Source: Salinimonas chungwhensis DSM 16280 (GTDB lineage: Bacteria > Pseudomonadota > Gammaproteobacteria > Enterobacterales > Alteromonadaceae). From it: a DNA stretch of 64,000 nt. Of this stretch, positions 1 through 64,000 are shown one piece after another; the first letter of the stretch is position 1, and each line of letters starts with the position of its first letter. The stretch spans positions 1-64,000 of the forward strand of contig NZ_KB899385.1 in the NCBI RefSeq assembly GCF_000378185.1. Direction: 5' to 3'. The notes beneath the pieces were generated by a model that was not told the DNA's origin, made no database searches, and saw only the letters and a program-made list of their open reading frames with translations. A program made the translations under genes and the position numbers.

Positions 1-1
1 T

Positions 2-241
2 TCTAAATTTATTCGTCAAACGTTTATTGAATGGTCAGCGAAAACAGTCCGCTACTCTTACTGGGCACAGCTTTACTACGAACAGCAGCGGAAGAAAGGG
101 AACACTCATCAGCGAGCAGTGCGCTCCTTAGCCTTCAAGTGGATAAGGGTTTTGTACTGCTGTTGGAAAAGTAAAACACCATATGATGAAACGAAGTACC
201 TCAAAGTATTAAAGGAGAGAAATTCGCCTTTACTTGGATAA
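2..241 (+). CDS. IS110-family transposase, C-terminal part (cut by window edge)
   Basis: The frame is open from the window edge to a TAA at 239 and gives 79 residues. The stretch around AVRSLAFKWIRVLYCCW, followed by KTPYDETKYL and a short basic tail, resembles the extreme C-terminus of IS110-type DEDD transposases, which move circular IS intermediates. The catalytic serine region and the N-terminal RuvC-like domain would lie upstream, outside the window. It marks the left border of the accessory segment. About 140 bases follow with no gene, probably including the IS end. IS110 elements lack clear terminal inverted repeats, so the exact boundary cannot be drawn. Family assignment is from remembered motif similarity, not a search. 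Confidence 0.65.
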   Translation, partial: SKFIRQTFIEWSAKTVRYSYWAQLYYEQQRKKGNTHQRAVRSLAFKWIRVLYCCWKSKTPYDETKYLKVLKERNSPLLG

Positions 242-378
242 AATTGGTTGACGAGTGGCTCAGGGCATTAAGCGGACGTTTAACGCCTTGCTAAGAGGCG
301 TAAAGTGCTTGTCTAAAATTAGTGACGAAGAAACGCAAGGCAATCGTTTTAGGAGCTTTTAAGCAACTTATTGTACGT

Positions 379-1239
379 CTATTTAATCCAGATTGAGTAA
401 TCTAGACGACCTAAGCTTTTTGAAAGGTTTGCAATAGCGATGGCTTGACCGACACTTGTAAGAGTCACCTGCCCGCCTTTGCTGTCTTTATCAAACTCTT
501 CAAGTAGCCTCTTTGTTGATGGACTGAACTGAGCAACATCAGACTTAAACTTATCTTTGTCCGTGTATCCTAGGCCTTTAAATAAGGAATTTATCCAACC
601 ATCGTAAATATCAATATGCATCATCGACATAATGGAACAAGTTCCTGCAAACTGAATATGACGTTTTTGTGAATCTGATATACCAAAGCCTGCTGAAACA
701 GCATTCAATGCCATTAATGAAACAGGTTCTAGTTGAGATACATGTCGTAATCCATCACGACCGCAATGCGTCATAAAATGGATAAAAGATAAATATGAGA
801 TCTGCTCCTGTGTTAGCTTGGGAACCACATTAACTGCTTCAGACACTACGATGTCTTTAAAGTCCGAAGATGAAACCGAAGCTCTCTCTGAGATCAAATC
901 GACAAGAACATTCGTATTTGCTTTTTTTCCGCGTCTTGCACTCGATTGCACCGCATCATTGATTGCTGCTTGTACGTCAGGGTCTTTAAATTTTTCCAAT
1001 GTGATAAATTGGGCATTTTGAACGATTTTTAGTTCCAACTCTTGTGCAAACTCTCGAACATTATCCTCAGCTTCGCGAATAGCTTCTTCTCGTAATGCTG
1101 GAAAGTTATCTCTCAAGAACAATAAACATAGCTCTCTAACCTCAGCAACAGATAACCCATTGTTAACTGTGACGTTTCCACCTGCCTGTATAGCAGAAGA
1201 GTTTTCAGCAACTTTCTGATCTTGTTTTTTCCCCAACAT
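379..1239 (-). CDS. Unknown 286-aa protein with N-terminal IQAGGNVTVNN motif; second gene of a coupled pair
   Basis: Soluble 286-aa protein with no signal peptide or membrane segment. Residues 14-27 carry a motif (SSAIQAGGNVTVNN) nearly identical to the C-terminal tail of the upstream gene product. The rest is alpha-helical: an acidic helical segment at about 33-80, then a predicted globular domain with an SYLSFIHFMTHCGRDG stretch. Its ATG overlaps the upstream stop as TAATG, so the two are probably translationally coupled. It may belong to the family annotated LPO_1073/Vpar_1526, but I recall that name only loosely. No catalytic motif is visible. A defence, abortive-infection or toxin-type role is suggested only by the two-gene layout and the position next to an IS. 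Confidence 0.75.
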   Translation of the reverse strand: MLGKKQDQKVAENSSAIQAGGNVTVNNGLSVAEVRELCLLFLRDNFPALREEAIREAEDNVREFAQELELKIVQNAQFITLEKFKDPDVQAAINDAVQSSARRGKKANTNVLVDLISERASVSSSDFKDIVVSEAVNVVPKLTQEQISYLSFIHFMTHCGRDGLRHVSQLEPVSLMALNAVSAGFGISDSQKRHIQFAGTCSIMSMMHIDIYDGWINSLFKGLGYTDKDKFKSDVAQFSPSTKRLLEEFDKDSKGGQVTLTSVGQAIAIANLSKSLGRLDYSIWIK

Positions 1240-1487
1240 TAGTCTTCCCTGATTGAATTATTTATCGTCACATTTCCGCCAGCTTGTATTCCTGATGAAT
1301 TCGAAGACACTTCCTGATTTTGGCTTTCACTCTGGTCTTTATTGCTATTGCCAAACACAAATGACGAAATTAAAGCCGAAAACGAAACAACAGTCGTTAA
1401 TAGAGGTTCAAAACTTGGCTCGAAATACAGCCAACATAGAGAAACCAACAAGGCAAAAACTGACAAGACTTTGATAACTAATTGCAC
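1239..1487 (-). CDS. Small two-helix membrane protein with C-terminal IQAGGNVTINN motif; first gene of the pair
   Basis: 82-aa protein starting at GTG with a GGAGG ribosome site a few bases upstream. Residues about 3-20 and 27-46 are hydrophobic and predict two membrane helices with a short loop. A hydrophilic tail rich in S, N and Q follows, ending in NSSGIQAGGNVTINN. Almost the same motif begins the next protein, whose ATG overlaps this stop codon. A natural reading, which is inference, is that the shared motif lets the membrane protein dock the soluble partner or that both bind the same ligand. Small membrane anchor plus soluble effector is a common layout of two-gene phage-defence cassettes, but no named family is recognised. 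Confidence 0.7.
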   Translation of the reverse strand: MQLVIKVLSVFALLVSLCWLYFEPSFEPLLTTVVSFSALISSFVFGNSNKDQSESQNQEVSSNSSGIQAGGNVTINNSIRED

Positions 1488-1719
1488 AATACCTCCGACG
1501 TAAACAGCTTACAACTGAGACGTCATAGTAACACCCGTTTCCTCTTAAAAACTATATTCTGTGTCTTCATGGGATAGAAATTGAAATGTCCGCTTTACGA
1601 ACACAGCCGCCGTTCGATTGCTAACGGGGTCAAAAATGACAGAAAGCGGATAGCAAAATACGTAAATTTTTGTGAAATATTAGTCTGGCACAGTCCGTAC
1701 TATCTTTGGGTATACTTCA

Positions 1720-1917
1720 CTACACCATCGATAGCGAGGCAGTTCTATCATACGTCCACCCCATCACATCAGCAGGCAATATTTCATATTCGAAAGCGTA
1801 TTCCCTTAGCCTGAAACAGACTCCATCAAAATAGGCTTTCGCCACCAAAATCGGCTGGCCTATAGTGAGCAAAACCTGTTCGCCCGGTTCAGGCATTTTA
1901 TGCATCGGTGAGTACAC
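1720..1917 (-). CDS. Small unknown protein, DUF551-like flavour
   Basis: 65 residues from a GTG preceded by GAGGGA at a good spacing. The composition is that of a folded small protein, with PEPGEQVLLTIG near the start and a VMGWTY ending that recalls the W-rich ends of phage and plasmid DUF551-like proteins. Function unknown. It follows the 111-codon ORF at 1928 by 10 bases on the same strand. The overlapping plus-strand ORF at 1581-1814 has a poorer start and random-looking composition and was not chosen. Confidence 0.4.
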   Translation of the reverse strand: MYSPMHKMPEPGEQVLLTIGQPILVAKAYFDGVCFRLREYAFEYEILPADVMGWTYDRTASLSMV

Positions 1918-1927
1918 TTTGCTTCCC

Positions 1928-2263
1928 TCAAAATAAAAAATTATAAAGGAAGATATGGGCAGAGAAACTGAACAAAATAGCAGAATGAAAGAAGCTATAA
2001 GAGAAAAAACTACTGAGTCTTCTGATATATAAAATGCCTGCTCTAAGGCTATACACTAAGCTTTGACTAAAAATTATGCTGTATTTGATAAAAGCACCAA
2101 TGCTCGGGGGCGTCGCTGATTCACCTATATTTACATCTGACAGATATTGAAACCATTCTTTAATCTCTGTCCAATTAGTCCGGCAGTATTCTTTTGTAGA
2201 ACAAGCGATATCACAGATGCTAATACTTGTATAAATAAGAAGCGAATCCAGCTGTAAATTCAT
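1928..2263 (-). CDS. Possible small membrane protein, doubtful
   Basis: 111-codon ORF. The C-terminal half is strongly hydrophobic and aromatic (two possible helices at about 60-80 and 85-110) but rich in S, F and I in a way that AT-rich non-coding DNA can mimic. No clear Shine-Dalgarno sequence is present; GGGATAA lies just before the ATG. The start abuts the 23-bp motif at 2268-2290. Listed because otherwise the interval would be empty. Confidence 0.25.
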   Translation of the reverse strand: MNLQLDSLLIYTSISICDIACSTKEYCRTNWTEIKEWFQYLSDVNIGESATPPSIGAFIKYSIIFSQSLVYSLRAGILYIRRLSSFFSYSFFHSAILFSFSAHIFLYNFLF

Positions 2264-2267
2264 TTAT

Positions 2268-2290
2268 CCCGATTTATTGTAGTTATTTCC
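2268..2290 (+). promoter_or_regulatory. 23-bp intergenic motif, copy A
   Basis: CCCGATTTATTGTAGTTATT followed by TCC. It matches the consensus CCCGATTTATYNNNNTTATT at every fixed position and contains the TTATT-n4-TTATT direct repeat. It points toward the outer-membrane barrel gene, whose start is about 75 bases downstream. Role inferred from its repeated 5' position at transfer genes. Confidence 0.6.
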
Positions 2291-2364
2291 TATATTTTGC
2301 TAAGGCCAAACCCTAAAGTGCCCTCGTCGCATTATGACTAGTAGTATTTATAAGGAATTATTTA

Positions 2365-2964
2365 ATGAAACGCACTTTAGTTGCAGCTGCAATCGCCACT
2401 TTTTCAATGAACGCATTCTCTGCCCAGACTTTCTCTGACGGTCCTGCCTGGGATTTTGTTGAAGCTGGCTATCAGACCTCGGATATCGACGGTGCCGACC
2501 CATTTGAGCCAGCAGGCATCAACCTTGAAGGTTCTTTACTGGTGGGTGAAAACTTTTTCGTTAACGGTGGGTACCGCAATCTTAGCGATGAAGAGATGAC
2601 TGTTGAACTTGAGCTTAGTCAGCTAAGCCTGGGTGTTGGCTATCGATATGGCATGACAAAAAGCACAGATGTATTTGCAACTGTAAGTTTTGAAAATCTG
2701 GATGCTGAAGTAAACTTTGAAGGTGAGAACTTTTTCGCTGGCGATGAAAACGGCTTTGGTGTTGCTATTGGTGTTCGCTCCATGGTTATCGACCAGCTTG
2801 AGCTGTCAGCACAGGTTAAGCAAATAGAGTTAGATGAAACATCTAACACCGGTTTTGAGGCAGGTATCAATTACTACTTCACTCCGGCACTTGCTATCGG
2901 TGCGACCTATGAAGACCGTGATGATTATTCATTTACCGGTGCGCACGTACGCTACGCATTTTAA
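2365..2964 (+). CDS. Small outer-membrane beta-barrel protein
   Basis: 199 aa with a clear Sec signal peptide (MKRTLVAAAIATFSMNAFSA, cleavage after AFSA). The mature part alternates polar and hydrophobic residues in about eight strands and ends in a terminal aromatic (HVRYAF), the usual outer-membrane insertion signal. It resembles the roughly 200-aa barrel proteins common in Shewanella and Alteromonas. Start chosen for AAGGA upstream and the signal sequence. It is monocistronic, with a strong terminator right after the stop. A surface role such as entry exclusion or recipient contact is possible but unsupported; it could equally be a cargo gene. Confidence 0.8.
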   Translation: MKRTLVAAAIATFSMNAFSAQTFSDGPAWDFVEAGYQTSDIDGADPFEPAGINLEGSLLVGENFFVNGGYRNLSDEEMTVELELSQLSLGVGYRYGMTKSTDVFATVSFENLDAEVNFEGENFFAGDENGFGVAIGVRSMVIDQLELSAQVKQIELDETSNTGFEAGINYYFTPALAIGATYEDRDDYSFTGAHVRYAF

Positions 2965-2969
2965 TAATT

Positions 2970-2993
2970 AGCGGGCTTCAGGCCCGCTTTTTT
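2970..2993 (+). terminator. Rho-independent terminator of the barrel gene
   Basis: AGCGGGC, loop TTCAG, GCCCGCT, then a run of six T. It begins a few bases after the stop at 2964. Confidence 0.9.
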
Positions 2994-3122
2994 CTCTAAT
3001 ATTCCCTTCACCAACCACCAGCAGTTTAGCCTTTCCGGCTTTGTAGTCATTACACTTAGCGCATTTCAACTTTTGCTCATCGCTTCAAAATTAAAAAGTC
3101 TTGGATTTATCATGTATTAATG

Positions 3123-3148
3123 TAAGCATAGCGAAATATATATGCTTA
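3123..3148. promoter_or_regulatory. Perfect inverted repeat upstream of the H-NS-like gene
   Basis: TAAGCATA, ten A/T-rich bases, TATGCTTA. It lies 23 bases before the hns-like start, where a repressor or autoregulator could bind. H-NS-family genes are often autoregulated at such AT-rich sites. Confidence 0.45.
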
Positions 3149-3170
3149 TAAGACATTTACGATAATCCTT

Positions 3171-3566
3171 ATGACTGATTTTACCGATACGTTAACCCAC
3201 CAAAGAAAGCTTCAGGCAGCAACCAACGAACTGACAGTCGAGCAGCTCGAAGACATTCGCACAAAGCTTGAAAACATCATTGAAAAGCGACGCGAGAAGG
3301 CAGCGGCACAGGAAGCTGAAAAAGCAGAGAAAAACAATAAGATTGAGAGCGTGCTGGCGCTTCTTCAAGAAGAGGGGCTCTCTCTTGATGATTTGACAGA
3401 TAGCAATAAACCTTCGAAAAATACCGGCAAGAAACGTCCTATTAAGTATCGCCTGGTTGACGAACAGGGGAAGGAACATTTGTGGACAGGTATTGGTCGG
3501 ATGCCAAAGGTTTACAAGCAAGCGTTAGATAACGGTAATCAGCTTGAAGAATACGAAATCAAGTAA
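3171..3566 (+). CDS. hns: H-NS-family nucleoid-associated silencer
   Basis: 131 aa with the usual two-part H-NS layout: an N-terminal helical, coiled-coil oligomerisation region (about 10-70, rich in E, K and A) and a C-terminal DNA-binding domain with WTGIGRMPKVYKQAL at 105-119, matching the WTGQGRTP signature in which the Q/R-G-R loop inserts into the AT minor groove. Here the loop is G-I-G-R. Length fits the family (about 130-137). Plasmid-borne H-NS proteins silence AT-rich acquired DNA and lower the fitness cost of the element. It is convergent with the icmB operon, sharing a bidirectional terminator. An inverted repeat upstream may be an autoregulatory site. The gene symbol denotes the family, not orthology to chromosomal hns. 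Confidence 0.85.
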   Translation: MTDFTDTLTHQRKLQAATNELTVEQLEDIRTKLENIIEKRREKAAAQEAEKAEKNNKIESVLALLQEEGLSLDDLTDSNKPSKNTGKKRPIKYRLVDEQGKEHLWTGIGRMPKVYKQALDNGNQLEEYEIK

Positions 3567-3580
3567 TAACGATAGATTAA

Positions 3581-3605
3581 AAAAGGGGCTTTCAAGCCCC
3601 TTTCT
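3581..3605. terminator. Bidirectional terminator between hns-like and icmB
   Basis: GGGGCTT, TC, AAGCCCC, flanked by A-run on the left and T-run on the right. Works for the plus-strand hns-like gene and for the minus-strand icmB operon ending at 3605. Confidence 0.85.
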
Positions 3606-6600
3606 TATGCCGCGTTTGGAATGTAGTGGTGTTTGTAGTAGCGCATATTATCGGCCACTATCGCATCGAGGATCCCTGCTTTAGTAACACCTTCCTCAAA
3701 ATCCTCTTCAATGCCCAAATGTTTACGCCTGGCTTCAATATCTTCCTGAAGAGAACCGCCCGGGTACCGGTGGACAAGCAGCTTCATCGCCTCACTTTCT
3801 CCGATTCTTTGCGCCAACTGTTCAACGACATAGGTGTCAGTACGCGTTGAATTCACGCGCCATAAGAATTGTGGGCCGAATGTAGACATCATAAGCTGCT
3901 CAAGCCAACCATCGTCAGTATCAAATATGCCAAGCATAGTCGCACCACGTTTTGACGGCTTTCTGAGACTGTTTTTTAAGTGATATTCCATTGTTGGACT
4001 AAGCTGAAACTCTTTAACAATAGATTTAACATTTTTCGCAGTACCTGAGCCTAAAATGATTATGCTTGATGCCAGCCTTTTTATATCAGCAGGAAATGCA
4101 TCTGCTAATTGACTTGCAAGTGTGACATCAACACCCCACTTACGCCCCTCAAGTACGGCTGTAATAAGCTGCAAAATGAATTCTGGCACTTCACTACCAC
4201 GATGAATCTCATCAGCACAAAAGCGTTTAACAGTTCGCTGTAAGCGCTCAACGTCCAGCTTGTGATATTTGCGATAATCAATCTTGTAAAGGCCAACTTC
4301 TGCTTCCATTTCTTTTAATGAATCTGGTCCCTTGTACATGTCAGTTGTTAATACATGATATGCCAAGGTATAAAAAAGTGTTGTGCGACGCTGTCCTTCA
4401 ATTCCTCGCCCTTTAGTGACGTCATCAAGATCTAACGAAACAATCCTGGATTGGCCTATGTCAAAAAGCGTTTCACCCCCAAGAATTGGATAGGCATTAA
4501 CAGCTGCACGAAGTTTTCTTGAAACGTAACTGGTTATCGGCTCTTGGCTTAACGTTTTTGCATCTACAAATTCATCAGCAATCCGCGGATCCGAACAAAG
4601 TGAATTTAGATAGGGCACTGTAGGGACTGCGTATCGTTGCGCCAACGATGCAAGACGGGGCTCATCTTGAAGATAAAGGAAGTCTACAATGTCCCACCAG
4701 ATTGGACGCTTTGCTTCTGATTCAAAACTGTATTTCTCTAAAGCTTCATCTACCTCTTCACATAAGCCTGGAACGTATGTATGAGCGTGAAGGCGTTCAG
4801 ACAAACGCTTGTATGCCAAGTCAATAAGGCCATTTATCACATCCAGCGTACCTTCAGGTGGCGCCGAACCATCATCTTGAGCAGTTAATGATGAGACCAA
4901 GTTTAATATTGTAGAGCGATGGCCAGAAAGTGGATAACGTAGACCAAGCTGCGTATCCATGGGATTGATGCGATTTTCTTTCGTATTTTGAAGCCGGTAA
5001 TATGCAGCTAGGTGCTGTTTGCTCAATGGAAGAAGAGATTTAACAAGCTCAACAAATCCTTTGGAGCCGGGGCCAATATCTATCTGACGAATATAAGGTA
5101 TTTCTTGGGCGTCAGGGTGCAATAAAAGAGAAAAATTATCACCCGCCAGCTCAACTGTTTTACCAAATCCCATTGGCCCAACGATCATTTTTGTCCAGTG
5201 AGACTGTTTGGTTGAGTAGGGCTGCACTGGCATTATTTTGCCACGTATGGAGCGCATAATACGCGAGCCTGACTCCCATACGCTTGCCGGCTGAGTAATG
5301 GGTAGCAAACTGATTGTATCGGACAAGGTATAGGGAAGCGGTTTTGCTGAGTTACCCCTGGTCAAGCCCGGAATACTTGATAGTACAGATTCAACAACAT
5401 CACCTTCCGCTTGCGCGGATTCAGCATGCCCCCAAGACTGAAGGATTCGAGCTATTTGTTCACGCCGTTTTTTGGCTAGACTAACATCACCATCATACGC
5501 CCATGTGCAAATTGAAATCCTTAATTGAATAATTTCTTCACCGGCTTCACGAAGAGCACGAAGCCGTTCAGATACTTCAATAATATGTTTGTTGTCTGGC
5601 GTACCACCCAATTTGTCGGTAATTCGAAGAAACGAAGCCATCGTCTCTTGAAATACCAACAAGCTTATTCCATCAGCTGACATATCAAACGTAATCCTGC
5701 AAGGTATGTCAGCTTTTTTTAATTCCCTGTACAGTATATTAAATGGTTTAGCTTTTTGCGGGGCAAATGAAACAGATAAGGGGGCATATACAGAGTCTCC
5801 GACTGTTGCTAAAGAGCTTTCGACAATCTCCATCTCGCGAGACATTATCTGATCGGCCAGTTTTGGTACGCCAACCATAGAAAAGTCCCCTTTACGCGAC
5901 TCAGGCAACTCCATACTATGGTTATCACCGGGCAATTGGACCTTATAATTAAGGTCCGTCCATGCGCTATCATAGGCGAGGCGCATATCAAAAGTGATCT
6001 CATGGGTGTCCAGTAGGCGACAAAAAATATCATTATTGCGAAACATCTCTCGCAAATTGTCGAGCAACGTAAGATGTTTGTTCGCATAATATTCAGCACC
6101 GTTCGCGATAGACTGGCACTTAGTCATGAACGGCATGCCCTCAGCCTGATTTAATTTTAGTTTTTGCAGCTCCTTACTTTCAGTTGGTGTTAGGTTGCGC
6201 ACTTTCGTTTGGACAACAATATAATTGCGTTCACTGTGACAAAATGCTGCATTAGCTTGAATGTATTCATCAATAAGACTGGTATCTATTAATCCAAGAT
6301 TCTTTGCTGTCTTTCTGGCATTGGCTCCGAATACTTGCTCCAACTCTTCCTCTGTTTTATCAGTATCCATCGAGAAAGAGTGCATTATGCGGTGAGTACC
6401 ATTGCCCAGATAAGCTTTAAATTCAGCTTCTATCGAAAGTACCAGCTCATCCAGCTTATCAGCGCCAACGACTTGCCTGGAGCCATCAATACGTATCGCT
6501 GATATAAGTGAACCATCATCTTGTATCAAACAGTGCTTTCCAAAAACGGTATCAAGTGAGACATGGTCTTTAGGGCTTTGTTTAAGCAGTTTTGACGATA

Positions 6601-6670
6601 CTATCTGGGCAAGTGTTTCCCACGTAGAGAGTGCGCGTTCCGCGAACGTATTAGGGTGGTTATACAACAT
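3605..6670 (-). CDS. icmB: IcmB/DotO/TraU, VirB4-like transfer ATPase
   Basis: 1021 aa, very close to the family length of about 1000. Cytoplasmic AAA+ ATPase that docks at the inner-membrane base of type IVB systems and powers assembly and transfer. Walker A GPMGFGKT lies at about residue 495-505, preceded by a long N-terminal VirB4-type domain. A downstream acidic segment (RIVSLDLDDVTKG) and a FCADEIHRG segment fit the Walker B and adjacent region. No membrane segment. It is the last gene of the icmG-C-D-J-B operon, exactly as in Legionella and IncI plasmids, 21 bases after icmJ. Assignment rests on length, motifs and fixed gene order. Confidence 0.93.
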   Translation of the reverse strand: MLYNHPNTFAERALSTWETLAQIVSSKLLKQSPKDHVSLDTVFGKHCLIQDDGSLISAIRIDGSRQVVGADKLDELVLSIEAEFKAYLGNGTHRIMHSFSMDTDKTEEELEQVFGANARKTAKNLGLIDTSLIDEYIQANAAFCHSERNYIVVQTKVRNLTPTESKELQKLKLNQAEGMPFMTKCQSIANGAEYYANKHLTLLDNLREMFRNNDIFCRLLDTHEITFDMRLAYDSAWTDLNYKVQLPGDNHSMELPESRKGDFSMVGVPKLADQIMSREMEIVESSLATVGDSVYAPLSVSFAPQKAKPFNILYRELKKADIPCRITFDMSADGISLLVFQETMASFLRITDKLGGTPDNKHIIEVSERLRALREAGEEIIQLRISICTWAYDGDVSLAKKRREQIARILQSWGHAESAQAEGDVVESVLSSIPGLTRGNSAKPLPYTLSDTISLLPITQPASVWESGSRIMRSIRGKIMPVQPYSTKQSHWTKMIVGPMGFGKTVELAGDNFSLLLHPDAQEIPYIRQIDIGPGSKGFVELVKSLLPLSKQHLAAYYRLQNTKENRINPMDTQLGLRYPLSGHRSTILNLVSSLTAQDDGSAPPEGTLDVINGLIDLAYKRLSERLHAHTYVPGLCEEVDEALEKYSFESEAKRPIWWDIVDFLYLQDEPRLASLAQRYAVPTVPYLNSLCSDPRIADEFVDAKTLSQEPITSYVSRKLRAAVNAYPILGGETLFDIGQSRIVSLDLDDVTKGRGIEGQRRTTLFYTLAYHVLTTDMYKGPDSLKEMEAEVGLYKIDYRKYHKLDVERLQRTVKRFCADEIHRGSEVPEFILQLITAVLEGRKWGVDVTLASQLADAFPADIKRLASSIIILGSGTAKNVKSIVKEFQLSPTMEYHLKNSLRKPSKRGATMLGIFDTDDGWLEQLMMSTFGPQFLWRVNSTRTDTYVVEQLAQRIGESEAMKLLVHRYPGGSLQEDIEARRKHLGIEEDFEEGVTKAGILDAIVADNMRYYKHHYIPNAA

Positions 6671-6691
6671 GAAAGGTTCTCTTGAATTAGA

Positions 6692-7288
6692 TTACACAGG
6701 CTTTGCAAAATAGTCAGGATTGGTCCGGTACCAATACTGAAAAACATGACGATAAGTGGCTCGGGAAGGAAAATAACGAAGGTGCTTAAATATTTTTGAT
6801 GCTTCAGCCTCAAAATTACGGCGTACGCTTTTTAGTGCATTTACTGTCTGCTGAGTTGAGCCTTCATCCACCATAAACAGGTAGTCTTTTTTAGAGGCCT
6901 GCATTCGCTGAAATTTCGCTTGAACTGCATTAGCCCCATGCTGATAAGGAAGCTCTTCAATTATCGCGGTATTTAGAATGCGAGCGGCATTGCTTAACTG
7001 CCCCTGAGTTATGTCGGGGGCGTGTAGAATTAAACCATGATTTATTGTGCCATTTACTGTTCTGCCCAAACGTAGCGCTGAACTGCAAAGCGCACAAAAT
7101 ACTGTGGGCCTGTCCTTAAAAATTATCACTTCCATATAGCCACTTACGACCTCAGGTGATGATTTTGAAACAAAACCACAGCAAGCACATGTAAATTCAG
7201 ATTCGTTTAGAATTTCCCATTCACGCCGGGTTACCTGATAATTCAGGTCTTCCGGCATTGTGGGACGATCTGGAAAATTTGAAATCAC
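6692..7288 (-). CDS. icmJ: IcmJ/DotN/TraT, zinc-binding component of the coupling complex
   Basis: 198 aa, GTG start. Two CxxC pairs (CACC at about 34-37 and CALC at about 65-68) fit the zinc-binding site of DotN/IcmJ, an HNH-like fold that binds the DotL coupling ATPase in Legionella. Length matches (about 208). It sits between icmD and icmB, its invariant position. The C-terminal RATYRHVFQYWY region is family-like. The GTG was chosen because the frame opens there, 9 bases after the icmD stop, and no in-frame ATG precedes the conserved start. Confidence 0.85.
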   Translation of the reverse strand: MISNFPDRPTMPEDLNYQVTRREWEILNESEFTCACCGFVSKSSPEVVSGYMEVIIFKDRPTVFCALCSSALRLGRTVNGTINHGLILHAPDITQGQLSNAARILNTAIIEELPYQHGANAVQAKFQRMQASKKDYLFMVDEGSTQQTVNALKSVRRNFEAEASKIFKHLRYFPSRATYRHVFQYWYRTNPDYFAKPV

Positions 7289-7297
7289 GGTATTGAG

Positions 7298-7672
7298 CTA
7301 TCGTGACTGTTCAATTAACGTTTTTGTTTGCTTAACTTCTTCAGTACTACCGAAAAACTGAGAATTGATCGCAAGCATTATCCCAAAAGTGCTGGCCAAC
7401 AGACCGCCCCCACCAATTTTTTTCCAATGAGTTCCACTGCTTTCCTGACCATTTCTACCTTGGATTAAACCCATTACCCCGGCAGCGATAATTAGAACAC
7501 CAATGATGAGCAGTACGACTTGTATAGCACCCCATACACCCATTCCGCCCTTGCTTGCGTTTTCCCCCATACAACCAATGTCACAATCGTTGCTGGCCTG
7601 GGCAACGGTTGTAATCATCATAAGTAAAGCTGAAGATGTAACTCGTTTAATTGTTTTAGAACTTAGTCTCAT
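7298..7672 (-). CDS. icmD: IcmD/DotP/TraR, small membrane protein of the type IVB system
   Basis: 124 aa with an N-terminal signal-like helix (about 8-26), a Cys pair in the short periplasmic segment (NDCDIGCMG), a long hydrophobic helix about 45-69, and a glycine-rich second helix about 87-105. This matches IcmD/DotP in size, topology and position between icmC and icmJ. Good ribosome site (AAAGG) before the ATG. Its role in the core complex is not well defined even in Legionella. Confidence 0.85.
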   Translation of the reverse strand: MRLSSKTIKRVTSSALLMMITTVAQASNDCDIGCMGENASKGGMGVWGAIQVVLLIIGVLIIAAGVMGLIQGRNGQESSGTHWKKIGGGGLLASTFGIMLAINSQFFGSTEEVKQTKTLIEQSR

Positions 7673-7723
7673 TTTTACTACCTTTTATGTATTGAAATAA
7701 ATAGCGAACGATTGTTTGTTATC

Positions 7724-8266
7724 TTAAAAAGTTAAGTATTCGGTACCGTATCGCCCCTGACCAAGAGTCATTGATAAAGCATCTACGAAATAAGGAAAGG
7801 CAACACAGCAACCAGCCAACCCCCATAGGACCAACGCCTCACTTACCCATTTTTCTCGACGATTGTGGGCACCTGTAGAACCAACATAGATAGCTTTGGC
7901 AACCAGTACCCACGCAAAAAAAGTGATATAGGTGGTGATTGCGTACAGGCCCACCCGAAAGTCATCATTGGATGCATAAGGTGAATAAGACTGAAGAATT
8001 ACCGGATTGGTTGAACGCCTGAAAAGCGTATAACTGGCCACATTCAAAACCGTCCCAAGAGACAGCATCAAGGGCCCCAAAAAAATCATGAAATAGCAAC
8101 TACCAGGTGCTGACTGCTGTGCCTTATTACTTTGTATTAATAGCGTTACACCTTTAGATGTAACTATAAGACCGGTAATAGCGCTAAAGACAACAACTGC
8201 GCTGTACAGGCCTGGAAGAGCCCTAGCGATAGAGTGAAGCACTTGTAAAGCGGCAGAGTAATCCAT
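7724..8266 (-). CDS. icmC: IcmC/DotE/TraQ, multi-pass inner-membrane protein
   Basis: 180 aa with about four hydrophobic helices (around 17-38, 57-80, 106-128, 142-165). Size, topology and position directly after icmG and before icmD match IcmC/DotE. The stop of icmG and this ATG are separated by only 3 bases, with the GAGG ribosome site inside the end of icmG, so translation is coupled. Confidence 0.83.
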   Translation of the reverse strand: MDYSAALQVLHSIARALPGLYSAVVVFSAITGLIVTSKGVTLLIQSNKAQQSAPGSCYFMIFLGPLMLSLGTVLNVASYTLFRRSTNPVILQSYSPYASNDDFRVGLYAITTYITFFAWVLVAKAIYVGSTGAHNRREKWVSEALVLWGLAGCCVAFPYFVDALSMTLGQGRYGTEYLTF

Positions 8267-8269
8267 TTC

Positions 8270-9214
8270 TTAGCCTCGTTTGAGCAAGCAGCTACCGGCT
8301 TTGATCGAATTTGTTTGGGCGCTCATCACTGTTACCTGGCCGCAATTTGGCACATCGACACCGGGTTTAACTCTAAGCTTTTGGCCAGTTACGGTATTTA
8401 CGATAAAGCCAAGTTTGGCGTTGAAGTTAACTAGCTTTATAACCCATGGGGATTTCTCAACAGCGGGCTTACCTTCACCTTTGAATCGACGTGCATGAGT
8501 CGGCTCTTTGTCTTTTGCAGTGTCAGGTTCTGAGCTTAATTTCCACTCTTCCAGGGCCTTGGTACGGTTAGCCAGCCAACCGTAATTTTTTGTATTTGTA
8601 TCAACATCAGTAGCAATCTTTGATAAAGAACCTGTGACTGTAACCAGCTTTTCTTTTACATCTTCAATCCCAGCACTTGGACCGCTTGTTGCTATCATCA
8701 ACACCTCTTGTTCCAATGCATCGACACGCTGAAGTAATTGGCTGAGATTTTCATTAAGGCGCTGTACTGAGGCTTTATTTAGCTCTCCTGCCTGTAATGC
8801 AGCCTCAGCTGATTGTTTGAGATCAGTTGTTTGACTTTGGTTATTAATATTGACTGTTTGCGCAAGTTCTTTTACTGAATCTGTTTGGGCTTGTAGCGAA
8901 GCAAGCTTTTGCTCAAGAAGGTTCTGGCGATTACTATTGTCTTTGAATCCCGGCAGAGACAAATTCGAGACAGCCTCATAAAATTTATCTGGCCCCATTG
9001 CCGTAACAGTTACCCCAATTCCTATTGCAACAACTGCAGAGCCAACAATGTACTTGCTTTTATACCAAGTTGACTGGCTGCGCTTAACTGGTTTGGCCCT
9101 ATCAACTGTCTGTTCACGCGGTGTCTCGTTTTGCTCGTTTGGAAACGGCGTTACGGATGCAAGACCATCGTCTTCATCTGATGCAAAATCTGGATTAAAT
9201 TTCTCTGCGCTCAC
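8270..9214 (-). CDS. icmG: IcmG/DotF/TraP-like inner-membrane coiled-coil protein
   Basis: 314 aa: a cytoplasmic acidic N-terminus, one membrane helix at about 55-76, a periplasmic coiled coil (about 95-230, with LLEQKLASLQAQ-type heptads) and a compact C-terminal domain with one Cys pair (VPNCGQV and AGSCLLK). That is the architecture of DotF/IcmG, an accessory core component in the periplasmic wing of the complex. It is first in the icmG-C-D-J-B operon. GTG start with GGGG upstream. Slightly longer than Legionella IcmG (269). Confidence 0.85.
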   Translation of the reverse strand: MSAEKFNPDFASDEDDGLASVTPFPNEQNETPREQTVDRAKPVKRSQSTWYKSKYIVGSAVVAIGIGVTVTAMGPDKFYEAVSNLSLPGFKDNSNRQNLLEQKLASLQAQTDSVKELAQTVNINNQSQTTDLKQSAEAALQAGELNKASVQRLNENLSQLLQRVDALEQEVLMIATSGPSAGIEDVKEKLVTVTGSLSKIATDVDTNTKNYGWLANRTKALEEWKLSSEPDTAKDKEPTHARRFKGEGKPAVEKSPWVIKLVNFNAKLGFIVNTVTGQKLRVKPGVDVPNCGQVTVMSAQTNSIKAGSCLLKRG

Positions 9215-9229
9215 TGCATGTGCCCCGCT

Positions 9230-9256
9230 GTTTAACTTATGGGGCTTAAGTTAAAC
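9230..9256. promoter_or_regulatory. Perfect 10-bp inverted repeat in the icmG leader
   Basis: GTTTAACTTA, seven-base loop, TAAGTTAAAC. It lies between the 23-bp motif (9277-9299) and the icmG start, about 15 bases from the GTG, so it could be a dimeric operator or a leader hairpin. No T-run follows on the minus strand, so a terminator is unlikely. Confidence 0.5.
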
Positions 9257-9276
9257 ACTCGAACGGGCGCTCTCAA

Positions 9277-9299
9277 CGAAATAAGGTCAATAAATCGGG
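9277..9299 (-). promoter_or_regulatory. 23-bp intergenic motif, copy B
   Basis: On the minus strand it reads CCCGATTTATTGACCTTATT then TCG. It matches the consensus exactly and points toward icmG, whose start is about 60 bases away. Confidence 0.65.
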
Positions 9300-9455
9300 A
9301 AACTTAAAAACTACAACTTTAAGGCTTTACGTGAAGACGAAGCAGGTGGGAGCCTGGTGAGTTTAGATATCGCTATCCTTACTATTGAACGAGCCATGAT
9401 ATCTCAAGGTACTATTCCTTCAGAGTGAGAACTGGAGGGAAATGCTGTTTAATAT

Positions 9456-9851
9456 TTATTTCTGTGGTAGGCGTTCGCCATCAACTTCAAAGTCTACCAT
9501 GCCATACCGCACACTGGACTCTTTTTCTAAAAGGGCTATAAGTGCATCAAGATCTTCCGAGCTACTTGAATTCACTTCTATTTGCCAAATGTTAAGTTCA
9601 CTAATATTGCCGATGACTTTCCCATTAACAATCTTAGCCAGACGTAGCGCCTCGTTGGCATTAAAATCAGTTTTTAATGCAACAAGTACATAACTACTAA
9701 CTATTTTGTTACCGAATTCATCCTCAATAGATGAGCTCATATGGCCTGGTGACAGACCTCTTGAAAAATCATTGCTGTCACAACCCAAAACAAAAAAACA
9801 GGTACAGAAAATAATTGTACTCGGCTTTTTTAAAAAACCTCTTTTACCCAT
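9456..9851 (-). CDS. Predicted lipoprotein with subtilase-propeptide-like domain
   Basis: 131 aa from the ATG at 9851 (an upstream TTG at 9857 is possible). An N-terminal signal ends in FVLGC, a good lipobox, so the protein is probably lipid-anchored. The mature domain (VLVALKTDFNANEALRLA, then GKVIGNIS, then IWQIEV, then ALIALLEKE) has the beta-alpha-beta pattern of subtilase (S8) propeptides and I9-type inhibitors, where the prodomain guides folding and blocks the protease. No protease follows it, so a free-standing inhibitor or binding module is a guess. It sits with the gene at 9872 between icmE and icmG, where Legionella and IncI systems have nothing comparable that I know of. Confidence 0.6.
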   Translation of the reverse strand: MGKRGFLKKPSTIIFCTCFFVLGCDSNDFSRGLSPGHMSSSIEDEFGNKIVSSYVLVALKTDFNANEALRLAKIVNGKVIGNISELNIWQIEVNSSSSEDLDALIALLEKESSVRYGMVDFEVDGERLPQK

Positions 9852-9871
9852 TATCAATAACCCAGTGATGC

Positions 9872-10306
9872 CTAATGCATAGGGTTTTGCTCTTTAATTT
9901 GCTGGCGGTCAAGATATGGCGTCTTGTCGTTTGATGGCGGCGGCGTTGGAGGAATAGGTCTATTAAGAATCCTTATTTTATCTAATATAATTCCGCTAAT
10001 CACTGAACCATTAGGTCGCTTCTGTTTTTCACTCTCCAGAATTGAAGTTAAAAGCTCGCTCTTACCATCTCTTTGAATAAAAACAAAAACGTCTGAAACT
10101 TCACCTTTAAGGCTTTCATACTTTCTAATATGCTTAGAATTTTCTGTTTGCAGTCTAGCTACCGACTCCTTGTGTTCTGCAGCAACTTTCGAATCCAGCT
10201 CGGCCTCCATTTTCATTCGAGATATTTTCCTATTTAGACGATTTATATGTATAAATGAGATTATCAGTAAGAAAACAGCTAGGAAAATAATTGCTAGTAG
10301 ATACAT
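9872..10306 (-). CDS. Unknown membrane-anchored coiled-coil protein
   Basis: 144 aa with one N-terminal membrane helix (about 2-20), a charged coiled coil (about 24-70), a small globular part, and a proline-rich stretch (RPIPPTPPPSNDK) near the C-terminus. The ribosome site is weak. It is followed 20 bases later by the lipoprotein gene, so the two form a small unit inserted between icmE and icmG. No family recognised. The anchor plus coiled coil would suit a cell-envelope scaffold. Confidence 0.55.
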   Translation of the reverse strand: MYLLAIIFLAVFLLIISFIHINRLNRKISRMKMEAELDSKVAAEHKESVARLQTENSKHIRKYESLKGEVSDVFVFIQRDGKSELLTSILESEKQKRPNGSVISGIILDKIRILNRPIPPTPPPSNDKTPYLDRQQIKEQNPMH

Positions 10307-10449
10307 TTTGGATAATTTAGCTATGACAAGTTGTCTTCAAATTTATCATTAAGCCAATACAGTGGCTAGCAGCAACATGTCTCTTAAACATAATTCGATT
10401 ATTATTGAACAGCTCTTACCAGTTATTCATTAATGCATTAGCCTGACTA

Positions 10450-10514
10450 AGCAGAGCTGTAAGAAATATGTTAGCTCTGCTTACAATAGCCATAATGTGA
10501 TACTTATTATGGCT
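10450..10514. terminator. Two consecutive perfect hairpins after icmE
   Basis: First on the minus strand is AGCCATAAT, nine bases, ATTATGGCT (10488-10514), then AGCAGAGCT, fourteen bases, AGCTCTGCT (10450-10481). They follow the icmE stop directly. Neither has a strong T-run, so they may act as a processed or attenuating 3' end separating the icmE operon from the downstream genes. Confidence 0.5.
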
Positions 10515-10526
10515 ACAGACTCCCAA

Positions 10527-13500
10527 TTAATGCTTAGTGGGTAAATCTTTATCTGTAATGTGAGTAAAGATTTTCATTACCATTTCTGTATTTTGAGGGA
10601 TTCTCACAGTGACCGGACGATTTACGCGCTCTGCCAGTGATGGTAGCAGCGCCCGGCCAACTTCCCCAACCCCCTGTAATGCAATCTCCGCATAATTTAG
10701 ACCTTCAACGATTGTCGTTGTTGAGGTGCTTCCCGGGATACTATCTGTTATTTGAGTGCGATCCTGAGAGTTAGCAACACCGTCTGCAACGCCAGTTCCA
10801 AATGACGCAAGGAATACGCCCCCAAACCGATACCAGAAGTGGTCGTCAACTTCTGCAGCCATACCTGCTGATGCTGTGGAAGGGTCTAATGCCAGCCCTT
10901 CAGTGCTGAAGCATTTTAATTCCAAAGGACAGATCTGATTAAATTTAAGAACTGCATTGTCGTAAACCAAATCCACTATTGCGTATGCTTTTGCCAAATG
11001 TAATGGATGCTCTGGAAAAGGCATATGAATCTCAACTTCGAGCCGGTCATTAAAATCGGTATTAAGCGCATGGGTTGTCGCAACAAAGAATGTTGAGCCA
11101 GTAGGTTCCACAATTTGTGACTGGGGCCGTATACTTTTAGCTCCAGTGTTGCTGTCACTGCCAACAGGACTCACCTGAGTACTTTCTTGAGAAGGCATTC
11201 CCGGGGCTTTAGCGGTAGTAACATCGGTAGGCTTGAATGTCGGTGTTATATTCTTTTCATAGCTTTTAGCTGTTTTTTCCATTGCGGCAATATAACTAGC
11301 CACCCGCTCACCAAACCGGCTTCTAGCGGCTTGGTCAACTGCACTTAATTTAATCTTCCCATCATCTGTTTGCGTCTCTTCAGCTTTTTTAGCTAAATCT
11401 TTGTTTTCCTCGGTATCTTTCGAGGATACGTTTGTAACTTCACTTTTCTCAGCTGGCTCTTCAGGTAAAGATGGGGGAGTGACATTATTCTCTGAATCCT
11501 TAGCTATGCCATCATCAGATAATAAGTCTAAGTTGCTCAACGTTACGGGCTTCTCATCGATAATTATACTATCGCCATTTGCTCCAACAACTTGTCCTCG
11601 GCCATCAAGGCGTAATCTCTGGCCTCTGTATCTAATGGGTCGCTTTAGTCTATCCACCAGCTGATTTGTCGCATCTACATAGACATGTTTACCATCGCGC
11701 AAAACTGGCTTGCCGTTTTCATCAACTACTAGCCCTTCCTCTGACTTGTAATATTCAGTACCTGGAATTTTAGTTAGCTGCTTCGAGCCGGCCAAAAGCT
11801 TTCCGTCCGCGCCCAAAGCGACGCCTTGAGCATCCACCGGTGTTATACCGCTCGCTTTTTTCCCGTCTTTGGTAATAAACTCACCAGCTTCACTTAAATA
11901 CAGAGAGTTACCACGAGGGTCACGCAAAGGGTTACCGTCCTCGTCAATCAATCGACCTGTTTCAGGGTCAATCTCAATAGCTTTACCATTATATTTGAAA
12001 GGCCTTCCCTCTTTATCGAGAAGTTTTCCATCGCGTGTAATATACACGTCCGAGTCACCAATTTTCTTCATCGCAGAGGTGACCGGTTTACCATTACCAA
12101 ATATCAAACGACCGTCACCATCTGCAAAGATAGCCTCTTTAACTGGCTCGCCATCCTCTGTAATGATCTCACCCTTATCATTCATAAATAAAGGGTTACC
12201 CTTTGAGTCAGTGACAATATTTCCATCTTCATCGTAAATTCGGCCGTCAGCCCCAACTCTGACGTTTTTACCCTTATAAGTGAGAGGCTTGCCATTCTTA
12301 TCAAGAATGTATCCATCTTCAGTTTTGATAAAGCCGCTTTCATAGCTGCGACCTAAAGGGTTTACTGCCTCAAATCCACCATTGGCTATTGTTGAAAGTG
12401 CGCCTTCATCCCATGGCGATATCGCTTCTTTCCCTGTTTTATCTTTAAGACGCATGTTTTCATCAAGATACAGTTCACGACCATCAACCCCTTTAACTGC
12501 CTCACCATTTGCGTAAACCAAAGCGCCATCCGGGCGACGGTAAACCTGCTTTCCATTGTGGGTAAGTGGCTTTCCATTTAAAGTAACCAGTTCTTTAGGC
12601 ACTGAAGCTGATTTATGATTACCCGATCCATGGGAGGGATTCGTCAACTGATCGTTTATCGCTGCATCAGGCACCCCAAACTCATTTTGTATTGTTCCGT
12701 CAGGAGCGACCGTTAGCAAAGAACCCGACTCATCTCGCAGCTGATTCCCATTTTCATCCAAAAGAATATTACCTTTGCGAAACACCGGCTTTCCATTCCG
12801 ATAAACCTGTTTACCATCTGGCCCCAATAGCGGCTTGATAACATCAAACTGTTCTGTCTTAGGGTCAATTTTTCCACTTTTGGTGCTAAACCCTTTCATT
12901 CCTGATAGCTCACCATTTTCATCAACGATAAATCCTTGCTCGTTTAAGCGAAGTGGACCACCATGCTCATCAAAAATGGGATTTCCGTCTGCATCAAAGA
13001 GCTGGCCATTTACTCCCTCAAATACAGCTTTACCATTATAAAAAAGTTGCTCTCCTGATTTACTGAGGACTGGCTTGCGAGCATCTCTGTCCATCATCAT
13101 TTCGCCAGTAGAAGATAAGACCACACCTTCACTGGAGGTTAGATCAACGCCAATCTGTGCCAGTTTGTTATCTTTAGTCACAAACCGGCCCAACTCATCT
13201 ATATAGAGCCGATTACCCTGTTTATCTGTCACAGGCGCTAAATCGTAAGTGCGTAAACCAATGAGTTTATTTGGAAGGTAAGTATTAAAGTCGAGAAACA
13301 TGTCCTTGTGTTTGAATAGCAGAGGTTTACCACCTACAGATGCTAATAATCCATCACTTGAAATGAAAACATCAGATGTGCCCTTTTGTGAAAGCTTACC
13401 AGGTCTGGAAAGCAGGTGGCCATTACGGTCATAAGCGACACCATTGCTATTTTTCAATAAACCAGACTGGACACTTCCCTTGCCGATATCCACACTTAGC

Positions 13501-14702
13501 CTGCCATCGTCTTCCAATAGCACAGAAGCGTTTTTATGGTTTTTCAGGTTGGTTGCGCCTGATAACAGCCTCTGGCCTATGCCCAGTTTTACAGAGGCAG
13601 AATAGTAAGTGATTGCCCCAGAGAACCTATCTTTAAGGTTTCCGTTATCATCAAGCAGAATATCAGAGTCACCCACTCGGCGAAGATTGGTCAATGGCTC
13701 AGTCAGCATTCCAAAGTTATCAATCATGATCCCGTTGAAGGAAAAAATTATCCCGGGCTTAGTGAAGGTCGTTCCGGTGTTATCCACCAAGTGACCGGCA
13801 TTTGACTGAAAAACTACGTTGTTTTCCCATCTTGCGGGAACACCGCGAGAGTCGGTTATTTCTCGCTCTCGATTACGAAAAACGAAATTGCCTGAGTGTC
13901 GAATTGGTCTTGCATCTACAGTTACTAGTTGTGACTCGCTAGTTATATAGATGTCAGTTGTATCTACTTGCACCATGTTTCCGGCTCTGTAGGCGAAATG
14001 TCCATTAGCAAGCAGCACAACGCCATCATGAGTTAACAATTGTCCTCGCATTGGGATGAGATTAGTTTCTTTATCAATGATTTCACCATCTACACTTAAG
14101 AAGAGCTCACCAACACCCGCAATATCGACTGGCCGATTGTCTGACCAAACAATGCCCCCGCTATCAGACAGCTTTACGTCTTGACCATGAAGCTTTAGTT
14201 TTTGCTTATCGTCAGAAACCAGGTACCGATCTGCGGCAACATAAATATCACTATCACCAATTTGTGTTATCAGGTCGTTATCACTATCAAACTCAACGCC
14301 GGCACGCGACAAACGCGCATGAAATTCGGCATCTGACATTGTGCACCCACATGTAGAGACATCGGCATCTCCCCCGGCTATTGGCTCTGGCTTCTTTCCA
14401 TCTATAACAAAAGGAATATGTACACCGTTCTGCGTCCGGATTGCTCGGTCGTAATTTTCTTTATTTTTTTGCTCAACAGCTTCCTTATAAGCATTCGACT
14501 TTTCTGCACCAACATTCACTACAGAGTTAGATGGTGTTGCCTGAAGCGGAGCTTTAGCGCCATCTTCTTCGGAGCTCGTCACAATAAAGAATATGACAAA
14601 TGCTAAACTAACAGCGAAAAGAACGCCGCCGGCAACAAACAAAAAGGGGCGATTTGAAGGTGCTAGCAAAGCGCTGGTGTACTTATTGATTTTATTGCGC
14701 AT
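10527..14702 (-). CDS. icmE: IcmE/DotG/TraO, VirB10-like core-channel protein with long repeat region
   Basis: 1391 aa from the ATG at 14702, which overlaps the end of icmK by 11 bases; an upstream in-frame start at 14813 would lie deep inside icmK and is rejected. Layout: cytoplasmic tail, one membrane helix at about 20-40, a very long repeat region (roughly 100-1050), a linker, and a C-terminal VirB10/TrbI-type domain (about 1190-1391) that forms the outer-membrane channel. The repeats are units of about 20-25 residues around DENGNPL/KDGKPV with alternating G, D and N, predicting an extended beta structure across the periplasm. Legionella DotG is 1048 aa with shorter pentapeptide-like repeats, so this one is unusually long. 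Confidence 0.9.
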   Translation of the reverse strand: MRNKINKYTSALLAPSNRPFLFVAGGVLFAVSLAFVIFFIVTSSEEDGAKAPLQATPSNSVVNVGAEKSNAYKEAVEQKNKENYDRAIRTQNGVHIPFVIDGKKPEPIAGGDADVSTCGCTMSDAEFHARLSRAGVEFDSDNDLITQIGDSDIYVAADRYLVSDDKQKLKLHGQDVKLSDSGGIVWSDNRPVDIAGVGELFLSVDGEIIDKETNLIPMRGQLLTHDGVVLLANGHFAYRAGNMVQVDTTDIYITSESQLVTVDARPIRHSGNFVFRNREREITDSRGVPARWENNVVFQSNAGHLVDNTGTTFTKPGIIFSFNGIMIDNFGMLTEPLTNLRRVGDSDILLDDNGNLKDRFSGAITYYSASVKLGIGQRLLSGATNLKNHKNASVLLEDDGRLSVDIGKGSVQSGLLKNSNGVAYDRNGHLLSRPGKLSQKGTSDVFISSDGLLASVGGKPLLFKHKDMFLDFNTYLPNKLIGLRTYDLAPVTDKQGNRLYIDELGRFVTKDNKLAQIGVDLTSSEGVVLSSTGEMMMDRDARKPVLSKSGEQLFYNGKAVFEGVNGQLFDADGNPIFDEHGGPLRLNEQGFIVDENGELSGMKGFSTKSGKIDPKTEQFDVIKPLLGPDGKQVYRNGKPVFRKGNILLDENGNQLRDESGSLLTVAPDGTIQNEFGVPDAAINDQLTNPSHGSGNHKSASVPKELVTLNGKPLTHNGKQVYRRPDGALVYANGEAVKGVDGRELYLDENMRLKDKTGKEAISPWDEGALSTIANGGFEAVNPLGRSYESGFIKTEDGYILDKNGKPLTYKGKNVRVGADGRIYDEDGNIVTDSKGNPLFMNDKGEIITEDGEPVKEAIFADGDGRLIFGNGKPVTSAMKKIGDSDVYITRDGKLLDKEGRPFKYNGKAIEIDPETGRLIDEDGNPLRDPRGNSLYLSEAGEFITKDGKKASGITPVDAQGVALGADGKLLAGSKQLTKIPGTEYYKSEEGLVVDENGKPVLRDGKHVYVDATNQLVDRLKRPIRYRGQRLRLDGRGQVVGANGDSIIIDEKPVTLSNLDLLSDDGIAKDSENNVTPPSLPEEPAEKSEVTNVSSKDTEENKDLAKKAEETQTDDGKIKLSAVDQAARSRFGERVASYIAAMEKTAKSYEKNITPTFKPTDVTTAKAPGMPSQESTQVSPVGSDSNTGAKSIRPQSQIVEPTGSTFFVATTHALNTDFNDRLEVEIHMPFPEHPLHLAKAYAIVDLVYDNAVLKFNQICPLELKCFSTEGLALDPSTASAGMAAEVDDHFWYRFGGVFLASFGTGVADGVANSQDRTQITDSIPGSTSTTTIVEGLNYAEIALQGVGEVGRALLPSLAERVNRPVTVRIPQNTEMVMKIFTHITDKDLPTKH

Positions 14703-15630
14703 AACTGCCGCGCTCCTTTTGAAAATAGACAGACACTGCATTGCCGTTGTCAGTAGTGAAAAGCAAAGATGGGAGGTAGGAAATTTCATAAGCGGTATAA
14801 CCGCCTGGACCATGACGCACGCTAAGAGGATCTACCCCGTGCACATGTAAATTAGTTAAAATATAAAGTAGGTTACCGCGCTGCCAGGCGCTTACATCCT
14901 GATGGGAACTTTGTAATTTCTTAAATTCATTCGGTAAACCAACCCCTCCATGAAGTACCTTTTGCATATATGGCTCATTGGACATCATCGCGTGGTTATC
15001 ATCTGATATAATATCCTTTGATGTATTGGGCCCTAGTTGGGGGATTTGTAGAGTCAAAGACGAATGATATTTCTGCTTGTCTGCCACAAGTTCAAGCGTA
15101 ATCAATTCATCTATGCCTTTAAGCCCAACAGTCAGATTTGAAGACCCGACCCGAAACTTCCCATTCACACGAAGTTTATTCGAGGTTTCGCTGATAACCT
15201 GCTTTACATCAAATTCTTCTGAAGAGCCTGTTGTTTGGTACATTACCGGCCAGACGTTACCTGCTGCATCAATGAATGAAACATGGGTATCCCAACCCGG
15301 TGTGATATAAATTCGATATGGTTTAGCTGCAGGTGAGATATCAAGTGCATCGACTTTGCGTATGGAATCTGCCGGCTTTTGACGTTTCAACGCTTCGGCC
15401 TCTGAACGTTTTCTCTCAACATATTGCCTGAGCTGCTCCGGCGTCATTTTGAAATTTCTTTCTAGAAAGATTTCAAAGGCCAGATCCTTCATTTCTTCAT
15501 CTGTTAAGTCAGTTGCCTGAGCTTCGTCTGTATAAGGGACGACATCAGCCGGAATAGGATCTTTATTTTGATTAGCCTGTGCACCAGTGGCCAAGACCAG
15601 AGCCAGGAAAGAGAACGCTTTAAGTTTCAT
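14692..15630 (-). CDS. icmK: IcmK/DotH/TraN, outer-membrane core component
   Basis: 312 aa with a Sec signal (cleavage near ATGAQA). An N-terminal helical part with LERNFKMTPEQLRQY is followed by the beta-rich C-terminal region of DotH (PYRIYITPGWDTHVSFID, then GNVWPV) that forms the outer-membrane ring with DotC, DotD and DotG. It lies between icmL and icmE as in all type IVB clusters. Ribosome site GGAG is inside the end of icmL. Length is close to the family's (about 360, somewhat shorter). Confidence 0.9.
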   Translation of the reverse strand: MKLKAFSFLALVLATGAQANQNKDPIPADVVPYTDEAQATDLTDEEMKDLAFEIFLERNFKMTPEQLRQYVERKRSEAEALKRQKPADSIRKVDALDISPAAKPYRIYITPGWDTHVSFIDAAGNVWPVMYQTTGSSEEFDVKQVISETSNKLRVNGKFRVGSSNLTVGLKGIDELITLELVADKQKYHSSLTLQIPQLGPNTSKDIISDDNHAMMSNEPYMQKVLHGGVGLPNEFKKLQSSHQDVSAWQRGNLLYILTNLHVHGVDPLSVRHGPGGYTAYEISYLPSLLFTTDNGNAVSVYFQKERGSYAQ

Positions 15631-15636
15631 ATGTTC

Positions 15637-16356
15637 TTACTCCCCGCTAACAGACTTTATAAAGTAAGCGTCGACTGCCAGGCCTTTCTCGTTGTGCTTT
15701 CGTGAAACGCGTTTAATCAGAAAATCTACTGTGTATTCACGCCCATTCGTTTGTTGCTTACCCCCTCCCATATACCATGTGAAGTTCAACCTGACCTGCC
15801 ATGTAAGCGTGTCTTCATTAAAATTGACAATTTCAGGTGCCGCGCTTGGCTCAGCCCAGCTTGAAAGGCGATCATCGCGTATTTGAGTAAGTATCAGGCT
15901 ATTTAAGAGGCTTCTTTGATAGTTTTCGAAAGCAGTATGAGTCGTAAACTCTCTTTCTAATGACACTGTATGTTCGATATAGTCAGTGAAAGATAGCTTA
16001 TGAAATTGCTTCACTTTCTTCACTGCAAAAATCATCACATCTTCATCAGTAACCGAAGGTATATTTGTAGGTTGAAGCTCTGTCATATTGTTTTTGCTAT
16101 CAAGTAGGTAGGCGAGAGTTTGAACAGGTCGGTTTGCTGAGATATTCAGTCCAATAGCCAGAGAAACCACTACTAATCCCAGAAAAACTGCAAATCCCAG
16201 TGAGACTTTGTTTAAGCGACGCAAAAACGCATTACGGTCCAGAACAATTTGAGATGGATAAACCCCTGTGTCTTTATGCGCTACCCTCAAATTTGTTTTG
16301 GCCCCGAAAAGCAGTTCTAACTCTTCGTTATATTTGTTTTCTTTTTCTGAGCTCAT
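15637..16356 (-). CDS. icmL: IcmL/DotI/TraM, inner-membrane protein with VirB8-like periplasmic domain
   Basis: 239 aa: a cytoplasmic N-terminus, one membrane helix at about 52-73, and a periplasmic alpha/beta domain that in DotI resembles VirB8. The NTF2-like end (VDFLIKRVSRKHNEKGLAVDA) is characteristic. Its ATG overlaps the stop of the upstream paralogue as ATGA. It is the canonical IcmL, next to icmK. DotI forms a hetero-complex with DotJ at the inner membrane, which fits the paralogue just upstream. Confidence 0.88.
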   Translation of the reverse strand: MSSEKENKYNEELELLFGAKTNLRVAHKDTGVYPSQIVLDRNAFLRRLNKVSLGFAVFLGLVVVSLAIGLNISANRPVQTLAYLLDSKNNMTELQPTNIPSVTDEDVMIFAVKKVKQFHKLSFTDYIEHTVSLEREFTTHTAFENYQRSLLNSLILTQIRDDRLSSWAEPSAAPEIVNFNEDTLTWQVRLNFTWYMGGGKQQTNGREYTVDFLIKRVSRKHNEKGLAVDAYFIKSVSGE

Positions 16357-17018
16357 CGCTTTATAGTCCCCAAATCACTGATTAACAGCCCTTCAATAGC
16401 TTTGTCACGCGACACGCGTTTAAATGTCAGTTCCAGTATTACCTTATTGCTTTCAGGCTCTCCGGAAGGCCCTACAGCGGTCTGAACCAATCGAATCTGA
16501 TATTTGATAAATAGATCCCCATCGACGATAAACTCAGCCATGAGGTCTGCATTTCTAACTGTTGCAGCGGTAATGATGTAATTATTTTTTTGAATTCGTT
16601 CGAATGCACCGGCATCTTGAAGCGGTCGTCTATAAACAGCTTCATAGGTTTTATCGTCCACAAAAAGTGAGCGTCGTTCCTGCATCTGATTTTCCAGATT
16701 TAAAAAGTGGAAATTCATCAACCGCATCGCATACTTGTCGGCTAACGCGGCAGAAAATGCTAGAGAGTTTTCAAGATTGAATATGGGAGGAATGACTTTT
16801 GTGTTTCCCTCCTCATCAACCAGTACCGGTTCGCTTAAGCGTAATTCAGTTGCATCAAAGGCTAGAGTTAGTCCCAGCCCGACAATAATCGCCATCAACC
16901 CTGACGATAAAAGCATTTTGCGCTGTAGCTTTTTTTGCATTTGCCGGTTTTGCTTCAAAGCGTATTCCAGCAACTCATCGGTGATAGTCACCACCTGGGG
17001 GGCATTCAATGTCGTCAT
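16353..17018 (-). CDS. Second IcmL/DotI-like protein in the IcmM/DotJ position
   Basis: 221 aa. One membrane helix at about 36-56, then a periplasmic domain ending VILELTFKRVSRDKAIEGLLI, which aligns with the end of the next gene (FLIKRVSRKHNEKGLAV). It is therefore a full-length IcmL paralogue. In Legionella this slot holds icmM/dotJ, which keeps only the N-terminal part of DotI. Coupled by ATGA overlaps on both sides. A DotI-DotJ-like hetero-oligomer is the natural inference. Confidence 0.78.
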   Translation of the reverse strand: MTTLNAPQVVTITDELLEYALKQNRQMQKKLQRKMLLSSGLMAIIVGLGLTLAFDATELRLSEPVLVDEEGNTKVIPPIFNLENSLAFSAALADKYAMRLMNFHFLNLENQMQERRSLFVDDKTYEAVYRRPLQDAGAFERIQKNNYIITAATVRNADLMAEFIVDGDLFIKYQIRLVQTAVGPSGEPESNKVILELTFKRVSRDKAIEGLLISDLGTIKR

Positions 17019-17404
17019 GCAGGCATTGACTCGCTGCTATTTACCCATACGACACCGAGTTTTTTTAAATATTGAACACATGCATAAATGGCGAGTGCTT
17101 TTTCACCTTCACTTGCGTTGTTAAGAAAGCCTGTAAAGAGAACCTCTGACCTGTCTGAATCATCTGACTGCCCTTCAATCGGCAAGCTTACTTCCACATT
17201 ACCTGAGTTACCTGATAGCGAATCAGGGATTACATCAGCGTTTATTGAGCGAATAGTACCGGTTAAATGCGCTATAAATTGCGCCAGCATGTAGACACGA
17301 TTTTGCACGGGTATTTTGAAAAATGGTTCTTCCCAGTTTGCATTAACTCTAATTCCACCACTGGAAGGCTCTGCTACCTTCATACTTAAAACTAAAGATT
17401 TCAT
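17015..17404 (-). CDS. Unknown small protein heading the icmL-K-E operon
   Basis: 129 aa, no signal peptide or clear membrane helix. Good ribosome site (GAGGG) before the ATG. Its stop overlaps the next gene as ATGA. The first half is strand-rich (SLVLSMKVAEPSSGGIRVNA) and the second half helical (EGEKALAIYACVQYLKKL). No family recognised. Conserved position would suggest a cytoplasmic accessory of the DotI/DotJ complex, but this is inference. Confidence 0.65.
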   Translation of the reverse strand: MKSLVLSMKVAEPSSGGIRVNANWEEPFFKIPVQNRVYMLAQFIAHLTGTIRSINADVIPDSLSGNSGNVEVSLPIEGQSDDSDRSEVLFTGFLNNASEGEKALAIYACVQYLKKLGVVWVNSSESMPA

Positions 17405-17469
17405 AATTCACCCTCGCACAATTTGTGGAGCGAATATTCTTTTAACCGCCCTTTTCTCTCAACCACAAA

Positions 17470-17492
17470 CCCGATTTATCGACTTTATTACC
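17470..17492 (+). promoter_or_regulatory. 23-bp intergenic motif, copy C
   Basis: CCCGATTTATCGACTTTATT then ACC. Exact match to the consensus. It lies in the divergent region between the orf129 and DsbC-like genes and points toward the DsbC-like gene, about 58 bases from its ATG. Confidence 0.65.
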
Positions 17493-17550
17493 TGTATGCC
17501 GGCACGACTGCTCTTTAGACTGACTGTAGAAAATTTAAGAAGGGTATCGA

Positions 17551-18585
17551 ATGAAGACTTTAGTTTTAGTGGTTTGTATATTGGTGAGTATTCCTGCTTC
17601 AGTGTTCGCTGACACCTTTTCAGACTACCTATCTACCGCAGAGCGCAGAGGCAAGGGACTCGTTACCACTTACTTTGGCGCAGGCTCTTATGTAAAAAGC
17701 TTTAAGCAGGTCCCTGGTGGAGCATTTAAATTGGATGCTGTATCTAAAGAAGGCGAGTCTCTTTCTTTATTTATGCTTGGTGATTTCGAAACACTAATTT
17801 ATGGCCAGATGATCACGCCACACATAGCTGATAAAGCACAAGCTGGTGGACTACCGGTATTAGAGCAAATAGCAGAACGCAACAAAAAACGTATCAGCTT
17901 GAGGAAAAAAACAACCGAGTTCGTTGCAAAATACAGTGCCGGTACCGCGGCAGCATTGCTCAATGACGATAACTTTGAGAAAGACACTACTGAGCCACCA
18001 GCTGCACATTTAGCCACGCCCCAATCACAGAGTGAAGAGGAATCTGACAATGTAATCTTGGATAAAGTCAGGGGGTTACAACATGTACAGTTAGGCGAAG
18101 GAAACAGAGAGCTATTTTTGTTTATGGATCTTAACTGCCCCGCTTGCCAACAAGAATTACCTCACCTTATTGAGATGTCAGAATCCCGTTCAGTTAGCAT
18201 CAAAGTCATACCGGTTGCGTTTGTTAAACCACAAGATTCAACTGACAAAGCTATTCATCTTCTTAGCGAAACGAATTCAAAAGCGCGAATAGATAGGCTA
18301 AAGCTCCTTGCACAACGAAAATCATTTAGTCAGTTGGTCAGTGATAACAAGTCAGTGGTGAATATCAAGGCGGCACAAAGTCTGCAGCAAAACAATAAAG
18401 TTTTTAATTCACTTCCCAATATTGCCACCCCCTATTTTGTTGCAAATACCAGCTACGGATTAATAACCCGGGCTTTGGTTTCTGAAGCTAAAGTCGAGCA
18501 GTTAATTGATGCAATAACGCCGATTGCAGCACAGACAATGCAAAGTGACGGTCCGGCTGTATCCACTAACGCAGATGACATTTAA
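17551..18585 (+). CDS. DsbC/DsbG-like periplasmic thiol-disulfide protein
   Basis: 344 aa with a signal peptide (cleavage near SVFA). A thioredoxin-fold domain in the C-terminal half has the active site C196-P-A-C199 in LFMDLNCPACQQELPHL, like DsbC-type isomerases used by conjugative systems (for example TrbB or TrbI-type Dsb). The N-terminal half (about 25-170) could be the dimerisation part, followed by a low-complexity linker. Such a protein would help fold the Cys-rich exported transfer proteins encoded at 41-45 kb and the Cys pairs in IcmD and IcmG. Ribosome site AAGGG. First gene of a plus-strand unit with the next two. Confidence 0.78.
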   Translation: MKTLVLVVCILVSIPASVFADTFSDYLSTAERRGKGLVTTYFGAGSYVKSFKQVPGGAFKLDAVSKEGESLSLFMLGDFETLIYGQMITPHIADKAQAGGLPVLEQIAERNKKRISLRKKTTEFVAKYSAGTAAALLNDDNFEKDTTEPPAAHLATPQSQSEEESDNVILDKVRGLQHVQLGEGNRELFLFMDLNCPACQQELPHLIEMSESRSVSIKVIPVAFVKPQDSTDKAIHLLSETNSKARIDRLKLLAQRKSFSQLVSDNKSVVNIKAAQSLQQNNKVFNSLPNIATPYFVANTSYGLITRALVSEAKVEQLIDAITPIAAQTMQSDGPAVSTNADDI

Positions 18586-18618
18586 CCTCATTGCAGGTGA
18601 AAAATAAGAAGTAATGTT

Positions 18619-20121
18619 ATGGCAAATTTAATCGACGCAACGGACCCGTCCATTTATCAGTACGCCAAGCCCAATTGGGAGAGCGTGTACAGCAAATTTC
18701 AACCCTACGTGATGGCTTTGCCACAAGTAAAATCTGGGGGCGTTAGTAAGCAGCAGGCGAGCAACTGGCTTGAGGTAGGCGCCAAGCTGCTTAAAGAGTC
18801 AGAATTACGGAGACTTATGGTTGAAAGCTCAGGCTTCACCGCACGTGATATTCGAGCACTTTGGGCGCACAAACATAATGAGTATTACCCAAAGTACGAA
18901 GCAACTGAGGTTTATCGTCAAAAGCAACTAACCGCTATTCGCACCCCTGATGTTGCACTGCAGGATGAGGGTTTTCTAAAAGCTGTATTGCGCCAGGTGG
19001 CAATGGAAAAATACGGTTTTTCAGACGTTCAAGACGTTGTAAGTTCGCAATCAGCAAACCAATTAGCTAACCGGATTCCTTGGGCAGTCAAAAAAGACGT
19101 GCTACTTGGCCAGATAGATAACACGATTTTCACCTATGACGTAAAAGTTGGTTATGAGCAGACACTAACGCATTCAGACAGCATACGTCATCACTTCAAC
19201 CATTTAGCGCTTGCCGATAAGAATATTGAGTCAGGCCACAGCGACCAATACAACTTTTCTGTTTCACCAGAGCTGACAAAAACAATTACAGATCTTGCCA
19301 AGCAGAAAGGCGACGGTTGGCGCCTGGCAATTGAGCTTGCAAAAAGCGCTGAAAAAATGGGGATTGGGGTAGATATTTCGAAAGAGCGCATCTCCCCTAC
19401 CCCGGAAATATTTCAAACGTTATTAACCGTTGGCAATGAGCACTGGGCAAATATCAAAAACGGGGTTCAGCCCACTTTTCAGGCAAAAATTGAATCAACA
19501 TACACCCCAGAAGAAGCAACAACTTATAGACAACTCGCTCAACAATATACTGTTTCTAAAATGGCCAAAGAAGTTGCAGAGGAGCAATTTAACCATACGC
19601 GCGATGAATTAACTCGCTTGGTAGGAATAGAGCGAGCAGGAACAGCTACGCCGCATCCTCTTGTAGCGGCATCCGGTAAGAGCAACTTTGACATAGCATC
19701 CGCGGTTAACCGTCTTCAAAGCCAAGGCGTTCCAGAAGATTTCTACAAGTCTGCGACTTACGACATTGATGCCCTTGTTAAAGCGGCTGAAGCAAGTGGC
19801 GTAGATACAAATCAATACAAGTCATACGGACAAGCAGATAAGAGCAAAGTATTAAGTTCTCTTGAAATGGTTGGCATCAGTAAGGACGCCTTCACCACGC
19901 GAGACATTCACATCCATTTCACCAGTCAGACCCGTGGCGTTTTAAGCGAAGTTAAGTCACAGGCGCGAAACCTGGTTGAGACACATTATGAAGCGATGAA
20001 AACGAACGTCGCTAACAACGATTTACTTAAAGCAGATTCCATCTCGAAAAAGCTTCAACCGCAAGAGCCAGTCGAGCTCAAGGAAGCAGTCGACGAACAA
20101 AATACATTAAGCATGGGCTAA
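18619..20121 (+). CDS. Unknown 500-aa soluble protein ending in SMG
   Basis: 500 aa, no signal or membrane segment, mostly helical, with charged and glutamine-rich stretches and no recognised catalytic motif. It lies 33 bases after the DsbC-like gene and 3 bases before the giant gene, so it is very probably co-expressed with it. Its last residues (NTLSMG) resemble the ends of the next two products (NQPSMGM and NNTDMGMN), hinting at a shared C-terminal signal. An accessory or partner of the polyvalent protein is the simplest guess. Confidence 0.7.
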   Translation: MANLIDATDPSIYQYAKPNWESVYSKFQPYVMALPQVKSGGVSKQQASNWLEVGAKLLKESELRRLMVESSGFTARDIRALWAHKHNEYYPKYEATEVYRQKQLTAIRTPDVALQDEGFLKAVLRQVAMEKYGFSDVQDVVSSQSANQLANRIPWAVKKDVLLGQIDNTIFTYDVKVGYEQTLTHSDSIRHHFNHLALADKNIESGHSDQYNFSVSPELTKTITDLAKQKGDGWRLAIELAKSAEKMGIGVDISKERISPTPEIFQTLLTVGNEHWANIKNGVQPTFQAKIESTYTPEEATTYRQLAQQYTVSKMAKEVAEEQFNHTRDELTRLVGIERAGTATPHPLVAASGKSNFDIASAVNRLQSQGVPEDFYKSATYDIDALVKAAEASGVDTNQYKSYGQADKSKVLSSLEMVGISKDAFTTRDIHIHFTSQTRGVLSEVKSQARNLVETHYEAMKTNVANNDLLKADSISKKLQPQEPVELKEAVDEQNTLSMG

Positions 20122-20124
20122 CTT

Positions 20125-23100
20125 ATGAACTTGAATAAAGATTTTATTACGCTGCAGATAACTGGACATAACGTCGAGAAAGGATATATCTATGGCATCC
20201 TAAAGGACGGTAGCGATGCTAAGTTAACGCTGGTTCAAAACAAGAACAGTACTGCACAAAACTTTGTTTCTGCATTGTCAGATAGCTCAGCCAAAACCTA
20301 TGCTCCCGTGGGCGCCCATATAGTCGCCTATGGTATAAACACTATTAATGCGGACTCTGGATTTATTTCTGCTAACTTTGCCTCGGCAGTGACCAAGAAT
20401 CCGGAACAAAAACATACCTTTGTTACTCCCATTAAAGTAGACAGAAAGCCTGTTGCACGAGGAAACGGTAATAATCGGTTCCTAACGCTTGGTGCAAGTG
20501 TTCTTGATGCAGATTACACCCGCTTACAAAACATCAAAGGTCTCAGGAAAGAGCTAACCGATGTTCTTCGAGGTTCATCTAACAAATCCGTTCCCGGATA
20601 CTCACGTGGGTTCATGGTTCGTGTTGGGCATACACAACCTAACGGTCAAAAAGCAGTTGTACCGTATGAGTTTTATGCCTATCCAAATGAAAAAGCCTCA
20701 GATGCGATACAGCGTTTGTATGATGAAAACGGCGGGGATAATAAGTTTCGCAGGATGCTTGCGCGACTTAACCGAGAAATTGGGAAAGATAACGCTGTGA
20801 TCGAGGCTGCCGGAATAAGTCGGGTAAGTTTTAATGACTATGGCAATCCCAATAACCTAAGTAAATACGCCAATGCCCAGCATTATAAAGCGAAGATACA
20901 AGGTCAAGTACGCCAAGCATATAGCATGGCCGCCATTTCAATCAACAAGCAGATAAACCGCATTGATTCTGCTCATCCGTTGCCACGAGCTAAGATTCAA
21001 AACTCAGTGAGCGGGTTACTCGGTATTCATAATGATATCGATGCCCCGTCATTTAACAGCGATACCCCTGGCACAGCAAATAAATCTCTTTCTGCGGGAA
21101 TCAAAGGTTACCCATTACGAATTGAGCAACAACTAGATAGCAGCGGCCGGCTTTCTCGTTTTGCTGTCACAGGGCCTCGTACCGAGTTGGATAATTATAA
21201 AAGCCGTATTGAGTCTGCGGCTGTCGGCGTTAAGCCATTTTATAAAGAGGATACTAATAGCTACATATTCCCCGCTATTGCTTATAAGGAAGTGGCAAGC
21301 ACATTATCCGACCTCTCCGGTACCCCGGCAATATACATCAGCGAACAAAAAAAAACCGGAAAAGCCAGTTACATTTATATTAATGGTCGAACTGATGAGC
21401 AACCGTTTCGTAAGCGAATTTCTAATGTTGCTAAAAATCTGTCTGGAGAAAACGTAGGGGGAGCCTGGCGTTTTCCTGAGAAAAACCGCCTTCAAGTAGA
21501 AGAACAATTGGGCGATTTGCTATCTCAAAGTGCAAGACCTGAAACTGCGATAGAAAAAAAGTTTAAGCCTCGCTTCCCGGATTATGCTGAATGGCAACAG
21601 CAAAAGTATAGCTTGTCAGGCAATTCAATGAAGGACGCGCATTACGACCAAATTGAAAAATATGCTGAAGAAGCAGGAATTGATTGGGCTAAAACCGCTC
21701 CGAATATATTAATGCCATCTCCGGATACCGGAACAGAAATGTTCCTTAGTAACGCCAGCCAAAAAGACGTTTTTCCAAAGCAAACTGCCCATAATGGGAG
21801 TTGCTCTGTCATTGCTTCTACGTACCGTTACAAATCCAAGAAAACTGATAAAGAACATCTTGGAATTTACCTACAGTTTAAAAACTTGAAGATGGGCGGC
21901 GGAGAATTTTTCACTGAGTTTAAATCAGGGGATTATGACTTCAGCCTTTACGAAAGTGAGCGTGGAACAGGAAAAGTAAAAACAGGTGGTAGCTCACCCG
22001 AGGAAATCGCCAAGCGAGAGGCTGATAACCAACAGCGACTCGCAGAAAAAGCCAAACGAGAAGCTGAACAGACTAAAAAGTCATTGCAGGATGCATTGAT
22101 GACCTGGGGGCAAGGCATTCAAGCAACCGGTAACGAACCCTACAATGTTAAAAAAGGCTTGCAATCACATATTGAATTAATTGACCTTCGCACGGCGAAA
22201 ACCCCTAGCGGCAGCACATTTAGCATGTATCAGCTGGTGGATGAATATGGCAATTTCACCGGACTTCAAAAAATCTATGACAAAGGCTGGAAAGATGAGA
22301 AGGGTCGGACAACGAATAAGGTGTTTACAGAAGGGACGGTCTTTAATGACTTAGATACTGGAAACCCTGTAGGCACCCACGGAAGAGTTGGCATTGATGA
22401 TGGTATCAGACCAATAGTTTATGCCGAAGGCATGGCTGATACTCTCTCTGCAGTGGCTGCGACGGGGCATTTTGGAAAGATAGGCATTAATAAGAACAAC
22501 CTCAAATCTGTTGTCGCTGTTTCTGTCCACAACAATCCAAATCGTGATCATATTGTTGTGGGTGATAACGATCGTGCACATAAAGACGGAAACATCGGCG
22601 CAAAAGCTGCGTTGGATGCTGCTTGGCAAAACAACGTGAAATGGATGATTCCTAATTTTGAGGGAATGGATCTTTCCAGCGACCCGAAAGATATCAACGA
22701 CCTGCATCATCTGGCGGGCCTTGAAGAAGTCCAGCGCCAGATAGGAGCTGCGTACCCTGCACCACAGAACCTACTTGAATATTATAATACCCGACTTCGG
22801 TTCGAGAACGACAAAACCTACCCTGCTGCATTTGAAAAGGCGCTCAAAGAAATTACTGAGCGATACCCTCAAATGGATAAAAGCCGCATTGAAGCAGGAT
22901 TAACATTCAAAAGAACTGAGCAAAATAAGTATCAGTCTCAGGTTAATGACAGTCAAACTAAATCAGAGCGAAGTGAAAAATCTGAATCCGAGTCAACTGA
23001 ATCGACCGAAACCGATGATGTTGTCAGCGAATTTACAGCCCAATTCCCTGTAGTAATCGAGGAGAAAGTTGCTCCTCAGTCACAAAAAAAATATCTGGTT

Positions 23101-26100
23101 ATCCGCGACCATTCAAATGGCGTTTATGCAGATCCTATAGCTACAGCAATTGAGGAGTGCATGCCTGGTAAGCAGGCTATGTATCACCCTGGACTTAAAA
23201 GCTATGTAGCGCCAGCGTCACTTAAAAATGTGTTAAATAGCAAACTACATGAGGCAACCGGCGCCCCCGCGAATTATATTGGTAAACGTTTAAATACCGA
23301 AGGGCCGGGGTTCGTGGTACGCGGTGAGCTTACCCAAGAAGTTATCGATGATTTGGAAAGCACCATTGGATTTATCAATGGCTACTTTGATAATGCAGAG
23401 CAAGGCTTTGTTGTAGAAAATGACTTAGCCATTTACCTGGTTCAGGAAGCATTGGGTAACCGACTCACTGGTAGCCATACACCCGCTTCATTTACAGCAA
23501 GTGCGACTGAATTCAAGCCACAAACGCTTGTTGATGGAAGCCTTGAAAACCGTGCTAAAGAGCTTGGCCTTAAGCCTTCAGACATAGCAAAAATGCAGGC
23601 CTTTTTGATTGTGAAGGAAAAAGGGCTTCCGCAAGACGGCTATTGGTTCGCTGGATTATGCGCAAAAATAAAACAGTCCGAACAAGCCAATGGACAAAAA
23701 GCTTCATATTCGAGTTTGCTACACAAGGCTTATCATCAGGCATCAAGCCTATTTGCTTCTGACACTTACTCTGATGAGCAGTTCATTGCTGCCGCACCGG
23801 TATGGTACTTCCTTGGCGATAAATACGATTGGACCGGCGTACAAGAAGATGAAGCTTCAGAAAATACAGATAAGCAAGAACAAGACGTTTTACCTGCAGA
23901 GCCTGTCCAAAAACCAGAAATAGAATCAACGCCAGAAAATGTCAGTACAGAAACCGTTAGCACTGAGCGTACTTCTAATAACGCAGCACCGGGGGTTGAA
24001 AGCGAGAAACCAGAAAACACCGTAGAGCCAATAGAAGAATCTCAAAGCATTGAAGCAACAACTAATGCGAATTCGAAGTCTAATGTGACGTCTTCTGAGG
24101 TGTCTCCTCAAAGTGATTTGTTTGGGTTTATATCAGAGCAAGAGGAGAAAAATGTCTCCAATGCTGTCGAAGCGACTATTCCCAGTGTTGAGAATAGCAA
24201 TAGTGTCAAACGTGAACCTGTTGAACAGCCTTTAGAAAGCCAAGATGCAATTAAGCAGGGAGATAGCGAGAAATCTACTATTGGAAAACAGGAGGATACT
24301 TCTGAGCATGACACTACTGAGGCTTTAGAAGACGTACAAGAAGCCAGCTCTCAAGAAGTGAATGAGCAAGCAATATCCGAAATTGAGCTTAGGATACGAA
24401 AGCTCAATGACACTATTACCTTGCTTGTCGAAAATGGTTATTCACATGATGAATTTCTGGATCTAGTTAGTGACTCTCCAGACTGCATTGGCTACGAAAA
24501 AGAAGACGGCAGTTTTGATAAAACCCTATTGCAAGCAGACTTTCGTCAAATATCGCTGCACCCTATCCCGGATTTAGCCACCTTCAAGCCAACCTCTTTA
24601 TCTGCGGCTTACTATCACACCTACAATATAGTTAGCGACAACAGGATAAATGAACTTAAGGCATTCATCAGCGAGTTGATGGAAACAAAGGGGGCGTTAT
24701 CCGAGAAGAGCTTCACTAAATACATTAAGGGCAAAACTTCGAGCAAAGGCTTTCAATCTACCCAGCCATACCTTAGTGATGGTGAGTTTAATGAAGAGTT
24801 GATGAATGAAGATATATTGCACGTCACTGAATACAAACACGTTAACGAACTATATCGTGATATGCGAGAGCTGTTTAAGCGTGACCTTGCAAATGAAGAA
24901 GTTGATTCTCAAGAGTCAGAGCCGTCAGTCACAATAACACTTGAAGGTCAAAAACAGTCTGCTACAAGACTGCATGATTCTGGCAAAGCGTCTCTATTCC
25001 AGACGGATGAAACCGGTGAATACATTATACAAACCGGCGATAAAATCGAGCTGGCCACTATCGAAAACATCAAAAATGCCGGCTCTGAATCAGAACCACT
25101 CATGCTTGATAAAATTCAAGGTGAGGGCAGAGGAATGTACGTAGTAACGAAGCCTGATACAAACCGTGTTTTTTACACAAGCTTTGGCGATGCTACAGCG
25201 CTCTACCGGCGATTAGAGGCCTCGATAGTTGATACAGACGACAGTGATGTATCAAGCTCTGTGCAACCTACAGCCACACAGATACAGCAAACGTTATCAG
25301 CTTACTTCAGCGACCAAATCTCTATTGATGAAATCGTTAAGCGTGTTGAGCAAAAATTCAATGTTATTGTCGATGAACCTACAAAGAATATAATTTCATC
25401 TGCCTTTGATAAACATAGTGAAAGTTTTAGTGACAAACCCGTTTCCCAGTCTGAGAAGCTTAGTGCGTTACAAAATGAAATGGCTACCCGTGCAAAAACT
25501 GAAATGCTTTTTCACGAATTCTACGAGGACCACTTCAAACCTGAAGGTTTCGCTTATGAGGAAAATCCATTCTTTTCTAATGAAACAGGGAGCATCGATC
25601 GGAAATCGCTAAATGCATCGCTTAAAGATGCCGGTTTTAACTCTCTCAAGCAGATGTATCAGGACATATTTGACAGTGTCGTTGAGATTACTCATGACCA
25701 TTACACCGCTACCAAAGTGGGCGGATTTATTCCAAACGCTGGCTTTAAGAAAGACATTGATCTTGAAGTCCAATTTGAAAACCTGCTAAAGGTTGTGCGC
25801 CGCGCAGAGCCGACGACCGCTGATTCTCAGTTACTCCCCTTTACTGATTACTTGGGCAGTACAAACGCTTATCAACCGATTAATCAGATTCAGGGCGAAC
25901 CCTTAGATGCTATTGCTGAACCGGGAACCACAGACAAATATTCGCTTGATGAGTATTTGCTTTTGGCTGATCTTCATCATGTGGCCGATGTCAGCGCATC
26001 AAACTCTAAAGTAGAAATTGCTGAAAAGATTAAGGCGACTTGGAAAGTGAGGAAAGAACTGACTTTCATGTCGGAGACTGAAATAGCGGCGTTAGATATC

Positions 26101-29100
26101 CCAACTTTGCAAGAATATGCTGAGATACTTAACGTCAGTACGACCAGCCACAATAAGATGTATGCGCGGAAAATCGTGGAAAAACTGGTTGAGCTAAAAG
26201 ATGCTACTCATACGAAAGTTGCTCAATATAATTATATAGCCGATGCAGTTTCAAGCCTCGATAAAAATGTTGCTCTGCCTGGATACGTATATCGAGACCT
26301 TAGTAATATTACTGATAGCACAGTACTAAATATCAGTCAGGTCACCCAATATAAGCGCAAACAATTTGATAACGCTAAGATAAGAACCGAACTTGCAGAC
26401 TCGCTAAAAAGCATCAATCTGCTTAGCCCAGAAACGCGCGGAGTGTTGAGCAACGTAGATTTGAGCGATGCTTATGTGGTCGGTATTGAAGAAGCCAAGT
26501 ATGCTTCCAAAGCCTACACATATTCAATTCCAAAAGGTACACATATAGATAAAGTTCAACTCCCTTTGGACGTTTCATATCATACTGTAATAAACGACCA
26601 ACTACTTGGGCTAAATAAACCACTCGACCAATTCTGGATAGCACAGCATGGCTATTCACCTGTTTCACCCAAAGCGATGAAGGCACTGTCTATACCAGTT
26701 GAGAAATTCGTGGAGTCGACCGGCTATCTTGGATTTCGTGACGCGAAAGGTAATAGTGCTCTAATTCGTCCAGCAAAGCGGGGCTTTTCAGCAATTGAGT
26801 ACGATGAAGCAACAGGGGAAGTTAATACAAGACGCTTTCAGTACACAAGTGAATTCGTAGAATTATACCGTGCCAAAGGCTACGAATTTTCTGACTTGGA
26901 TCCGATTTTGGATGAACTTGCTCTAGATGAATCAGCAGATAAGGTTGAACAGTTAGCATTCATCCGCAATTTACAAGATGGCGGCCTAACCAATGATCAA
27001 ACAGATCAACTTGCCTCCCTCCTCACAGATGAAATCGAGGCAACGGCGATACAGAAAGCAGTGGTTGCCTTATCCCGGATTGAAGCATCTCTTAAACAAT
27101 CGATTACTGAGAAACTAACCCACGTGGCTCAGTCTATACCGATCAACATAAATGCGAACTACCCTTCCACCATCACTGCTTTAAAAGAAGCCAAGCAGAT
27201 GCAAGCTGAGCCGGTTATGGCTGAAACGAATCCAATTGCAGAACAAGCGATAGTTGAAACTCCAGAGCCGCAAGCCACCGTCAGTGGCGGCTTATTCGAT
27301 ATGTTGGACAGTGATGCGCCAATCGATAAAATTTCAGAGGAAGCTGAAATTGCCGCTGTAAATGAAATAGGTGAAGGCAAGCTGGTGGTTCACTCAAGCG
27401 GTCGAGTCGGTGTTGTCAGTAACGTTGACGGCGAACAGGTCACGGTTAAACCGGACTGGGAGTATAGAATTCTCCAATCAGCTTCAGCGCGTGACTCATT
27501 GATTGATAAAGAGTCGGGCCGATATATTTTTACCTTAGAAATGTCCGAGTTTGCTAAAACAAAAGATGCATTAGCTTTAGACATTGATATTGATTTGCTA
27601 GACCCTCGAGATGCTAATGGTATCGCACGAATTGAATCGATGCCCCTACTCCATTTAAAAGAGTTCAATAGCATACTCGCCAATGACACCAGCTCTAATG
27701 ACAGAAGTGTGCTCGCTGGGAACGCAGTTTCAAAAGTGCAAGCCAGAACAGCGGGTAGACTTTTCGCAACGGGCGACTCTGAATTAGTTCAAGAAAATGA
27801 GTTGGCAGCACTTAAACATTTTGCCTCACCTGACGATCCATCAGAAGTTATCCAGTGGTACGGTGAAGAGCTCAAAAAAACAAAGGCTAATGTATTAAGC
27901 CGCAATTTTGAAAAGGCGCTATCAAAGGCCGTTGAGTTTGGATTCGAACCAGGAATGGACTCAACTCATCTGACCGTTTCTGCAGCAGACCTTGATATAG
28001 TAAACGAAGCAACTCTATTGAAGTTGGCCAGCACCAGCACTCTTAGTGAAATTCTCAATCAGCAAAGTCCTGAAAGTCGCTATATTGCCACTCGCCACGT
28101 GAGATTTGATGAACTTGAAAGTTCTGAAAAAGATGTGATTCTCCATGGTGATGTACGCATTAATTTTATCGGCGATAAGGTATCTTATTCAACGAGCGAC
28201 GGAAGCACTTACCCATCTCTTAATATGCTGTTAGACCATCACGCTACCCAAGAGACTGAGCCAGTTTTCCATGCTGGCCAAGAACTGGTTTTAATTGATG
28301 GTGAAAATGTAACAATTGAGGTTGTCGCTGAAGATACTTACCCTGAAGATGGCACCGTTATGCTTGGTGAAGAGTCGCCGACAGCACACAGAATTGAATC
28401 AGTATTTGAGTATGACTTTCGTGAAGTAGAAGCCAGAAGTCGCCAATTCTTCGATAATGCTAACGGAACTATCAAGCAATTACTAAATCAGCCTTTTAAA
28501 AATGATAATAACGACGCCAATATTAAGGATTTTGCTTATAACAAGATGGCTGAAACATCAGTCAGATCTATGCTTGAAGAGATAGAAGCAAATGGCCAAC
28601 ATGAATTTATGGGCTATGAGCTTTATATTGCAGAAAATAAGTACAGTTATATTGATGAAACACAAAAGACTGATCCATTCGAAACCATTGCCAATGCTCA
28701 AGAAGCGGTACAGACCTTAGTTAATCAAGCTCGTGAGGAAGAACAAAATGCAGATGCAGAGAGACATAGAGACATACATGATGACGTTTTGTCCGGTTCA
28801 GCAGAGCCAATTGCAAGCGACCGGCAAATGGGAGGAATGGCTGAAGAACAAAACGCAACTATTGCAGCTACAGCTAACCAAGAAGATAGAGGCTCTAGAG
28901 TCGACGACTCCGCCTCCACAGGGGACAGACTATCACGAGCAGGTAGCGTACCATCAGTACATAAAGGACCAAGCAATGCAGGGAGTGCTCAAAGAGCACC
29001 TACCAGCGAGCGAACTGTAACCTATTCTTACCCAGATAATCTTGAAGACAACATTGGTACTTTACCTAAGAAAATTGAGCTGAACATAGAAGCGCTGCGC

Positions 29101-32100
29101 ATTAGCAAGCTCATCGATGAGGAACAGCGTGAAGCGACTTTAGAAGAAAAAGATGCTCTTGCCCACTACACAGGCTGGGGTGGCATGCCCGGCATGTTTG
29201 ATCATACGAACTACCTGTATTCCCAACAACGCAGGCAACTAACAGAGTTAGTTTCTGCACAAGAGTACAGCTCTATTAAAGAATCTGCATTGACCGCCTT
29301 CTACACGCCGCCCTCTATTATCAAGGAGGTTTATTTTGGCGCTAGTAAATTCGGCTTTGTCGGGGGAGAAGTTAGTGATCCTTCTACTGGAATTGGCTCA
29401 TTTTTGTCAACGATGCCCGAAGAGCTTAAAGAAAACTCAAACGTTACAGCTCGCGAGTTAGACACAGTTACAGCCCGTATAGCTCAGCAAATACACGGAG
29501 AGAAAATCGTCAAACAAGGTGGCTTTGAAAAGACAAAGCAACCTAACAATTATTTTGACTTGATAACGTCCAACATTCCTTTTGGAAATTATTCTGTATT
29601 TGACCCTGACTATGCACAATATGGATATAAAATTCATGACTATTTTCTTGTCAAAAATATCGATAAGGTCAAGCCTGGAGGGATAGTCGCATTTATAACT
29701 TCCACAGGCACCATGGACAAAGCTGATGATGCTGCTCGTCAGCACGTTTATAAGTCATCAGACTTGGTTGCTTCAGTCCGACTCCCCTCAAAAACATTCT
29801 CAAAGTATGCAAATACTCATGTAGGCGCCGACGTTGTATTTTTTAGAAAGCGTCTGCCCGGAGAGGAGCCTTTAAGCTCAGACTGGCTAAACACTGAGAC
29901 TATTGATGCTGAGGATAGAAATGGCGATATCCATACTCACAGTATCAATGGCTATTACGTGAAGAACCCTCAAATGATAATTGGCAATACGGTTTCTGTG
30001 CGAGGACAGTATGGCTATGAGCTTTCAAGCTTATACGATGGCAATGTGGCTGAAGCTTTACACAGTGCTCTTGAAGGCGCCCCATCTCCAAAGCCTACCC
30101 GCAAAAAGGATGCTTCCATTGTTATTGAGGAAACGAAGAGTGAGGAAACTATCACGCTGATAGATGACCACCTTCGCCCTGGCTCATTTACGATGGCTGG
30201 AGATCAATTAGGAGTTGCTGTATCAACTTATAATCCGGAAACAGAGGATTATGATTTAACGTTCGAGCCAATCAATGTCAAAGGTAAGAAGGCTGAAAGA
30301 CTATCAAGCTTGATAGGAATTCGAGACCATCTTCGTGCGCATATTAGTCTGCAAATGCAAACGACTGGTATGCCTGAAGAATTGGCAGAATCTATTACGA
30401 GACTTAACACTCTTTATGACCAACATGTAAAGAAATTTGAGAACCTGAGCGAGAGCACTACAAAGCAGGCCTTTCAGGAAGATCCTGATTATCCCCTTCT
30501 AATGGGTCTTGAAATCGTTGATAAATCAACTCAAAAAATTGTCAAGACAAACGTATTTAGCGAAAGAACGATCGGCAAAAACAGTCGCCCAACCCATGCT
30601 GATAGCGCAGATGAAGCTTTTGCTATATCGATGGCGTGGGATGGAACGATAACCCCCTCATTTGTTAGTGAACTTCTTGGCAAGAACTGGGAACAAATCA
30701 CCGAAGAAAACGTGGGCACGTTGTTTGTTGACCCAAGCCAAAACAAGTGGGTACACCGCTCGCAGTATCTTTCTGGAAATATTCTTGAAAAACTTGAAAG
30801 TGCGAAAGCTGCAGTAGAGTTAGATTCTAGTTTTCAACAAAACGTAGAAGCGCTTGAAGAAGCGATGCCGGAGCCGGTTCTTGCAGAAGAAATTAAGTTA
30901 CGTTTGGGTAGCGGCTGGGTTCCTACTGAAATTATAAGCCGGTTTACTGAAATGGTTATTACAGGAGAGTCCTCGCCATTTCCTGGTGAAGCAAACCCTA
31001 ATTTCAAAGTTTCGCTTATAGGTGCAGATTGGCAAGTCGGGGTAAGCGACTGGACTATCTCTCAAAATGACGGGCGGGCGCGAAACAGGTACGGCACGGA
31101 ACGTATTAGCGCATCTGAGCTAATTCAAAAGGTGCTAAATGGTAGTAAAATTGAAATCTGTGACACTGTTGAAGACAAGCGAGTTGTTAATATAGACCAA
31201 ACTGCAATTGCTAACTCTAAAGCACAGGATATCAAAGAGCTATTCAACAGTTGGGTCTGGAACGACCCTGAAAGAAAGGCGCTATTAACGCAGGTCTACA
31301 ACAACAGATTCAATGTATTTGTAGAAGCTAAATATGATGGTTCTGGTATTCAGTTCACAGGTCTAAGCCCAACTTTTAATGGGAAGCCGTTTACACCTCG
31401 TCAAACACAACGCAATACGATTATGCGTTACTTTCAAGAAGGGCGGGCGCTTTTAGCACATGGTGTAGGTACCGGAAAATCATTTGAATTGGCCTCAATT
31501 GCAATCGAAGGGAAAGCCCGTAATTTACATCAAAAGCCAGTTGTAGCGGTGCCAAACAACGTTTTTGGTCAATTGAGTCGCAGTATTCAACAACATTATC
31601 CTAACGCTAGGATCCTGAGCCTTGACCCTAAGAAAATGAATAAGACGCAACGCCATGAGTTAACCAGCAAAATTGCGACCGGGAACTGGGATTGCGTGGT
31701 TGTAGCCCATAGCACATTGGATAAGCTCAGCGCACCTAAGCAGTTCGTTGACAATCAGTTACAAAAACAAATCTGGGAGCTACAAAGTGTAATAGATAAT
31801 CAGGATAGCCAAGGTACATTTACAAACAAACGCGCCCAGCAAAAATTGAAAAACCTGGAAACAAAACTTCAGAAAAGACTCGACCAGGATTCAAAGGACA
31901 ACGTGCTTTACCTTGACCAGTTAGGTATAGATGCCTTGCTGGTGGATGAGGCTGATAACTTTCTTAACCTCGGCTCACCTTCCAACATGGCTCACGTCAA
32001 CGGTGTGAACACGCAAGAATCTAAGCGTGCGATGAACATGTTATTTATGACTCGATTTATTCAGGATATGAATAACAACCGGGGCGTTGTATGGGCCACC

Positions 32101-33873
32101 GGTACTGACATCAGAAAGTCGATGAGTGACCTGTATGTAAATTTGTATGTATTGGCGCCTGATGAGCTTAAAAAACTTGGCGTAGATAACTTCGATGCCT
32201 TTATGTCAGTATTTGGTGAAGTAGTTACTACCATCGAAGCTAATCCAGAAGGAACCGGATATAGAGAAAACTCACGCTTGGCCAAGTTCAACAATTTACC
32301 TGAGCTGGGTCAGTTATATAGAACTGTCGCCGATGTCGTTACAGCTGAGATGGCAGGTGTGGAAAAGCCTGAGTCAACTAAGATTGGTGTCAAATGCCAA
32401 GGTAATGAATTCTTCTCAGCTTATATGAAAGACATAGGTAAGCGGGCTACCTCATTTCGCCAAGGCTCTAAAGAAGAAACCTGGTTTGCAATACAGCACT
32501 CTTCACAATTAGCAGCAATGGATATGCGCTGTGTTGACCCAACTATACCTGAAGCACCGGGCTGTAAAATTTCGAAAGCAGCTCAAAATATCTTGGCTGA
32601 ACATAAACCAGAAAGCGAGACACCCAGAGCCCAATTGGTATTTATTGACCGGTTTGTTAATCCAACTGCAGCTGGGTTTAGCGTGTATGACACTCTCATC
32701 GATAAATTAGTTGATGGGGGTATTCCTCGAGACAAAATTATCGACAGCCGGCAAGTTGTCAGTGAGTCCCAGAAAAAAGATTTTGAGGATGGCATGAATA
32801 GTGGCAAATATCTTGTTGCCATTGGAACCACTGAGCGATTTGGTGTTGGGAACAACATTCAAACGAACTTAGTTGCCATGCACGAATTGACTCCACCTTG
32901 GAACCCAAGAGACTTAGAGCAACGGTTAGGAAGAATTGAGCGCCACGGAAATTTAAACGATGAAGTAAATGTTTATCGGTATACCACCGAAAATAGCTTT
33001 GATTTGTTTCAGTGGGAGACAATGAAACGCAAAGCTTCCTTTATCATGCAAACTAAGCTGGAACCACACTTGGCTCCACGCGAATATACCGAAGAAGCAG
33101 ACGCCACTTACAGTGAAATGATGGCCATTGCTACTGGGAATACGTTGATCAAAGATAAAATAGAGGTTGATGCTGATCTGCAACGCTTAGAGCGTCTGAA
33201 ACGCTCTCACATAGATGGAAAGCGACAGATGCAAGGTTCTATTACTTATTCAGAAAGGTTCATTGTGACGCAGCATAAGCATCTTGAATTTATCCAGACA
33301 TTTATTGATAAGCTACCGGATAACTCGAGCTTTGAATTTGAAGGTAAGTCATTTGGTCAGGACCTGAAAGGTGGTGCAGAAGCCATAAAGTCTGTTTTTA
33401 AAAAGATGGAGGGTAATAAGTCACCTCAACTTATCGTGAATGCCGGCAAATTTGGTGATTTAGAGCTTAAATTTAGACTAGAAGAAAGATCTGATGGCAA
33501 AAAGGGATATACGCTGAAAGCCTACGTTGGCAAAGAGACTGTGAAAGTTTCAAATAACGCCTATGTTGGTGCACAATTATCAGATCTCCCTACCCTTTTA
33601 CCGCGACTTTTAGAGGAGAAAGAAAGTTGCCTAGCTCAGATCAGTAAAGAGGAAAATAGAATAGAAAGCCTTAAACAAGAGCTTCATCAGCCATTCGAAA
33701 AGGAATCAGAGCTATTAACGCTTACGAACCGTGCGGAGCAACTTAATAAGCAACTCCTACAAGCTGCTAATGAGGCATCTAATAATGACGATGATGTTGA
33801 TTGGGAAACTCTGCTGGGTGAACATAATCAATCGGAACATAACCTAACCAACCAGCCGTCCATGGGAATGTAA
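20125..33873 (+). CDS. 4582-aa polyvalent protein: Toprim, N6-methylase-like and SF2 helicase modules
   Basis: One uninterrupted 4582-codon frame. Visible modules: (1) two pairs of small beta-alpha units near 340-470 and 985-1120 of the type GFVVRGELTQE...GYFDNAEQGFVV; (2) a Toprim-like domain with YAEGMADTLSA at about 766 and VGDND at about 812, as in plasmid TraC-type primases; (3) long acidic linkers (about 1235-1420) and several unknown segments; (4) YTGWGGMPGMF at about 3015, TAFYTPPSI at about 3056 and SNIPFGN near 3148, an N12-class adenine-methylase-like domain with NPPF replaced by NIPF; (5) an SF2 helicase with HGVGTGKS near 3779, VDEAD near 3940 and QRLGRIERHGN near 4265; (6) a C-terminal coiled coil. 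Polyvalent proteins of phages and conjugative elements protect or process incoming DNA, and some are carried to the recipient. No signal peptide. Confidence 0.85.
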   Translation: MNLNKDFITLQITGHNVEKGYIYGILKDGSDAKLTLVQNKNSTAQNFVSALSDSSAKTYAPVGAHIVAYGINTINADSGFISANFASAVTKNPEQKHTFVTPIKVDRKPVARGNGNNRFLTLGASVLDADYTRLQNIKGLRKELTDVLRGSSNKSVPGYSRGFMVRVGHTQPNGQKAVVPYEFYAYPNEKASDAIQRLYDENGGDNKFRRMLARLNREIGKDNAVIEAAGISRVSFNDYGNPNNLSKYANAQHYKAKIQGQVRQAYSMAAISINKQINRIDSAHPLPRAKIQNSVSGLLGIHNDIDAPSFNSDTPGTANKSLSAGIKGYPLRIEQQLDSSGRLSRFAVTGPRTELDNYKSRIESAAVGVKPFYKEDTNSYIFPAIAYKEVASTLSDLSGTPAIYISEQKKTGKASYIYINGRTDEQPFRKRISNVAKNLSGENVGGAWRFPEKNRLQVEEQLGDLLSQSARPETAIEKKFKPRFPDYAEWQQQKYSLSGNSMKDAHYDQIEKYAEEAGIDWAKTAPNILMPSPDTGTEMFLSNASQKDVFPKQTAHNGSCSVIASTYRYKSKKTDKEHLGIYLQFKNLKMGGGEFFTEFKSGDYDFSLYESERGTGKVKTGGSSPEEIAKREADNQQRLAEKAKREAEQTKKSLQDALMTWGQGIQATGNEPYNVKKGLQSHIELIDLRTAKTPSGSTFSMYQLVDEYGNFTGLQKIYDKGWKDEKGRTTNKVFTEGTVFNDLDTGNPVGTHGRVGIDDGIRPIVYAEGMADTLSAVAATGHFGKIGINKNNLKSVVAVSVHNNPNRDHIVVGDNDRAHKDGNIGAKAALDAAWQNNVKWMIPNFEGMDLSSDPKDINDLHHLAGLEEVQRQIGAAYPAPQNLLEYYNTRLRFENDKTYPAAFEKALKEITERYPQMDKSRIEAGLTFKRTEQNKYQSQVNDSQTKSERSEKSESESTESTETDDVVSEFTAQFPVVIEEKVAPQSQKKYLVIRDHSNGVYADPIATAIEECMPGKQAMYHPGLKSYVAPASLKNVLNSKLHEATGAPANYIGKRLNTEGPGFVVRGELTQEVIDDLESTIGFINGYFDNAEQGFVVENDLAIYLVQEALGNRLTGSHTPASFTASATEFKPQTLVDGSLENRAKELGLKPSDIAKMQAFLIVKEKGLPQDGYWFAGLCAKIKQSEQANGQKASYSSLLHKAYHQASSLFASDTYSDEQFIAAAPVWYFLGDKYDWTGVQEDEASENTDKQEQDVLPAEPVQKPEIESTPENVSTETVSTERTSNNAAPGVESEKPENTVEPIEESQSIEATTNANSKSNVTSSEVSPQSDLFGFISEQEEKNVSNAVEATIPSVENSNSVKREPVEQPLESQDAIKQGDSEKSTIGKQEDTSEHDTTEALEDVQEASSQEVNEQAISEIELRIRKLNDTITLLVENGYSHDEFLDLVSDSPDCIGYEKEDGSFDKTLLQADFRQISLHPIPDLATFKPTSLSAAYYHTYNIVSDNRINELKAFISELMETKGALSEKSFTKYIKGKTSSKGFQSTQPYLSDGEFNEELMNEDILHVTEYKHVNELYRDMRELFKRDLANEEVDSQESEPSVTITLEGQKQSATRLHDSGKASLFQTDETGEYIIQTGDKIELATIENIKNAGSESEPLMLDKIQGEGRGMYVVTKPDTNRVFYTSFGDATALYRRLEASIVDTDDSDVSSSVQPTATQIQQTLSAYFSDQISIDEIVKRVEQKFNVIVDEPTKNIISSAFDKHSESFSDKPVSQSEKLSALQNEMATRAKTEMLFHEFYEDHFKPEGFAYEENPFFSNETGSIDRKSLNASLKDAGFNSLKQMYQDIFDSVVEITHDHYTATKVGGFIPNAGFKKDIDLEVQFENLLKVVRRAEPTTADSQLLPFTDYLGSTNAYQPINQIQGEPLDAIAEPGTTDKYSLDEYLLLADLHHVADVSASNSKVEIAEKIKATWKVRKELTFMSETEIAALDIPTLQEYAEILNVSTTSHNKMYARKIVEKLVELKDATHTKVAQYNYIADAVSSLDKNVALPGYVYRDLSNITDSTVLNISQVTQYKRKQFDNAKIRTELADSLKSINLLSPETRGVLSNVDLSDAYVVGIEEAKYASKAYTYSIPKGTHIDKVQLPLDVSYHTVINDQLLGLNKPLDQFWIAQHGYSPVSPKAMKALSIPVEKFVESTGYLGFRDAKGNSALIRPAKRGFSAIEYDEATGEVNTRRFQYTSEFVELYRAKGYEFSDLDPILDELALDESADKVEQLAFIRNLQDGGLTNDQTDQLASLLTDEIEATAIQKAVVALSRIEASLKQSITEKLTHVAQSIPININANYPSTITALKEAKQMQAEPVMAETNPIAEQAIVETPEPQATVSGGLFDMLDSDAPIDKISEEAEIAAVNEIGEGKLVVHSSGRVGVVSNVDGEQVTVKPDWEYRILQSASARDSLIDKESGRYIFTLEMSEFAKTKDALALDIDIDLLDPRDANGIARIESMPLLHLKEFNSILANDTSSNDRSVLAGNAVSKVQARTAGRLFATGDSELVQENELAALKHFASPDDPSEVIQWYGEELKKTKANVLSRNFEKALSKAVEFGFEPGMDSTHLTVSAADLDIVNEATLLKLASTSTLSEILNQQSPESRYIATRHVRFDELESSEKDVILHGDVRINFIGDKVSYSTSDGSTYPSLNMLLDHHATQETEPVFHAGQELVLIDGENVTIEVVAEDTYPEDGTVMLGEESPTAHRIESVFEYDFREVEARSRQFFDNANGTIKQLLNQPFKNDNNDANIKDFAYNKMAETSVRSMLEEIEANGQHEFMGYELYIAENKYSYIDETQKTDPFETIANAQEAVQTLVNQAREEEQNADAERHRDIHDDVLSGSAEPIASDRQMGGMAEEQNATIAATANQEDRGSRVDDSASTGDRLSRAGSVPSVHKGPSNAGSAQRAPTSERTVTYSYPDNLEDNIGTLPKKIELNIEALRISKLIDEEQREATLEEKDALAHYTGWGGMPGMFDHTNYLYSQQRRQLTELVSAQEYSSIKESALTAFYTPPSIIKEVYFGASKFGFVGGEVSDPSTGIGSFLSTMPEELKENSNVTARELDTVTARIAQQIHGEKIVKQGGFEKTKQPNNYFDLITSNIPFGNYSVFDPDYAQYGYKIHDYFLVKNIDKVKPGGIVAFITSTGTMDKADDAARQHVYKSSDLVASVRLPSKTFSKYANTHVGADVVFFRKRLPGEEPLSSDWLNTETIDAEDRNGDIHTHSINGYYVKNPQMIIGNTVSVRGQYGYELSSLYDGNVAEALHSALEGAPSPKPTRKKDASIVIEETKSEETITLIDDHLRPGSFTMAGDQLGVAVSTYNPETEDYDLTFEPINVKGKKAERLSSLIGIRDHLRAHISLQMQTTGMPEELAESITRLNTLYDQHVKKFENLSESTTKQAFQEDPDYPLLMGLEIVDKSTQKIVKTNVFSERTIGKNSRPTHADSADEAFAISMAWDGTITPSFVSELLGKNWEQITEENVGTLFVDPSQNKWVHRSQYLSGNILEKLESAKAAVELDSSFQQNVEALEEAMPEPVLAEEIKLRLGSGWVPTEIISRFTEMVITGESSPFPGEANPNFKVSLIGADWQVGVSDWTISQNDGRARNRYGTERISASELIQKVLNGSKIEICDTVEDKRVVNIDQTAIANSKAQDIKELFNSWVWNDPERKALLTQVYNNRFNVFVEAKYDGSGIQFTGLSPTFNGKPFTPRQTQRNTIMRYFQEGRALLAHGVGTGKSFELASIAIEGKARNLHQKPVVAVPNNVFGQLSRSIQQHYPNARILSLDPKKMNKTQRHELTSKIATGNWDCVVVAHSTLDKLSAPKQFVDNQLQKQIWELQSVIDNQDSQGTFTNKRAQQKLKNLETKLQKRLDQDSKDNVLYLDQLGIDALLVDEADNFLNLGSPSNMAHVNGVNTQESKRAMNMLFMTRFIQDMNNNRGVVWATGTDIRKSMSDLYVNLYVLAPDELKKLGVDNFDAFMSVFGEVVTTIEANPEGTGYRENSRLAKFNNLPELGQLYRTVADVVTAEMAGVEKPESTKIGVKCQGNEFFSAYMKDIGKRATSFRQGSKEETWFAIQHSSQLAAMDMRCVDPTIPEAPGCKISKAAQNILAEHKPESETPRAQLVFIDRFVNPTAAGFSVYDTLIDKLVDGGIPRDKIIDSRQVVSESQKKDFEDGMNSGKYLVAIGTTERFGVGNNIQTNLVAMHELTPPWNPRDLEQRLGRIERHGNLNDEVNVYRYTTENSFDLFQWETMKRKASFIMQTKLEPHLAPREYTEEADATYSEMMAIATGNTLIKDKIEVDADLQRLERLKRSHIDGKRQMQGSITYSERFIVTQHKHLEFIQTFIDKLPDNSSFEFEGKSFGQDLKGGAEAIKSVFKKMEGNKSPQLIVNAGKFGDLELKFRLEERSDGKKGYTLKAYVGKETVKVSNNAYVGAQLSDLPTLLPRLLEEKESCLAQISKEENRIESLKQELHQPFEKESELLTLTNRAEQLNKQLLQAANEASNNDDDVDWETLLGEHNQSEHNLTNQPSMGM

Positions 33874-33880
33874 ATTTAAA

Positions 33881-33912
33881 TATGCCCTGACACCCCATAG
33901 AGTCAGGGCATA
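33881..33912. terminator. Hairpin after the giant gene
   Basis: TATGCCCTGAC, ten bases, GTCAGGGCATA: a perfect 11-bp stem 8 bases after the stop. It lacks a T-run, so it may be an mRNA-stabilising 3' end rather than a classic terminator. Confidence 0.65.
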
Positions 33913-33916
33913 CAAT

Positions 33917-33939
33917 CCCGATATAACGAGCTTATTTCA
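33917..33939 (+). promoter_or_regulatory. 23-bp intergenic motif, copy D (variant)
   Basis: CCCGATATAACGAGCTTATT then TCA. It keeps CCCGAT and the second TTATT but has ATAAC in place of TTATT. It points toward the coupling-complex operon, whose first start is about 60 bases downstream. Confidence 0.5.
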
Positions 33940-33959
33940 TTGCTTGCCAACCTAAATAC

Positions 33960-33997
33960 AAAGACCATCAACTTGTTACTTTAGCAATGTGGTCTTT
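33960..33997 (+). promoter_or_regulatory. Leader hairpin ending at the start codon
   Basis: AAAGACCA, 22 bases, TGGTCTTT, with the second arm immediately before ATG 33998. No Shine-Dalgarno sequence is evident, so the hairpin could control access to the start. It would also cover the alternative GTG at 33989. Confidence 0.4.
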
Positions 33998-34648
33998 ATG
34001 TCTTATTCAAAGAAAATTAATCCAATACTGAAGCTGTGTCCATTTTGTGGCAGGCGGCTTACCTATGGGTCGTTAGATGATGGTATCAATACCTCCTGCA
34101 AGTGTGGATTTGAAGAGGCACCCGGCTCTCTTTATATTCTTCAGCACCTATCAGATGTCGTTTCTGAGTACACCCAACTCAAGGGAATAACTACGCTACA
34201 AGGTGTTGGCCAAGACAGATACTCAGTTAGCAAAGGGTTTGCTCTTGGCTGCTACGGTTATTTATCAATACTTCAGAAACGAAACGAAGCGATGGTTTTT
34301 GGTGCAAGCGCACAGTCAGCGCTATTTCAAGGCTCTGACTTATTTAGTGTTGTTGAAAGCTCAAAAGGTGTGCTTGGTGAACGTCTTTGCCTGAATATGC
34401 ATGACTACGAGCCAGATGTAATTAAACATCTATTTATCAATCAGCTTATTAGTTTGACCTATGTGATTGATGAAACGATGAATATCAGTAAGCAATCATC
34501 ATTGGAGCGGTCACCAGACACCATCTACATCGAAGATGTGAAGAGTCTTGAAATACACTTACCGGCTAAAGCAACAGTAAAATCAGCACACAAAGAAAAT
34601 GCCCCATCGCAGTTGAGTCTGAACAACACTGACATGGGTATGAACTGA
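33998..34648 (+). CDS. Unknown zinc-ribbon protein heading the coupling-complex operon
   Basis: 216 aa. An N-terminal zinc ribbon (CPFCGRRL at about 14-21 and CKCG at about 34-37) is followed by a globular helical domain without known motif and a disordered tail ending NNTDMGMN, similar to the ends of the two preceding plus-strand products. Start: ATG 33998 preferred over GTG 33989 because it begins the regular reading MSYSKKIN right after a hairpin; neither has a good ribosome site. Its stop overlaps the next ATG as TGATG. As the first gene before icmP and icmO it may bind the coupling complex or load substrates. Confidence 0.7.
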   Translation: MSYSKKINPILKLCPFCGRRLTYGSLDDGINTSCKCGFEEAPGSLYILQHLSDVVSEYTQLKGITTLQGVGQDRYSVSKGFALGCYGYLSILQKRNEAMVFGASAQSALFQGSDLFSVVESSKGVLGERLCLNMHDYEPDVIKHLFINQLISLTYVIDETMNISKQSSLERSPDTIYIEDVKSLEIHLPAKATVKSAHKENAPSQLSLNNTDMGMN

Positions 34649-35496
34649 TGAATTCAGCAGTACAAGATGCTATTGCTTTAGCACTACGTGAGCAATGTTT
34701 GCCTAATGAGATTGAAGATGCCAATGAAGAAGCATCTGCAATTCATCAAAATGACAGTCCTTCTTTAGACCAAAATAAGTCGCGACCTGCGATTGACATA
34801 AGGCGTTCATTTAATGGACTTCGAGTAGGACTACCACTAATAAGTGCCGCCCTGAGTACTTCTGATGAACCTGATGAAGCTCTGGAGCAGATGATGAAGC
34901 TAATCAGAAACCTATCAATAGAATTAATTGGGGACTTGAATGGAAACATTAACCCCGATGACGCCGGGCAAAAGTCAGCAATACTAAGAACTTTAATTTT
35001 AAAAAGCGTAGAGTCTGCGGCCATTAACGATCGACTTGAAGATATTAACGAAAAAACACTCGTGACTCTTATAAACCAAGTGCTTTGTTTAACCGATGTA
35101 ACCGAACAAACAGGGAACAACGTTAGTCATTTTAATGCTCATTATCTCATTTCAACCGGTTTAACAGCAAAAACCTTCATCGACTCCGAGTCCGAATTCA
35201 AAAAGCACACTAAAGCTCTGTTAGATATAACTCATCAGGCGTTTAGCGAAATGCTTAAATACGAAATTGACAACAGTCAATTACAATTTATTCAGCAAAG
35301 TTTTCTGGTTGATTTATCAGCGCTTTATAAACGCATAGTTGAAGACGAAACAAGAAAAAAGAAAGCTGAAACACTAAGTTCCGAAGGTGAGAGCTTGTCA
35401 TTAGTAAAACTTATCGAGAGTCATTATAAGACTTATCTTTGTGGTGTAGTCAACGCAGCAATTAAAAATGCGGAGGTTCGCAATGACAATATTTGA
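34648..35496 (+). CDS. Unknown helical protein of the icmP-icmO operon
   Basis: 282 aa, soluble, acidic and almost wholly helical, no known motif. An N-terminal disordered stretch (about 15-50) precedes a helical core. It overlaps the zinc-ribbon gene by one base and the next gene by 14. IncI plasmids have an unrelated gene (trbB) in the trbA-trbB-trbC coupling operon, and Legionella uses small adaptors (IcmS, IcmW, LvgA) on DotL. An adaptor role here is inference from position only. Confidence 0.65.
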   Translation: MNSAVQDAIALALREQCLPNEIEDANEEASAIHQNDSPSLDQNKSRPAIDIRRSFNGLRVGLPLISAALSTSDEPDEALEQMMKLIRNLSIELIGDLNGNINPDDAGQKSAILRTLILKSVESAAINDRLEDINEKTLVTLINQVLCLTDVTEQTGNNVSHFNAHYLISTGLTAKTFIDSESEFKKHTKALLDITHQAFSEMLKYEIDNSQLQFIQQSFLVDLSALYKRIVEDETRKKKAETLSSEGESLSLVKLIESHYKTYLCGVVNAAIKNAEVRNDNI

Positions 35497-36130
35497 TTGG
35501 TGCTTTCAGTTATTCTTAAATAAATTCGAAAAAGGTAGCATCTATAATGCTAACTTCGAATTTAAAGATAATTATAGTGATGAAATACATGTACGAGAAC
35601 ATCTTTTTAGGGCCTTGAGCATAGAGCAGGCTCAAAGAATTAAGATAAAACTAGAAGCTTATTACAAGAGAGCTTTATCTTCCAAGGGGGCCGCTAGAGA
35701 ATTTGGCTTAAAGCACTCTGACAATGGATTTTTTCTCAATAACTTACAAAGAATTTCAGGCACGCGAAATTTAAAAACAAACTTTAGAAAAGGTCTTATG
35801 CCAGGCGATATACCAATGTTTGCCTTTACTCGGTACAGCTACAACGTTGTATCCGATGGGATAAAAAAAGTTACACGACCCAAACATCAAGAAAGCAACC
35901 AAAAACAACAAATAACTGCTGAAGAAGTCAAAATAATTAAATTTCGACTACTTTGCACATTTGGATTGGGTACAGGCATTTTAGCATCATGCTTGATTTT
36001 ATTCATATACTCTCTGTCAAACGGACATATATGGTCACTGCAAAGCTACTCATCTATATCTATTTTTGTAATCAGCCTGCTGACGTGTATTGCTTGCACT
36101 AAACAATATAAGGGGTTGAATAATGGCTAA
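35483..36130 (+). CDS. Unknown protein with two C-terminal membrane helices
   Basis: 215 aa from the ATG at 35483, chosen for GGAGG at 35472-35476; an in-frame start at 35468 is too early. The cytoplasmic part (about 1-150) is basic and helical with EAYYKRALSSKGAAREFGL. Two membrane helices lie at about 158-182 and 190-207. It overlaps icmP by 8 bases. The membrane anchor next to DotM and DotL suggests a coupling-complex subunit. Not recognised as any Dot/Icm protein. Confidence 0.65.
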   Translation: MTIFDWCFQLFLNKFEKGSIYNANFEFKDNYSDEIHVREHLFRALSIEQAQRIKIKLEAYYKRALSSKGAAREFGLKHSDNGFFLNNLQRISGTRNLKTNFRKGLMPGDIPMFAFTRYSYNVVSDGIKKVTRPKHQESNQKQQITAEEVKIIKFRLLCTFGLGTGILASCLILFIYSLSNGHIWSLQSYSSISIFVISLLTCIACTKQYKGLNNG

Positions 36131-37430
36131 GGGACATGATCCTGATAACGATTACTCACTACTATATGGCGCCGCAGCAATTAGCCTGATGTGCTTCGTG
36201 GGATGGTATTTTTCAAAAGAGTATATCAACTATAGTATTTTGGCATTTGCAAGATTTAATTTTGAAATACTGAGAGTATTGCTTCAAACAGGGGATACTG
36301 GCTCGGCTATTGTTGCTCTATTCGCACCGGGACTGAACTCAGCAAACGCGCCAAATCTAGCTGCAACTATGTATAGCTCAAACCCCAACTTTATGGAATG
36401 GAATGAGACACTCTTGTATCTAGAATTTCTAGGACAAAACCTAAGACCTTTTCTGATCGTTATTTTGGTTTTTTCTGGTGTACGGGTTTGGCGAAGTCAG
36501 CGTCAAAAAGGCCTCACAAAAAAGTACGATCTAGACATGCTTTATAAAAAGGCCGCTCAGTATTACCCGCATCTAAACCCTGTTATAGCTCAGGATTTGA
36601 TAGAACAAGACCCTGATGTTGGAAACCTTGCGAGAGAGAAATCCCCAATAATCAATGCAATTGAAAACGGCTTAGTCTTAGTACATGACGTTGACCATCT
36701 TGATATGCCAACTGACGAAACCATGGTACCTACATTTGATAAGTCACTTAATAAGAAGAAAGGATATTTTTACATAGAAAAAAATCTCACAAATATGGAT
36801 ACCGGTATACCAGTAATACATAGACGGTGCAGCTTTTTGAGAGATAACGCTCAGCTCTATTTTGTACAACAGCTAGGTGAAAAATATACAAGTTGGAGAG
36901 ACATGCGCTTAGAACGGCGAGCTGTTATGGCTATTTGTAGTTTGTTCATGAAAGGGGTCGATTCAGGCGGTGTTAAACAAGCTCTTGAGCTAAACAAAAG
37001 AATAAATGAGCGGTTTACCCTGAAAGGTACAAAAAAACTCACATATATTGATGACGCGGAAATTAATAGCATCATCGAAAGCTGTGAGGATCGTCCACAA
37101 TTCAAACGACTGATAGCAGCACACAGTTACGAGCTTACACTGATTTCCAGCTTTATCGAAGAAGCTAGAACTAAAGGAAAACTTTATTTCAGCAATATGT
37201 ATTGGATAAAACATACTGATCGCGCCCTTTGGTACAACTGTGATCAAGAAGGTGGTCAAAAGGCGTGGAGTGAGTCAGCCGCCGTAAGAGCACACCTTCT
37301 TAGGGAGCGAAGTGTGGGTATGGGTTTAGAAAAACCTCATATTCTTGCAGCGGTGAAAGGCCTGGAAAAGTTTCTCGGCATTACTGAGGGTTGGTTAATC
37401 GCCTCGGGGGAGGATATCAAAGATGCTTGA
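36123..37430 (+). CDS. icmP: IcmP/DotM/TrbA, coupling-complex membrane protein
   Basis: 435 aa, family length about 376-440. Membrane helices near 14-32 and 94-112, then a large cytoplasmic domain. The DotM-typical RRCSFLRDNAQLYFVQQLGEKY region and C-terminal HTDRALWYNCDQEGG...AWSESAAVRAHLLRE are strongly family-like; in Legionella this domain contacts DotL and receives substrates. Overlaps icmO by 8 bases, the usual DotM-DotL gene pair. Confidence 0.9.
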   Translation: MAKGHDPDNDYSLLYGAAAISLMCFVGWYFSKEYINYSILAFARFNFEILRVLLQTGDTGSAIVALFAPGLNSANAPNLAATMYSSNPNFMEWNETLLYLEFLGQNLRPFLIVILVFSGVRVWRSQRQKGLTKKYDLDMLYKKAAQYYPHLNPVIAQDLIEQDPDVGNLAREKSPIINAIENGLVLVHDVDHLDMPTDETMVPTFDKSLNKKKGYFYIEKNLTNMDTGIPVIHRRCSFLRDNAQLYFVQQLGEKYTSWRDMRLERRAVMAICSLFMKGVDSGGVKQALELNKRINERFTLKGTKKLTYIDDAEINSIIESCEDRPQFKRLIAAHSYELTLISSFIEEARTKGKLYFSNMYWIKHTDRALWYNCDQEGGQKAWSESAAVRAHLLRERSVGMGLEKPHILAAVKGLEKFLGITEGWLIASGEDIKDA

Positions 37431-39897
37431 AACAAGAGCGCCATCAAAAGATAGGGCTATTGATGTTAAAAGACGATATGTAGACCATAGACACTGGCTG
37501 GTAATCCTGATCCATGAAGTCAGGAACAGAGAATCACTTTCATTGGCCTATGCTACGATGATTGGATTATTGCTTATTTTTCCAGTTCTTTGGCCCGTCA
37601 TTAGTTTGCTTTTGGTATTTCTATTAGTAAACAACAGAATATCCTTTAAAAAGCTGCAAACATTACCTTTAAAGCTGCCTCGATGGTTAAATAAGACTGA
37701 CTACCACGAATTAGCCGTAGCAAATAGATATGCCTATCAAAAAGCACAAGGCTCAATCCACATGGGAAACGAATTGGGTACCCAATTAGAACTATGGATT
37801 GTACCAAACGACCAGCTAACACATATGCTATTTATCTCGACTACCGGTGGAGGTAAAACTGAGTTTTTATGGTCCTACGCTGCAGCCAGTAGCTTCATGT
37901 CCGGGGGGGCCTTGATCTATGTTGATGCAAAGGCAGCTCCTGATGGACTCGAAAAACTGTTTTTCTTGGGTAGAAAAACAGGTAGAGAAGATTCAATTCG
38001 AATTATGAATTATCGAACAGGAAACAAAGAGGTTAAACAGGCACACTGGCAGCGAGTATCAAACACATGCGGAATGTTCGCAATAGGGACAGCCTCGATT
38101 GTTCAACAATTTCTTGAGGATATGATGCCACCAGGAGAAGGTGAGAACCAGGTATTTAGAGATAAAGCTGTGGCTGGTTTAAAAGCATTTCTGCCGGCTG
38201 TCGTTGAATTGCGGGATCAAAAGCTTGTTAATATTACTCCCACCCTAATTGGTCAATGGTTCTCCATTCCAATGCTCTGTAAGCTAGCATACCCTGAACA
38301 TTGCGAGCACGTTATTCCACTTTTGAACGAACAAACTGGGGAAATTACGGACATTCCAATAAAAATATCTACTGCTAAAAAAAGAGCGCTGCGACGTTAT
38401 CTTGAAAGCGGTCTACCGGGTTTCAACAGTGAAAATGTCGATATGCTGAAAAACGGCAACAAACAACCGCAAGAGGTGCATAGACAGTTTGGGTTTGGGC
38501 TTGGTTACGTTGCAAAGCCCCTTATTGAATTAGGTAGTTCATACGCTCACATCTTCGAGTGTGAACAAGGCGAAATTGACTTTCGGGACATTATTTTAAA
38601 CAACCGGGTGCTTGGTGTCTTTGTACCTGCCTCTGAACAGTCTAATGACCAAAAACAGGTACAAGGAAAGATTGCTCTCTCGGGCATTCGCGTGGCTATA
38701 TCCACGGGACTTGGTGACAAAAGTGAAGGCGACATTGATGATGTAATTAATAACCTGCCAATCGACAAGAAAAATCCAAGTCAGATTATCATTGATGAAT
38801 ACGCAGAGGTGGCGATTGATGGATTTGCCGTTGCAGCAACCCAGGGACGTGGGCTGGGAATAGGGGTTACGTTCAGTGGTCAGGATCTTGCCGGATTTAT
38901 AAAAGCCTCTAAGGAAGAAGCTACTCAGATTTTCGGGAATACGCGCCTAAAAATCCTGGGACCACAAGAAGACGTTAAAGAGACTTGGGATTGGTTTAAA
39001 GATCTTGCTGGGACTATGAGCGTTGCAGAAAGTAGCGGTTGGGAAGAAAGCAAGGGAACATCCTTATATCGTCAAAATTTTTCTGCCCAGATTAAAGAGG
39101 TGGATCGTCTGAACTGGCTCGATGTAAAAGAGCAAACAACAGGCGAAGGTATAATTTTTCAGAACGCAAACATAGTCAAGGCTCAGCTTTTTAATATTAA
39201 AATGGACACGAGCAGACTTCGAAACTTCAGAATAAATAGATTGCTTGAAGTTCTCCCGCCATCGCAAAAAGAAATTGAAAGTCTGCTTCAGGAAGTAGAG
39301 ATTGCTAAATCTTTAAAGTACATGATAGATAGAGCAAAATTTCCTAGCACCACGAACCATGTTGATCTAGGAGATGTCGAGATAGGCAACGACACTGATT
39401 GGATTTATGCACTAATTGGCCATGAGAATAAATACTCTAAGCGAAATTCTGAACTCAATCAAAAGCTTAAGTCGCTTACAAGCAATACCGATACAGAAAG
39501 TGAAGCTGAAGAACCATCCATACGGGAAAGTTGTTCTAATCACGACACTTTTCAAGGTGACCTTTTCAACGGTGATGCGGTGGAGTCTGTTGCAATAAGG
39601 AAACCCAAAGCAGAGACCTCTGATATATCTACTGAAGCACTCAACAAAGCTGAGAATGAATTTATTTATGAATTCGATACCGACTTAAATATTGACGCTA
39701 TCGAAGCTCTTAAGCAAAACATGTCACAAATGACCCAAAAGATGGGAGTTGATAAAAACGTGGCTGAGAAGCTTTCAGAGCTTTCAGCTGAAAAGGTTAA
39801 AGAAGAATTAAAGTATACCAAAGAGCCTATTGCTACAGACCCTGGAGATATTGACCTATTATGGGGCGAGATAGATAAACTGAGTAAAAAAAGGTAG
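37423..39897 (+). CDS. icmO: IcmO/DotL/TrbC, type IV coupling ATPase
   Basis: 824 aa (Legionella DotL 783). Two N-terminal membrane helices at about 40-75, then an FtsK/VirD4-type ATPase with Walker A in STTGGGKTEF (about 139-148) and Walker B in QIIIDEYAEV (about 455-464). The C-terminal extension past residue 650 is acidic and low in complexity (NTDTESEAEEPS), the region that in DotL binds adaptors such as IcmS/IcmW; those adaptors are absent here. It delivers substrates (relaxase-DNA and proteins) to the channel. Followed by a 13-bp stem hairpin. Confidence 0.93.
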   Translation: MLETRAPSKDRAIDVKRRYVDHRHWLVILIHEVRNRESLSLAYATMIGLLLIFPVLWPVISLLLVFLLVNNRISFKKLQTLPLKLPRWLNKTDYHELAVANRYAYQKAQGSIHMGNELGTQLELWIVPNDQLTHMLFISTTGGGKTEFLWSYAAASSFMSGGALIYVDAKAAPDGLEKLFFLGRKTGREDSIRIMNYRTGNKEVKQAHWQRVSNTCGMFAIGTASIVQQFLEDMMPPGEGENQVFRDKAVAGLKAFLPAVVELRDQKLVNITPTLIGQWFSIPMLCKLAYPEHCEHVIPLLNEQTGEITDIPIKISTAKKRALRRYLESGLPGFNSENVDMLKNGNKQPQEVHRQFGFGLGYVAKPLIELGSSYAHIFECEQGEIDFRDIILNNRVLGVFVPASEQSNDQKQVQGKIALSGIRVAISTGLGDKSEGDIDDVINNLPIDKKNPSQIIIDEYAEVAIDGFAVAATQGRGLGIGVTFSGQDLAGFIKASKEEATQIFGNTRLKILGPQEDVKETWDWFKDLAGTMSVAESSGWEESKGTSLYRQNFSAQIKEVDRLNWLDVKEQTTGEGIIFQNANIVKAQLFNIKMDTSRLRNFRINRLLEVLPPSQKEIESLLQEVEIAKSLKYMIDRAKFPSTTNHVDLGDVEIGNDTDWIYALIGHENKYSKRNSELNQKLKSLTSNTDTESEAEEPSIRESCSNHDTFQGDLFNGDAVESVAIRKPKAETSDISTEALNKAENEFIYEFDTDLNIDAIEALKQNMSQMTQKMGVDKNVAEKLSELSAEKVKEELKYTKEPIATDPGDIDLLWGEIDKLSKKR

Positions 39898-39912
39898 CTT
39901 TATAACTATAAT

Positions 39913-39952
39913 ATACTCAGTTCGGCATCACTTTGTGTACCGAACTGAGTAT
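39913..39952. terminator. Hairpin between convergent icmO and the acidic-protein gene
   Basis: ATACTCAGTTCGG, fourteen bases, CCGAACTGAGTAT, a perfect 13-bp stem. It serves both converging genes. No strong T-run on either side. Confidence 0.65.
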
Positions 39953-39978
39953 AACCATTTGAGTAGTAAGTAGCCTGA

Positions 39979-41220
39979 TTAATTTGACATTTCTGCTGTA
40001 TCTGATGCACTTTTACTAAACATCTTTTTAATAGATTCTAAGACCTTCTCTATAAGTTCCTGAAGTGCTTTAGTCTTATCATTTGATTCACTATTCTCAT
40101 CGAAATGAGTTTCCGAGTCATCCTTGATACTATGTAATGCTTCTTCGATTTTACTGACAGTATCCGCTTGAAAGTCTTCATCTGATTTCTCGAGTTCTGA
40201 CTGTATATCCCCTATTACATCCTTCATTTCATCCAGGTCTCTTTCCGATGGTGGTTGCGCTCCTATCGTTTGCAGCGTCTTAGCAAGGCTATCTAATTGC
40301 TCTACACCAACATCATTGTCTCCGGAATACTTAGGAACAATGTGTTCAAGGCTGGCCACTGTTTCTTGATCAGTACCATCATTTTTAGGCAGGGAATCTG
40401 ATAATTTATAAATTCCATTCTTTGCAGCACTACCAGCACCCTTGATCAACGCTCCGGTTAATCCAAATGCTGCTCCTGCAACTGTAGAACCTATATCAAC
40501 TAATGCACCTCCGACATTTTTACCTTGTGAATATCCTTGAGACAAGGAAGCACTAGGTGCAGCTTGATGTTGGTTTGTTTGCTGTGGTTCACTAGAGTTT
40601 TGCGACCGTAAGTATTGATGAAGTTCTTCAGAGATATTGGCGCCAGATTGCATTTGAGATTTATTAATCCTCTCCTCTGCGTCACTTGTTATTTCACTCT
40701 CCGTTTCAGTCACATCCGCTGAAGTATTGATAAATTCGCTATCAAAGTCATGCTGATCTAGATCACCATTCGTCTCAAATGATGAACTAGCATTATCTGC
40801 TTCATGGTACGAATTGAATGATGACGCATCCTCATCCTCATCCTCATCTTCATCTTCGTTCTGTTTCTCGTTCTCAGGTACCTGAACACTATCGTCCTCT
40901 GAAATTTGATGCGGTATATCATCTGTATCGCCAGCTTCAATAATGACATTGCCCTCAGGCAGGGATTCTGCCTTAGAATCATACTCCGCCATTTCTTCCA
41001 TCAACGATTCAAACTCATTCGAGGAAATTTGACCTTCATCCATGTCTAAAGCCGGCTCATTTATAGATTCACTAATCGATTCGGTAACTGAAGAATGATC
41101 TTTTTCCTGACTTCTCTTTGAGTTCGCTTCTTTATCAAGTTGCTCAATCAACTCTTCAAAACTTTCCTCTACATTATCTACATCACCCAAGCTTTCGTTA
41201 TGACTATTAGTATTGGACAT
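39979..41220 (-). CDS. Highly acidic low-complexity protein with a glycine-rich hydrophobic patch
   Basis: 413 aa with no signal peptide. Residues 1-200 are disordered and rich in E, D and S, including a run of alternating E and D around 122-131 encoded by a CATCCT hexamer repeat. Around 232-265 a GALVDIGSTVAGAAFGLTGALIKGAG segment could be membrane-inserting or amphipathic. The C-terminus is a charged helix (ALQELIEKVLESIKKMF). Good ribosome site AAGGA. It stands alone between the icmO end and the exported-protein operon. Acidic E-rich C-termini are typical of Dot/Icm substrates, so a transferred or DNA-mimic protein is possible, but unsupported. Confidence 0.65.
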   Translation of the reverse strand: MSNTNSHNESLGDVDNVEESFEELIEQLDKEANSKRSQEKDHSSVTESISESINEPALDMDEGQISSNEFESLMEEMAEYDSKAESLPEGNVIIEAGDTDDIPHQISEDDSVQVPENEKQNEDEDEDEDEDASSFNSYHEADNASSSFETNGDLDQHDFDSEFINTSADVTETESEITSDAEERINKSQMQSGANISEELHQYLRSQNSSEPQQTNQHQAAPSASLSQGYSQGKNVGGALVDIGSTVAGAAFGLTGALIKGAGSAAKNGIYKLSDSLPKNDGTDQETVASLEHIVPKYSGDNDVGVEQLDSLAKTLQTIGAQPPSERDLDEMKDVIGDIQSELEKSDEDFQADTVSKIEEALHSIKDDSETHFDENSESNDKTKALQELIEKVLESIKKMFSKSASDTAEMSN

Positions 41221-41297
41221 CGTTATACTTCCTTAAATATTGGTTTATCCAAGACTAGCTGGATAACATTTGAGCTGTACAGAGAACGCTAAGTCGT

Positions 41298-41317
41298 TTG
41301 CAGCATAGCTGCTGCAA
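41298..41317 (-). terminator. Weak hairpin after the exported-protein operon
   Basis: TTGCAGC, ATAGCT, GCTGCAA, directly behind the stop at 41318. No T-run follows on the minus strand, so function is uncertain. Confidence 0.35.
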
Positions 41318-42355
41318 TCAGTCATCGCTCTTTGTAATAAGTTTAATTGCTAGCAAGATATTGCGTTGTCTTCCAACCGCATTGAGTTTGTTAAGGTTGG
41401 TATTGATTGCGTTTTGCGACAAAGCTTGTCTTATTAAAAGAGCATGGTCATTTTGCTTCATAACAGCTGACATATCGTCTGCAATAGAATTTGCTTCATG
41501 ACCTCTCAACAGGGAGTCAAATGTAGCCCCTTTAAGGTAAGTAGAGAGGTTTAATTTCGAATAGCCTTCTACATTGCTTCTTGACGTTTCAGTGATCCTA
41601 TTCGCTACCACTACCGACTTCAGCTTTCTAATGGCTTCGTACCTGGGATTTGAGTCAGAAGGTTCTTTTATGAAAATACCCTGCATACGGGCAACTTCAA
41701 CAGGACTTAGTGATGATGCAGAAAATTTTGATGTCAACCAATCATGCTGCATCCTGTTCTTCAGAACCGAATTATTCGCTTCACCACTGGATTCAAATGT
41801 AATTAGGGCTAATTTTGATTTCTTTTTCGATAATTTATTTTCTAGATCACTCAGTACATGTACAGGTTCTAAAGCACAATCCGGGCATGTGGCCTTAAAG
41901 AGATAAGGATGAGAGTACTGGCCTAATTCTCCATATCGTTCATGTGAATTTATAAAATATTTTACTTTTGATAAATCCTTTATATTTTTCACGAAAGTAT
42001 TAGTTATAGTATTAGCATTTGCTTCATGAAACTTGGCTGACTGTGTAGTTGATAATGTTAGTTTGCTCACAAGACCATCTAAAGCAGTTATTGAATCTGT
42101 GTGATTTGAAAATAAACCTTCCGTCATATCAGCAGTTAAGTCAGCAAACTCAGTGCTGGAAGATGCCAAACTTTTAGTCAATTCAGTGCATTCTATTTTA
42201 TACTGATTTATTGAAGAAACCGTATCGCTTGCCAGTTTGATCATTGCGGCACCACTGCAACCAGCGTCACAAAATGGCAAACATGGCTCCCAAGCTATTG
42301 CTTGCTTTGAAAAAACAAATATGAATGTTGCTACCGCTAAACTAATTTTTGTCAT
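41318..42355 (-). CDS. Exported Cys-rich helical protein, paralogue 1
   Basis: 345 aa with a signal peptide (cleavage near KQAIA). The mature N-terminus has a Cys cluster (CLPFCDAGCSGAAMIKL) matching that of the next protein upstream (CGIIPCDSTCAGPALIRF). The rest is helical, with coiled-coil potential and an internal CPDC pair at about 151-154. The start overlaps the end of the previous gene by 14 bases. Exported, helical and Cys-clustered proteins in conjugation loci are sometimes VirB5/TrbJ-like minor pilus or tip factors; that is inference. No known Dot/Icm name fits. Confidence 0.75.
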   Translation of the reverse strand: MTKISLAVATFIFVFSKQAIAWEPCLPFCDAGCSGAAMIKLASDTVSSINQYKIECTELTKSLASSSTEFADLTADMTEGLFSNHTDSITALDGLVSKLTLSTTQSAKFHEANANTITNTFVKNIKDLSKVKYFINSHERYGELGQYSHPYLFKATCPDCALEPVHVLSDLENKLSKKKSKLALITFESSGEANNSVLKNRMQHDWLTSKFSASSLSPVEVARMQGIFIKEPSDSNPRYEAIRKLKSVVVANRITETSRSNVEGYSKLNLSTYLKGATFDSLLRGHEANSIADDMSAVMKQNDHALLIRQALSQNAINTNLNKLNAVGRQRNILLAIKLITKSDD

Positions 42356-43361
42356 TGGCGGCTTCCTCCAATACTGTATTTCGGGACCTTCTAAGTTCTA
42401 TCAATTGAAAAAGTAAAGATTCGGCCATCTGTCGGTTTAATGAAATTTTTCTATGAAGGCCAACATCATTTAGCGAGTAAGTTTCTGCAATTGCTTGATT
42501 ATCAGCTACACCCTTTAGAGCAGCTTCTGATAGTTTAAGGTTGAAAGATGAGCCAGAATTTCCTGCTTCCAAATTCTCAGACACTAACTTAGCTAACGCA
42601 CGGGATAAGGCTGGTTTTCCCATCAGATTAGCAAGTGGGAAAGATTCCCTGATAATATCAATGGGTGATAGAGGGTAGGTTCCATTACTAAGGAGAAGTC
42701 TAGCAAAAGAAAAGTTGAAATTAGTTCCAGGTTTATTAGCTGCGGCCTGAACATTCATTTTTTTAATTCTTTTGTTAAATTCAGCCGTGCTACTCATTAA
42801 CAATTGAATATCAATTTCCAGCCCTTTTTTACTTTTTAGAATTCTTAGATTCGTATCAGAGTCGTCACTGAGTCGGTTAAAATTACCTGGCAATGCTTGG
42901 TTACCTAAAACCCTCTCGTGATCAGCATACCGTCCAATATTTGAAAGGCTCTTTATTGCCTCCACCACCAAATTTGTAACTTGCTCATACTGAGATTGCA
43001 AAACTTTTAATGTTTGTCGTTTGCTCAAAACTACTTTGCCAGTCATACCACCCATCGATACCAGTGTATTTTTAGAGTTTTTGGACTTCTGCTCTGCTAA
43101 ATCAGTGTAAAAATCAACAGCAGCGGTGCTAACATTTTCAGTTTCTTGTGCTAATGAACTATGCTCATTACTTACATCATCTAACAAGGAGGAAAATGAA
43201 TTGCCGAACCTAATTAAAGCCGGCCCAGCGCAAGTAGAATCGCAAGGAATAATTCCACATGTAGCCCCAGCACAGCATGATCCAAAACCAATCTCAGCCT
43301 TAGCATTGATTGACATCAGAGTTAGCCATACAACAAAAATAGTTTTAAATATCCTTTTCAT
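42342..43361 (-). CDS. Exported Cys-rich helical protein, paralogue 2
   Basis: 339 aa with a signal peptide (cleavage near INAKA). The mature start holds six Cys in about 20 residues (SCCAGATC, IPCDSTCAG), followed by the PALIRF stretch aligning with GAAMIKL of paralogue 1. The remainder is helical, and its C-terminal LIELRRSRNTVLE resembles LNAVGRQRNILL in paralogue 1. ATGA overlap with the upstream gene. Clearly a tandem duplication that has diverged. The DsbC-like protein at 17.5 kb is a plausible folding factor. Confidence 0.75.
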   Translation of the reverse strand: MKRIFKTIFVVWLTLMSINAKAEIGFGSCCAGATCGIIPCDSTCAGPALIRFGNSFSSLLDDVSNEHSSLAQETENVSTAAVDFYTDLAEQKSKNSKNTLVSMGGMTGKVVLSKRQTLKVLQSQYEQVTNLVVEAIKSLSNIGRYADHERVLGNQALPGNFNRLSDDSDTNLRILKSKKGLEIDIQLLMSSTAEFNKRIKKMNVQAAANKPGTNFNFSFARLLLSNGTYPLSPIDIIRESFPLANLMGKPALSRALAKLVSENLEAGNSGSSFNLKLSEAALKGVADNQAIAETYSLNDVGLHRKISLNRQMAESLLFQLIELRRSRNTVLEEAANDKN

Positions 43362-44413
43362 TGGAAGCTCAACAAGCCAAGAGTTTGTCGTTCTTCTTCA
43401 ATCAACTCGTTGAGCAGATAATTTGTCATATTAGTTTGATATACCTGTTCCCTGAGAAGACCGGTGTCAGTTTTTGTTTTAATATCCAAATGCCACTCCG
43501 GAGAAAAGTATTTTCTCTGTGTTTCAGACAACATAAATTCCGTTAAAGAAGTCTTTCCATCAATATCATTTACTTTCGTATAGCCTATCTTCCAATCTTT
43601 GGTCTCAATCAATGGAGCTCTTAGTAATACATCTCGGGCCAATACTGAAAATGCTAAAGTTTTCTTTTGTATTTGCCGGTAGTATTCAGCTGCATCTTTG
43701 CCCTCAAGCGTATCTGAGGGTTTAGGAGATGGAAGGACCATTAGCTTGATTAAGGTCAGTAAGTCATCCACCTCTTGCTCTGTCAGTAAATTTTGTGTCA
43801 ATTTGTCTAGTTCCGGAGTAAGTTCCTTTATTTTTTTGTCCACCTCTCTTCTTCTTAGTTTTTGACCATTATCCTTATGCCCTTTTAGCAAAGCCCATTG
43901 TTTAAATTGCACCAGCTGATCAGCAAGCTTGGTTTCAAAATCAACAATTGCTTGTTGTAGTAATGGGGCTCTATTTACTGCGATGTCGCCTGATATTGGC
44001 TGTGACTGAGGACCAAGGGTTTCTTTTGATCTCAAATATGCATCGATCTTGAATTCAGACTTCATAGCCTGTGATATCTCATTAGTCATGAAATCAGTAA
44101 GGTTAATTATTGTTTTATTAAGCTTGTCATTTGACAAAATAATTTTATTAGTAGCCGCATCAATTGCTGTCACCATTTGTGTGTTTTGCGATTCAAGCAA
44201 ACCCACCAATGATGAAGATGACGCTGAAATTGTGTTGTTGAGAGTTTCAGTAGCAGAAACATTTGTATTGACGGTAGTTTTTAATGAGCTCAATGAACTA
44301 TTTATTGATGCGGAGGCAGTTTTTATATCTTTCTGCAAGCAAGAATCACAGCCTGCAAATGCATTACTACTAACCAAAGTGCCTAATAAGAATGCTAACC
44401 AGAATCTACTCAT
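43358..44413 (-). CDS. Exported helical protein, distant third member
   Basis: 351 aa from the ATG at 44413 (AAGGA upstream); a frame-open start at 44440 is further inside the previous gene and lacks a ribosome site. Signal peptide with cleavage near SNAFA. The mature start has one CDSC pair, then a long helical S, T and N-rich region (about 25-90) like a coiled-coil stalk. Length, export, Cys at the mature N-terminus and helical body match the two downstream paralogues, though sequence similarity is slight. It overlaps the upstream gene by 8 bases. Confidence 0.72.
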   Translation of the reverse strand: MSRFWLAFLLGTLVSSNAFAGCDSCLQKDIKTASASINSSLSSLKTTVNTNVSATETLNNTISASSSSLVGLLESQNTQMVTAIDAATNKIILSNDKLNKTIINLTDFMTNEISQAMKSEFKIDAYLRSKETLGPQSQPISGDIAVNRAPLLQQAIVDFETKLADQLVQFKQWALLKGHKDNGQKLRRREVDKKIKELTPELDKLTQNLLTEQEVDDLLTLIKLMVLPSPKPSDTLEGKDAAEYYRQIQKKTLAFSVLARDVLLRAPLIETKDWKIGYTKVNDIDGKTSLTEFMLSETQRKYFSPEWHLDIKTKTDTGLLREQVYQTNMTNYLLNELIEEERQTLGLLSFQ

Positions 44414-45113
44414 CTTTATTTCCTTTGTCACTCTCACCAAATATCCGATTTACGTTTAAAACAGATCTTACCTTCTCCTCTTGCGCAGAACGTCTTGAAC
44501 GAGTGCTCGGCCCGCCATTTTCAATCCGCCTTTGCTCAATTTCCTGCTCCGTCCATCGCCGCTGTTTCACCCGGGGATATTCACCAAATACCTCTTCCAC
44601 TACAGCTTCCTGAGCTTCTCTGTCATTCATATAGACACGAGCTTCCTGAATATCTGAAAAGCTATTAGCTCTGCCGCTCTGTCCTAGCGAGACACTGCCT
44701 AGTCCCATTGGCGCTTCAAGCTTTGCATCCAAATAAGCAGAAGCCTCGTTTAGCTTATCTTCAACGGCACTACAGGCCATATTCATCAATTGGTCTTTCA
44801 GACCGGCGTAGACACTGTTCCAGATGCCGTAGGGGTCAACTGTGATAACGGACAGATCAAGCTGCATGATGTCATCCAGGCAGCCGGCCTCAATGGCGGA
44901 ATCCGGATTTTGAATTAGTTCATCGGTGAGATAGGTAGCTGATTTATTCATATCTACCCAAATAGCTTCTACCTGCTCTTTTTGTTTACAAGCGATAGAA
45001 TCATCACCTGAAGGGCAGGAAAAAGCGTTGGTTGCTCCACCGCCAGCCTGTTGAGCAAAGATCGGGGCTGGTATTAATGTTATAGAGAGCATAATTACCT
45101 TGAGTCGATTCAT
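44406..45113 (-). CDS. Exported unknown transfer-operon protein
   Basis: 235 aa with a signal peptide (cleavage near APIFA). The mature part has four Cys (FSCPSG, IACKQ, AGCLDD, MACSAV) and a predicted helical core, then a highly charged, probably disordered C-terminus (RRWTEQEIEQRRIENGG). ATGA overlap with the upstream gene. In IncI plasmids the region next to traY (dotA) encodes traW/traX-type envelope proteins, but no homology is asserted. Confidence 0.7.
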   Translation of the reverse strand: MNRLKVIMLSITLIPAPIFAQQAGGGATNAFSCPSGDDSIACKQKEQVEAIWVDMNKSATYLTDELIQNPDSAIEAGCLDDIMQLDLSVITVDPYGIWNSVYAGLKDQLMNMACSAVEDKLNEASAYLDAKLEAPMGLGSVSLGQSGRANSFSDIQEARVYMNDREAQEAVVEEVFGEYPRVKQRRWTEQEIEQRRIENGGPSTRSRRSAQEEKVRSVLNVNRIFGESDKGNKDE

Positions 45114-45589
45114 AACATTTTCCCTTTTCTGTCATTAACGTTATTAAGTGCCGCATAAACCAACGCTAATCGCTCATTGTTCAAAAGCTCCTGCAAAGAA
45201 ACTTGAGTATGAGCTGCGGCCAGCCTCTCAAGTAGAATTTTTGCTGGCCGGTTATATTGCTCACTTGTGAGTAAGTTATTAGCTGAAAATGTGAGTGAAT
45301 TCGTTATACCTGGTAAGCGTTTTTCGAGTTGCTGCAGAAGGTACATTGATGACTGAACTCTTTGAAAAGCCAGTACAGTTAACAGCGAAGGGAGGTCATC
45401 ATTTAGAGATTTCAACTTTCTCTCATTTAGTGACTCAACCCAATTTCCGACACGAGCTTTTACATTAATCTCGTCATCAAGAACCCAGACTTCAGCCAAT
45501 GACATTCTGTCAAAAAATGACTGCAGTTGTGGGTACATGCTCCAGTGTTTCTGAATAGCATTGTCATCAAACTCTATGTTTACAGACAT
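45110..45589 (-). CDS. Unknown small cytoplasmic protein heading the exported-protein operon
   Basis: 159 aa, no signal peptide, helical, with leucine-rich segments (SLLTVLAFQRVQSSMYLLQQLEK). The ATG lies only 7 bases downstream of a 23-bp motif copy, which therefore covers the normal ribosome-site region. Its stop overlaps the next start as ATGA. Size and helical nature recall secretion chaperones, but no family is recognised. Confidence 0.65.
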   Translation of the reverse strand: MSVNIEFDDNAIQKHWSMYPQLQSFFDRMSLAEVWVLDDEINVKARVGNWVESLNERKLKSLNDDLPSLLTVLAFQRVQSSMYLLQQLEKRLPGITNSLTFSANNLLTSEQYNRPAKILLERLAAAHTQVSLQELLNNERLALVYAALNNVNDRKGKML

Positions 45590-45595
45590 GACCTA

Positions 45596-45618
45596 CCTAA
45601 TAATCTCAATAAATCCGG
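45596..45618 (-). promoter_or_regulatory. 23-bp intergenic motif, copy E
   Basis: On the minus strand CCGGATTTATTGAGATTATT then AGG, one mismatch to the consensus. It sits immediately upstream of the 45589 start, closer than any other copy, so as DNA or RNA it could affect translation as well as transcription. Confidence 0.6.
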
Positions 45619-45685
45619 TTTCAAATTGCAAAGAAACCTCTCTGCACGACAATAGGATTATCAAGCCGCGGGTTGTGTGTCACAA

Positions 45686-45708
45686 CGTAATAAGCGCGAT
45701 AAATCAGG
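45686..45708 (-). promoter_or_regulatory. 23-bp intergenic motif, copy F
   Basis: On the minus strand CCTGATTTATCGCGCTTATT then ACG, one mismatch. It is about 100 bases upstream of the 45589 start and only about 24 bases from the dotA start on the other strand, so it could serve both divergent units. Confidence 0.55.
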
Positions 45709-45731
45709 AAATTCACTATTAGGCATCTAGA

Positions 45732-47993
45732 ATGAAAAATTGGTGTTTTATCACACTGACAGTTCTGCTTTTTCTAATAAGCGGGAAAGCAGTAGCGCAG
45801 GAGGAAGGTGGGAGCGATGTATATGAAAGTGAGCCAATCATCGAGAATCCTAATGACTTAGGTGTTCAAGTTCTTCGCGGTGTTCTGGGCGATGTCACGA
45901 ACATTATCTCTGGGGGGGAACTTCCACAAGAACCAGATACGGTTCTTGGCTCTGTAATGCTAGCTTGGTGCGGAGCGTTAGCTGTTGTGGCTACATTGCT
46001 GGTAGCATTTGGTGGATTTAAATGGTTTTTCGGTTCCATTCACTCTGGAAAAATGAATGAACAGAAATTAGATTCTACTGGTGTTCCAGTAAGAATGGTA
46101 ATTGCTTTAGTATCTGTTGTTCCATTAGCTGCAGGTTATTGTTTTTACCAGCTCGTCCATATTTATTTAACAGGTCATAGTTTAAGTGTTGCAAATAATC
46201 TCTCTGATAAAGCTACTTCTTTCATGTCTGTTGGCGCTTTTCATCAGAAGACACTGCCTATAAATTCAGATGAAATTGCAGCGCAAGCATTTGAAACACT
46301 CGTATGTGCTCATGGTATAAACGCTGCGGAAGGAACTGCTTCGGGAGAAACAGTTATCACTCCCTCTATTGTCATTGACTTGGAAGGCACAGGTGACAAT
46401 GCGACAAACATTTATGGCATTAAATATGGTGATGAGTCCGACAGCTGGTTTAAGGTGGGTGGCTACTCAGACATGGCCTGCGGTGAGTACGTGATTGAGT
46501 TTTCAGAACCTGACTTCCGTATGACGACTGATGGCCGGGCCGAAAATAATTTACTAAACGGTAATTATGCAGCACTTCAAAACCTCTTCAACGAAATGAG
46601 TAAGCCTGCAGCTGATTTTGTGAATAAGGTATATATCAATGATGCTGATCACGAAGATTTGCGGATTATTAAGAAGCAGACGAAATTGGCTATCGAAAAT
46701 TTGGCGGCTGAATATAACAACGCTATTCGATTAGCCAGAATTGATTATGCAAATGAAAAATCCTTAGAATTAGAAAAACCAGATTCTGAGTTACCTAACT
46801 ATCTTAAATCTACGCCTTCATTTCTTGATAATTACAGTCTAAATGACATAGGTTTCATAGGCCTAGGATCTACATGGTGGGTTGATTCTATTAGAACACA
46901 GGCTTTCACCAGCATGCTTACTTCAATGGAGGTTCAGGCAAGTAATATTGAAGACAAAGCTTTGCATCATGAAGATTTAACAGAGCTATGGAGTTTAGTA
47001 GACAAAGTAACTGAAGGTCGTAGTGGCCGGCTGAGCTCGGCAAGCACTGAGAACATTGACTACTTATCACATCTAGAAGATAAAGCGATGTCTTGGCTAA
47101 TTGGCGCTTCACTAAGAACCGTAAATGAAACTAACGATCCCCTGTTTGCTTTGATGGAATTAGGTCATGAGATGATCGTGACTGCAGAAACATTAATTGC
47201 ACTCCTGCTTACTGCGAATATTACCGTGGAGGTAAGTGACAATTTATCTAGAGTCGAAGTTACTAGCCTTCCATTTATAGGCACGATGCTGGAAACTGGT
47301 AAAGCCATAGCCACTGGTACAGCCGAAGGAATGGCTAAACAAATTGCTACTGGTCTTATGCTTCTCATTGCACTTTTATTGACAATGGGGGTTTACCTTG
47401 CCTTTTATTTGCCGACCATTCCGCTAATGCATTGGTTGGGAGGAGTTATTGGAGCTTTCAGTGCAGCACTGGAACAAATAATATTAGCTCCCATACATGG
47501 CATTTCTCACGCATTCACAGATGGGCATGGTTTCGTGGGTGAACGCGCTAAGCAGGGCTATATATTAGCCTTTGGATCATTCTTAAGATTCCCTATGTTA
47601 GTGATCAGCTTTATTGTCGTTTACCCTTTATTATTGATGATGGGCCATATCACTTTTCTTCTTTGGACCCCGTTTGCCGAATCCATGAGCAGTACTACGA
47701 CGACCGGGGTAGTAAGTTTTTTTGGACTTACGGCTGCTTTGATCGCAGTTTGTGTCTCTGTTATTGAACGAGTGTTCTCTATCATGCATGAAATCAATGA
47801 CAAGGCACTTAGGGCACTTGGCCACGGCGCCGACTCAATGGGTGCACAAGGTTATGTTCATAGCGGAAATCAGCAATTTAGCACTGTGCAGTCAACTATC
47901 TCCAAGGCGCCAGAGGGGCTTGGAGGAGTAACCCCTCAAGGAGGAAACATTTCTGGACCTCTTGAGGGAACACAAAACAAGGATTTGAAATAA
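45732..47993 (+). CDS. dotA: DotA/TraY, polytopic inner-membrane protein
   Basis: 753 aa with an N-terminal signal (cleavage near KAVAQ), early membrane helices near 75-97 and 118-142, a large periplasmic loop (about 145-470), and a cluster of helices from about 475 to 690, including FYLPTIPLMHWLGGVIGAF. This is the DotA/TraY topology. IncI TraY is about 745 aa; Legionella DotA is 1048. The periplasmic loop has Cys and acidic stretches. Monocistronic, divergent from the exported-protein operon, with a strong bidirectional terminator after it. Confidence 0.88.
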   Translation: MKNWCFITLTVLLFLISGKAVAQEEGGSDVYESEPIIENPNDLGVQVLRGVLGDVTNIISGGELPQEPDTVLGSVMLAWCGALAVVATLLVAFGGFKWFFGSIHSGKMNEQKLDSTGVPVRMVIALVSVVPLAAGYCFYQLVHIYLTGHSLSVANNLSDKATSFMSVGAFHQKTLPINSDEIAAQAFETLVCAHGINAAEGTASGETVITPSIVIDLEGTGDNATNIYGIKYGDESDSWFKVGGYSDMACGEYVIEFSEPDFRMTTDGRAENNLLNGNYAALQNLFNEMSKPAADFVNKVYINDADHEDLRIIKKQTKLAIENLAAEYNNAIRLARIDYANEKSLELEKPDSELPNYLKSTPSFLDNYSLNDIGFIGLGSTWWVDSIRTQAFTSMLTSMEVQASNIEDKALHHEDLTELWSLVDKVTEGRSGRLSSASTENIDYLSHLEDKAMSWLIGASLRTVNETNDPLFALMELGHEMIVTAETLIALLLTANITVEVSDNLSRVEVTSLPFIGTMLETGKAIATGTAEGMAKQIATGLMLLIALLLTMGVYLAFYLPTIPLMHWLGGVIGAFSAALEQIILAPIHGISHAFTDGHGFVGERAKQGYILAFGSFLRFPMLVISFIVVYPLLLMMGHITFLLWTPFAESMSSTTTTGVVSFFGLTAALIAVCVSVIERVFSIMHEINDKALRALGHGADSMGAQGYVHSGNQQFSTVQSTISKAPEGLGGVTPQGGNISGPLEGTQNKDLK

Positions 47994-48000
47994 TTATATA

Positions 48001-48028
48001 AAAAAACCCTGTTCTAACAGGGTTTTTT
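48001..48028. terminator. Bidirectional terminator after dotA
   Basis: A-run, ACCCTGTT, CT, AACAGGGT, T-run: a perfect stem flanked by A6 and T6. It serves dotA on plus and the tcpQ-like operon end on minus. Confidence 0.93.
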
Positions 48029-48040
48029 GCATGGAAGTAT

Positions 48041-48616
48041 TTAATTTGAAACTTTAACAGGAATGTATTCACCATCCTTCAAGAGGTAACCAGACAAGTT
48101 CGGCTTTTTCTTGTAAATAAACATTTGCCGCTCATCATTTGAATCTGCTACAACAATTGGGTCATCATAATCTGGTTTGGTGAAATCAGGCTCCAGATCT
48201 ATTTGTACTAGTTTTTGGTCCCAATCAATCACATACCTAAGACCATAATCTTTACCAATATCAGCAAGCACGTTTGTCCAATATTGACCTTTTTCATGGC
48301 TGGCATCCCAAGAAACCAATGGAATTTCTTCAACAGTTTCATCAACAAATGCATACCAACCTTCAGGCATAATCATAAACATAGCATCAGCAATGGTTGA
48401 ACTATCGCCAAAACTCTGCGTTTTGCCCGGATTGCCTTTGCCTATTTCGTGTATGACTCCGTAATACTTACCTGTTAGCATTTTATAACCGTCAGCAACC
48501 CCTGGTGTTTTATTAAGGGGTTTATTCAGTCCTTGCATATCAATATAAAAGCCCGCTGTGGCTGTATTGCTTGCAAGCATTACAGTCAAAGCGATAGAGC
48601 TTAAAATTTTTCTCAC
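48041..48616 (-). CDS. TcpQ/PilL N-terminal-like periplasmic protein
   Basis: 191 aa with a signal peptide (cleavage near NTATA). The segment PEGWYAFVDETV...LVSWDASHEKGQYWTNVLADIGKDYGLRYVIDW resembles the TcpQ/PilL (secretin-partner, TonB-like) domain used by type IV pilus secretins, including the thin pilus of IncI plasmids. GTG start with a G-run upstream, overlapping the previous stop. No other pilus genes are present here, so it has probably been recruited to support the transfer outer-membrane ring, perhaps alongside the DotC-DotD-DotH complex. Family call is moderate. Confidence 0.65.
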   Translation of the reverse strand: MRKILSSIALTVMLASNTATAGFYIDMQGLNKPLNKTPGVADGYKMLTGKYYGVIHEIGKGNPGKTQSFGDSSTIADAMFMIMPEGWYAFVDETVEEIPLVSWDASHEKGQYWTNVLADIGKDYGLRYVIDWDQKLVQIDLEPDFTKPDYDDPIVVADSNDERQMFIYKKKPNLSGYLLKDGEYIPVKVSN

Positions 48617-49149
48617 ATTAACCCCCCTAACCTCGCCTTTGCACTTTCTTTTTTCATGGTCATATTATCTGGAGTAGTAACTGCAGAAGACTCTTTTAGT
48701 GGTGTAGCTAGATTAAGCGATTGTCGTTCAGCCACTGGTTGAGACATAAGAGTCGAGAAAAGAGCACTGTACTTTCCCTCAAACGCATGCTCAGCAAGAT
48801 ACCCTCTAAATATAATTTTTCTTAGATATGCTAAACGTGCAGGAAAGGTATTAAATTTTAGAACACGCTCTCGAACTCGCTGCGTTCTTGACATAGAAAG
48901 TTTTGATTCCGAACTTGGGAAACGAAGGTAAAAGGAGTATTCATTGTCACCTCCTTCCATGAAAGAGCCATCAAATCGAGTATCACTTAGATTTGTGCCT
49001 GTAAATTCAATAAAATCATCTAACCAGAGTCCTTTTGACAATAAATGCCTAATTTCTTCCTGGCTGCAATTTTCAATATATTTTGCTACCTCATTTTCAA
49101 ATGGGGAGCTACGATATAAATGGACGATAATTCGATACTTCTTAGCCAT
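48613..49149 (-). CDS. parR: ParR/StbB-like partition adaptor
   Basis: 178 aa from ATG 49149 (a GTG at 49158 is possible). The N-terminal KKYRIIVHLYRSSPFENEVAKYIENC...EIRHLLSKGLW matches the ribbon-helix-helix pattern of ParR/StbB (short strand, helix, turn, helix), which binds centromere repeats and links them to ParM filaments. It follows parM by about 20 bases, the normal order. The C-terminal tail is charged and probably disordered, as in ParR, where it contacts ParM. No obvious iteron array (parC) lies next to it. Moderate confidence, resting on context and pattern. Confidence 0.65.
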   Translation of the reverse strand: MAKKYRIIVHLYRSSPFENEVAKYIENCSQEEIRHLLSKGLWLDDFIEFTGTNLSDTRFDGSFMEGGDNEYSFYLRFPSSESKLSMSRTQRVRERVLKFNTFPARLAYLRKIIFRGYLAEHAFEGKYSALFSTLMSQPVAERQSLNLATPLKESSAVTTPDNMTMKKESAKARLGGLM

Positions 49150-49169
49150 ATTGATCACATCGTTCTTGG

Positions 49170-50219
49170 TTAAGCAGCCTCACTGGTCAATATCATATAG
49201 TCCAGCATTCCATTAGCATTCTCATATTCCGCCTCTGATGGGACGTGAGCTTGCTGGTAACGGTCTTTAAATGCTTTAGAGAGGATCTGTGCGCCTCCAC
49301 CAACAAATAAAATATCATCAAGAAAAGCTCCTTCTCCAATCGTTTCAGAAAGTAGCGTAGAGAGCTTCTTAACTGTTAGTTTTGTAGAAGAGTCGATCAA
49401 CGAGGTAATGTCTTTAGGTTCGCCGTATAATTTGAATTCGCCAGATCTCAGAGCAAGGTCTAACTGTTTATCAGTCATACCTGAAACTTCGAATGTAGCT
49501 TCTATAGCACTTCTTAAGCTTTCACGAATATCAATTACACCAAGCTGCCGGGAACCACTCAAATCCATATCAAGAGTAAAATCACCATTAACAATGGTTA
49601 TATCAGTAGTACCGCCACCCATATCAATAACTACTAAGCCATTCTCAAAGCTTTTAAGATCTCCAGTTTCCTCATTGTATGCATAGGATACTGCTGCAGC
49701 TGTGGACTCGGGATATATCGTATGGCTGACTATTTCGGGCATCGCTTTTCCAACAGCTGACTTACAAGGTTGGAGCAAGCTGTTTTTTACTTTCTGCACA
49801 AATACTTCATCAATACTTCGGTTACGAAAATAATGAGAAAAGGGTAGACCTGTTGCCAGCTTTACTTTTTTTCCGCCAAAACCAGCTAATACCAATGTAT
49901 GGTGAACTAAAGCACAGTTGATTTCAGAAAAAGCGTAATTTTTAGATCGCATCACCTCTGGCTCTCGAATATCTGCTGCAACCGTATAATCTGAACCTGA
50001 AACGGTATAAACCCCAGATGCTTCACCATGAACATCAACATTGATACGGCCCATTTGTGCCCGGCTAGGAACAATAAAGTTTACCCGAGTTTTTTGGCCA
50101 TCTACGTTCCCCCAATAAGCACATTTTTGTTGAGCGTAGCCATTGTCAACTACCACTGGGTATATACCATCCTCAAATTCATATGGTGGAGGAAGCTGCG
50201 ACAAATCTTTAATTACCAC
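49170..50219 (-). CDS. parM: ParM/StbA-like actin ATPase embedded in the transfer operon
   Basis: 349 aa from GTG 50219, chosen for AAGGAG eight bases upstream; the frame opens from a TTG at 50276 without a ribosome site. Actin-fold signatures: phosphate-1 loop VVDNGYAQQK with D25, phosphate-2 loop VVIDMGGGTTDITIV with D199, and an adenosine motif FVGGGAQIL near 317-325. ParM polymers push sister plasmids apart. The start overlaps icmT by 11 bases, so translation is coupled to the dotD-C-B-icmT operon. This arrangement could mean that segregation and transfer are co-expressed, or that the filament serves the transfer apparatus. Confidence 0.85.
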   Translation of the reverse strand: MVIKDLSQLPPPYEFEDGIYPVVVDNGYAQQKCAYWGNVDGQKTRVNFIVPSRAQMGRINVDVHGEASGVYTVSGSDYTVAADIREPEVMRSKNYAFSEINCALVHHTLVLAGFGGKKVKLATGLPFSHYFRNRSIDEVFVQKVKNSLLQPCKSAVGKAMPEIVSHTIYPESTAAAVSYAYNEETGDLKSFENGLVVIDMGGGTTDITIVNGDFTLDMDLSGSRQLGVIDIRESLRSAIEATFEVSGMTDKQLDLALRSGEFKLYGEPKDITSLIDSSTKLTVKKLSTLLSETIGEGAFLDDILFVGGGAQILSKAFKDRYQQAHVPSEAEYENANGMLDYMILTSEAA

Positions 50220-50523
50220 TGGAGAATCTCCTTTGACGTTTAGAATAACGGGAAACAAAGCGTGTATTTCCCGCAATTATTGAGCGAACGCGCTTTAATC
50301 CCTGGACGGGTGTCATGCGATATAACTCTAAAAAATAAAACATGGTCGCCCAGGACAAACAGAATCCTAAGTACCAGTAATTCGAAAAAAAATAGAGAAG
50401 AGGAAATGGAACAACTGATAGCCAATCTAAGCCTGTGACCATAAGATTCATTTTTGCTCTCTTTCCAGCTTTCCACAGCTGATATGTAGCAGCATGATTG
50501 GGTCGAGCGTTGGGTCTAATCAC
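50209..50523 (-). CDS. icmT: IcmT/TraK-like small membrane protein
   Basis: 104 aa. Two aromatic-rich hydrophobic helices (about 32-48 and 51-68) follow an N-terminal amphipathic segment, and the C-terminal LKRVRSIIAGNTRFVSRY matches the IcmT/TraK pattern ending in an LR..LAG motif. IcmT is about 86 aa. It lies directly after dotB, as traK follows traJ in IncI plasmids. Start overlaps dotB stop as ATGA. Confidence 0.75.
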   Translation of the reverse strand: MIRPNARPNHAATYQLWKAGKRAKMNLMVTGLDWLSVVPFPLLYFFSNYWYLGFCLSWATMFYFLELYRMTPVQGLKRVRSIIAGNTRFVSRYSKRQRRFSSGN

Positions 50524-51728
50524 AAATTTCTCTTCCAGTATTTATAATCTTTGTCATCAATGAAACCTCTGTCCATAAACTCATCGAGCTTGGAGTCAAT
50601 GATCTGTAAGTCTTTTGGCTCACCTACACTCTTTATTGCACGTGAGAAATCCGAGATAGCAATTTGGCCGTCATTAAATTTAGCCCGCAAATCATCAATA
50701 AAACTTAGCCCATGGTCTTTTATGGCTTTCGCTACTTGCTGTTTTAAACGAAAAGATGAACCTTCAGCATATTTGTCATACATCTCATCACGATTAGATT
50801 GAGAAAAAACCACCCATGACCGCACTGCTGTTCGAGACTTTAAGTCAGGGGTTCTGAATAGGCGTTGGTTTAGAATTCCTCTAACAGACTCAATTAAATC
50901 ACCCGTAATAACTGGGCGTTGACCAAATTCAAACATGTCAACAAACCTGGGAAGCGTCATTTCAGCAGTATTCGCGTGTAACGTCGTTGCAACTAAGTGT
51001 CCAGTATTAGCAACCCTAAGTAGTTCCTGGCCAACAGATGCCTCTCTTACCTCAGAATAAAAAATAATGTCAGGCGAGCGACGCAGGCTATTTGCGGTCG
51101 ACGTCTCGTAGTCAATGAGATGCATTGGAACTTCTGACTGGACTACATTGGCAATTCGATTAGGGATGTTTTTTAAATCAAATTCGATAGGATCTTCTAT
51201 TGTCAGAATTCGTTCTTTTTTACTCAGTATTCGTTCAGTTAAAGTTGAAGCGATCGTTGTTGATTTACCAGAACCTGTAGGGCCAGAAACAAACACAACG
51301 CCAAAGTCTGAGTCAAAAGAATCTACAAATTCCCTCGGTAGTCCTATTTCATCAGGTAAGGGGGCCATCGCAGGAAAAGGTCTAAAGATAAGCTCAATAC
51401 CATTGTCATTAAACTCTGATTTGACACCTGTTGCAGTTACCCTGAAGCGATGTTTTTCATCGATGTTTATCAATATTTCGTAGGCGAACTTCAGGTATTT
51501 CCCTTTGGTGAGATGGTCTGGGCCACTGGCAAGGTACAAATCTTGAAGCAACTGGGAAACCTCTTCTTGACTGACTTGTCGGTTTGAAATAGGCGTAGTG
51601 ACACCATTCTTTTTTGCCCACAATGGAGATTCGCTTTCAATTACTAAGTCGTTTACTCCGTGTTTCACTGCCCATCTAAGCGATGTGTCTAGTTGTTCAC
51701 GGGTAAAGCGATTATGAATCTCGATCAT
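50520..51728 (-). CDS. dotB: DotB/TraJ, VirB11-like hexameric ATPase
   Basis: 402 aa (Legionella DotB 377). Walker A GPTGSGKS at 149-156, Asp box TIEDPIEF, Walker B-like DIIFYSEVRE, and His box TLHANT are all present in order, the pattern of PilT/VirB11-type traffic ATPases. Cytoplasmic; recruited to DotO to energise the machine. ATGA overlaps both upstream (dotC) and downstream (icmT). Confidence 0.95.
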   Translation of the reverse strand: MIEIHNRFTREQLDTSLRWAVKHGVNDLVIESESPLWAKKNGVTTPISNRQVSQEEVSQLLQDLYLASGPDHLTKGKYLKFAYEILINIDEKHRFRVTATGVKSEFNDNGIELIFRPFPAMAPLPDEIGLPREFVDSFDSDFGVVFVSGPTGSGKSTTIASTLTERILSKKERILTIEDPIEFDLKNIPNRIANVVQSEVPMHLIDYETSTANSLRRSPDIIFYSEVREASVGQELLRVANTGHLVATTLHANTAEMTLPRFVDMFEFGQRPVITGDLIESVRGILNQRLFRTPDLKSRTAVRSWVVFSQSNRDEMYDKYAEGSSFRLKQQVAKAIKDHGLSFIDDLRAKFNDGQIAISDFSRAIKSVGEPKDLQIIDSKLDEFMDRGFIDDKDYKYWKRNL

Positions 51729-52567
51729 CTGGCCCCCTCAATAAACACCGGCTTCCACTTATCGAGTTTTTCAAAAGTACTTTGCTGGTCGATACTATAA
51801 AATACATCGTTTCCGTATAATGTTTTCCCGTCAGAAGAGACCACGACTGTAGGATCTGTTGAGCGTAGTGAGGGCATTCTTAGAACGTTCGTCATTGCCA
51901 GGTCTAAGAAGTTGAAATGAAGCTTTAAATCGCGTTCCAAACGCTTGTAATTTTCATCAAAGATTATAGAGGCCTGCTCTCGACCGTATTCCCAACCTCG
52001 CTCAAATTCGTATCTAAATACGGACTCTTCCTGTTTCGAACGTGGCAGAAATAAAGCTGAAGGCTTGCTTGGCTTTTGCAAAGCAATTGATAGGTAATCT
52101 CTCCATGTGGGCGGCTGTGTGATAATTTTAGCGGGCTCAAAAAGTGAGTAGGAAAATCCAGTTGTTCTTACTTTGCTGTCATTTATCCGTTGAAAAAGGC
52201 GCTCGTTAATGACAACCTTCGGTAACAGCAATTTTCCATCTACTATGAATTGAGCAAAATTTGCTAACACTTGAAGTTTCGAATCGTAATTATTCAGCTG
52301 ATTTTGGTTGATCTTGTTGAAATAGTACTGTCCCTCTTTGACACCCCAGTTGAACGCAGCCTGAGTCACCTTCTTTAAGCGCTCGCCCACATCTTTTTCA
52401 TGCTTCTGGTTCGTTTCACTATCTATTGATGCATCTAAAATCGACTTCATTACAAGCCGCGACTCATCGCTCCCTTTTTCCTTCAGTGTCAGAGGAAAAT
52501 TTACCGTTTCAGCCCCAAACGCAATTGAAGTAAAACATATCAATAACGGTATGAATCGTTTCATCAT
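51725..52567 (-). CDS. dotC: DotC/TraI, periplasmic core component
   Basis: 280 aa with a signal peptide (MMKRFIPLLICFTSIAFGA). The DotC signatures AAFNWGVKEGQYYFNKIN and FRYEFERGWEYGREQA...NYKRLERDL are clear. In Legionella DotC is a lipoprotein of the outer-membrane ring with DotD and DotH; here no proper lipobox is seen (C11 lies within the hydrophobic core as LLIC), so it is probably a soluble periplasmic form. Start shares a base with the dotD stop (TAATG). Confidence 0.9.
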   Translation of the reverse strand: MMKRFIPLLICFTSIAFGAETVNFPLTLKEKGSDESRLVMKSILDASIDSETNQKHEKDVGERLKKVTQAAFNWGVKEGQYYFNKINQNQLNNYDSKLQVLANFAQFIVDGKLLLPKVVINERLFQRINDSKVRTTGFSYSLFEPAKIITQPPTWRDYLSIALQKPSKPSALFLPRSKQEESVFRYEFERGWEYGREQASIIFDENYKRLERDLKLHFNFLDLAMTNVLRMPSLRSTDPTVVVSSDGKTLYGNDVFYSIDQQSTFEKLDKWKPVFIEGAR

Positions 52568-53055
52568 TAATAGTCTGCGTACTTAACTTCAATAAGGTTC
52601 TCAGCTGCTTTGTAATAAACATCAGCTCTAGAGCCAGTCACAGCACCAACTTGCTCTAACATCGAGAAAACTGACTTATAATCAGTATCAACTGTCACGA
52701 TAATGTCGAACGTTGGCTTAACGTTTAGAAACCGGGGGGGATTCATGCTTGATACAACAGACAGTCTTTTGATAAAGGTATCCAACGGGCCAGTATATTG
52801 TTTACCCAGTGACTTGACCTGTTTTAAAACAGGCAGTAAGTCCAAGTCAGGTCTTTTGGGAGCTTGGCCGTTAATAGCAATATAATTAGCTTCCTGGAGT
52901 TGTTGAATTCGCGTCGTTCGCTTTACAACAATCTCAGCCAAACTATTTATTTTCGCTTCAACTGGACTTGCTCTTTCAGGTACGACTACCTTCTGAGTAG
53001 TTGTACATCCCTGACAGATAACTCCTAATATTGCTAAAATTGTCAATTTTTTCAT
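52567..53055 (-). CDS. dotD: DotD/TraH, outer-membrane lipoprotein of the core complex
   Basis: 162 aa. A lipobox at CQGC (lipidated Cys at 17) fits a lipoprotein. The C-terminal half (FLNVKPTFDIIVTVDTDYKSVFSMLEQVGAVTG) has the secretin N-domain-like fold known from DotD. First gene of the dotD-C-B-icmT-parM-parR operon. No exact 23-bp motif upstream, only a weak half match (CCGGATATATT) near 53089-53099 on the minus strand. Confidence 0.87.
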   Translation of the reverse strand: MKKLTILAILGVICQGCTTTQKVVVPERASPVEAKINSLAEIVVKRTTRIQQLQEANYIAINGQAPKRPDLDLLPVLKQVKSLGKQYTGPLDTFIKRLSVVSSMNPPRFLNVKPTFDIIVTVDTDYKSVFSMLEQVGAVTGSRADVYYKAAENLIEVKYADY

Positions 53056-53158
53056 TCACCCACCAAGAAGATGTTTAGGGTCTCGCCAAATATATCCGGC
53101 GACTCGCACTTGTGCTCAAGTTACAAAAAAGACCAACACAAGACGCTTTTGCTATATC

Positions 53159-53254
53159 AAAAAGACGTATGGCGTCGCCGAACTGCTCTTTAGCGTCATT
53201 TCATTTCATGAGGTGACGCCAAAGGGCAGTCAAAAGTACAAATGGCGTCTCGCC
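53159..53254 (+). repeat. Repeat cluster 1, upstream of the tyrosine recombinase
   Basis: Contains AAAGACGTATGGCGTCGCC near 53161 and a 41-bp unit at 53214-53254 beginning TGACGCCAAA and ending ATGGCGTCTCGCC. GGCGTC and GACGCC form inverted arms. The 41-bp unit aligns without gaps to cluster 2 at 56420-56459 (30 of 40 positions by eye), same orientation. Candidate recombination or replication-type sites. Confidence 0.6.
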
Positions 53255-53307
53255 TTTCTATATTGTGAGCAACAATACAAAGCAAACTAGGTGAGCAAAA
53301 CCTAAAA

Positions 53308-53330
53308 CCCGATTTATTCACATTATTCTG
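53308..53330 (+). promoter_or_regulatory. 23-bp intergenic motif, copy G
   Basis: CCCGATTTATTCACATTATT then CTG; matches all fixed consensus positions. It points toward the tyrosine recombinase, 50 bases before its GTG. Confidence 0.65.
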
Positions 53331-53379
53331 TAGAGGCAGTTACTTTCCTCAGTTAAATTATTTGAGAAAGGTTAATCGA

Positions 53380-54381
53380 GTGAGATGGATGCAAGTAAGA
53401 ACAAAAACTGAGAAGACTATTGCTGAATATACCTCCCGCGTCATAACTATGGCTAAGAGAATAAATTGCCCCCACGACTCTCCCCAATTCCCAGATGAGC
53501 TTCTAAACCAGCTCCTTGTGGAAAAACCTTCTATTAGCAAAGCTACTTGGTTTAAGAAAAAAGCTAGCTTGCTTTATTACTTCGAACAGTTAAATCGACT
53601 TGATCTAAAGGAGCAATTGCAAGGAATTTCACCAGACGGGTCCCTCACGAAAACTGATAGAACAAGCGGCCAAAAGAAGAAAAGCCTAACTGAAGTTGAA
53701 GAGTCAAGTATCCGAGAAGAACTTGAAACTATGGCAAAAGATTTTTCTAGCTGGGGCAAGCATCTTCTAGCATTTACTGAATGCATTCTTCTCACCGGAA
53801 TGCGCCCAATAGAGCTGAACAGTGCAGCGGTTTATGAAAACGTAGAAGAGTTCCGTAGGGCAGGTTATGACCCAAAAGCGTATAGTGGCAGTTGGCCGAT
53901 GCTCCATGTACATAATGGAAAGCAAACGAACGGCAGGTCGTTTGGCGAAAAACGTCATCTCGACTTATCGTATCTTAATAAAAAGCAATTGCTTTTTATC
54001 AAAATTGCTTTGATTTATGCTCATGATTTAAAGACTCCAAACGGGCATTCTGTTGATTACACGAAATTTTACAATGCCCTTCGACAGGCATTTGCCCGAG
54101 TGATAAACAAGCTATTCAACGGCCGATCAAGACATATTAGCCTCTATACATACAGGCACCAGTGCATTGCTGACATGAAATCTGATAACTCATATTCTTT
54201 ACAGCAAATCGCCGCAATTGTTGGTCATGGAAATGACCTTACAGCTACTGAGCACTATGGCAGAAAGAGGAGCGGTAGGTCTCGTGGAGAAAAGGTCAAA
54301 GCCAACGAGGTTGATGTATCCAAAGTGCGCCCACTGATGGCAAGTAAATTATCTAAGCTTACTGGTCCTAACTTTGTATAG
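53380..54381 (+). CDS. Tyrosine site-specific recombinase
   Basis: 333 aa from GTG 53380 (AAAGG at good spacing; a TTG at 53362 is less likely). Catalytic set in order: R142 in LTGMRPIEL, R259-H260 in YTYRHQCIAD (first H of the HxxRH box replaced by Y), H283 in IVGHGND, and nucleophile Y293 in TEHYGRK. The N-terminal 110 residues would be the core-binding domain. The family includes integrases, Xer-type resolvases and shufflon recombinases. Here related repeat clusters lie 125 bases upstream and 2 kb downstream of it, and a transfer-type motif precedes it. Dimer resolution, integration or excision are all possible. Confidence 0.85.
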   Translation: MRWMQVRTKTEKTIAEYTSRVITMAKRINCPHDSPQFPDELLNQLLVEKPSISKATWFKKKASLLYYFEQLNRLDLKEQLQGISPDGSLTKTDRTSGQKKKSLTEVEESSIREELETMAKDFSSWGKHLLAFTECILLTGMRPIELNSAAVYENVEEFRRAGYDPKAYSGSWPMLHVHNGKQTNGRSFGEKRHLDLSYLNKKQLLFIKIALIYAHDLKTPNGHSVDYTKFYNALRQAFARVINKLFNGRSRHISLYTYRHQCIADMKSDNSYSLQQIAAIVGHGNDLTATEHYGRKRSGRSRGEKVKANEVDVSKVRPLMASKLSKLTGPNFV

Positions 54382-54841
54382 GAATATTTTAAATGGCGCC
54401 GAAACAATGTGATTGATAATTGCAAGCTTATTTCAACCGCGTAGTGTATTTCTAAGAATAAACTGCTAGTAGTTATAAACCCATCTATTTCAAAGATATG
54501 ACAGTTAATGCTCTCTTAGTACCCATCCCTAAGATAAGAGGAAGTTTGAATGATAAAAATTTATCAAAACGTCTTCTGAAATCAATTCAAGAGTACAGAA
54601 AAACACGCTTAAGTTGGTTCTAATTTTACAAGCGAAGTAACTACAACCTATAGCATTAAGACTATACGCATCCCCAAGGCGGTGAACCTGGCAATAGGGA
54701 CTTGAAGAACTAATATTATCAAACTGCTTTTTAATGCGTGAGCTGGGGGGAGATAGCGATTGTCTCTTATGGCACCGAACTCTAAAAGGGTTCTACCCCG
54801 ATTTGAGGACGATTTGATGACATAAACCTGCTGTCATGGTT
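54382..54841. other. Non-coding stretch behind the recombinase
   Basis: 460 bases without a convincing ORF. The right end (from about 54740) probably belongs to the end of the decayed IS3 element that follows. Nothing else recognised. Confidence 0.5.
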
Positions 54842-55345
54842 TTACAGTCTACATCGCATACTTGGATTATGAGCCCTCTTAACGTAATCGAATATGTCAG
54901 CTCTTGCTTCACCTGTTGTTCGGTACTGCCGATAGTTGATTCGTTCCCGCTTCAATACACCGAAGAGCCCTCACAACCGGTGTTTTCAGCGAAATGGCCT
55001 ACGGTACTCATTCTACTAATTAGAATCTCGCGCTTGAGCAGTTTCAGATAATCACCGCTAGTGAAATGTGTCCCCACAATGATGCATCGAACTTTCTATA
55101 GTGATATTGCTGAACAGGTGAAGCACCATGCACAGTTAGAGTTTAACTTTCTTCGTCGTGACTTTTGTGATGTCAGCGAAGCATTTGGATTCCGGCAATT
55201 AATTGGTAAAGTCGCGTTTGAGGTGGTTCGCTAATAGGCAAGGGACACTGGTTTTCCTTTCGCGCCTCAGCCTTTCTTACGCGGCCAGACATAAAGCCCG
55301 TTTACTGACATTATCCGGGCAATGCGGTTCAAGCTGGCTACGGCA
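54842..55345 (-). pseudogene. Decayed IS3-family transposase (OrfB) remnant
   Basis: On the minus strand three frames in succession read IS3 OrfB fragments: ASLNRIARIMSVNGLYVWPRKK (near 55345-55280), then THFTSGDYLKLLKREILIS...STVGHFAENTGCEG (near 55065-54960), then, after a frameshift, VLKRERINYRQYRTTGEA and FDYVKRAHNPSMRCRL ending at TAA 54842. These correspond to the DDE integrase core and the C-terminus. Several stops and shifts make it inactive. Small ORFs on the plus strand here are shadows of this fragment. Confidence 0.85.
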
Positions 55346-55433
55346 CTTTTACAGATCTTCGTGCATGCGCAAAGCGCCGTAGAACCCAAGCTATTAGTTG
55401 TCCAAAAGAATTTAGCCAAGGCCAAGAACTGTT

Positions 55434-56042
55434 TTAATCGTCACGCTTCATGTCCATCGTGTGCTCTACAATGGACTGGTGAAAGAGACGTCGATTGCCC
55501 TTCGTTTTGACGATCAAGGTTGCTAAGTCTTGATTCGTTAATCCATACTTTATTCCTATATCTGCACCGTTGTACTTTTTATCTAAATAGTCTCCCAGTA
55601 TGGCCACATTGATATTATCTAAACCTTTGTAGCCTAATACCATCTCATGCTCATAACCTTTTTCTCTCCACTCTATGAACACCTTTTCGGTAGAAACAAA
55701 TAATTCTGGAAATCCTTTCATTCCAGCTTCAACTCTTTCCATTAACATGTCTCGACTCAATTTATTAGAGACTTGCCAAGAGTAGGTAGAGTATTCAATA
55801 CCCAACAAACCTAATTTTGTGCCAGCAAAATTAAGAAGTTTTGTTAATTCAGACTCTGAAAGGAATTCAGTAGCTACACTGGTTTCTGGGTATCGATTAT
55901 TTTGATTTTGGTGTCCCTTATCCCCACAGCCCTGCATTAAGCTCATCGTGAAAATCGCAGGCGCTATAAAAGCTGCTAACCTCCCTAAAAAAATTTTTCT
56001 GGTCGTTTTATTTTTGTTTCGGCTACCCACTCCAGTGTTCAT
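55434..56042 (-). CDS. Unknown predicted lipoprotein
   Basis: 202 aa. A basic N-terminus (NKNKTTRKIFLGR), a hydrophobic segment at about 22-37 and LMQGCGD fit a lipobox with lipidation at C39. The mature part is a charged globular domain (about 60-200) with KLLNFAGTKLGLLGIEYSTYSWQ and a helical C-terminus. No family recognised. The ATG overlaps the upstream gene as ATGA. It lies between an IS3 remnant and repeat cluster 2, within the segment bracketed by the repeats. Confidence 0.65.
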   Translation of the reverse strand: MNTGVGSRNKNKTTRKIFLGRLAAFIAPAIFTMSLMQGCGDKGHQNQNNRYPETSVATEFLSESELTKLLNFAGTKLGLLGIEYSTYSWQVSNKLSRDMLMERVEAGMKGFPELFVSTEKVFIEWREKGYEHEMVLGYKGLDNINVAILGDYLDKKYNGADIGIKYGLTNQDLATLIVKTKGNRRLFHQSIVEHTMDMKRDD

Positions 56043-56248
56043 ACTTCGATTCCTATCTTAACCATTGCTTGTTTGTACATTCGCTTACCTTGAGCCTCCA
56101 TCTTATAAAATTGATTTCTGACTCGGATATCAATCGGGTCCCCGACACTTGCTCCATTTGCAACATTAAACATTTGCATCATCTCATCCAATTCTTTCTC
56201 AGGGACGATCCAATCATCCGGGTTGTGTGGTCTATGCAGCATAGTCAT
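56039..56248 (-). CDS. Small unknown protein coupled to the lipoprotein
   Basis: 69 aa from ATG 56248, chosen for AGGAG 7 bases upstream; the longer frame to 56329 has no ribosome site. Soluble, with DWIVPEKELDEMMQMFNVANG and a basic C-terminus (KMEAQGKRMYKQAMVK). Stop overlaps the next start (ATGA). Function unknown. Confidence 0.65.
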   Translation of the reverse strand: MTMLHRPHNPDDWIVPEKELDEMMQMFNVANGASVGDPIDIRVRNQFYKMEAQGKRMYKQAMVKIGIEV

Positions 56249-56366
56249 CAAATTGCTCCTAAAAAACAAAAAACTTCGATGCTCTAAATGTACATTACCT
56301 AAAATCAACTGCAAAAAAGGAGGAAGCAAAAATAAAATTATATAAAACAGTGACTTAAATCACACC

Positions 56367-56459
56367 GCTATCCCAAAAGGCAGTTTAAATGCGTTTTGGC
56401 GTCTTGCTACTATAACAGATGACGCCAAACGGCCTTTTAAAAGACGAATGGCGTTTCGC
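56367..56459 (+). repeat. Repeat cluster 2
   Basis: Holds the 40-bp unit at 56420-56459 (TGACGCCAAACGGCC ... AATGGCGTTTCGC), homologous to 53214-53254, and an inverted arm TTTTGGCGTC at 56395-56404 facing GACGCCAAA at 56421-56429 across about 16 bases. Possible partner site for the recombinase. Confidence 0.6.
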
Positions 56460-56617
56460 ATGTCTCAGGCTCTAGCCGGGACGATCAGACGGCAATTTCT
56501 CACCGTTTAAAAGACAAGTTTAATATTGTCTACTCTAAATCTGAGAAATGCCGCTCAGGGTCTGCTCTTAAAAATTTATAATGTAAATTTCCTAATTTCA
56601 TCGTCTATAGAAAACGC

Positions 56618-56635
56618 TTACTGCACGTGCAGTAA
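56618..56635. promoter_or_regulatory. 18-bp perfect palindrome
   Basis: TTACTGCACGTGCAGTAA. Such a perfect dyad is typical of a dimeric regulator site. The right half recurs at about 56990. Confidence 0.45.
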
Positions 56636-56656
56636 CGTAGGGAGTAGAGAAACTGA
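56627..56656 (+). repeat. 30-bp direct repeat, first copy
   Basis: GTGCAGTAAC, three variable bases, GGGAGTAGA, then AAACTGA. The second copy is at 56990-57020 with only a few differences. Confidence 0.6.
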
Positions 56657-56989
56657 GTGTATTGCTAAAAATCTAATTCACTCGTAGTTTTAGCAAGGCT
56701 TTGGATGTTCTTATGAGTCAATAAAGTTCTCTACTACTACGCTTCTTAAGAAAATGAGCTCCTTACCTTTTAACGTGAGGTGGAAATAACTGCACGAACA
56801 GAATCTGAGAAGCAAGAAGGGCTTCAGTTATGTTTAATCATTGCTATGCTTGAATAGAGATGCGTGGCTAATTCGAGTTACCTACTAATACAAAACCCTC
56901 TGGCTGGCTGGGTTTGAAGATAATATTTTCAACAATACACTGACCTTACTGCTTGCTTTTGGATTAGCACAATGTACGGCTTCAATTCC

Positions 56990-57020
56990 GTGCAGTAACA
57001 AGGGGAGTAGAAAAAACTGA
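56990..57020 (+). repeat. 30-bp direct repeat, second copy
   Basis: GTGCAGTAACAAGGGGAGTA then GAAAAAACTGA. Lacks the left half of the palindrome seen at the first copy. Confidence 0.6.
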
Positions 57021-57242
57021 AGGGCCGAAAGGAAAACCGATTTTGCGTTACTTATTGCACACAAGGTTTGCTCCTGAACGGACTGGTTGATAATATTTGT
57101 TTGTCAGACTGTAGAACTCTTCAAAACATCCTCTGCCCTTAAACAGCACATAGATAATCAAAAACATCTTAAACGCTTTCAAACAGTGCTAGAAAAAAGA
57201 ATGTAAGAAAATAAATGGCAAACGAAGGCACTTATATTTAAG

Positions 57243-57281
57243 GCTTTGTTCCCGGATAGCGATAGCGAAAAGGGACAAAGC
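57243..57281. repeat. Hairpin repeat R1
   Basis: GCTTTGT-T-CCC and GGGACAAAGC form the stem around a loop containing GGATAGCGATAGCGAA. The stem differs from R2 and R3 while the loop core is conserved. Confidence 0.65.
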
Positions 57282-57302
57282 TGTGTAGCAGTCACAAAAA
57301 AT

Positions 57303-57342
57303 TGTCATATCCCGAGCAGCGATAGCGAATAGGGGTATGACA
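57303..57342. repeat. Hairpin repeat R2
   Basis: TGTCATA-T-CCC pairs with GGGGTATGACA around GAGCAGCGATAGCGAATA. Confidence 0.65.
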
Positions 57343-57559
57343 TAGTTTGAATCAGAAAATTGTTATCGAGAGGCTTGCGCGTTTATCACCCCCGTGTGGT
57401 GCTTATCAGTTTCATGCGGACACCTTGTCTCAAAAATGACCGGGCAGCCTGAAACACTATAAATAGCACCATAAGGCCTACAAGCTGCAGAATGTGATTC
57501 CTCGATATTTGACCGTGCATAGAAGAAGTGTTTGGAAATTCGGATAGTGTTTTTTTGAA

Positions 57560-57596
57560 AACGCCCCCGAGTAGCGATAGCGAATTGGGAGGCGTT
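57560..57596. repeat. Hairpin repeat R3
   Basis: AACGCC and GGCGTT form the base of the stem around CCCGAGTAGCGATAGCGAAT. Confidence 0.65.
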
Positions 57597-57599
57597 ACC

Positions 57600-58144
57600 G
57601 CGGTGGCCGCTCAGATCCACCAGCTGCGTTTGATTCGGAATCCTAATATCAGCATATCTCATCAAAACGGTATTATTCTGAACATGCCTTTTCACTTTCT
57701 GAATTGTGTACCAGTAGAAGATGTGGGTAACTTCTCAATACGAACCTTAGGAGATGATCCTGATAAGTGTTCGATGTCTCTCCTATTTGTTTTACCTCTC
57801 CCCTACCTCATTACTAAATACCCAATGCTCCTGGGCTGGTACCGGAATAGTTCGCCGGCAGTGCTATGTCCGGAATTACTTTTGGTGTACGTGGCCACTG
57901 CCTTGTTGATGGTAAACCTGAGTTGGTAGCAAAGCATGCTGCTCTTATGGATTATTAGGTAGCGGGTATATAGCGGACTTTAATTGATGCTTATCGATGC
58001 CAGGGGTTTGGCTGGTGCTCCGCTTTGGCCATGCTTACTTGTCTATGCCTGATGGGAATACTTGGGTGTATCGGAAGGGAAAAGAACCCTGCTTTTATAT
58101 TGCTTTGAATACATATGCGGGAATGCGTGATATATCCCCGTGAG
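57600..58144 (+). pseudogene. Probable decayed coding sequence of unknown family
   Basis: Protein-like segments appear in shifting frames: MPFHFLNCVPVEDVGNF and LGWYRNSSPAV, then (new frame) MSGITFGVRGHCLVDGKPEL and VAKHAALMDY, then FGHAYLSMPDGNTWVYRKGK and ALNTYAGMRDISP ending at 58144. Their composition is coding-like but stops and frameshifts interrupt them. Family not recognised. Could also be chance. Confidence 0.35.
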
Positions 58145-58215
58145 ATTTTTAACATTTATGCATCTATTCAATGCATATTCACGTTTTATTCAAACCACCA
58201 GCTAGAGGGTGAATT

Positions 58216-58229
58216 GGGGCCGTAGCCCC
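58216..58229 (-). terminator. Short GC hairpin after the 488-aa gene
   Basis: GGGGC, CGTA, GCCCC, just behind the stop at 58237. Poor T-run, so weak. Confidence 0.4.
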
Positions 58230-58236
58230 GAAGGGC

Positions 58237-59703
58237 TTAACCGAACAGAATGGAATTCATTGTGATCGGCGTGGCAGGTTCTCTCGTGGATTCAGGCGCC
58301 GGCTTTTCGTCAGCCTTTTCCGAGTGCGGCTTATTGCAGGTAGTAAGCATTTTAGAGATGTGGCCAAGAATGACCGCGATGTTTGCTTCTGCTTTATCTG
58401 ACTGTTTGGCATACCAGAATCGCCCTTTACGGTGGTACCGGAATGGACCCACTCTTAACGACTCCAGAATCTCTCCTTCAGGCTTTTCCTGAAAGCGGAG
58501 CTCTACCCCGTTTTTTTCTTCGTTGTATTCGATGTTGATGTAACCGTCTGCTGTATCCGGAGCCTGGGCGCGTGTTTCAGTTTTTGTAGCTTGGGATGTG
58601 GGCGCCTGAGTCTTTTTCGCTGGCTGCAGACACTCTGCCAATTCTGCAAGCGGGATACTGCGCTCATCGTACAGTTTAACCTTGCGAACTTCCCAGCCGG
58701 TAGAATGACGGTAACCGTCTTTAAGGTAATAGCCACCGCCCATCGACCATTTCTCACGATGCTCTGCTTCATCAGGGGCATCTTTTAGTGCCGCGGTTGA
58801 AGGATGGTTAGCGGCCGCTTTACGCATCTCTGAAAATATATCCCGGGTATGTTTAGACCATGCAAGCAAGATTGTTTTTTTAGTGGTGCTGCCGTGATAG
58901 TCGCTCATCGTATCTGACTCATCCTCGACAAGGTTAGCGATGATGATGGCTTTTGTTTTCTCTGGCATGATGGTTTTGCAGTGGGCGCGAAACGCTTCTG
59001 TTTGCTTCTGTGTTTCCTTAATCGCTTCTTCTCTGGCCTTCTGCTCCTTTAGTCGCTGCTCAAGGATTTGATCTCTTAGGCCTTCAACCGCCTCTACCGA
59101 CATCAGAGGTAACAAATCAAACTCAGCGAACTCACACGACTCAGCATGCCACTGGGTAAGAACAAAATTTCTGTTCGAACCATCGAGCTTGATAACGTCC
59201 CAAACCAGTCCGGATAGTTTGCCGGTACCCAGCATATAACCACCAGCTTCACGTCTGGCACCTACGATTATGCCTTCACCCCCGAATGGCCCTTTGTTGT
59301 GAATGATATTGCCAGCTGCAGTTTCTGCCTCTTTCACAGTCACGTTGAATGTCTGAGTGCCACCAGCAACAGCCGGGCATAGTGACAGGCGCAATATCTC
59401 ATCGGCTAATTTTTTTGCCTCTGACTTGAAGTAGTCCGGCCATTCAATGCTCTCAATAACCAGATTACGAGCCATGAAGAAAATCTCTTTAGCGTCGGGC
59501 ATGCTCTCAATATTTAGGTTTATGATGTCACGCTCGTAGCTGTCTTCGTCATAGCGACCCATAAAGCTCTGTATGTTTGCCTCACGCAATGTGTGAGCAA
59601 TGGATTTAACGCCCTTAGCTTTAATAGATTCGCTGCTGGTTGTGTTTACCAAAAAGGTAGCCAGGGTTGCGAACTCGTGATTATCTAAAACATATACTGA
59701 CAT
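58237..59703 (-). CDS. Unknown 488-aa plasmid protein with C-terminal RAMA-like module
   Basis: Soluble 488-aa protein, no signal peptide. An N-terminal region (1-120) of unknown fold, a middle region with GGEGIIVGARREAGGYMLGTG, a coiled-coil segment (about 212-240, EQRLKEQKAREEAIKETQKQ), a linker rich in A, T and K, and at about 388-445 a small module VELRFQEKPEGEILESLRVG then FRYHRKGRFWYAK. This last resembles the repeated small units of the giant protein and modules seen in many polyvalent plasmid proteins. Ribosome site GGAG near the ATG. First gene at the left end of the minus-strand accessory array. DNA-related function is inference. Confidence 0.7.
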   Translation of the reverse strand: MSVYVLDNHEFATLATFLVNTTSSESIKAKGVKSIAHTLREANIQSFMGRYDEDSYERDIINLNIESMPDAKEIFFMARNLVIESIEWPDYFKSEAKKLADEILRLSLCPAVAGGTQTFNVTVKEAETAAGNIIHNKGPFGGEGIIVGARREAGGYMLGTGKLSGLVWDVIKLDGSNRNFVLTQWHAESCEFAEFDLLPLMSVEAVEGLRDQILEQRLKEQKAREEAIKETQKQTEAFRAHCKTIMPEKTKAIIIANLVEDESDTMSDYHGSTTKKTILLAWSKHTRDIFSEMRKAAANHPSTAALKDAPDEAEHREKWSMGGGYYLKDGYRHSTGWEVRKVKLYDERSIPLAELAECLQPAKKTQAPTSQATKTETRAQAPDTADGYINIEYNEEKNGVELRFQEKPEGEILESLRVGPFRYHRKGRFWYAKQSDKAEANIAVILGHISKMLTTCNKPHSEKADEKPAPESTREPATPITMNSILFG

Positions 59704-59814
59704 GTGGTTAACTCCTTTTCTTTATCTAGGGTTAACGTATGCCGGGGGTGATGATTGTCGATTTTAAAGGAAGGTAAGGACCACTGATACAGCCCTTCTG
59801 TTTTTGCTTATACG

Positions 59815-60150
59815 TTATTTGGTGGGTACTGGGATTCCTTGGTCGCTTACTTCCCATTCCAATCCATAGTTGGTGCGTACCTGCATGCATGCGCCATCAT
59901 TCATACCATATAAGATGCTTTCTTCTACAAAATCGTGATCAAGCATATCGCCAATCTCGTCCAAATGATTCAAAGCGCTTATTTCAAGACTGATAAAGCC
60001 CGGGGAGAAATCATAAACGCCATTGCAAACCACATCTTCAGCACAAAGCGCCATACCCTGTAGGGTTTTACCGCAGGGTAACGTGACAGCAATGGGATAC
60101 TTATGGCCGGCAACGGGGGTGAAATTGATTTTCTTGAATGTCTCTAACAT
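59815..60150 (-). CDS. Unknown 111-aa protein
   Basis: AAGGA six bases before the ATG. Soluble, strand-rich first half (KYPIAVTLPCGKTLQGMAL) and acidic second half (HLDEIGDMLDHDFVEES). No family recognised. Preceded by a terminator and thus probably its own unit. Confidence 0.6.
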   Translation of the reverse strand: MLETFKKINFTPVAGHKYPIAVTLPCGKTLQGMALCAEDVVCNGVYDFSPGFISLEISALNHLDEIGDMLDHDFVEESILYGMNDGACMQVRTNYGLEWEVSDQGIPVPTK

Positions 60151-60220
60151 GGTGGGTCCTTAATAATCTCGTTAAGGAAAATGTGTCAGAGGGGGAGTCG
60201 GTGACCAATCCGGAGGAAGC

Positions 60221-60243
60221 AAAAACCGCCCTAGGGGCGGCTT
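60221..60243 (-). terminator. Rho-independent terminator behind the 102-aa gene
   Basis: On the minus strand CCGCCC, CTA, GGGCGG then TTTTT. Lies between the stop at 60271 and the start at 60150. Confidence 0.85.
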
Positions 60244-60270
60244 CTTGGTAAGTCTGTTTTAGCTGGCCAA

Positions 60271-60579
60271 CTAATGAGAAACGTTCGCAGAGCGGATGGC
60301 TTTCTGCTGCCCCTGCCACATATCAATGAGATTTCTTAATGAGGTGCTTGGCGTCATTTTCATCAAAGACCGACAGTTTTGAACACATTGCTCAAGTGTT
60401 GTCAGGATACCTTCTACAAACAGCGCTTTTTCCTCATTGGTCATACGGCCTTTAGGGTCGCTATAAATGATATTGCCGGTTTTGTAGTTGACGGTGACCC
60501 TGACTTCCCGAAGCTTGGCTACCTGCTGAATTTCAAATACGGATGTGTCTTTTTCATTTACTACTGCCTGAATTTTCAT
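60271..60579 (-). CDS. Unknown 102-aa protein
   Basis: Good ribosome site (AAAGG) before the ATG. N-terminal strands (KIQAVVNEKDTSVFEIQQVAKLREVRV), then helices with EKALFVEGILTTLEQCVQNCRSLMK. No family recognised. Single gene between two minus-strand terminators. Confidence 0.6.
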   Translation of the reverse strand: MKIQAVVNEKDTSVFEIQQVAKLREVRVTVNYKTGNIIYSDPKGRMTNEEKALFVEGILTTLEQCVQNCRSLMKMTPSTSLRNLIDMWQGQQKAIRSANVSH

Positions 60580-60674
60580 AATTTTCCTTTACCTTAAGTT
60601 GGCTATTAGCTTCATAGGTAATGTGACTGATTCATGGCTGGGGGCGAATGAGAGGGAACCTTACTCATAACCAT

Positions 60675-60697
60675 TAAAAAACCGCCCGGAGGCGGTA
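60675..60697 (-). terminator. Rho-independent terminator behind the 51-aa gene
   Basis: On the minus strand CCGCC, TCCG, GGCGG then a run of T. Follows the stop at 60723. Confidence 0.85.
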
Positions 60698-60722
60698 TTC
60701 GTTTTATATAATTAGCTGTTGG

Positions 60723-60878
60723 TTATTCTTCTGTGTAGTACTCAAGAACCTCAACTGTGGCATCTTCTCTATACCGGTTTATTGCTTTCTCTAGCATGTG
60801 GCTGTTGAGCGCACTGGCCGTATATTGTTCCTGGGTACCGTCTACATCTTTTACTAAAATATCTGCTTTAAACTTCAT
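60723..60878 (-). CDS. Unknown 51-aa protein
   Basis: Start at ATG 60878 because AAGGAG lies seven bases upstream; the longer frame to 60914 has no such site. Small alpha/beta protein: FKADILVKDVDGTQEQYTAS then a helix and TVEVLEYYTEE. Typical of small plasmid accessory proteins. No function known. Confidence 0.6.
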   Translation of the reverse strand: MKFKADILVKDVDGTQEQYTASALNSHMLEKAINRYREDATVEVLEYYTEE

Positions 60879-60967
60879 CTGATGCTCCTTGTTGATACAT
60901 ACACAATGTCGCACTTTCGAAGCTTAGCGCCAGAATCAGAGAACCTGGTATCGAGAGCCATATAACA

Positions 60968-60990
60968 AACCCGCTGTTTAAGCGGGTCGT
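60968..60990 (-). terminator. Hairpin terminator behind the 67-aa gene
   Basis: On the minus strand CCCGCT, TAAAC, AGCGGG then TTTG. Confidence 0.75.
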
Positions 60991-61007
60991 ATATTTATAT
61001 TCATTGT

Positions 61008-61211
61008 TTAGCCTGATTGCTTAGAGTCATGCTTGATCCTGAACAACGCGACCTGAACCAGCGCCCATGCATTTTCCTCATGAAGCTCAGCCAATCTTTG
61101 GGTATTGATAATAATGGGGCCGGTATAACCCTTCGCTCTTTCGACAGATGTCTTGTATTCGGTAATCGTTGAACAGTCATCACCGGTGAATTCCAGCTCT
61201 ATTGTGCGCAT
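61008..61211 (-). CDS. Unknown 67-aa protein
   Basis: ATG 61211 preferred over a longer frame to 61316: GGGGGAGGG precedes it and it overlaps the upstream gene by 13 bases, implying coupling. Soluble and acidic at the start (RTIELEFTGDDCSTI), helical after. No family recognised. Confidence 0.6.
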   Translation of the reverse strand: MRTIELEFTGDDCSTITEYKTSVERAKGYTGPIIINTQRLAELHEENAWALVQVALFRIKHDSKQSG

Positions 61212-61516
61212 ACGCCCTCCCCCATTTCTGTCCTGTTCGCCTGGATGAACTTGTCTAGAGCAACAATGTAGCCAAACACAATGAAGCCCAGGCCGAACTT
61301 CACCATAACAGTCCATGAAGCAAAGAATAAAACCGCAAGGGTACTTGATGCCGCATTGAATGCTATTTCTATTGTAAAGCTGGGAACATCAATGAGCATA
61401 GGAATGCTTAATAAAGCCACACCTAACGTTACAGTAAATGGAATGATAGCCGCGCCACAAATCCCAAATAATAAAACAATCCAGCGCAACTCCTTTGTTA
61501 AAATCAACTGTTTCAT
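61199..61516 (-). CDS. Unknown small membrane protein
   Basis: 105 aa with three hydrophobic helices (about 11-33, 35-52 and 58-88). AAGGA before the ATG. Forms a two-gene unit with the 67-aa gene. Function unknown. Confidence 0.6.
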   Translation of the reverse strand: MKQLILTKELRWIVLLFGICGAAIIPFTVTLGVALLSIPMLIDVPSFTIEIAFNAASSTLAVLFFASWTVMVKFGLGFIVFGYIVALDKFIQANRTEMGEGVCAQ

Positions 61517-61684
61517 ACTATTCCTTAAATTGCTTAGTTATGCCCACCAGCATAGGCGGGGTTCAGTTATCCATCGTACCTGTGATTTCTAACCACGGTC
61601 GCCGTAGAAAAACAGTTGTGCCCATGGCTTAGATTTACTTTCCCATTTCACCGGTTACTGTCCAGTTTGAAGGAAACGCAGGCG

Positions 61685-61927
61685 TTAACCTGCTGGCACC
61701 AGAGACTCTTCAATTTCAAAATAATTGCGGCGCAACTGGCGAAGTACAGATTCTGCCTTTGCCAGGCTTTTGGTGGCGGCCTCTCGTTCAGCATCAGCCT
61801 TAGCGTTTGTAGCGTCTTTTCGTAAGCGCATCATGTAACGTTTGGCGCCGGCCAGCTCGTTGCGCAAATCTTCGATTGTATTCACCCTTTTTAACCGTTG
61901 GTTATATGTCGGTACCTGATAAGCCAT
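61685..61927 (-). CDS. Unknown 80-aa coiled-coil protein
   Basis: ATG 61927 with AAGGAGG upstream; a longer frame to 61978 lacks a site. Nearly all helical with heptad character (LRNELAGAKRYMMRLRKDATNAKADAE). No function known. It follows the 251-aa gene by about 60 bases across a G/C hairpin at 61959-61974. Confidence 0.6.
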   Translation of the reverse strand: MAYQVPTYNQRLKRVNTIEDLRNELAGAKRYMMRLRKDATNAKADAEREAATKSLAKAESVLRQLRRNYFEIEESLVPAG

Positions 61928-61984
61928 GAAGCCTCCTTCTTTGAAATTGTATAGAAATGGGGGCGCTATCCCCCGCATTGGAAT

Positions 61985-62740
61985 TTATGCAGCCAGCTGC
62001 AGAGAACCGATCGTTGACCGTGCTTGCTCAATGGCTTCAGATAATATCTCTCTGGCGAGACCACTATAATGGTTGGTGGGGCACTTATTACTCCAGATCA
62101 CACGACCGACTATTGATTCTCCTACCTCTAGGCCTGTTTCCAGTCCGGTTATTGTGACTTTCAACGCAAAGTATCGATAAGCACCGGTGACAAAGCCATC
62201 TAAAAACTCTGCCGCTTCTTTATCGCCGAACTCATCCAGTGAGAAAAATTCGTCTTCAACCTCTGCAATGGTGACCTTGAAACGATTTGTTTTAATAGTT
62301 CGCGTGCGATCGCTTAGCGCCCATACCTCAGAACCGGCTTCATGAATGCGATAACCTTCCCGCTCAAGTTCTTTAGACAGGGTATTAACATCCTCTGTCA
62401 CCGCCTCCACCAGCTTATCAAGCGCATTTCCTTCAAACTCAGTGAGCTCATAGTAATAAGGGTCAGCGGTATCGACGGACATCGTATTAAAATGGGAGTA
62501 ACGATGGTCGATTTTAGTAATTTTGATAGAGGCGCCCTTGTCGATAGCGCGTTTTGCTGCCGCTTTCACATGGCCGTTCAAAAGGCGTTCGGCCAATGCA
62601 GTACAGTCGATGCCTTCAATGGTACCGGCGAAATCCATCCCATCGCCCTGAGCATAGTTCAGAGAGTACGAGATGTTGCCTGTTGGGTAATTATTCTCAG
62701 TCAGGCGCCGTATGAAGTGCTGCAGAATCGGTGAGGTCAT
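61985..62740 (-). CDS. Unknown 251-aa plasmid protein
   Basis: Soluble protein. The N-terminal ISYSLNYAQGDGMDFAGTI pattern and later HRYSHFNTMSVD are of a type I recall in plasmid and phage hypotheticals. A second half has VEDEFFSLDEFGDKEAAEFLDGFV and a C-terminal SNKCPTNHYSGLAREILSEAIEQA. Strongly coding in composition, weak ribosome site. Anti-defence function would fit the location, but nothing in the sequence proves it. Confidence 0.65.
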   Translation of the reverse strand: MTSPILQHFIRRLTENNYPTGNISYSLNYAQGDGMDFAGTIEGIDCTALAERLLNGHVKAAAKRAIDKGASIKITKIDHRYSHFNTMSVDTADPYYYELTEFEGNALDKLVEAVTEDVNTLSKELEREGYRIHEAGSEVWALSDRTRTIKTNRFKVTIAEVEDEFFSLDEFGDKEAAEFLDGFVTGAYRYFALKVTITGLETGLEVGESIVGRVIWSNKCPTNHYSGLAREILSEAIEQARSTIGSLQLAA

Positions 62741-62903
62741 GCTTACTATCCATTTTGTATTTGATGTTGAAGTAAACGTGACAAAAATTAGAGAGTTGTG
62801 AAATTTCAGGTAAGGGCCCGGGCACCAACTACAAATTCACGTATTGTAGTTCTGTGCTTGGGCTCCTGGAAAGCCAACCTTTTGAGATAGCTTTTGGAGG
62901 ATA

Positions 62904-62933
62904 GCGACCGAGTAGCGTTAGCGAACCGGGCGC
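62904..62933. repeat. Hairpin repeat R4
   Basis: GCGACCGAGTAGCGTTAGCG then AACCGGGCGC; conserved AGCG-T-TAGCGA core with a short imperfect stem. Confidence 0.5.
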
Positions 62934-62937
62934 GGAA

Positions 62938-62972
62938 GAAAAAACCGGCAGACCAACAATCAGCCTGCCGGC
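62938..62972 (-). terminator. Strong terminator behind the 92-aa gene
   Basis: On the minus strand CCGGCAG, thirteen bases, CTGCCGG, then TTTTTTC. Confidence 0.88.
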
Positions 62973-62988
62973 GCAGAGAGTTATTCGA

Positions 62989-63267
62989 TTAGACGAATAG
63001 TGATATTGCTTTGCGAATAGCTTTCACAGTTCCAACCGTTAGGCTGATAAACGAACCCAGCTTACGTTTGTGTTGCAATCGCATTAACGCAAAAAGCACA
63101 ATCAGTCCATACAGATTGAGCTGAAACCAGTCACCGGATAAGCCACCTGATTCAAGAATCAGCACTCCGCTGGTCATTGCTGCTTGAAAACATATACACC
63201 CAAACACTATCGCGTTAGCTAGGCTTGGCTCTGCAAATTTGTCCATGTTATTTTTTTTCTGGGACAT
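62989..63267 (-). CDS. Unknown small membrane protein
   Basis: 92 aa. AAGGT before the ATG. Two hydrophobic helices (about 17-38 and 45-63) and a basic C-terminus (QHKRKLGSFISLTVGTVKAIRK). No family recognised. Confidence 0.6.
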   Translation of the reverse strand: MSQKKNNMDKFAEPSLANAIVFGCICFQAAMTSGVLILESGGLSGDWFQLNLYGLIVLFALMRLQHKRKLGSFISLTVGTVKAIRKAISLFV

Positions 63268-63457
63268 AAAGATTACCTTTTATAAATTTATAAATTTAGT
63301 GTAGAGAACTTGTCCCCCTACACATATATAGTTTACCACTATGAGATATTGGCGCACCTTTCATGCCCGGAAAATACTATTAGGTTTCATATATTTAGCC
63401 ACATTCCAAACTCACAATTGAAGCCAAAGATTTCTTGAGTTCAAATTACGCTTTACC

Positions 63458-63481
63458 GCCGATAAGCGGTAGCGATTCGGC
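63458..63481. repeat. Hairpin repeat R5
   Basis: GCCGA and TCGGC form a five-base stem around TAAGCGGTAGCGAT. Confidence 0.5.
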
Positions 63482-63490
63482 TGCCCTAAG

Positions 63491-63520
63491 CAAAAAAAGC
63501 CCCTGTTATTAGGAGCTTTC
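63491..63520 (-). terminator. Terminator behind the 87-aa gene
   Basis: On the minus strand an imperfect stem AGCTCCT ... AGGGGCT followed by seven T. Confidence 0.65.
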
Positions 63521-63626
63521 TACATAAATAATTGTGGCTACAGTTCGAACATTGCCCAGGTAAGAGAAAGTAACTTGAATTAGGGTTGGAAGGTTCGTGC
63601 CCTTATTTTTGTTATTAAGGGTTTGT

Positions 63627-63890
63627 TTAACTATTTTTATCTATTAGAGCAAACCGGTTGTCCATGCAATCAAAAAATTTATCAATATCCTCTTCGAATT
63701 TTTGAGCATCGAGCTTCTTATCCATATCTGTTTCAAGCAAGCATTCCTGACTTTCCAGACTCTCTATTTCAAGTGAGAATGCAGTTGTATTATCTCTTTG
63801 CTTGATAGCATCGTAAGTCACCAGAAGGAGCAGGCCTGTTACTAATAATGACAAAGGTGAAACTTTTTCTTTAATGTTTTCAATCAACAT
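63627..63890 (-). CDS. Unknown small membrane-anchored protein
   Basis: 87 aa. One membrane helix at about 13-26, then an acidic helical cytoplasmic or periplasmic tail (LESQECLLETDMDKKLDAQKFEEDIDKFF). GGGA precedes the ATG at moderate spacing. Function unknown. Confidence 0.5.
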   Translation of the reverse strand: MLIENIKEKVSPLSLLVTGLLLLVTYDAIKQRDNTTAFSLEIESLESQECLLETDMDKKLDAQKFEEDIDKFFDCMDNRFALIDKNS

Positions 63891-63961
63891 ATTTAATATC
63901 CCATTCTCGTTTTTTGCTACGGGGATAACGTCACATACCCACCTATCAAAGCAAGTCGGGA

Positions 63962-63984
63962 GGAAGTGCCCTTAGGCCACTTCC
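63962..63984. terminator. Hairpin at the right window edge
   Basis: GGAAGTG, nine bases, CACTTCC. No T-run in view; may belong to a gene beyond the window. Confidence 0.35.
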
Positions 63985-64000
63985 CGCTCACTGGTGTTAG

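Follow-up and report, generated by a model that had tools for sequence, protein, structure and literature searches.

Which function can be assigned to a protein of 4582 amino acids whose gene stands among conjugation genes? The gene occupies positions 20125..33873 of the plus strand in the window, the 64,000-nucleotide stretch of the marine bacterium Salinimonas chungwhensis DSM 16280 that we analysed, itself part of a 145,076-base contig, and its predicted product (hereafter, the giant) has a mass of ~510 kDa and a pI of 5.1. Our analyses favour, with a probability of about 0.6, a polyvalent protein that serves the transfer of an IncI/Dot-Icm-like conjugative element, and that would be sent to the recipient and would prime and protect the entering strand.

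The frame contains no internal stop codons and is neither a chance product nor an assembly artefact, because annotated versions of 4561-4764 aa exist on five plasmid records and the frame is also open in Salinimonas profundi and Pseudoalteromonas sp. 0303 (over 4473 and 4506 aa, respectively, both truncated by the locus end). Its nearest relatives occur in Salinimonas, namely on plasmid plas12 of S. iocasae (348 kb; 98-99% identity) and in S. profundi (98.6%); further giants are carried by pAMDE1, pGLAAG01, pASTE61-200 and Teredinibacter Bs12_MP (plasmids of 249-341 kb; proteins of 4561-4764 aa), and another by the Pseudoalteromonas contig. The giant is thus found in six divergent lineages, always with an adjoining gene for a 500-aa protein, and from one lineage to another 25-47% of the aligned positions are identical, with the motor and the methylase most alike. 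Over the whole gene, dN/dS equals 0.083 in the comparison with S. iocasae and 0.115 in that with S. profundi. The initial annotation had read here a single 13.7-kb frame joining Toprim, methylase and helicase parts in one chain, with the helicase motifs intact, and all of this holds: the Toprim (EG 768-769, DND 814-816), methylase and helicase (Walker A, DEAD, motif VI) motifs are present and conserved. HExxH does not occur in the window giant and occurs twice in the A. stellipolaris version.

All parts of the giant described below lie on the plus strand. Its N-terminal region (aa 1-330, 20125..21114) has profiles that, among the fetched loci, match the giant family only. The Toprim primase module follows at aa 481-880 (21565..22764), with EG at 768-769, DND at 814-816 and DIND at 856-859. 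DNA primase family PHROG 2249 matches aa 622-884 (E 3.6e-22), and tblastn finds replication or primase proteins of N15, phiKO2 and VP882. The module also matches Sog of plasmid ColIb-P9 (hhalign 96%, E 2.6e-9; blastp E 2e-4) and the 1557-aa protein that pDC3000B encodes where sog would stand (hhalign 98%, E 6e-14). Judged by these alignments, residues ~650-870 form a primase of the Toprim type, related to Sog of ColIb-P9. Nevertheless, LPD7 and DUF5710, both present in Sog, are absent from the giant and its six relatives in Pfam scans, so that, with the Toprim module in common and these two domains missing, the giant is not a Sog ortholog by domain content. A search for LPD7 in the whole records was empty, its controls being silent too.

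At the other end of the chain, the profile of PHROG 10089, 'DarB-like antirestriction', matches with 1133 bits over aa 2858-4553. The published definition of the DarB dyad comprises an LPD36 domain with a GxGU motif, the methylase motifs TP and NPP(Y/F), and an SNF2 ATPase (PMC5512222), and each of these has its counterpart in the giant. An LPD36-type domain (aa 2966-3045, 29020..29259) lies N-terminal to the methylase and carries GWGG at 3017-3020, which corresponds to the published GxGU and to GxG(G/A/S) in aligned homologs; its profile also has hits in phage giants. The gamma-class adenine methylase (aa 3050-3300, 29272..30024) is matched by phrog_10089 and has TP at 3061-3062, DPSTG at 3085-3089 and, as its N-x-P-(F/Y) motif, NIPF at 3150-3153. 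An SNF2-type SF2 ATPase (aa 3756-4310, 31390..33054) with intact motifs (GVGTGKS, DEAD, QRLGRIER) is fused C-terminally, and the last region (aa 4320-4582, 33082..33870) is common to the DarB-like ORFs of viral contigs. Pfam alone is weak on this part, Eco57I (the methylase) and Helicase_C being found in six of the seven family members and SNF2 in two. From profile and motifs together, the C-terminal ~1600 residues (aa ~2966-4582) are identified as a DarB-type LPD36-adenine-methylase-SNF2 unit.

The NIPF at motif IV had been flagged as a departure from the usual NPPF. The motif is indeed at 3150-3153, but the anomaly disappears, NPPF being only one of the usual forms. In 15 homologs from outside the giant family we counted NPPF in eight, NVPF in five (including an annotated P1-type darB), NIPF in one and NPPY in one, that is, N-V/I-P-F in 6 of 15. 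This sample was not picked by motif: it consists of nine plasmid records, chosen for spread among 60 matches listed of 2000 records, three genomes, phages JC1 and Y7, and one annotated darB, with duplicate gene copies counted once and a Chryseobacterium plasmid fragment with unreadable motif IV left out. Within the giant family, NIPF is present in five of six lineages and Pseudoalteromonas has NVPF. Loci from viral contigs gave 81 NVPF and 6 NIPF in 87 rows (7 of them non-viral), a biased count, since these loci were mostly seeded on N[IV]PFG, which 76 of 80 carry. Because of the counts in homologs and family lineages we consider NIPF an ordinary variant and reject it as the mark of a dead or a new methylase. 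Over 380 methylase codons there are no non-synonymous changes against S. iocasae and one against S. profundi, and motif I, TP and N..PF vary little or not at all across the family.

Between these two ends, more than 1500 residues had been described as devoid of any module that could be named. For the libraries searched this is confirmed: the giant middle has no convincing match to any Pfam, NCBIfam or PHROG family or to any PDB sequence. Internal repeats are present, however. Self-comparison of the giant-family profile by hhalign (2278 window pairs; E-values are per comparison) revealed a module A at aa 331-441 (21115..21447) and again at aa 976-1086 (23050..23382; E 2.2e-10), the two copies flanking the primase module, and a module B at aa 1422-1474 (24388..24546) and aa 1777-1834 (25453..25626; E 3.4e-7). 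These four copies hold up once the number of comparisons is taken into account. A possible further copy of module B at aa 1503-1570 (24631..24834; E 4.3e-5 against the first copy, ~0.1 over the 2278 comparisons) and a possible module C at aa 1904-2014 (25834..26166) and aa 2471-2577 (27535..27855; E 1.4e-4, ~0.3 over all) are suggestive repeats. The first copy of module C is helical and the best-modelled stretch (pLDDT ~70-80). A likeness of module C to SAP was seen by eye, and 1 of 36 fragments matched SAP_new25 at E 0.18; the middle gave matches to LPD14 (E 0.13-0.21) and to EF-hand (E 0.07), and we claim none of them. AlphaFold, applied to aa 1416-2365 with three sequences as input, gave a pLDDT of 45 and no usable fold, and the best Foldseek (E 0.07) and VIA (Z 5.6) values obtained with that model carry no weight.

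Purifying selection acts on most of the giant middle, which is conserved. Relative to S. iocasae, dN/dS is 0.06 for aa 1416-1900, 0.15 for aa 1901-2370 and 0.32 for aa 2371-2960. The polar linker at aa 1241-1415 (23845..24369), 76% of which is made of the residues STEQNDKPG, shows no sign of constraint, with 2 synonymous and 14 non-synonymous changes against S. iocasae, too few to claim more than that no constraint is visible. The middle did not match the giant of phage JC1 and was found neither in the fetched viral loci nor in JC1, its amino acid matches being confined to the giant family. These ~2000 family-specific residues probably bind DNA or partners.

The 500-aa partner gene (18619..20121, plus strand) ends 3 nt before the ATG of the giant, and the distance between the two is -1 to +11 nt in six loci and +15 in Pseudoalteromonas. 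Among 72,556 plasmid records, the partner gene is present only in the nine that carry the giant, which represent five lineages (six are Alteromonas, five of those nearly identical); a scan of 98 relatives, the own genome counted, located it in four, and among 369 genomes from the class it occurred in the own one alone. The partner is not a recognizable homolog of the 510-aa virion protein encoded beside JC1 DarB (hhalign 1.2%) or of a 710-aa Citrobacter plasmid protein (no match), and its AlphaFold model is too poor to use (pLDDT 38). Upstream of it lies a gene (17551..18585, plus strand) for a 344-aa DsbC/G-like protein (DsbG model, 8e-9, below the model cut-off), a thioredoxin fold with a CxxC motif that is kept in all six aligned sequences, pAMDE1 being outside the alignment. 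In the place of this gene, pAMDE1 has two short annotated genes, one of them for a thioredoxin-domain protein of ~160 aa. The thioredoxin fold with CxxC is a feature of TrbB-type proteins, and the F-type TrbB model scores E 0.032. In the IncM plasmid pCTX-M3, TrbB contains a thioredoxin-like domain; proteins homologous to this TrbB, except those of IncI1, are putative disulfide isomerases (PMC6112013). The Dsb-like protein of the window is homologous to a Dsb protein adjoining the primase gene on the MPF_I plasmid p.S175-1.4 (93%, 2.9e-7), where a 2293-aa DarB-like gene is separate from the primase and the primase does not match that of the giant. The coupling of the giant with a Dsb and a 500-aa protein had been considered unusual; this stands for the 500-aa protein, found only with the giant, and is weakened for Dsb by the TrbB parallels and by p.S175-1.4.

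The surroundings are those of a T4BSS. A divergent block on the minus strand (10527..17404) encodes DotG, DotH, two DotI and a 129-aa ORF, with NCBIfam matches below equivalog cut-offs and DotH above the Pfam cut-off; the 129-aa ORF, beside DotI, has no blastp match to TraL. On the plus strand, the order is Dsb, 500-aa gene, giant, three ORFs, and then a DotM/TrbA-like gene and a TrbC/DotL-like coupling ATPase (36123..39897; 2e-44 and 1e-73, below equivalog cut-offs, TraG-D_C above cut-off). Near-identical genes of the S. iocasae plasmid are annotated as DotG, DotH, DotI and TraM-recognition (coupling) protein. Gene order is preserved on plas12, pAMDE1, pGLAAG01 (where the genes are 'hypothetical') and pASTE61-200. 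Teredinibacter has topoisomerase III and lytic transglycosylase genes inserted downstream and extra genes within the DotG-DotH block, and in Pseudoalteromonas the upstream ORFs agree by size and order alone. A common conjugation core of pAMDE1-300, pASTE61-200 and pGLAAG01 has been noted before (PMC5217437), the giant going unmentioned in the part of that source consulted. In ColIb-P9 and pDC3000B, the sog-type gene stands on the same flank of the DotI-DotH-DotG block as the giant, but is co-directional with that block, whereas the giant is divergent and parted from DotI by the Dsb and 500-aa genes. In PLSDB, pAMDE1 is classed as conjugative (MOBP, MPF_I) and the four other plasmids with a giant as non-mobilizable; three of the five have a replicon type there. 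Relaxase searches with PF03432 and with NikB were empty for the own genome and for all five plasmids, with a sensitivity so low that they also missed the MOBP relaxase reported by PLSDB for pAMDE1. The contig of the window is likely self-transmissible.

Within the searched collections the giant family is rare. In tblastn against plasmid records, its first 2792 residues were covered to at least 80% in 6 of 239 matching records and to 58-72% in three more. The N-terminal profile led to two confirmed loci in genome contigs and to none in viral contigs. A scan at the level of the order matched 59 of 394 genomes, outside the own genome with the primase module and edges at most, and the profile of aa 1416-2365, run on 398 genomes from the phylum, matched the own genome alone; these samples of order, class and phylum were drawn evenly from larger groups, such that other known carriers can escape them.

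The composition of the giant is peculiar as well. It has 10 cysteines in 4582 aa, against 35 expected from the neighbouring ORFs (Poisson P 6e-7), and all seven family members are low in cysteine (P 6e-14 to 0.02, values that overstate independence, the sequences being related). In 79 of 80 loci from viral contigs, the largest ORF, assumed to be DarB-like without one-by-one check, has a median of 0.09% cysteine versus 0.73% pooled in the other ORFs, and where the other ORFs of a viral locus amount to 600 aa or more, it is the lower in 37 of 41 loci. A single cysteine is present in the 1255 residues of Sog, and none in the JC1 and Y7 phage giants; P1-type DarB and the pDC3000B protein are only moderately low (0.32%). 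There are exceptions with many cysteines, namely NikB (1.9%), a Citrobacter primase (2.1%) and the separate DarB-like protein on an MPF_I plasmid (0.74%). The 500-aa protein has no cysteine, which means little because five other ORFs of the window also have none (DotH, the two DotI, the T2SSE-type ATPase at 50520 and ORF 39979). Cysteine scarcity fits translocation, although it is non-specific. A thin literature search, by title and abstract start, found no earlier observation of such depletion.

Taken together, these features lead us to infer translocation, priming, methylation and antirestriction for the giant. During mating, the T4BSS would deliver the giant, possibly with its 500-aa partner, into the recipient cell, where the Toprim part would lay primers on the incoming single strand; once this strand is double-stranded, the SNF2/methylase part would travel along the DNA and modify it or shield it against restriction. 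By analogy, giant and plasmid would probably arrive together: recipients are reported to receive Sog proteins (PMC6112013, PMC8406263), and P1 virions package DarB, which is believed to go into the cell and is listed as an inhibitor of EcoK and EcoB (PMC9024508). Action of both modules in the recipient would be the simplest reading because they share one chain encoded among transfer genes. The orientation opposite to sog, the missing LPD7/DUF5710 and the four of five plasmids typed as non-mobilizable speak against translocation and action in the recipient, as do the 129-aa ORF that lacks a blastp match to TraL, the empty if insensitive relaxase searches and the proteins that break the cysteine pattern.

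Other functions can be imagined for such a chain. Protection might come from binding or scaffolding only, with an inactive NIPF methylase and with restriction enzymes blocked sterically on entering DNA that is coated or travelled. The large, partly repetitive middle and a second motif IV residue other than proline are compatible with this, and the passages on DarB consulted hold no report of methylation by it; yet the (near) invariance of motif I, TP and N..PF in the family and the spread of NxPF variants across homologs make it improbable. We likewise find it unlikely that the giant serves the plasmid in defence or restriction-modification, combining a methylase with an SNF2 motor as DISARM or BREX do, acting against phages in the resident cell and never being transferred. 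There are similarities of its helicase C-terminal part to DISARM DrmD (8e-7) and to a phospholipase-D-type antiphage family (2e-9), but they span only 36 and 80 residues and score 27.7 and 36.3 bits where the curated cut-offs are 610 and 1100, while the DarB-like profile covers ~1700 residues; scans of the giant brought up no nuclease family, and its place among transfer genes and its fusion to a primase argue in the same direction. A role mainly as vegetative replication primase and translocase of the megaplasmid, like RepA of N15 or CyRepA1, with the methylase-like part only positioning the protein on DNA, would account for the similarity of aa 501-875 to CyRepA1 plasmid replication and N15/phiKO2 replication proteins (24-28% identity among the matches listed). 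We hold this, too, to have little probability, given that the giant is encoded among conjugation genes on annotated plasmids, that the methylase core is among its best-conserved parts after the motor, that proteins in the sog position match the primase module as well, and that three of the five plasmids have a replicon type in PLSDB.

If the giant is indeed a transfer protein active in the recipient, one translocated protein of ~510 kDa carries both the start of replication and the antirestriction of a conjugative megaplasmid, and the injection and recipient action of polyvalent proteins become testable in one gene. More tentatively, and in our opinion with the odds against it, the giant and its 500-aa partner might form a dedicated delivery pair that replaces Sog, a single cysteine-depleted and channel-compatible polypeptide being in charge of priming, protection and probably the organisation of the incoming strand; cysteine depletion would then perhaps be a signature of polyvalent proteins that cross envelopes, by T4BSS or phage ejection, as opposed to resident look-alikes. 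Should it prove robust to the exceptions found, that signature would be a cheap filter for delivered proteins. The conserved, unnamed middle of ~2000 residues is, in turn, a defined target for structure work.

Compared with known systems, the giant combines traits of two kinds of proteins. With DarB of P1 and the phage giants, such as JC1 gp69 (4515 aa; detected in virions, PMC9144972), it has in common the LPD36-methylase-SNF2 unit and the C-terminal region, and the DarB-like giants of JC1 and Y7 are likewise very large and cysteine-poor. However, the phage genes lie among virion genes and the window giant among T4BSS genes, and the DarB-like phages gave no Toprim match among the best 30 of 38 matches listed, whereas the giant has a Toprim module. 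With SogL of ColIb-P9 (1255 aa) and the LPD7 protein of pDC3000B (1557 aa), both far shorter than its 4582 aa, it has in common the Toprim module, the flank of the block and the scarcity of cysteines. By contrast, Sog contains LPD7 and DUF5710 and, in Pfam scans, neither methylase nor SNF2 families, the giant showing the reverse, and the sog-type gene is co-directional with traM, the giant being divergent. The label of polyvalent protein given by the initial annotation is supported in the sense of Iyer et al. 2017 (PMC5512222), who describe in conjugative elements unlike domains in one chain beside T4SS genes; here primase, methylase and SNF2 ATPase share one chain with T4SS genes adjacent. 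That study was the only one on topic, by title and abstract start, in a literature search for DarB or polyvalent proteins with primase and conjugation. The giant family seems untreated in its main text, from which Alteromonas and Glaciecola are absent. Because Toprim primases and the methylase-helicase dyad are both among its listed themes of polyvalent proteins, the kind is already known; the fusion of primase and DarB in one giant is a new form of it.

The composition of the giant 4582-aa polyvalent protein is marked by a scarcity of cysteine, seen at 20125-33873 of the window and in its equivalents at L010-L014, the plasmids that carry it, and L016. On contig C3 of genome G145, at 157037-157372 and 215132-215467, Toprim matches fall in two other large open frames, one 3467 aa and one 3584 aa long, which are possibly further giants of a different type.

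On pASTE61-200, the giant, the Dsb-position and the 500-aa genes are all annotated at full length despite a T4SS called incomplete in PMC5217437. The protein in the DotG/IcmE position (window 10527-14813 and its equivalents in L010-L014) differs in annotated length among plasmids, from 1391 to 2131 aa. In the S. iocasae plasmid, an IS30 transposase (L010:44179-45129) occupies the place of the window ORF at 43358-44440, and the gene flanking it is shorter than in the window. Topoisomerase III genes lie immediately 3' of the giant in the Teredinibacter plasmid (L013:34292-36469) and close to the Dsb-primase pair in a Citrobacter MPF_I plasmid (L141:27973-29979).

The ColIb-P9 primase Sog is likewise poor in cysteine, as is the largest ORF at each of the DarB-like viral loci taken as a group (L042-L121; L041, L128 and L129 were also compared). 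Other ORFs contain about 0.7-1% cysteine, a contrast with exceptions, and the 4515- and 4675-aa phage proteins, the former being the DarB-like giant of JC1, contain 0 cysteines.
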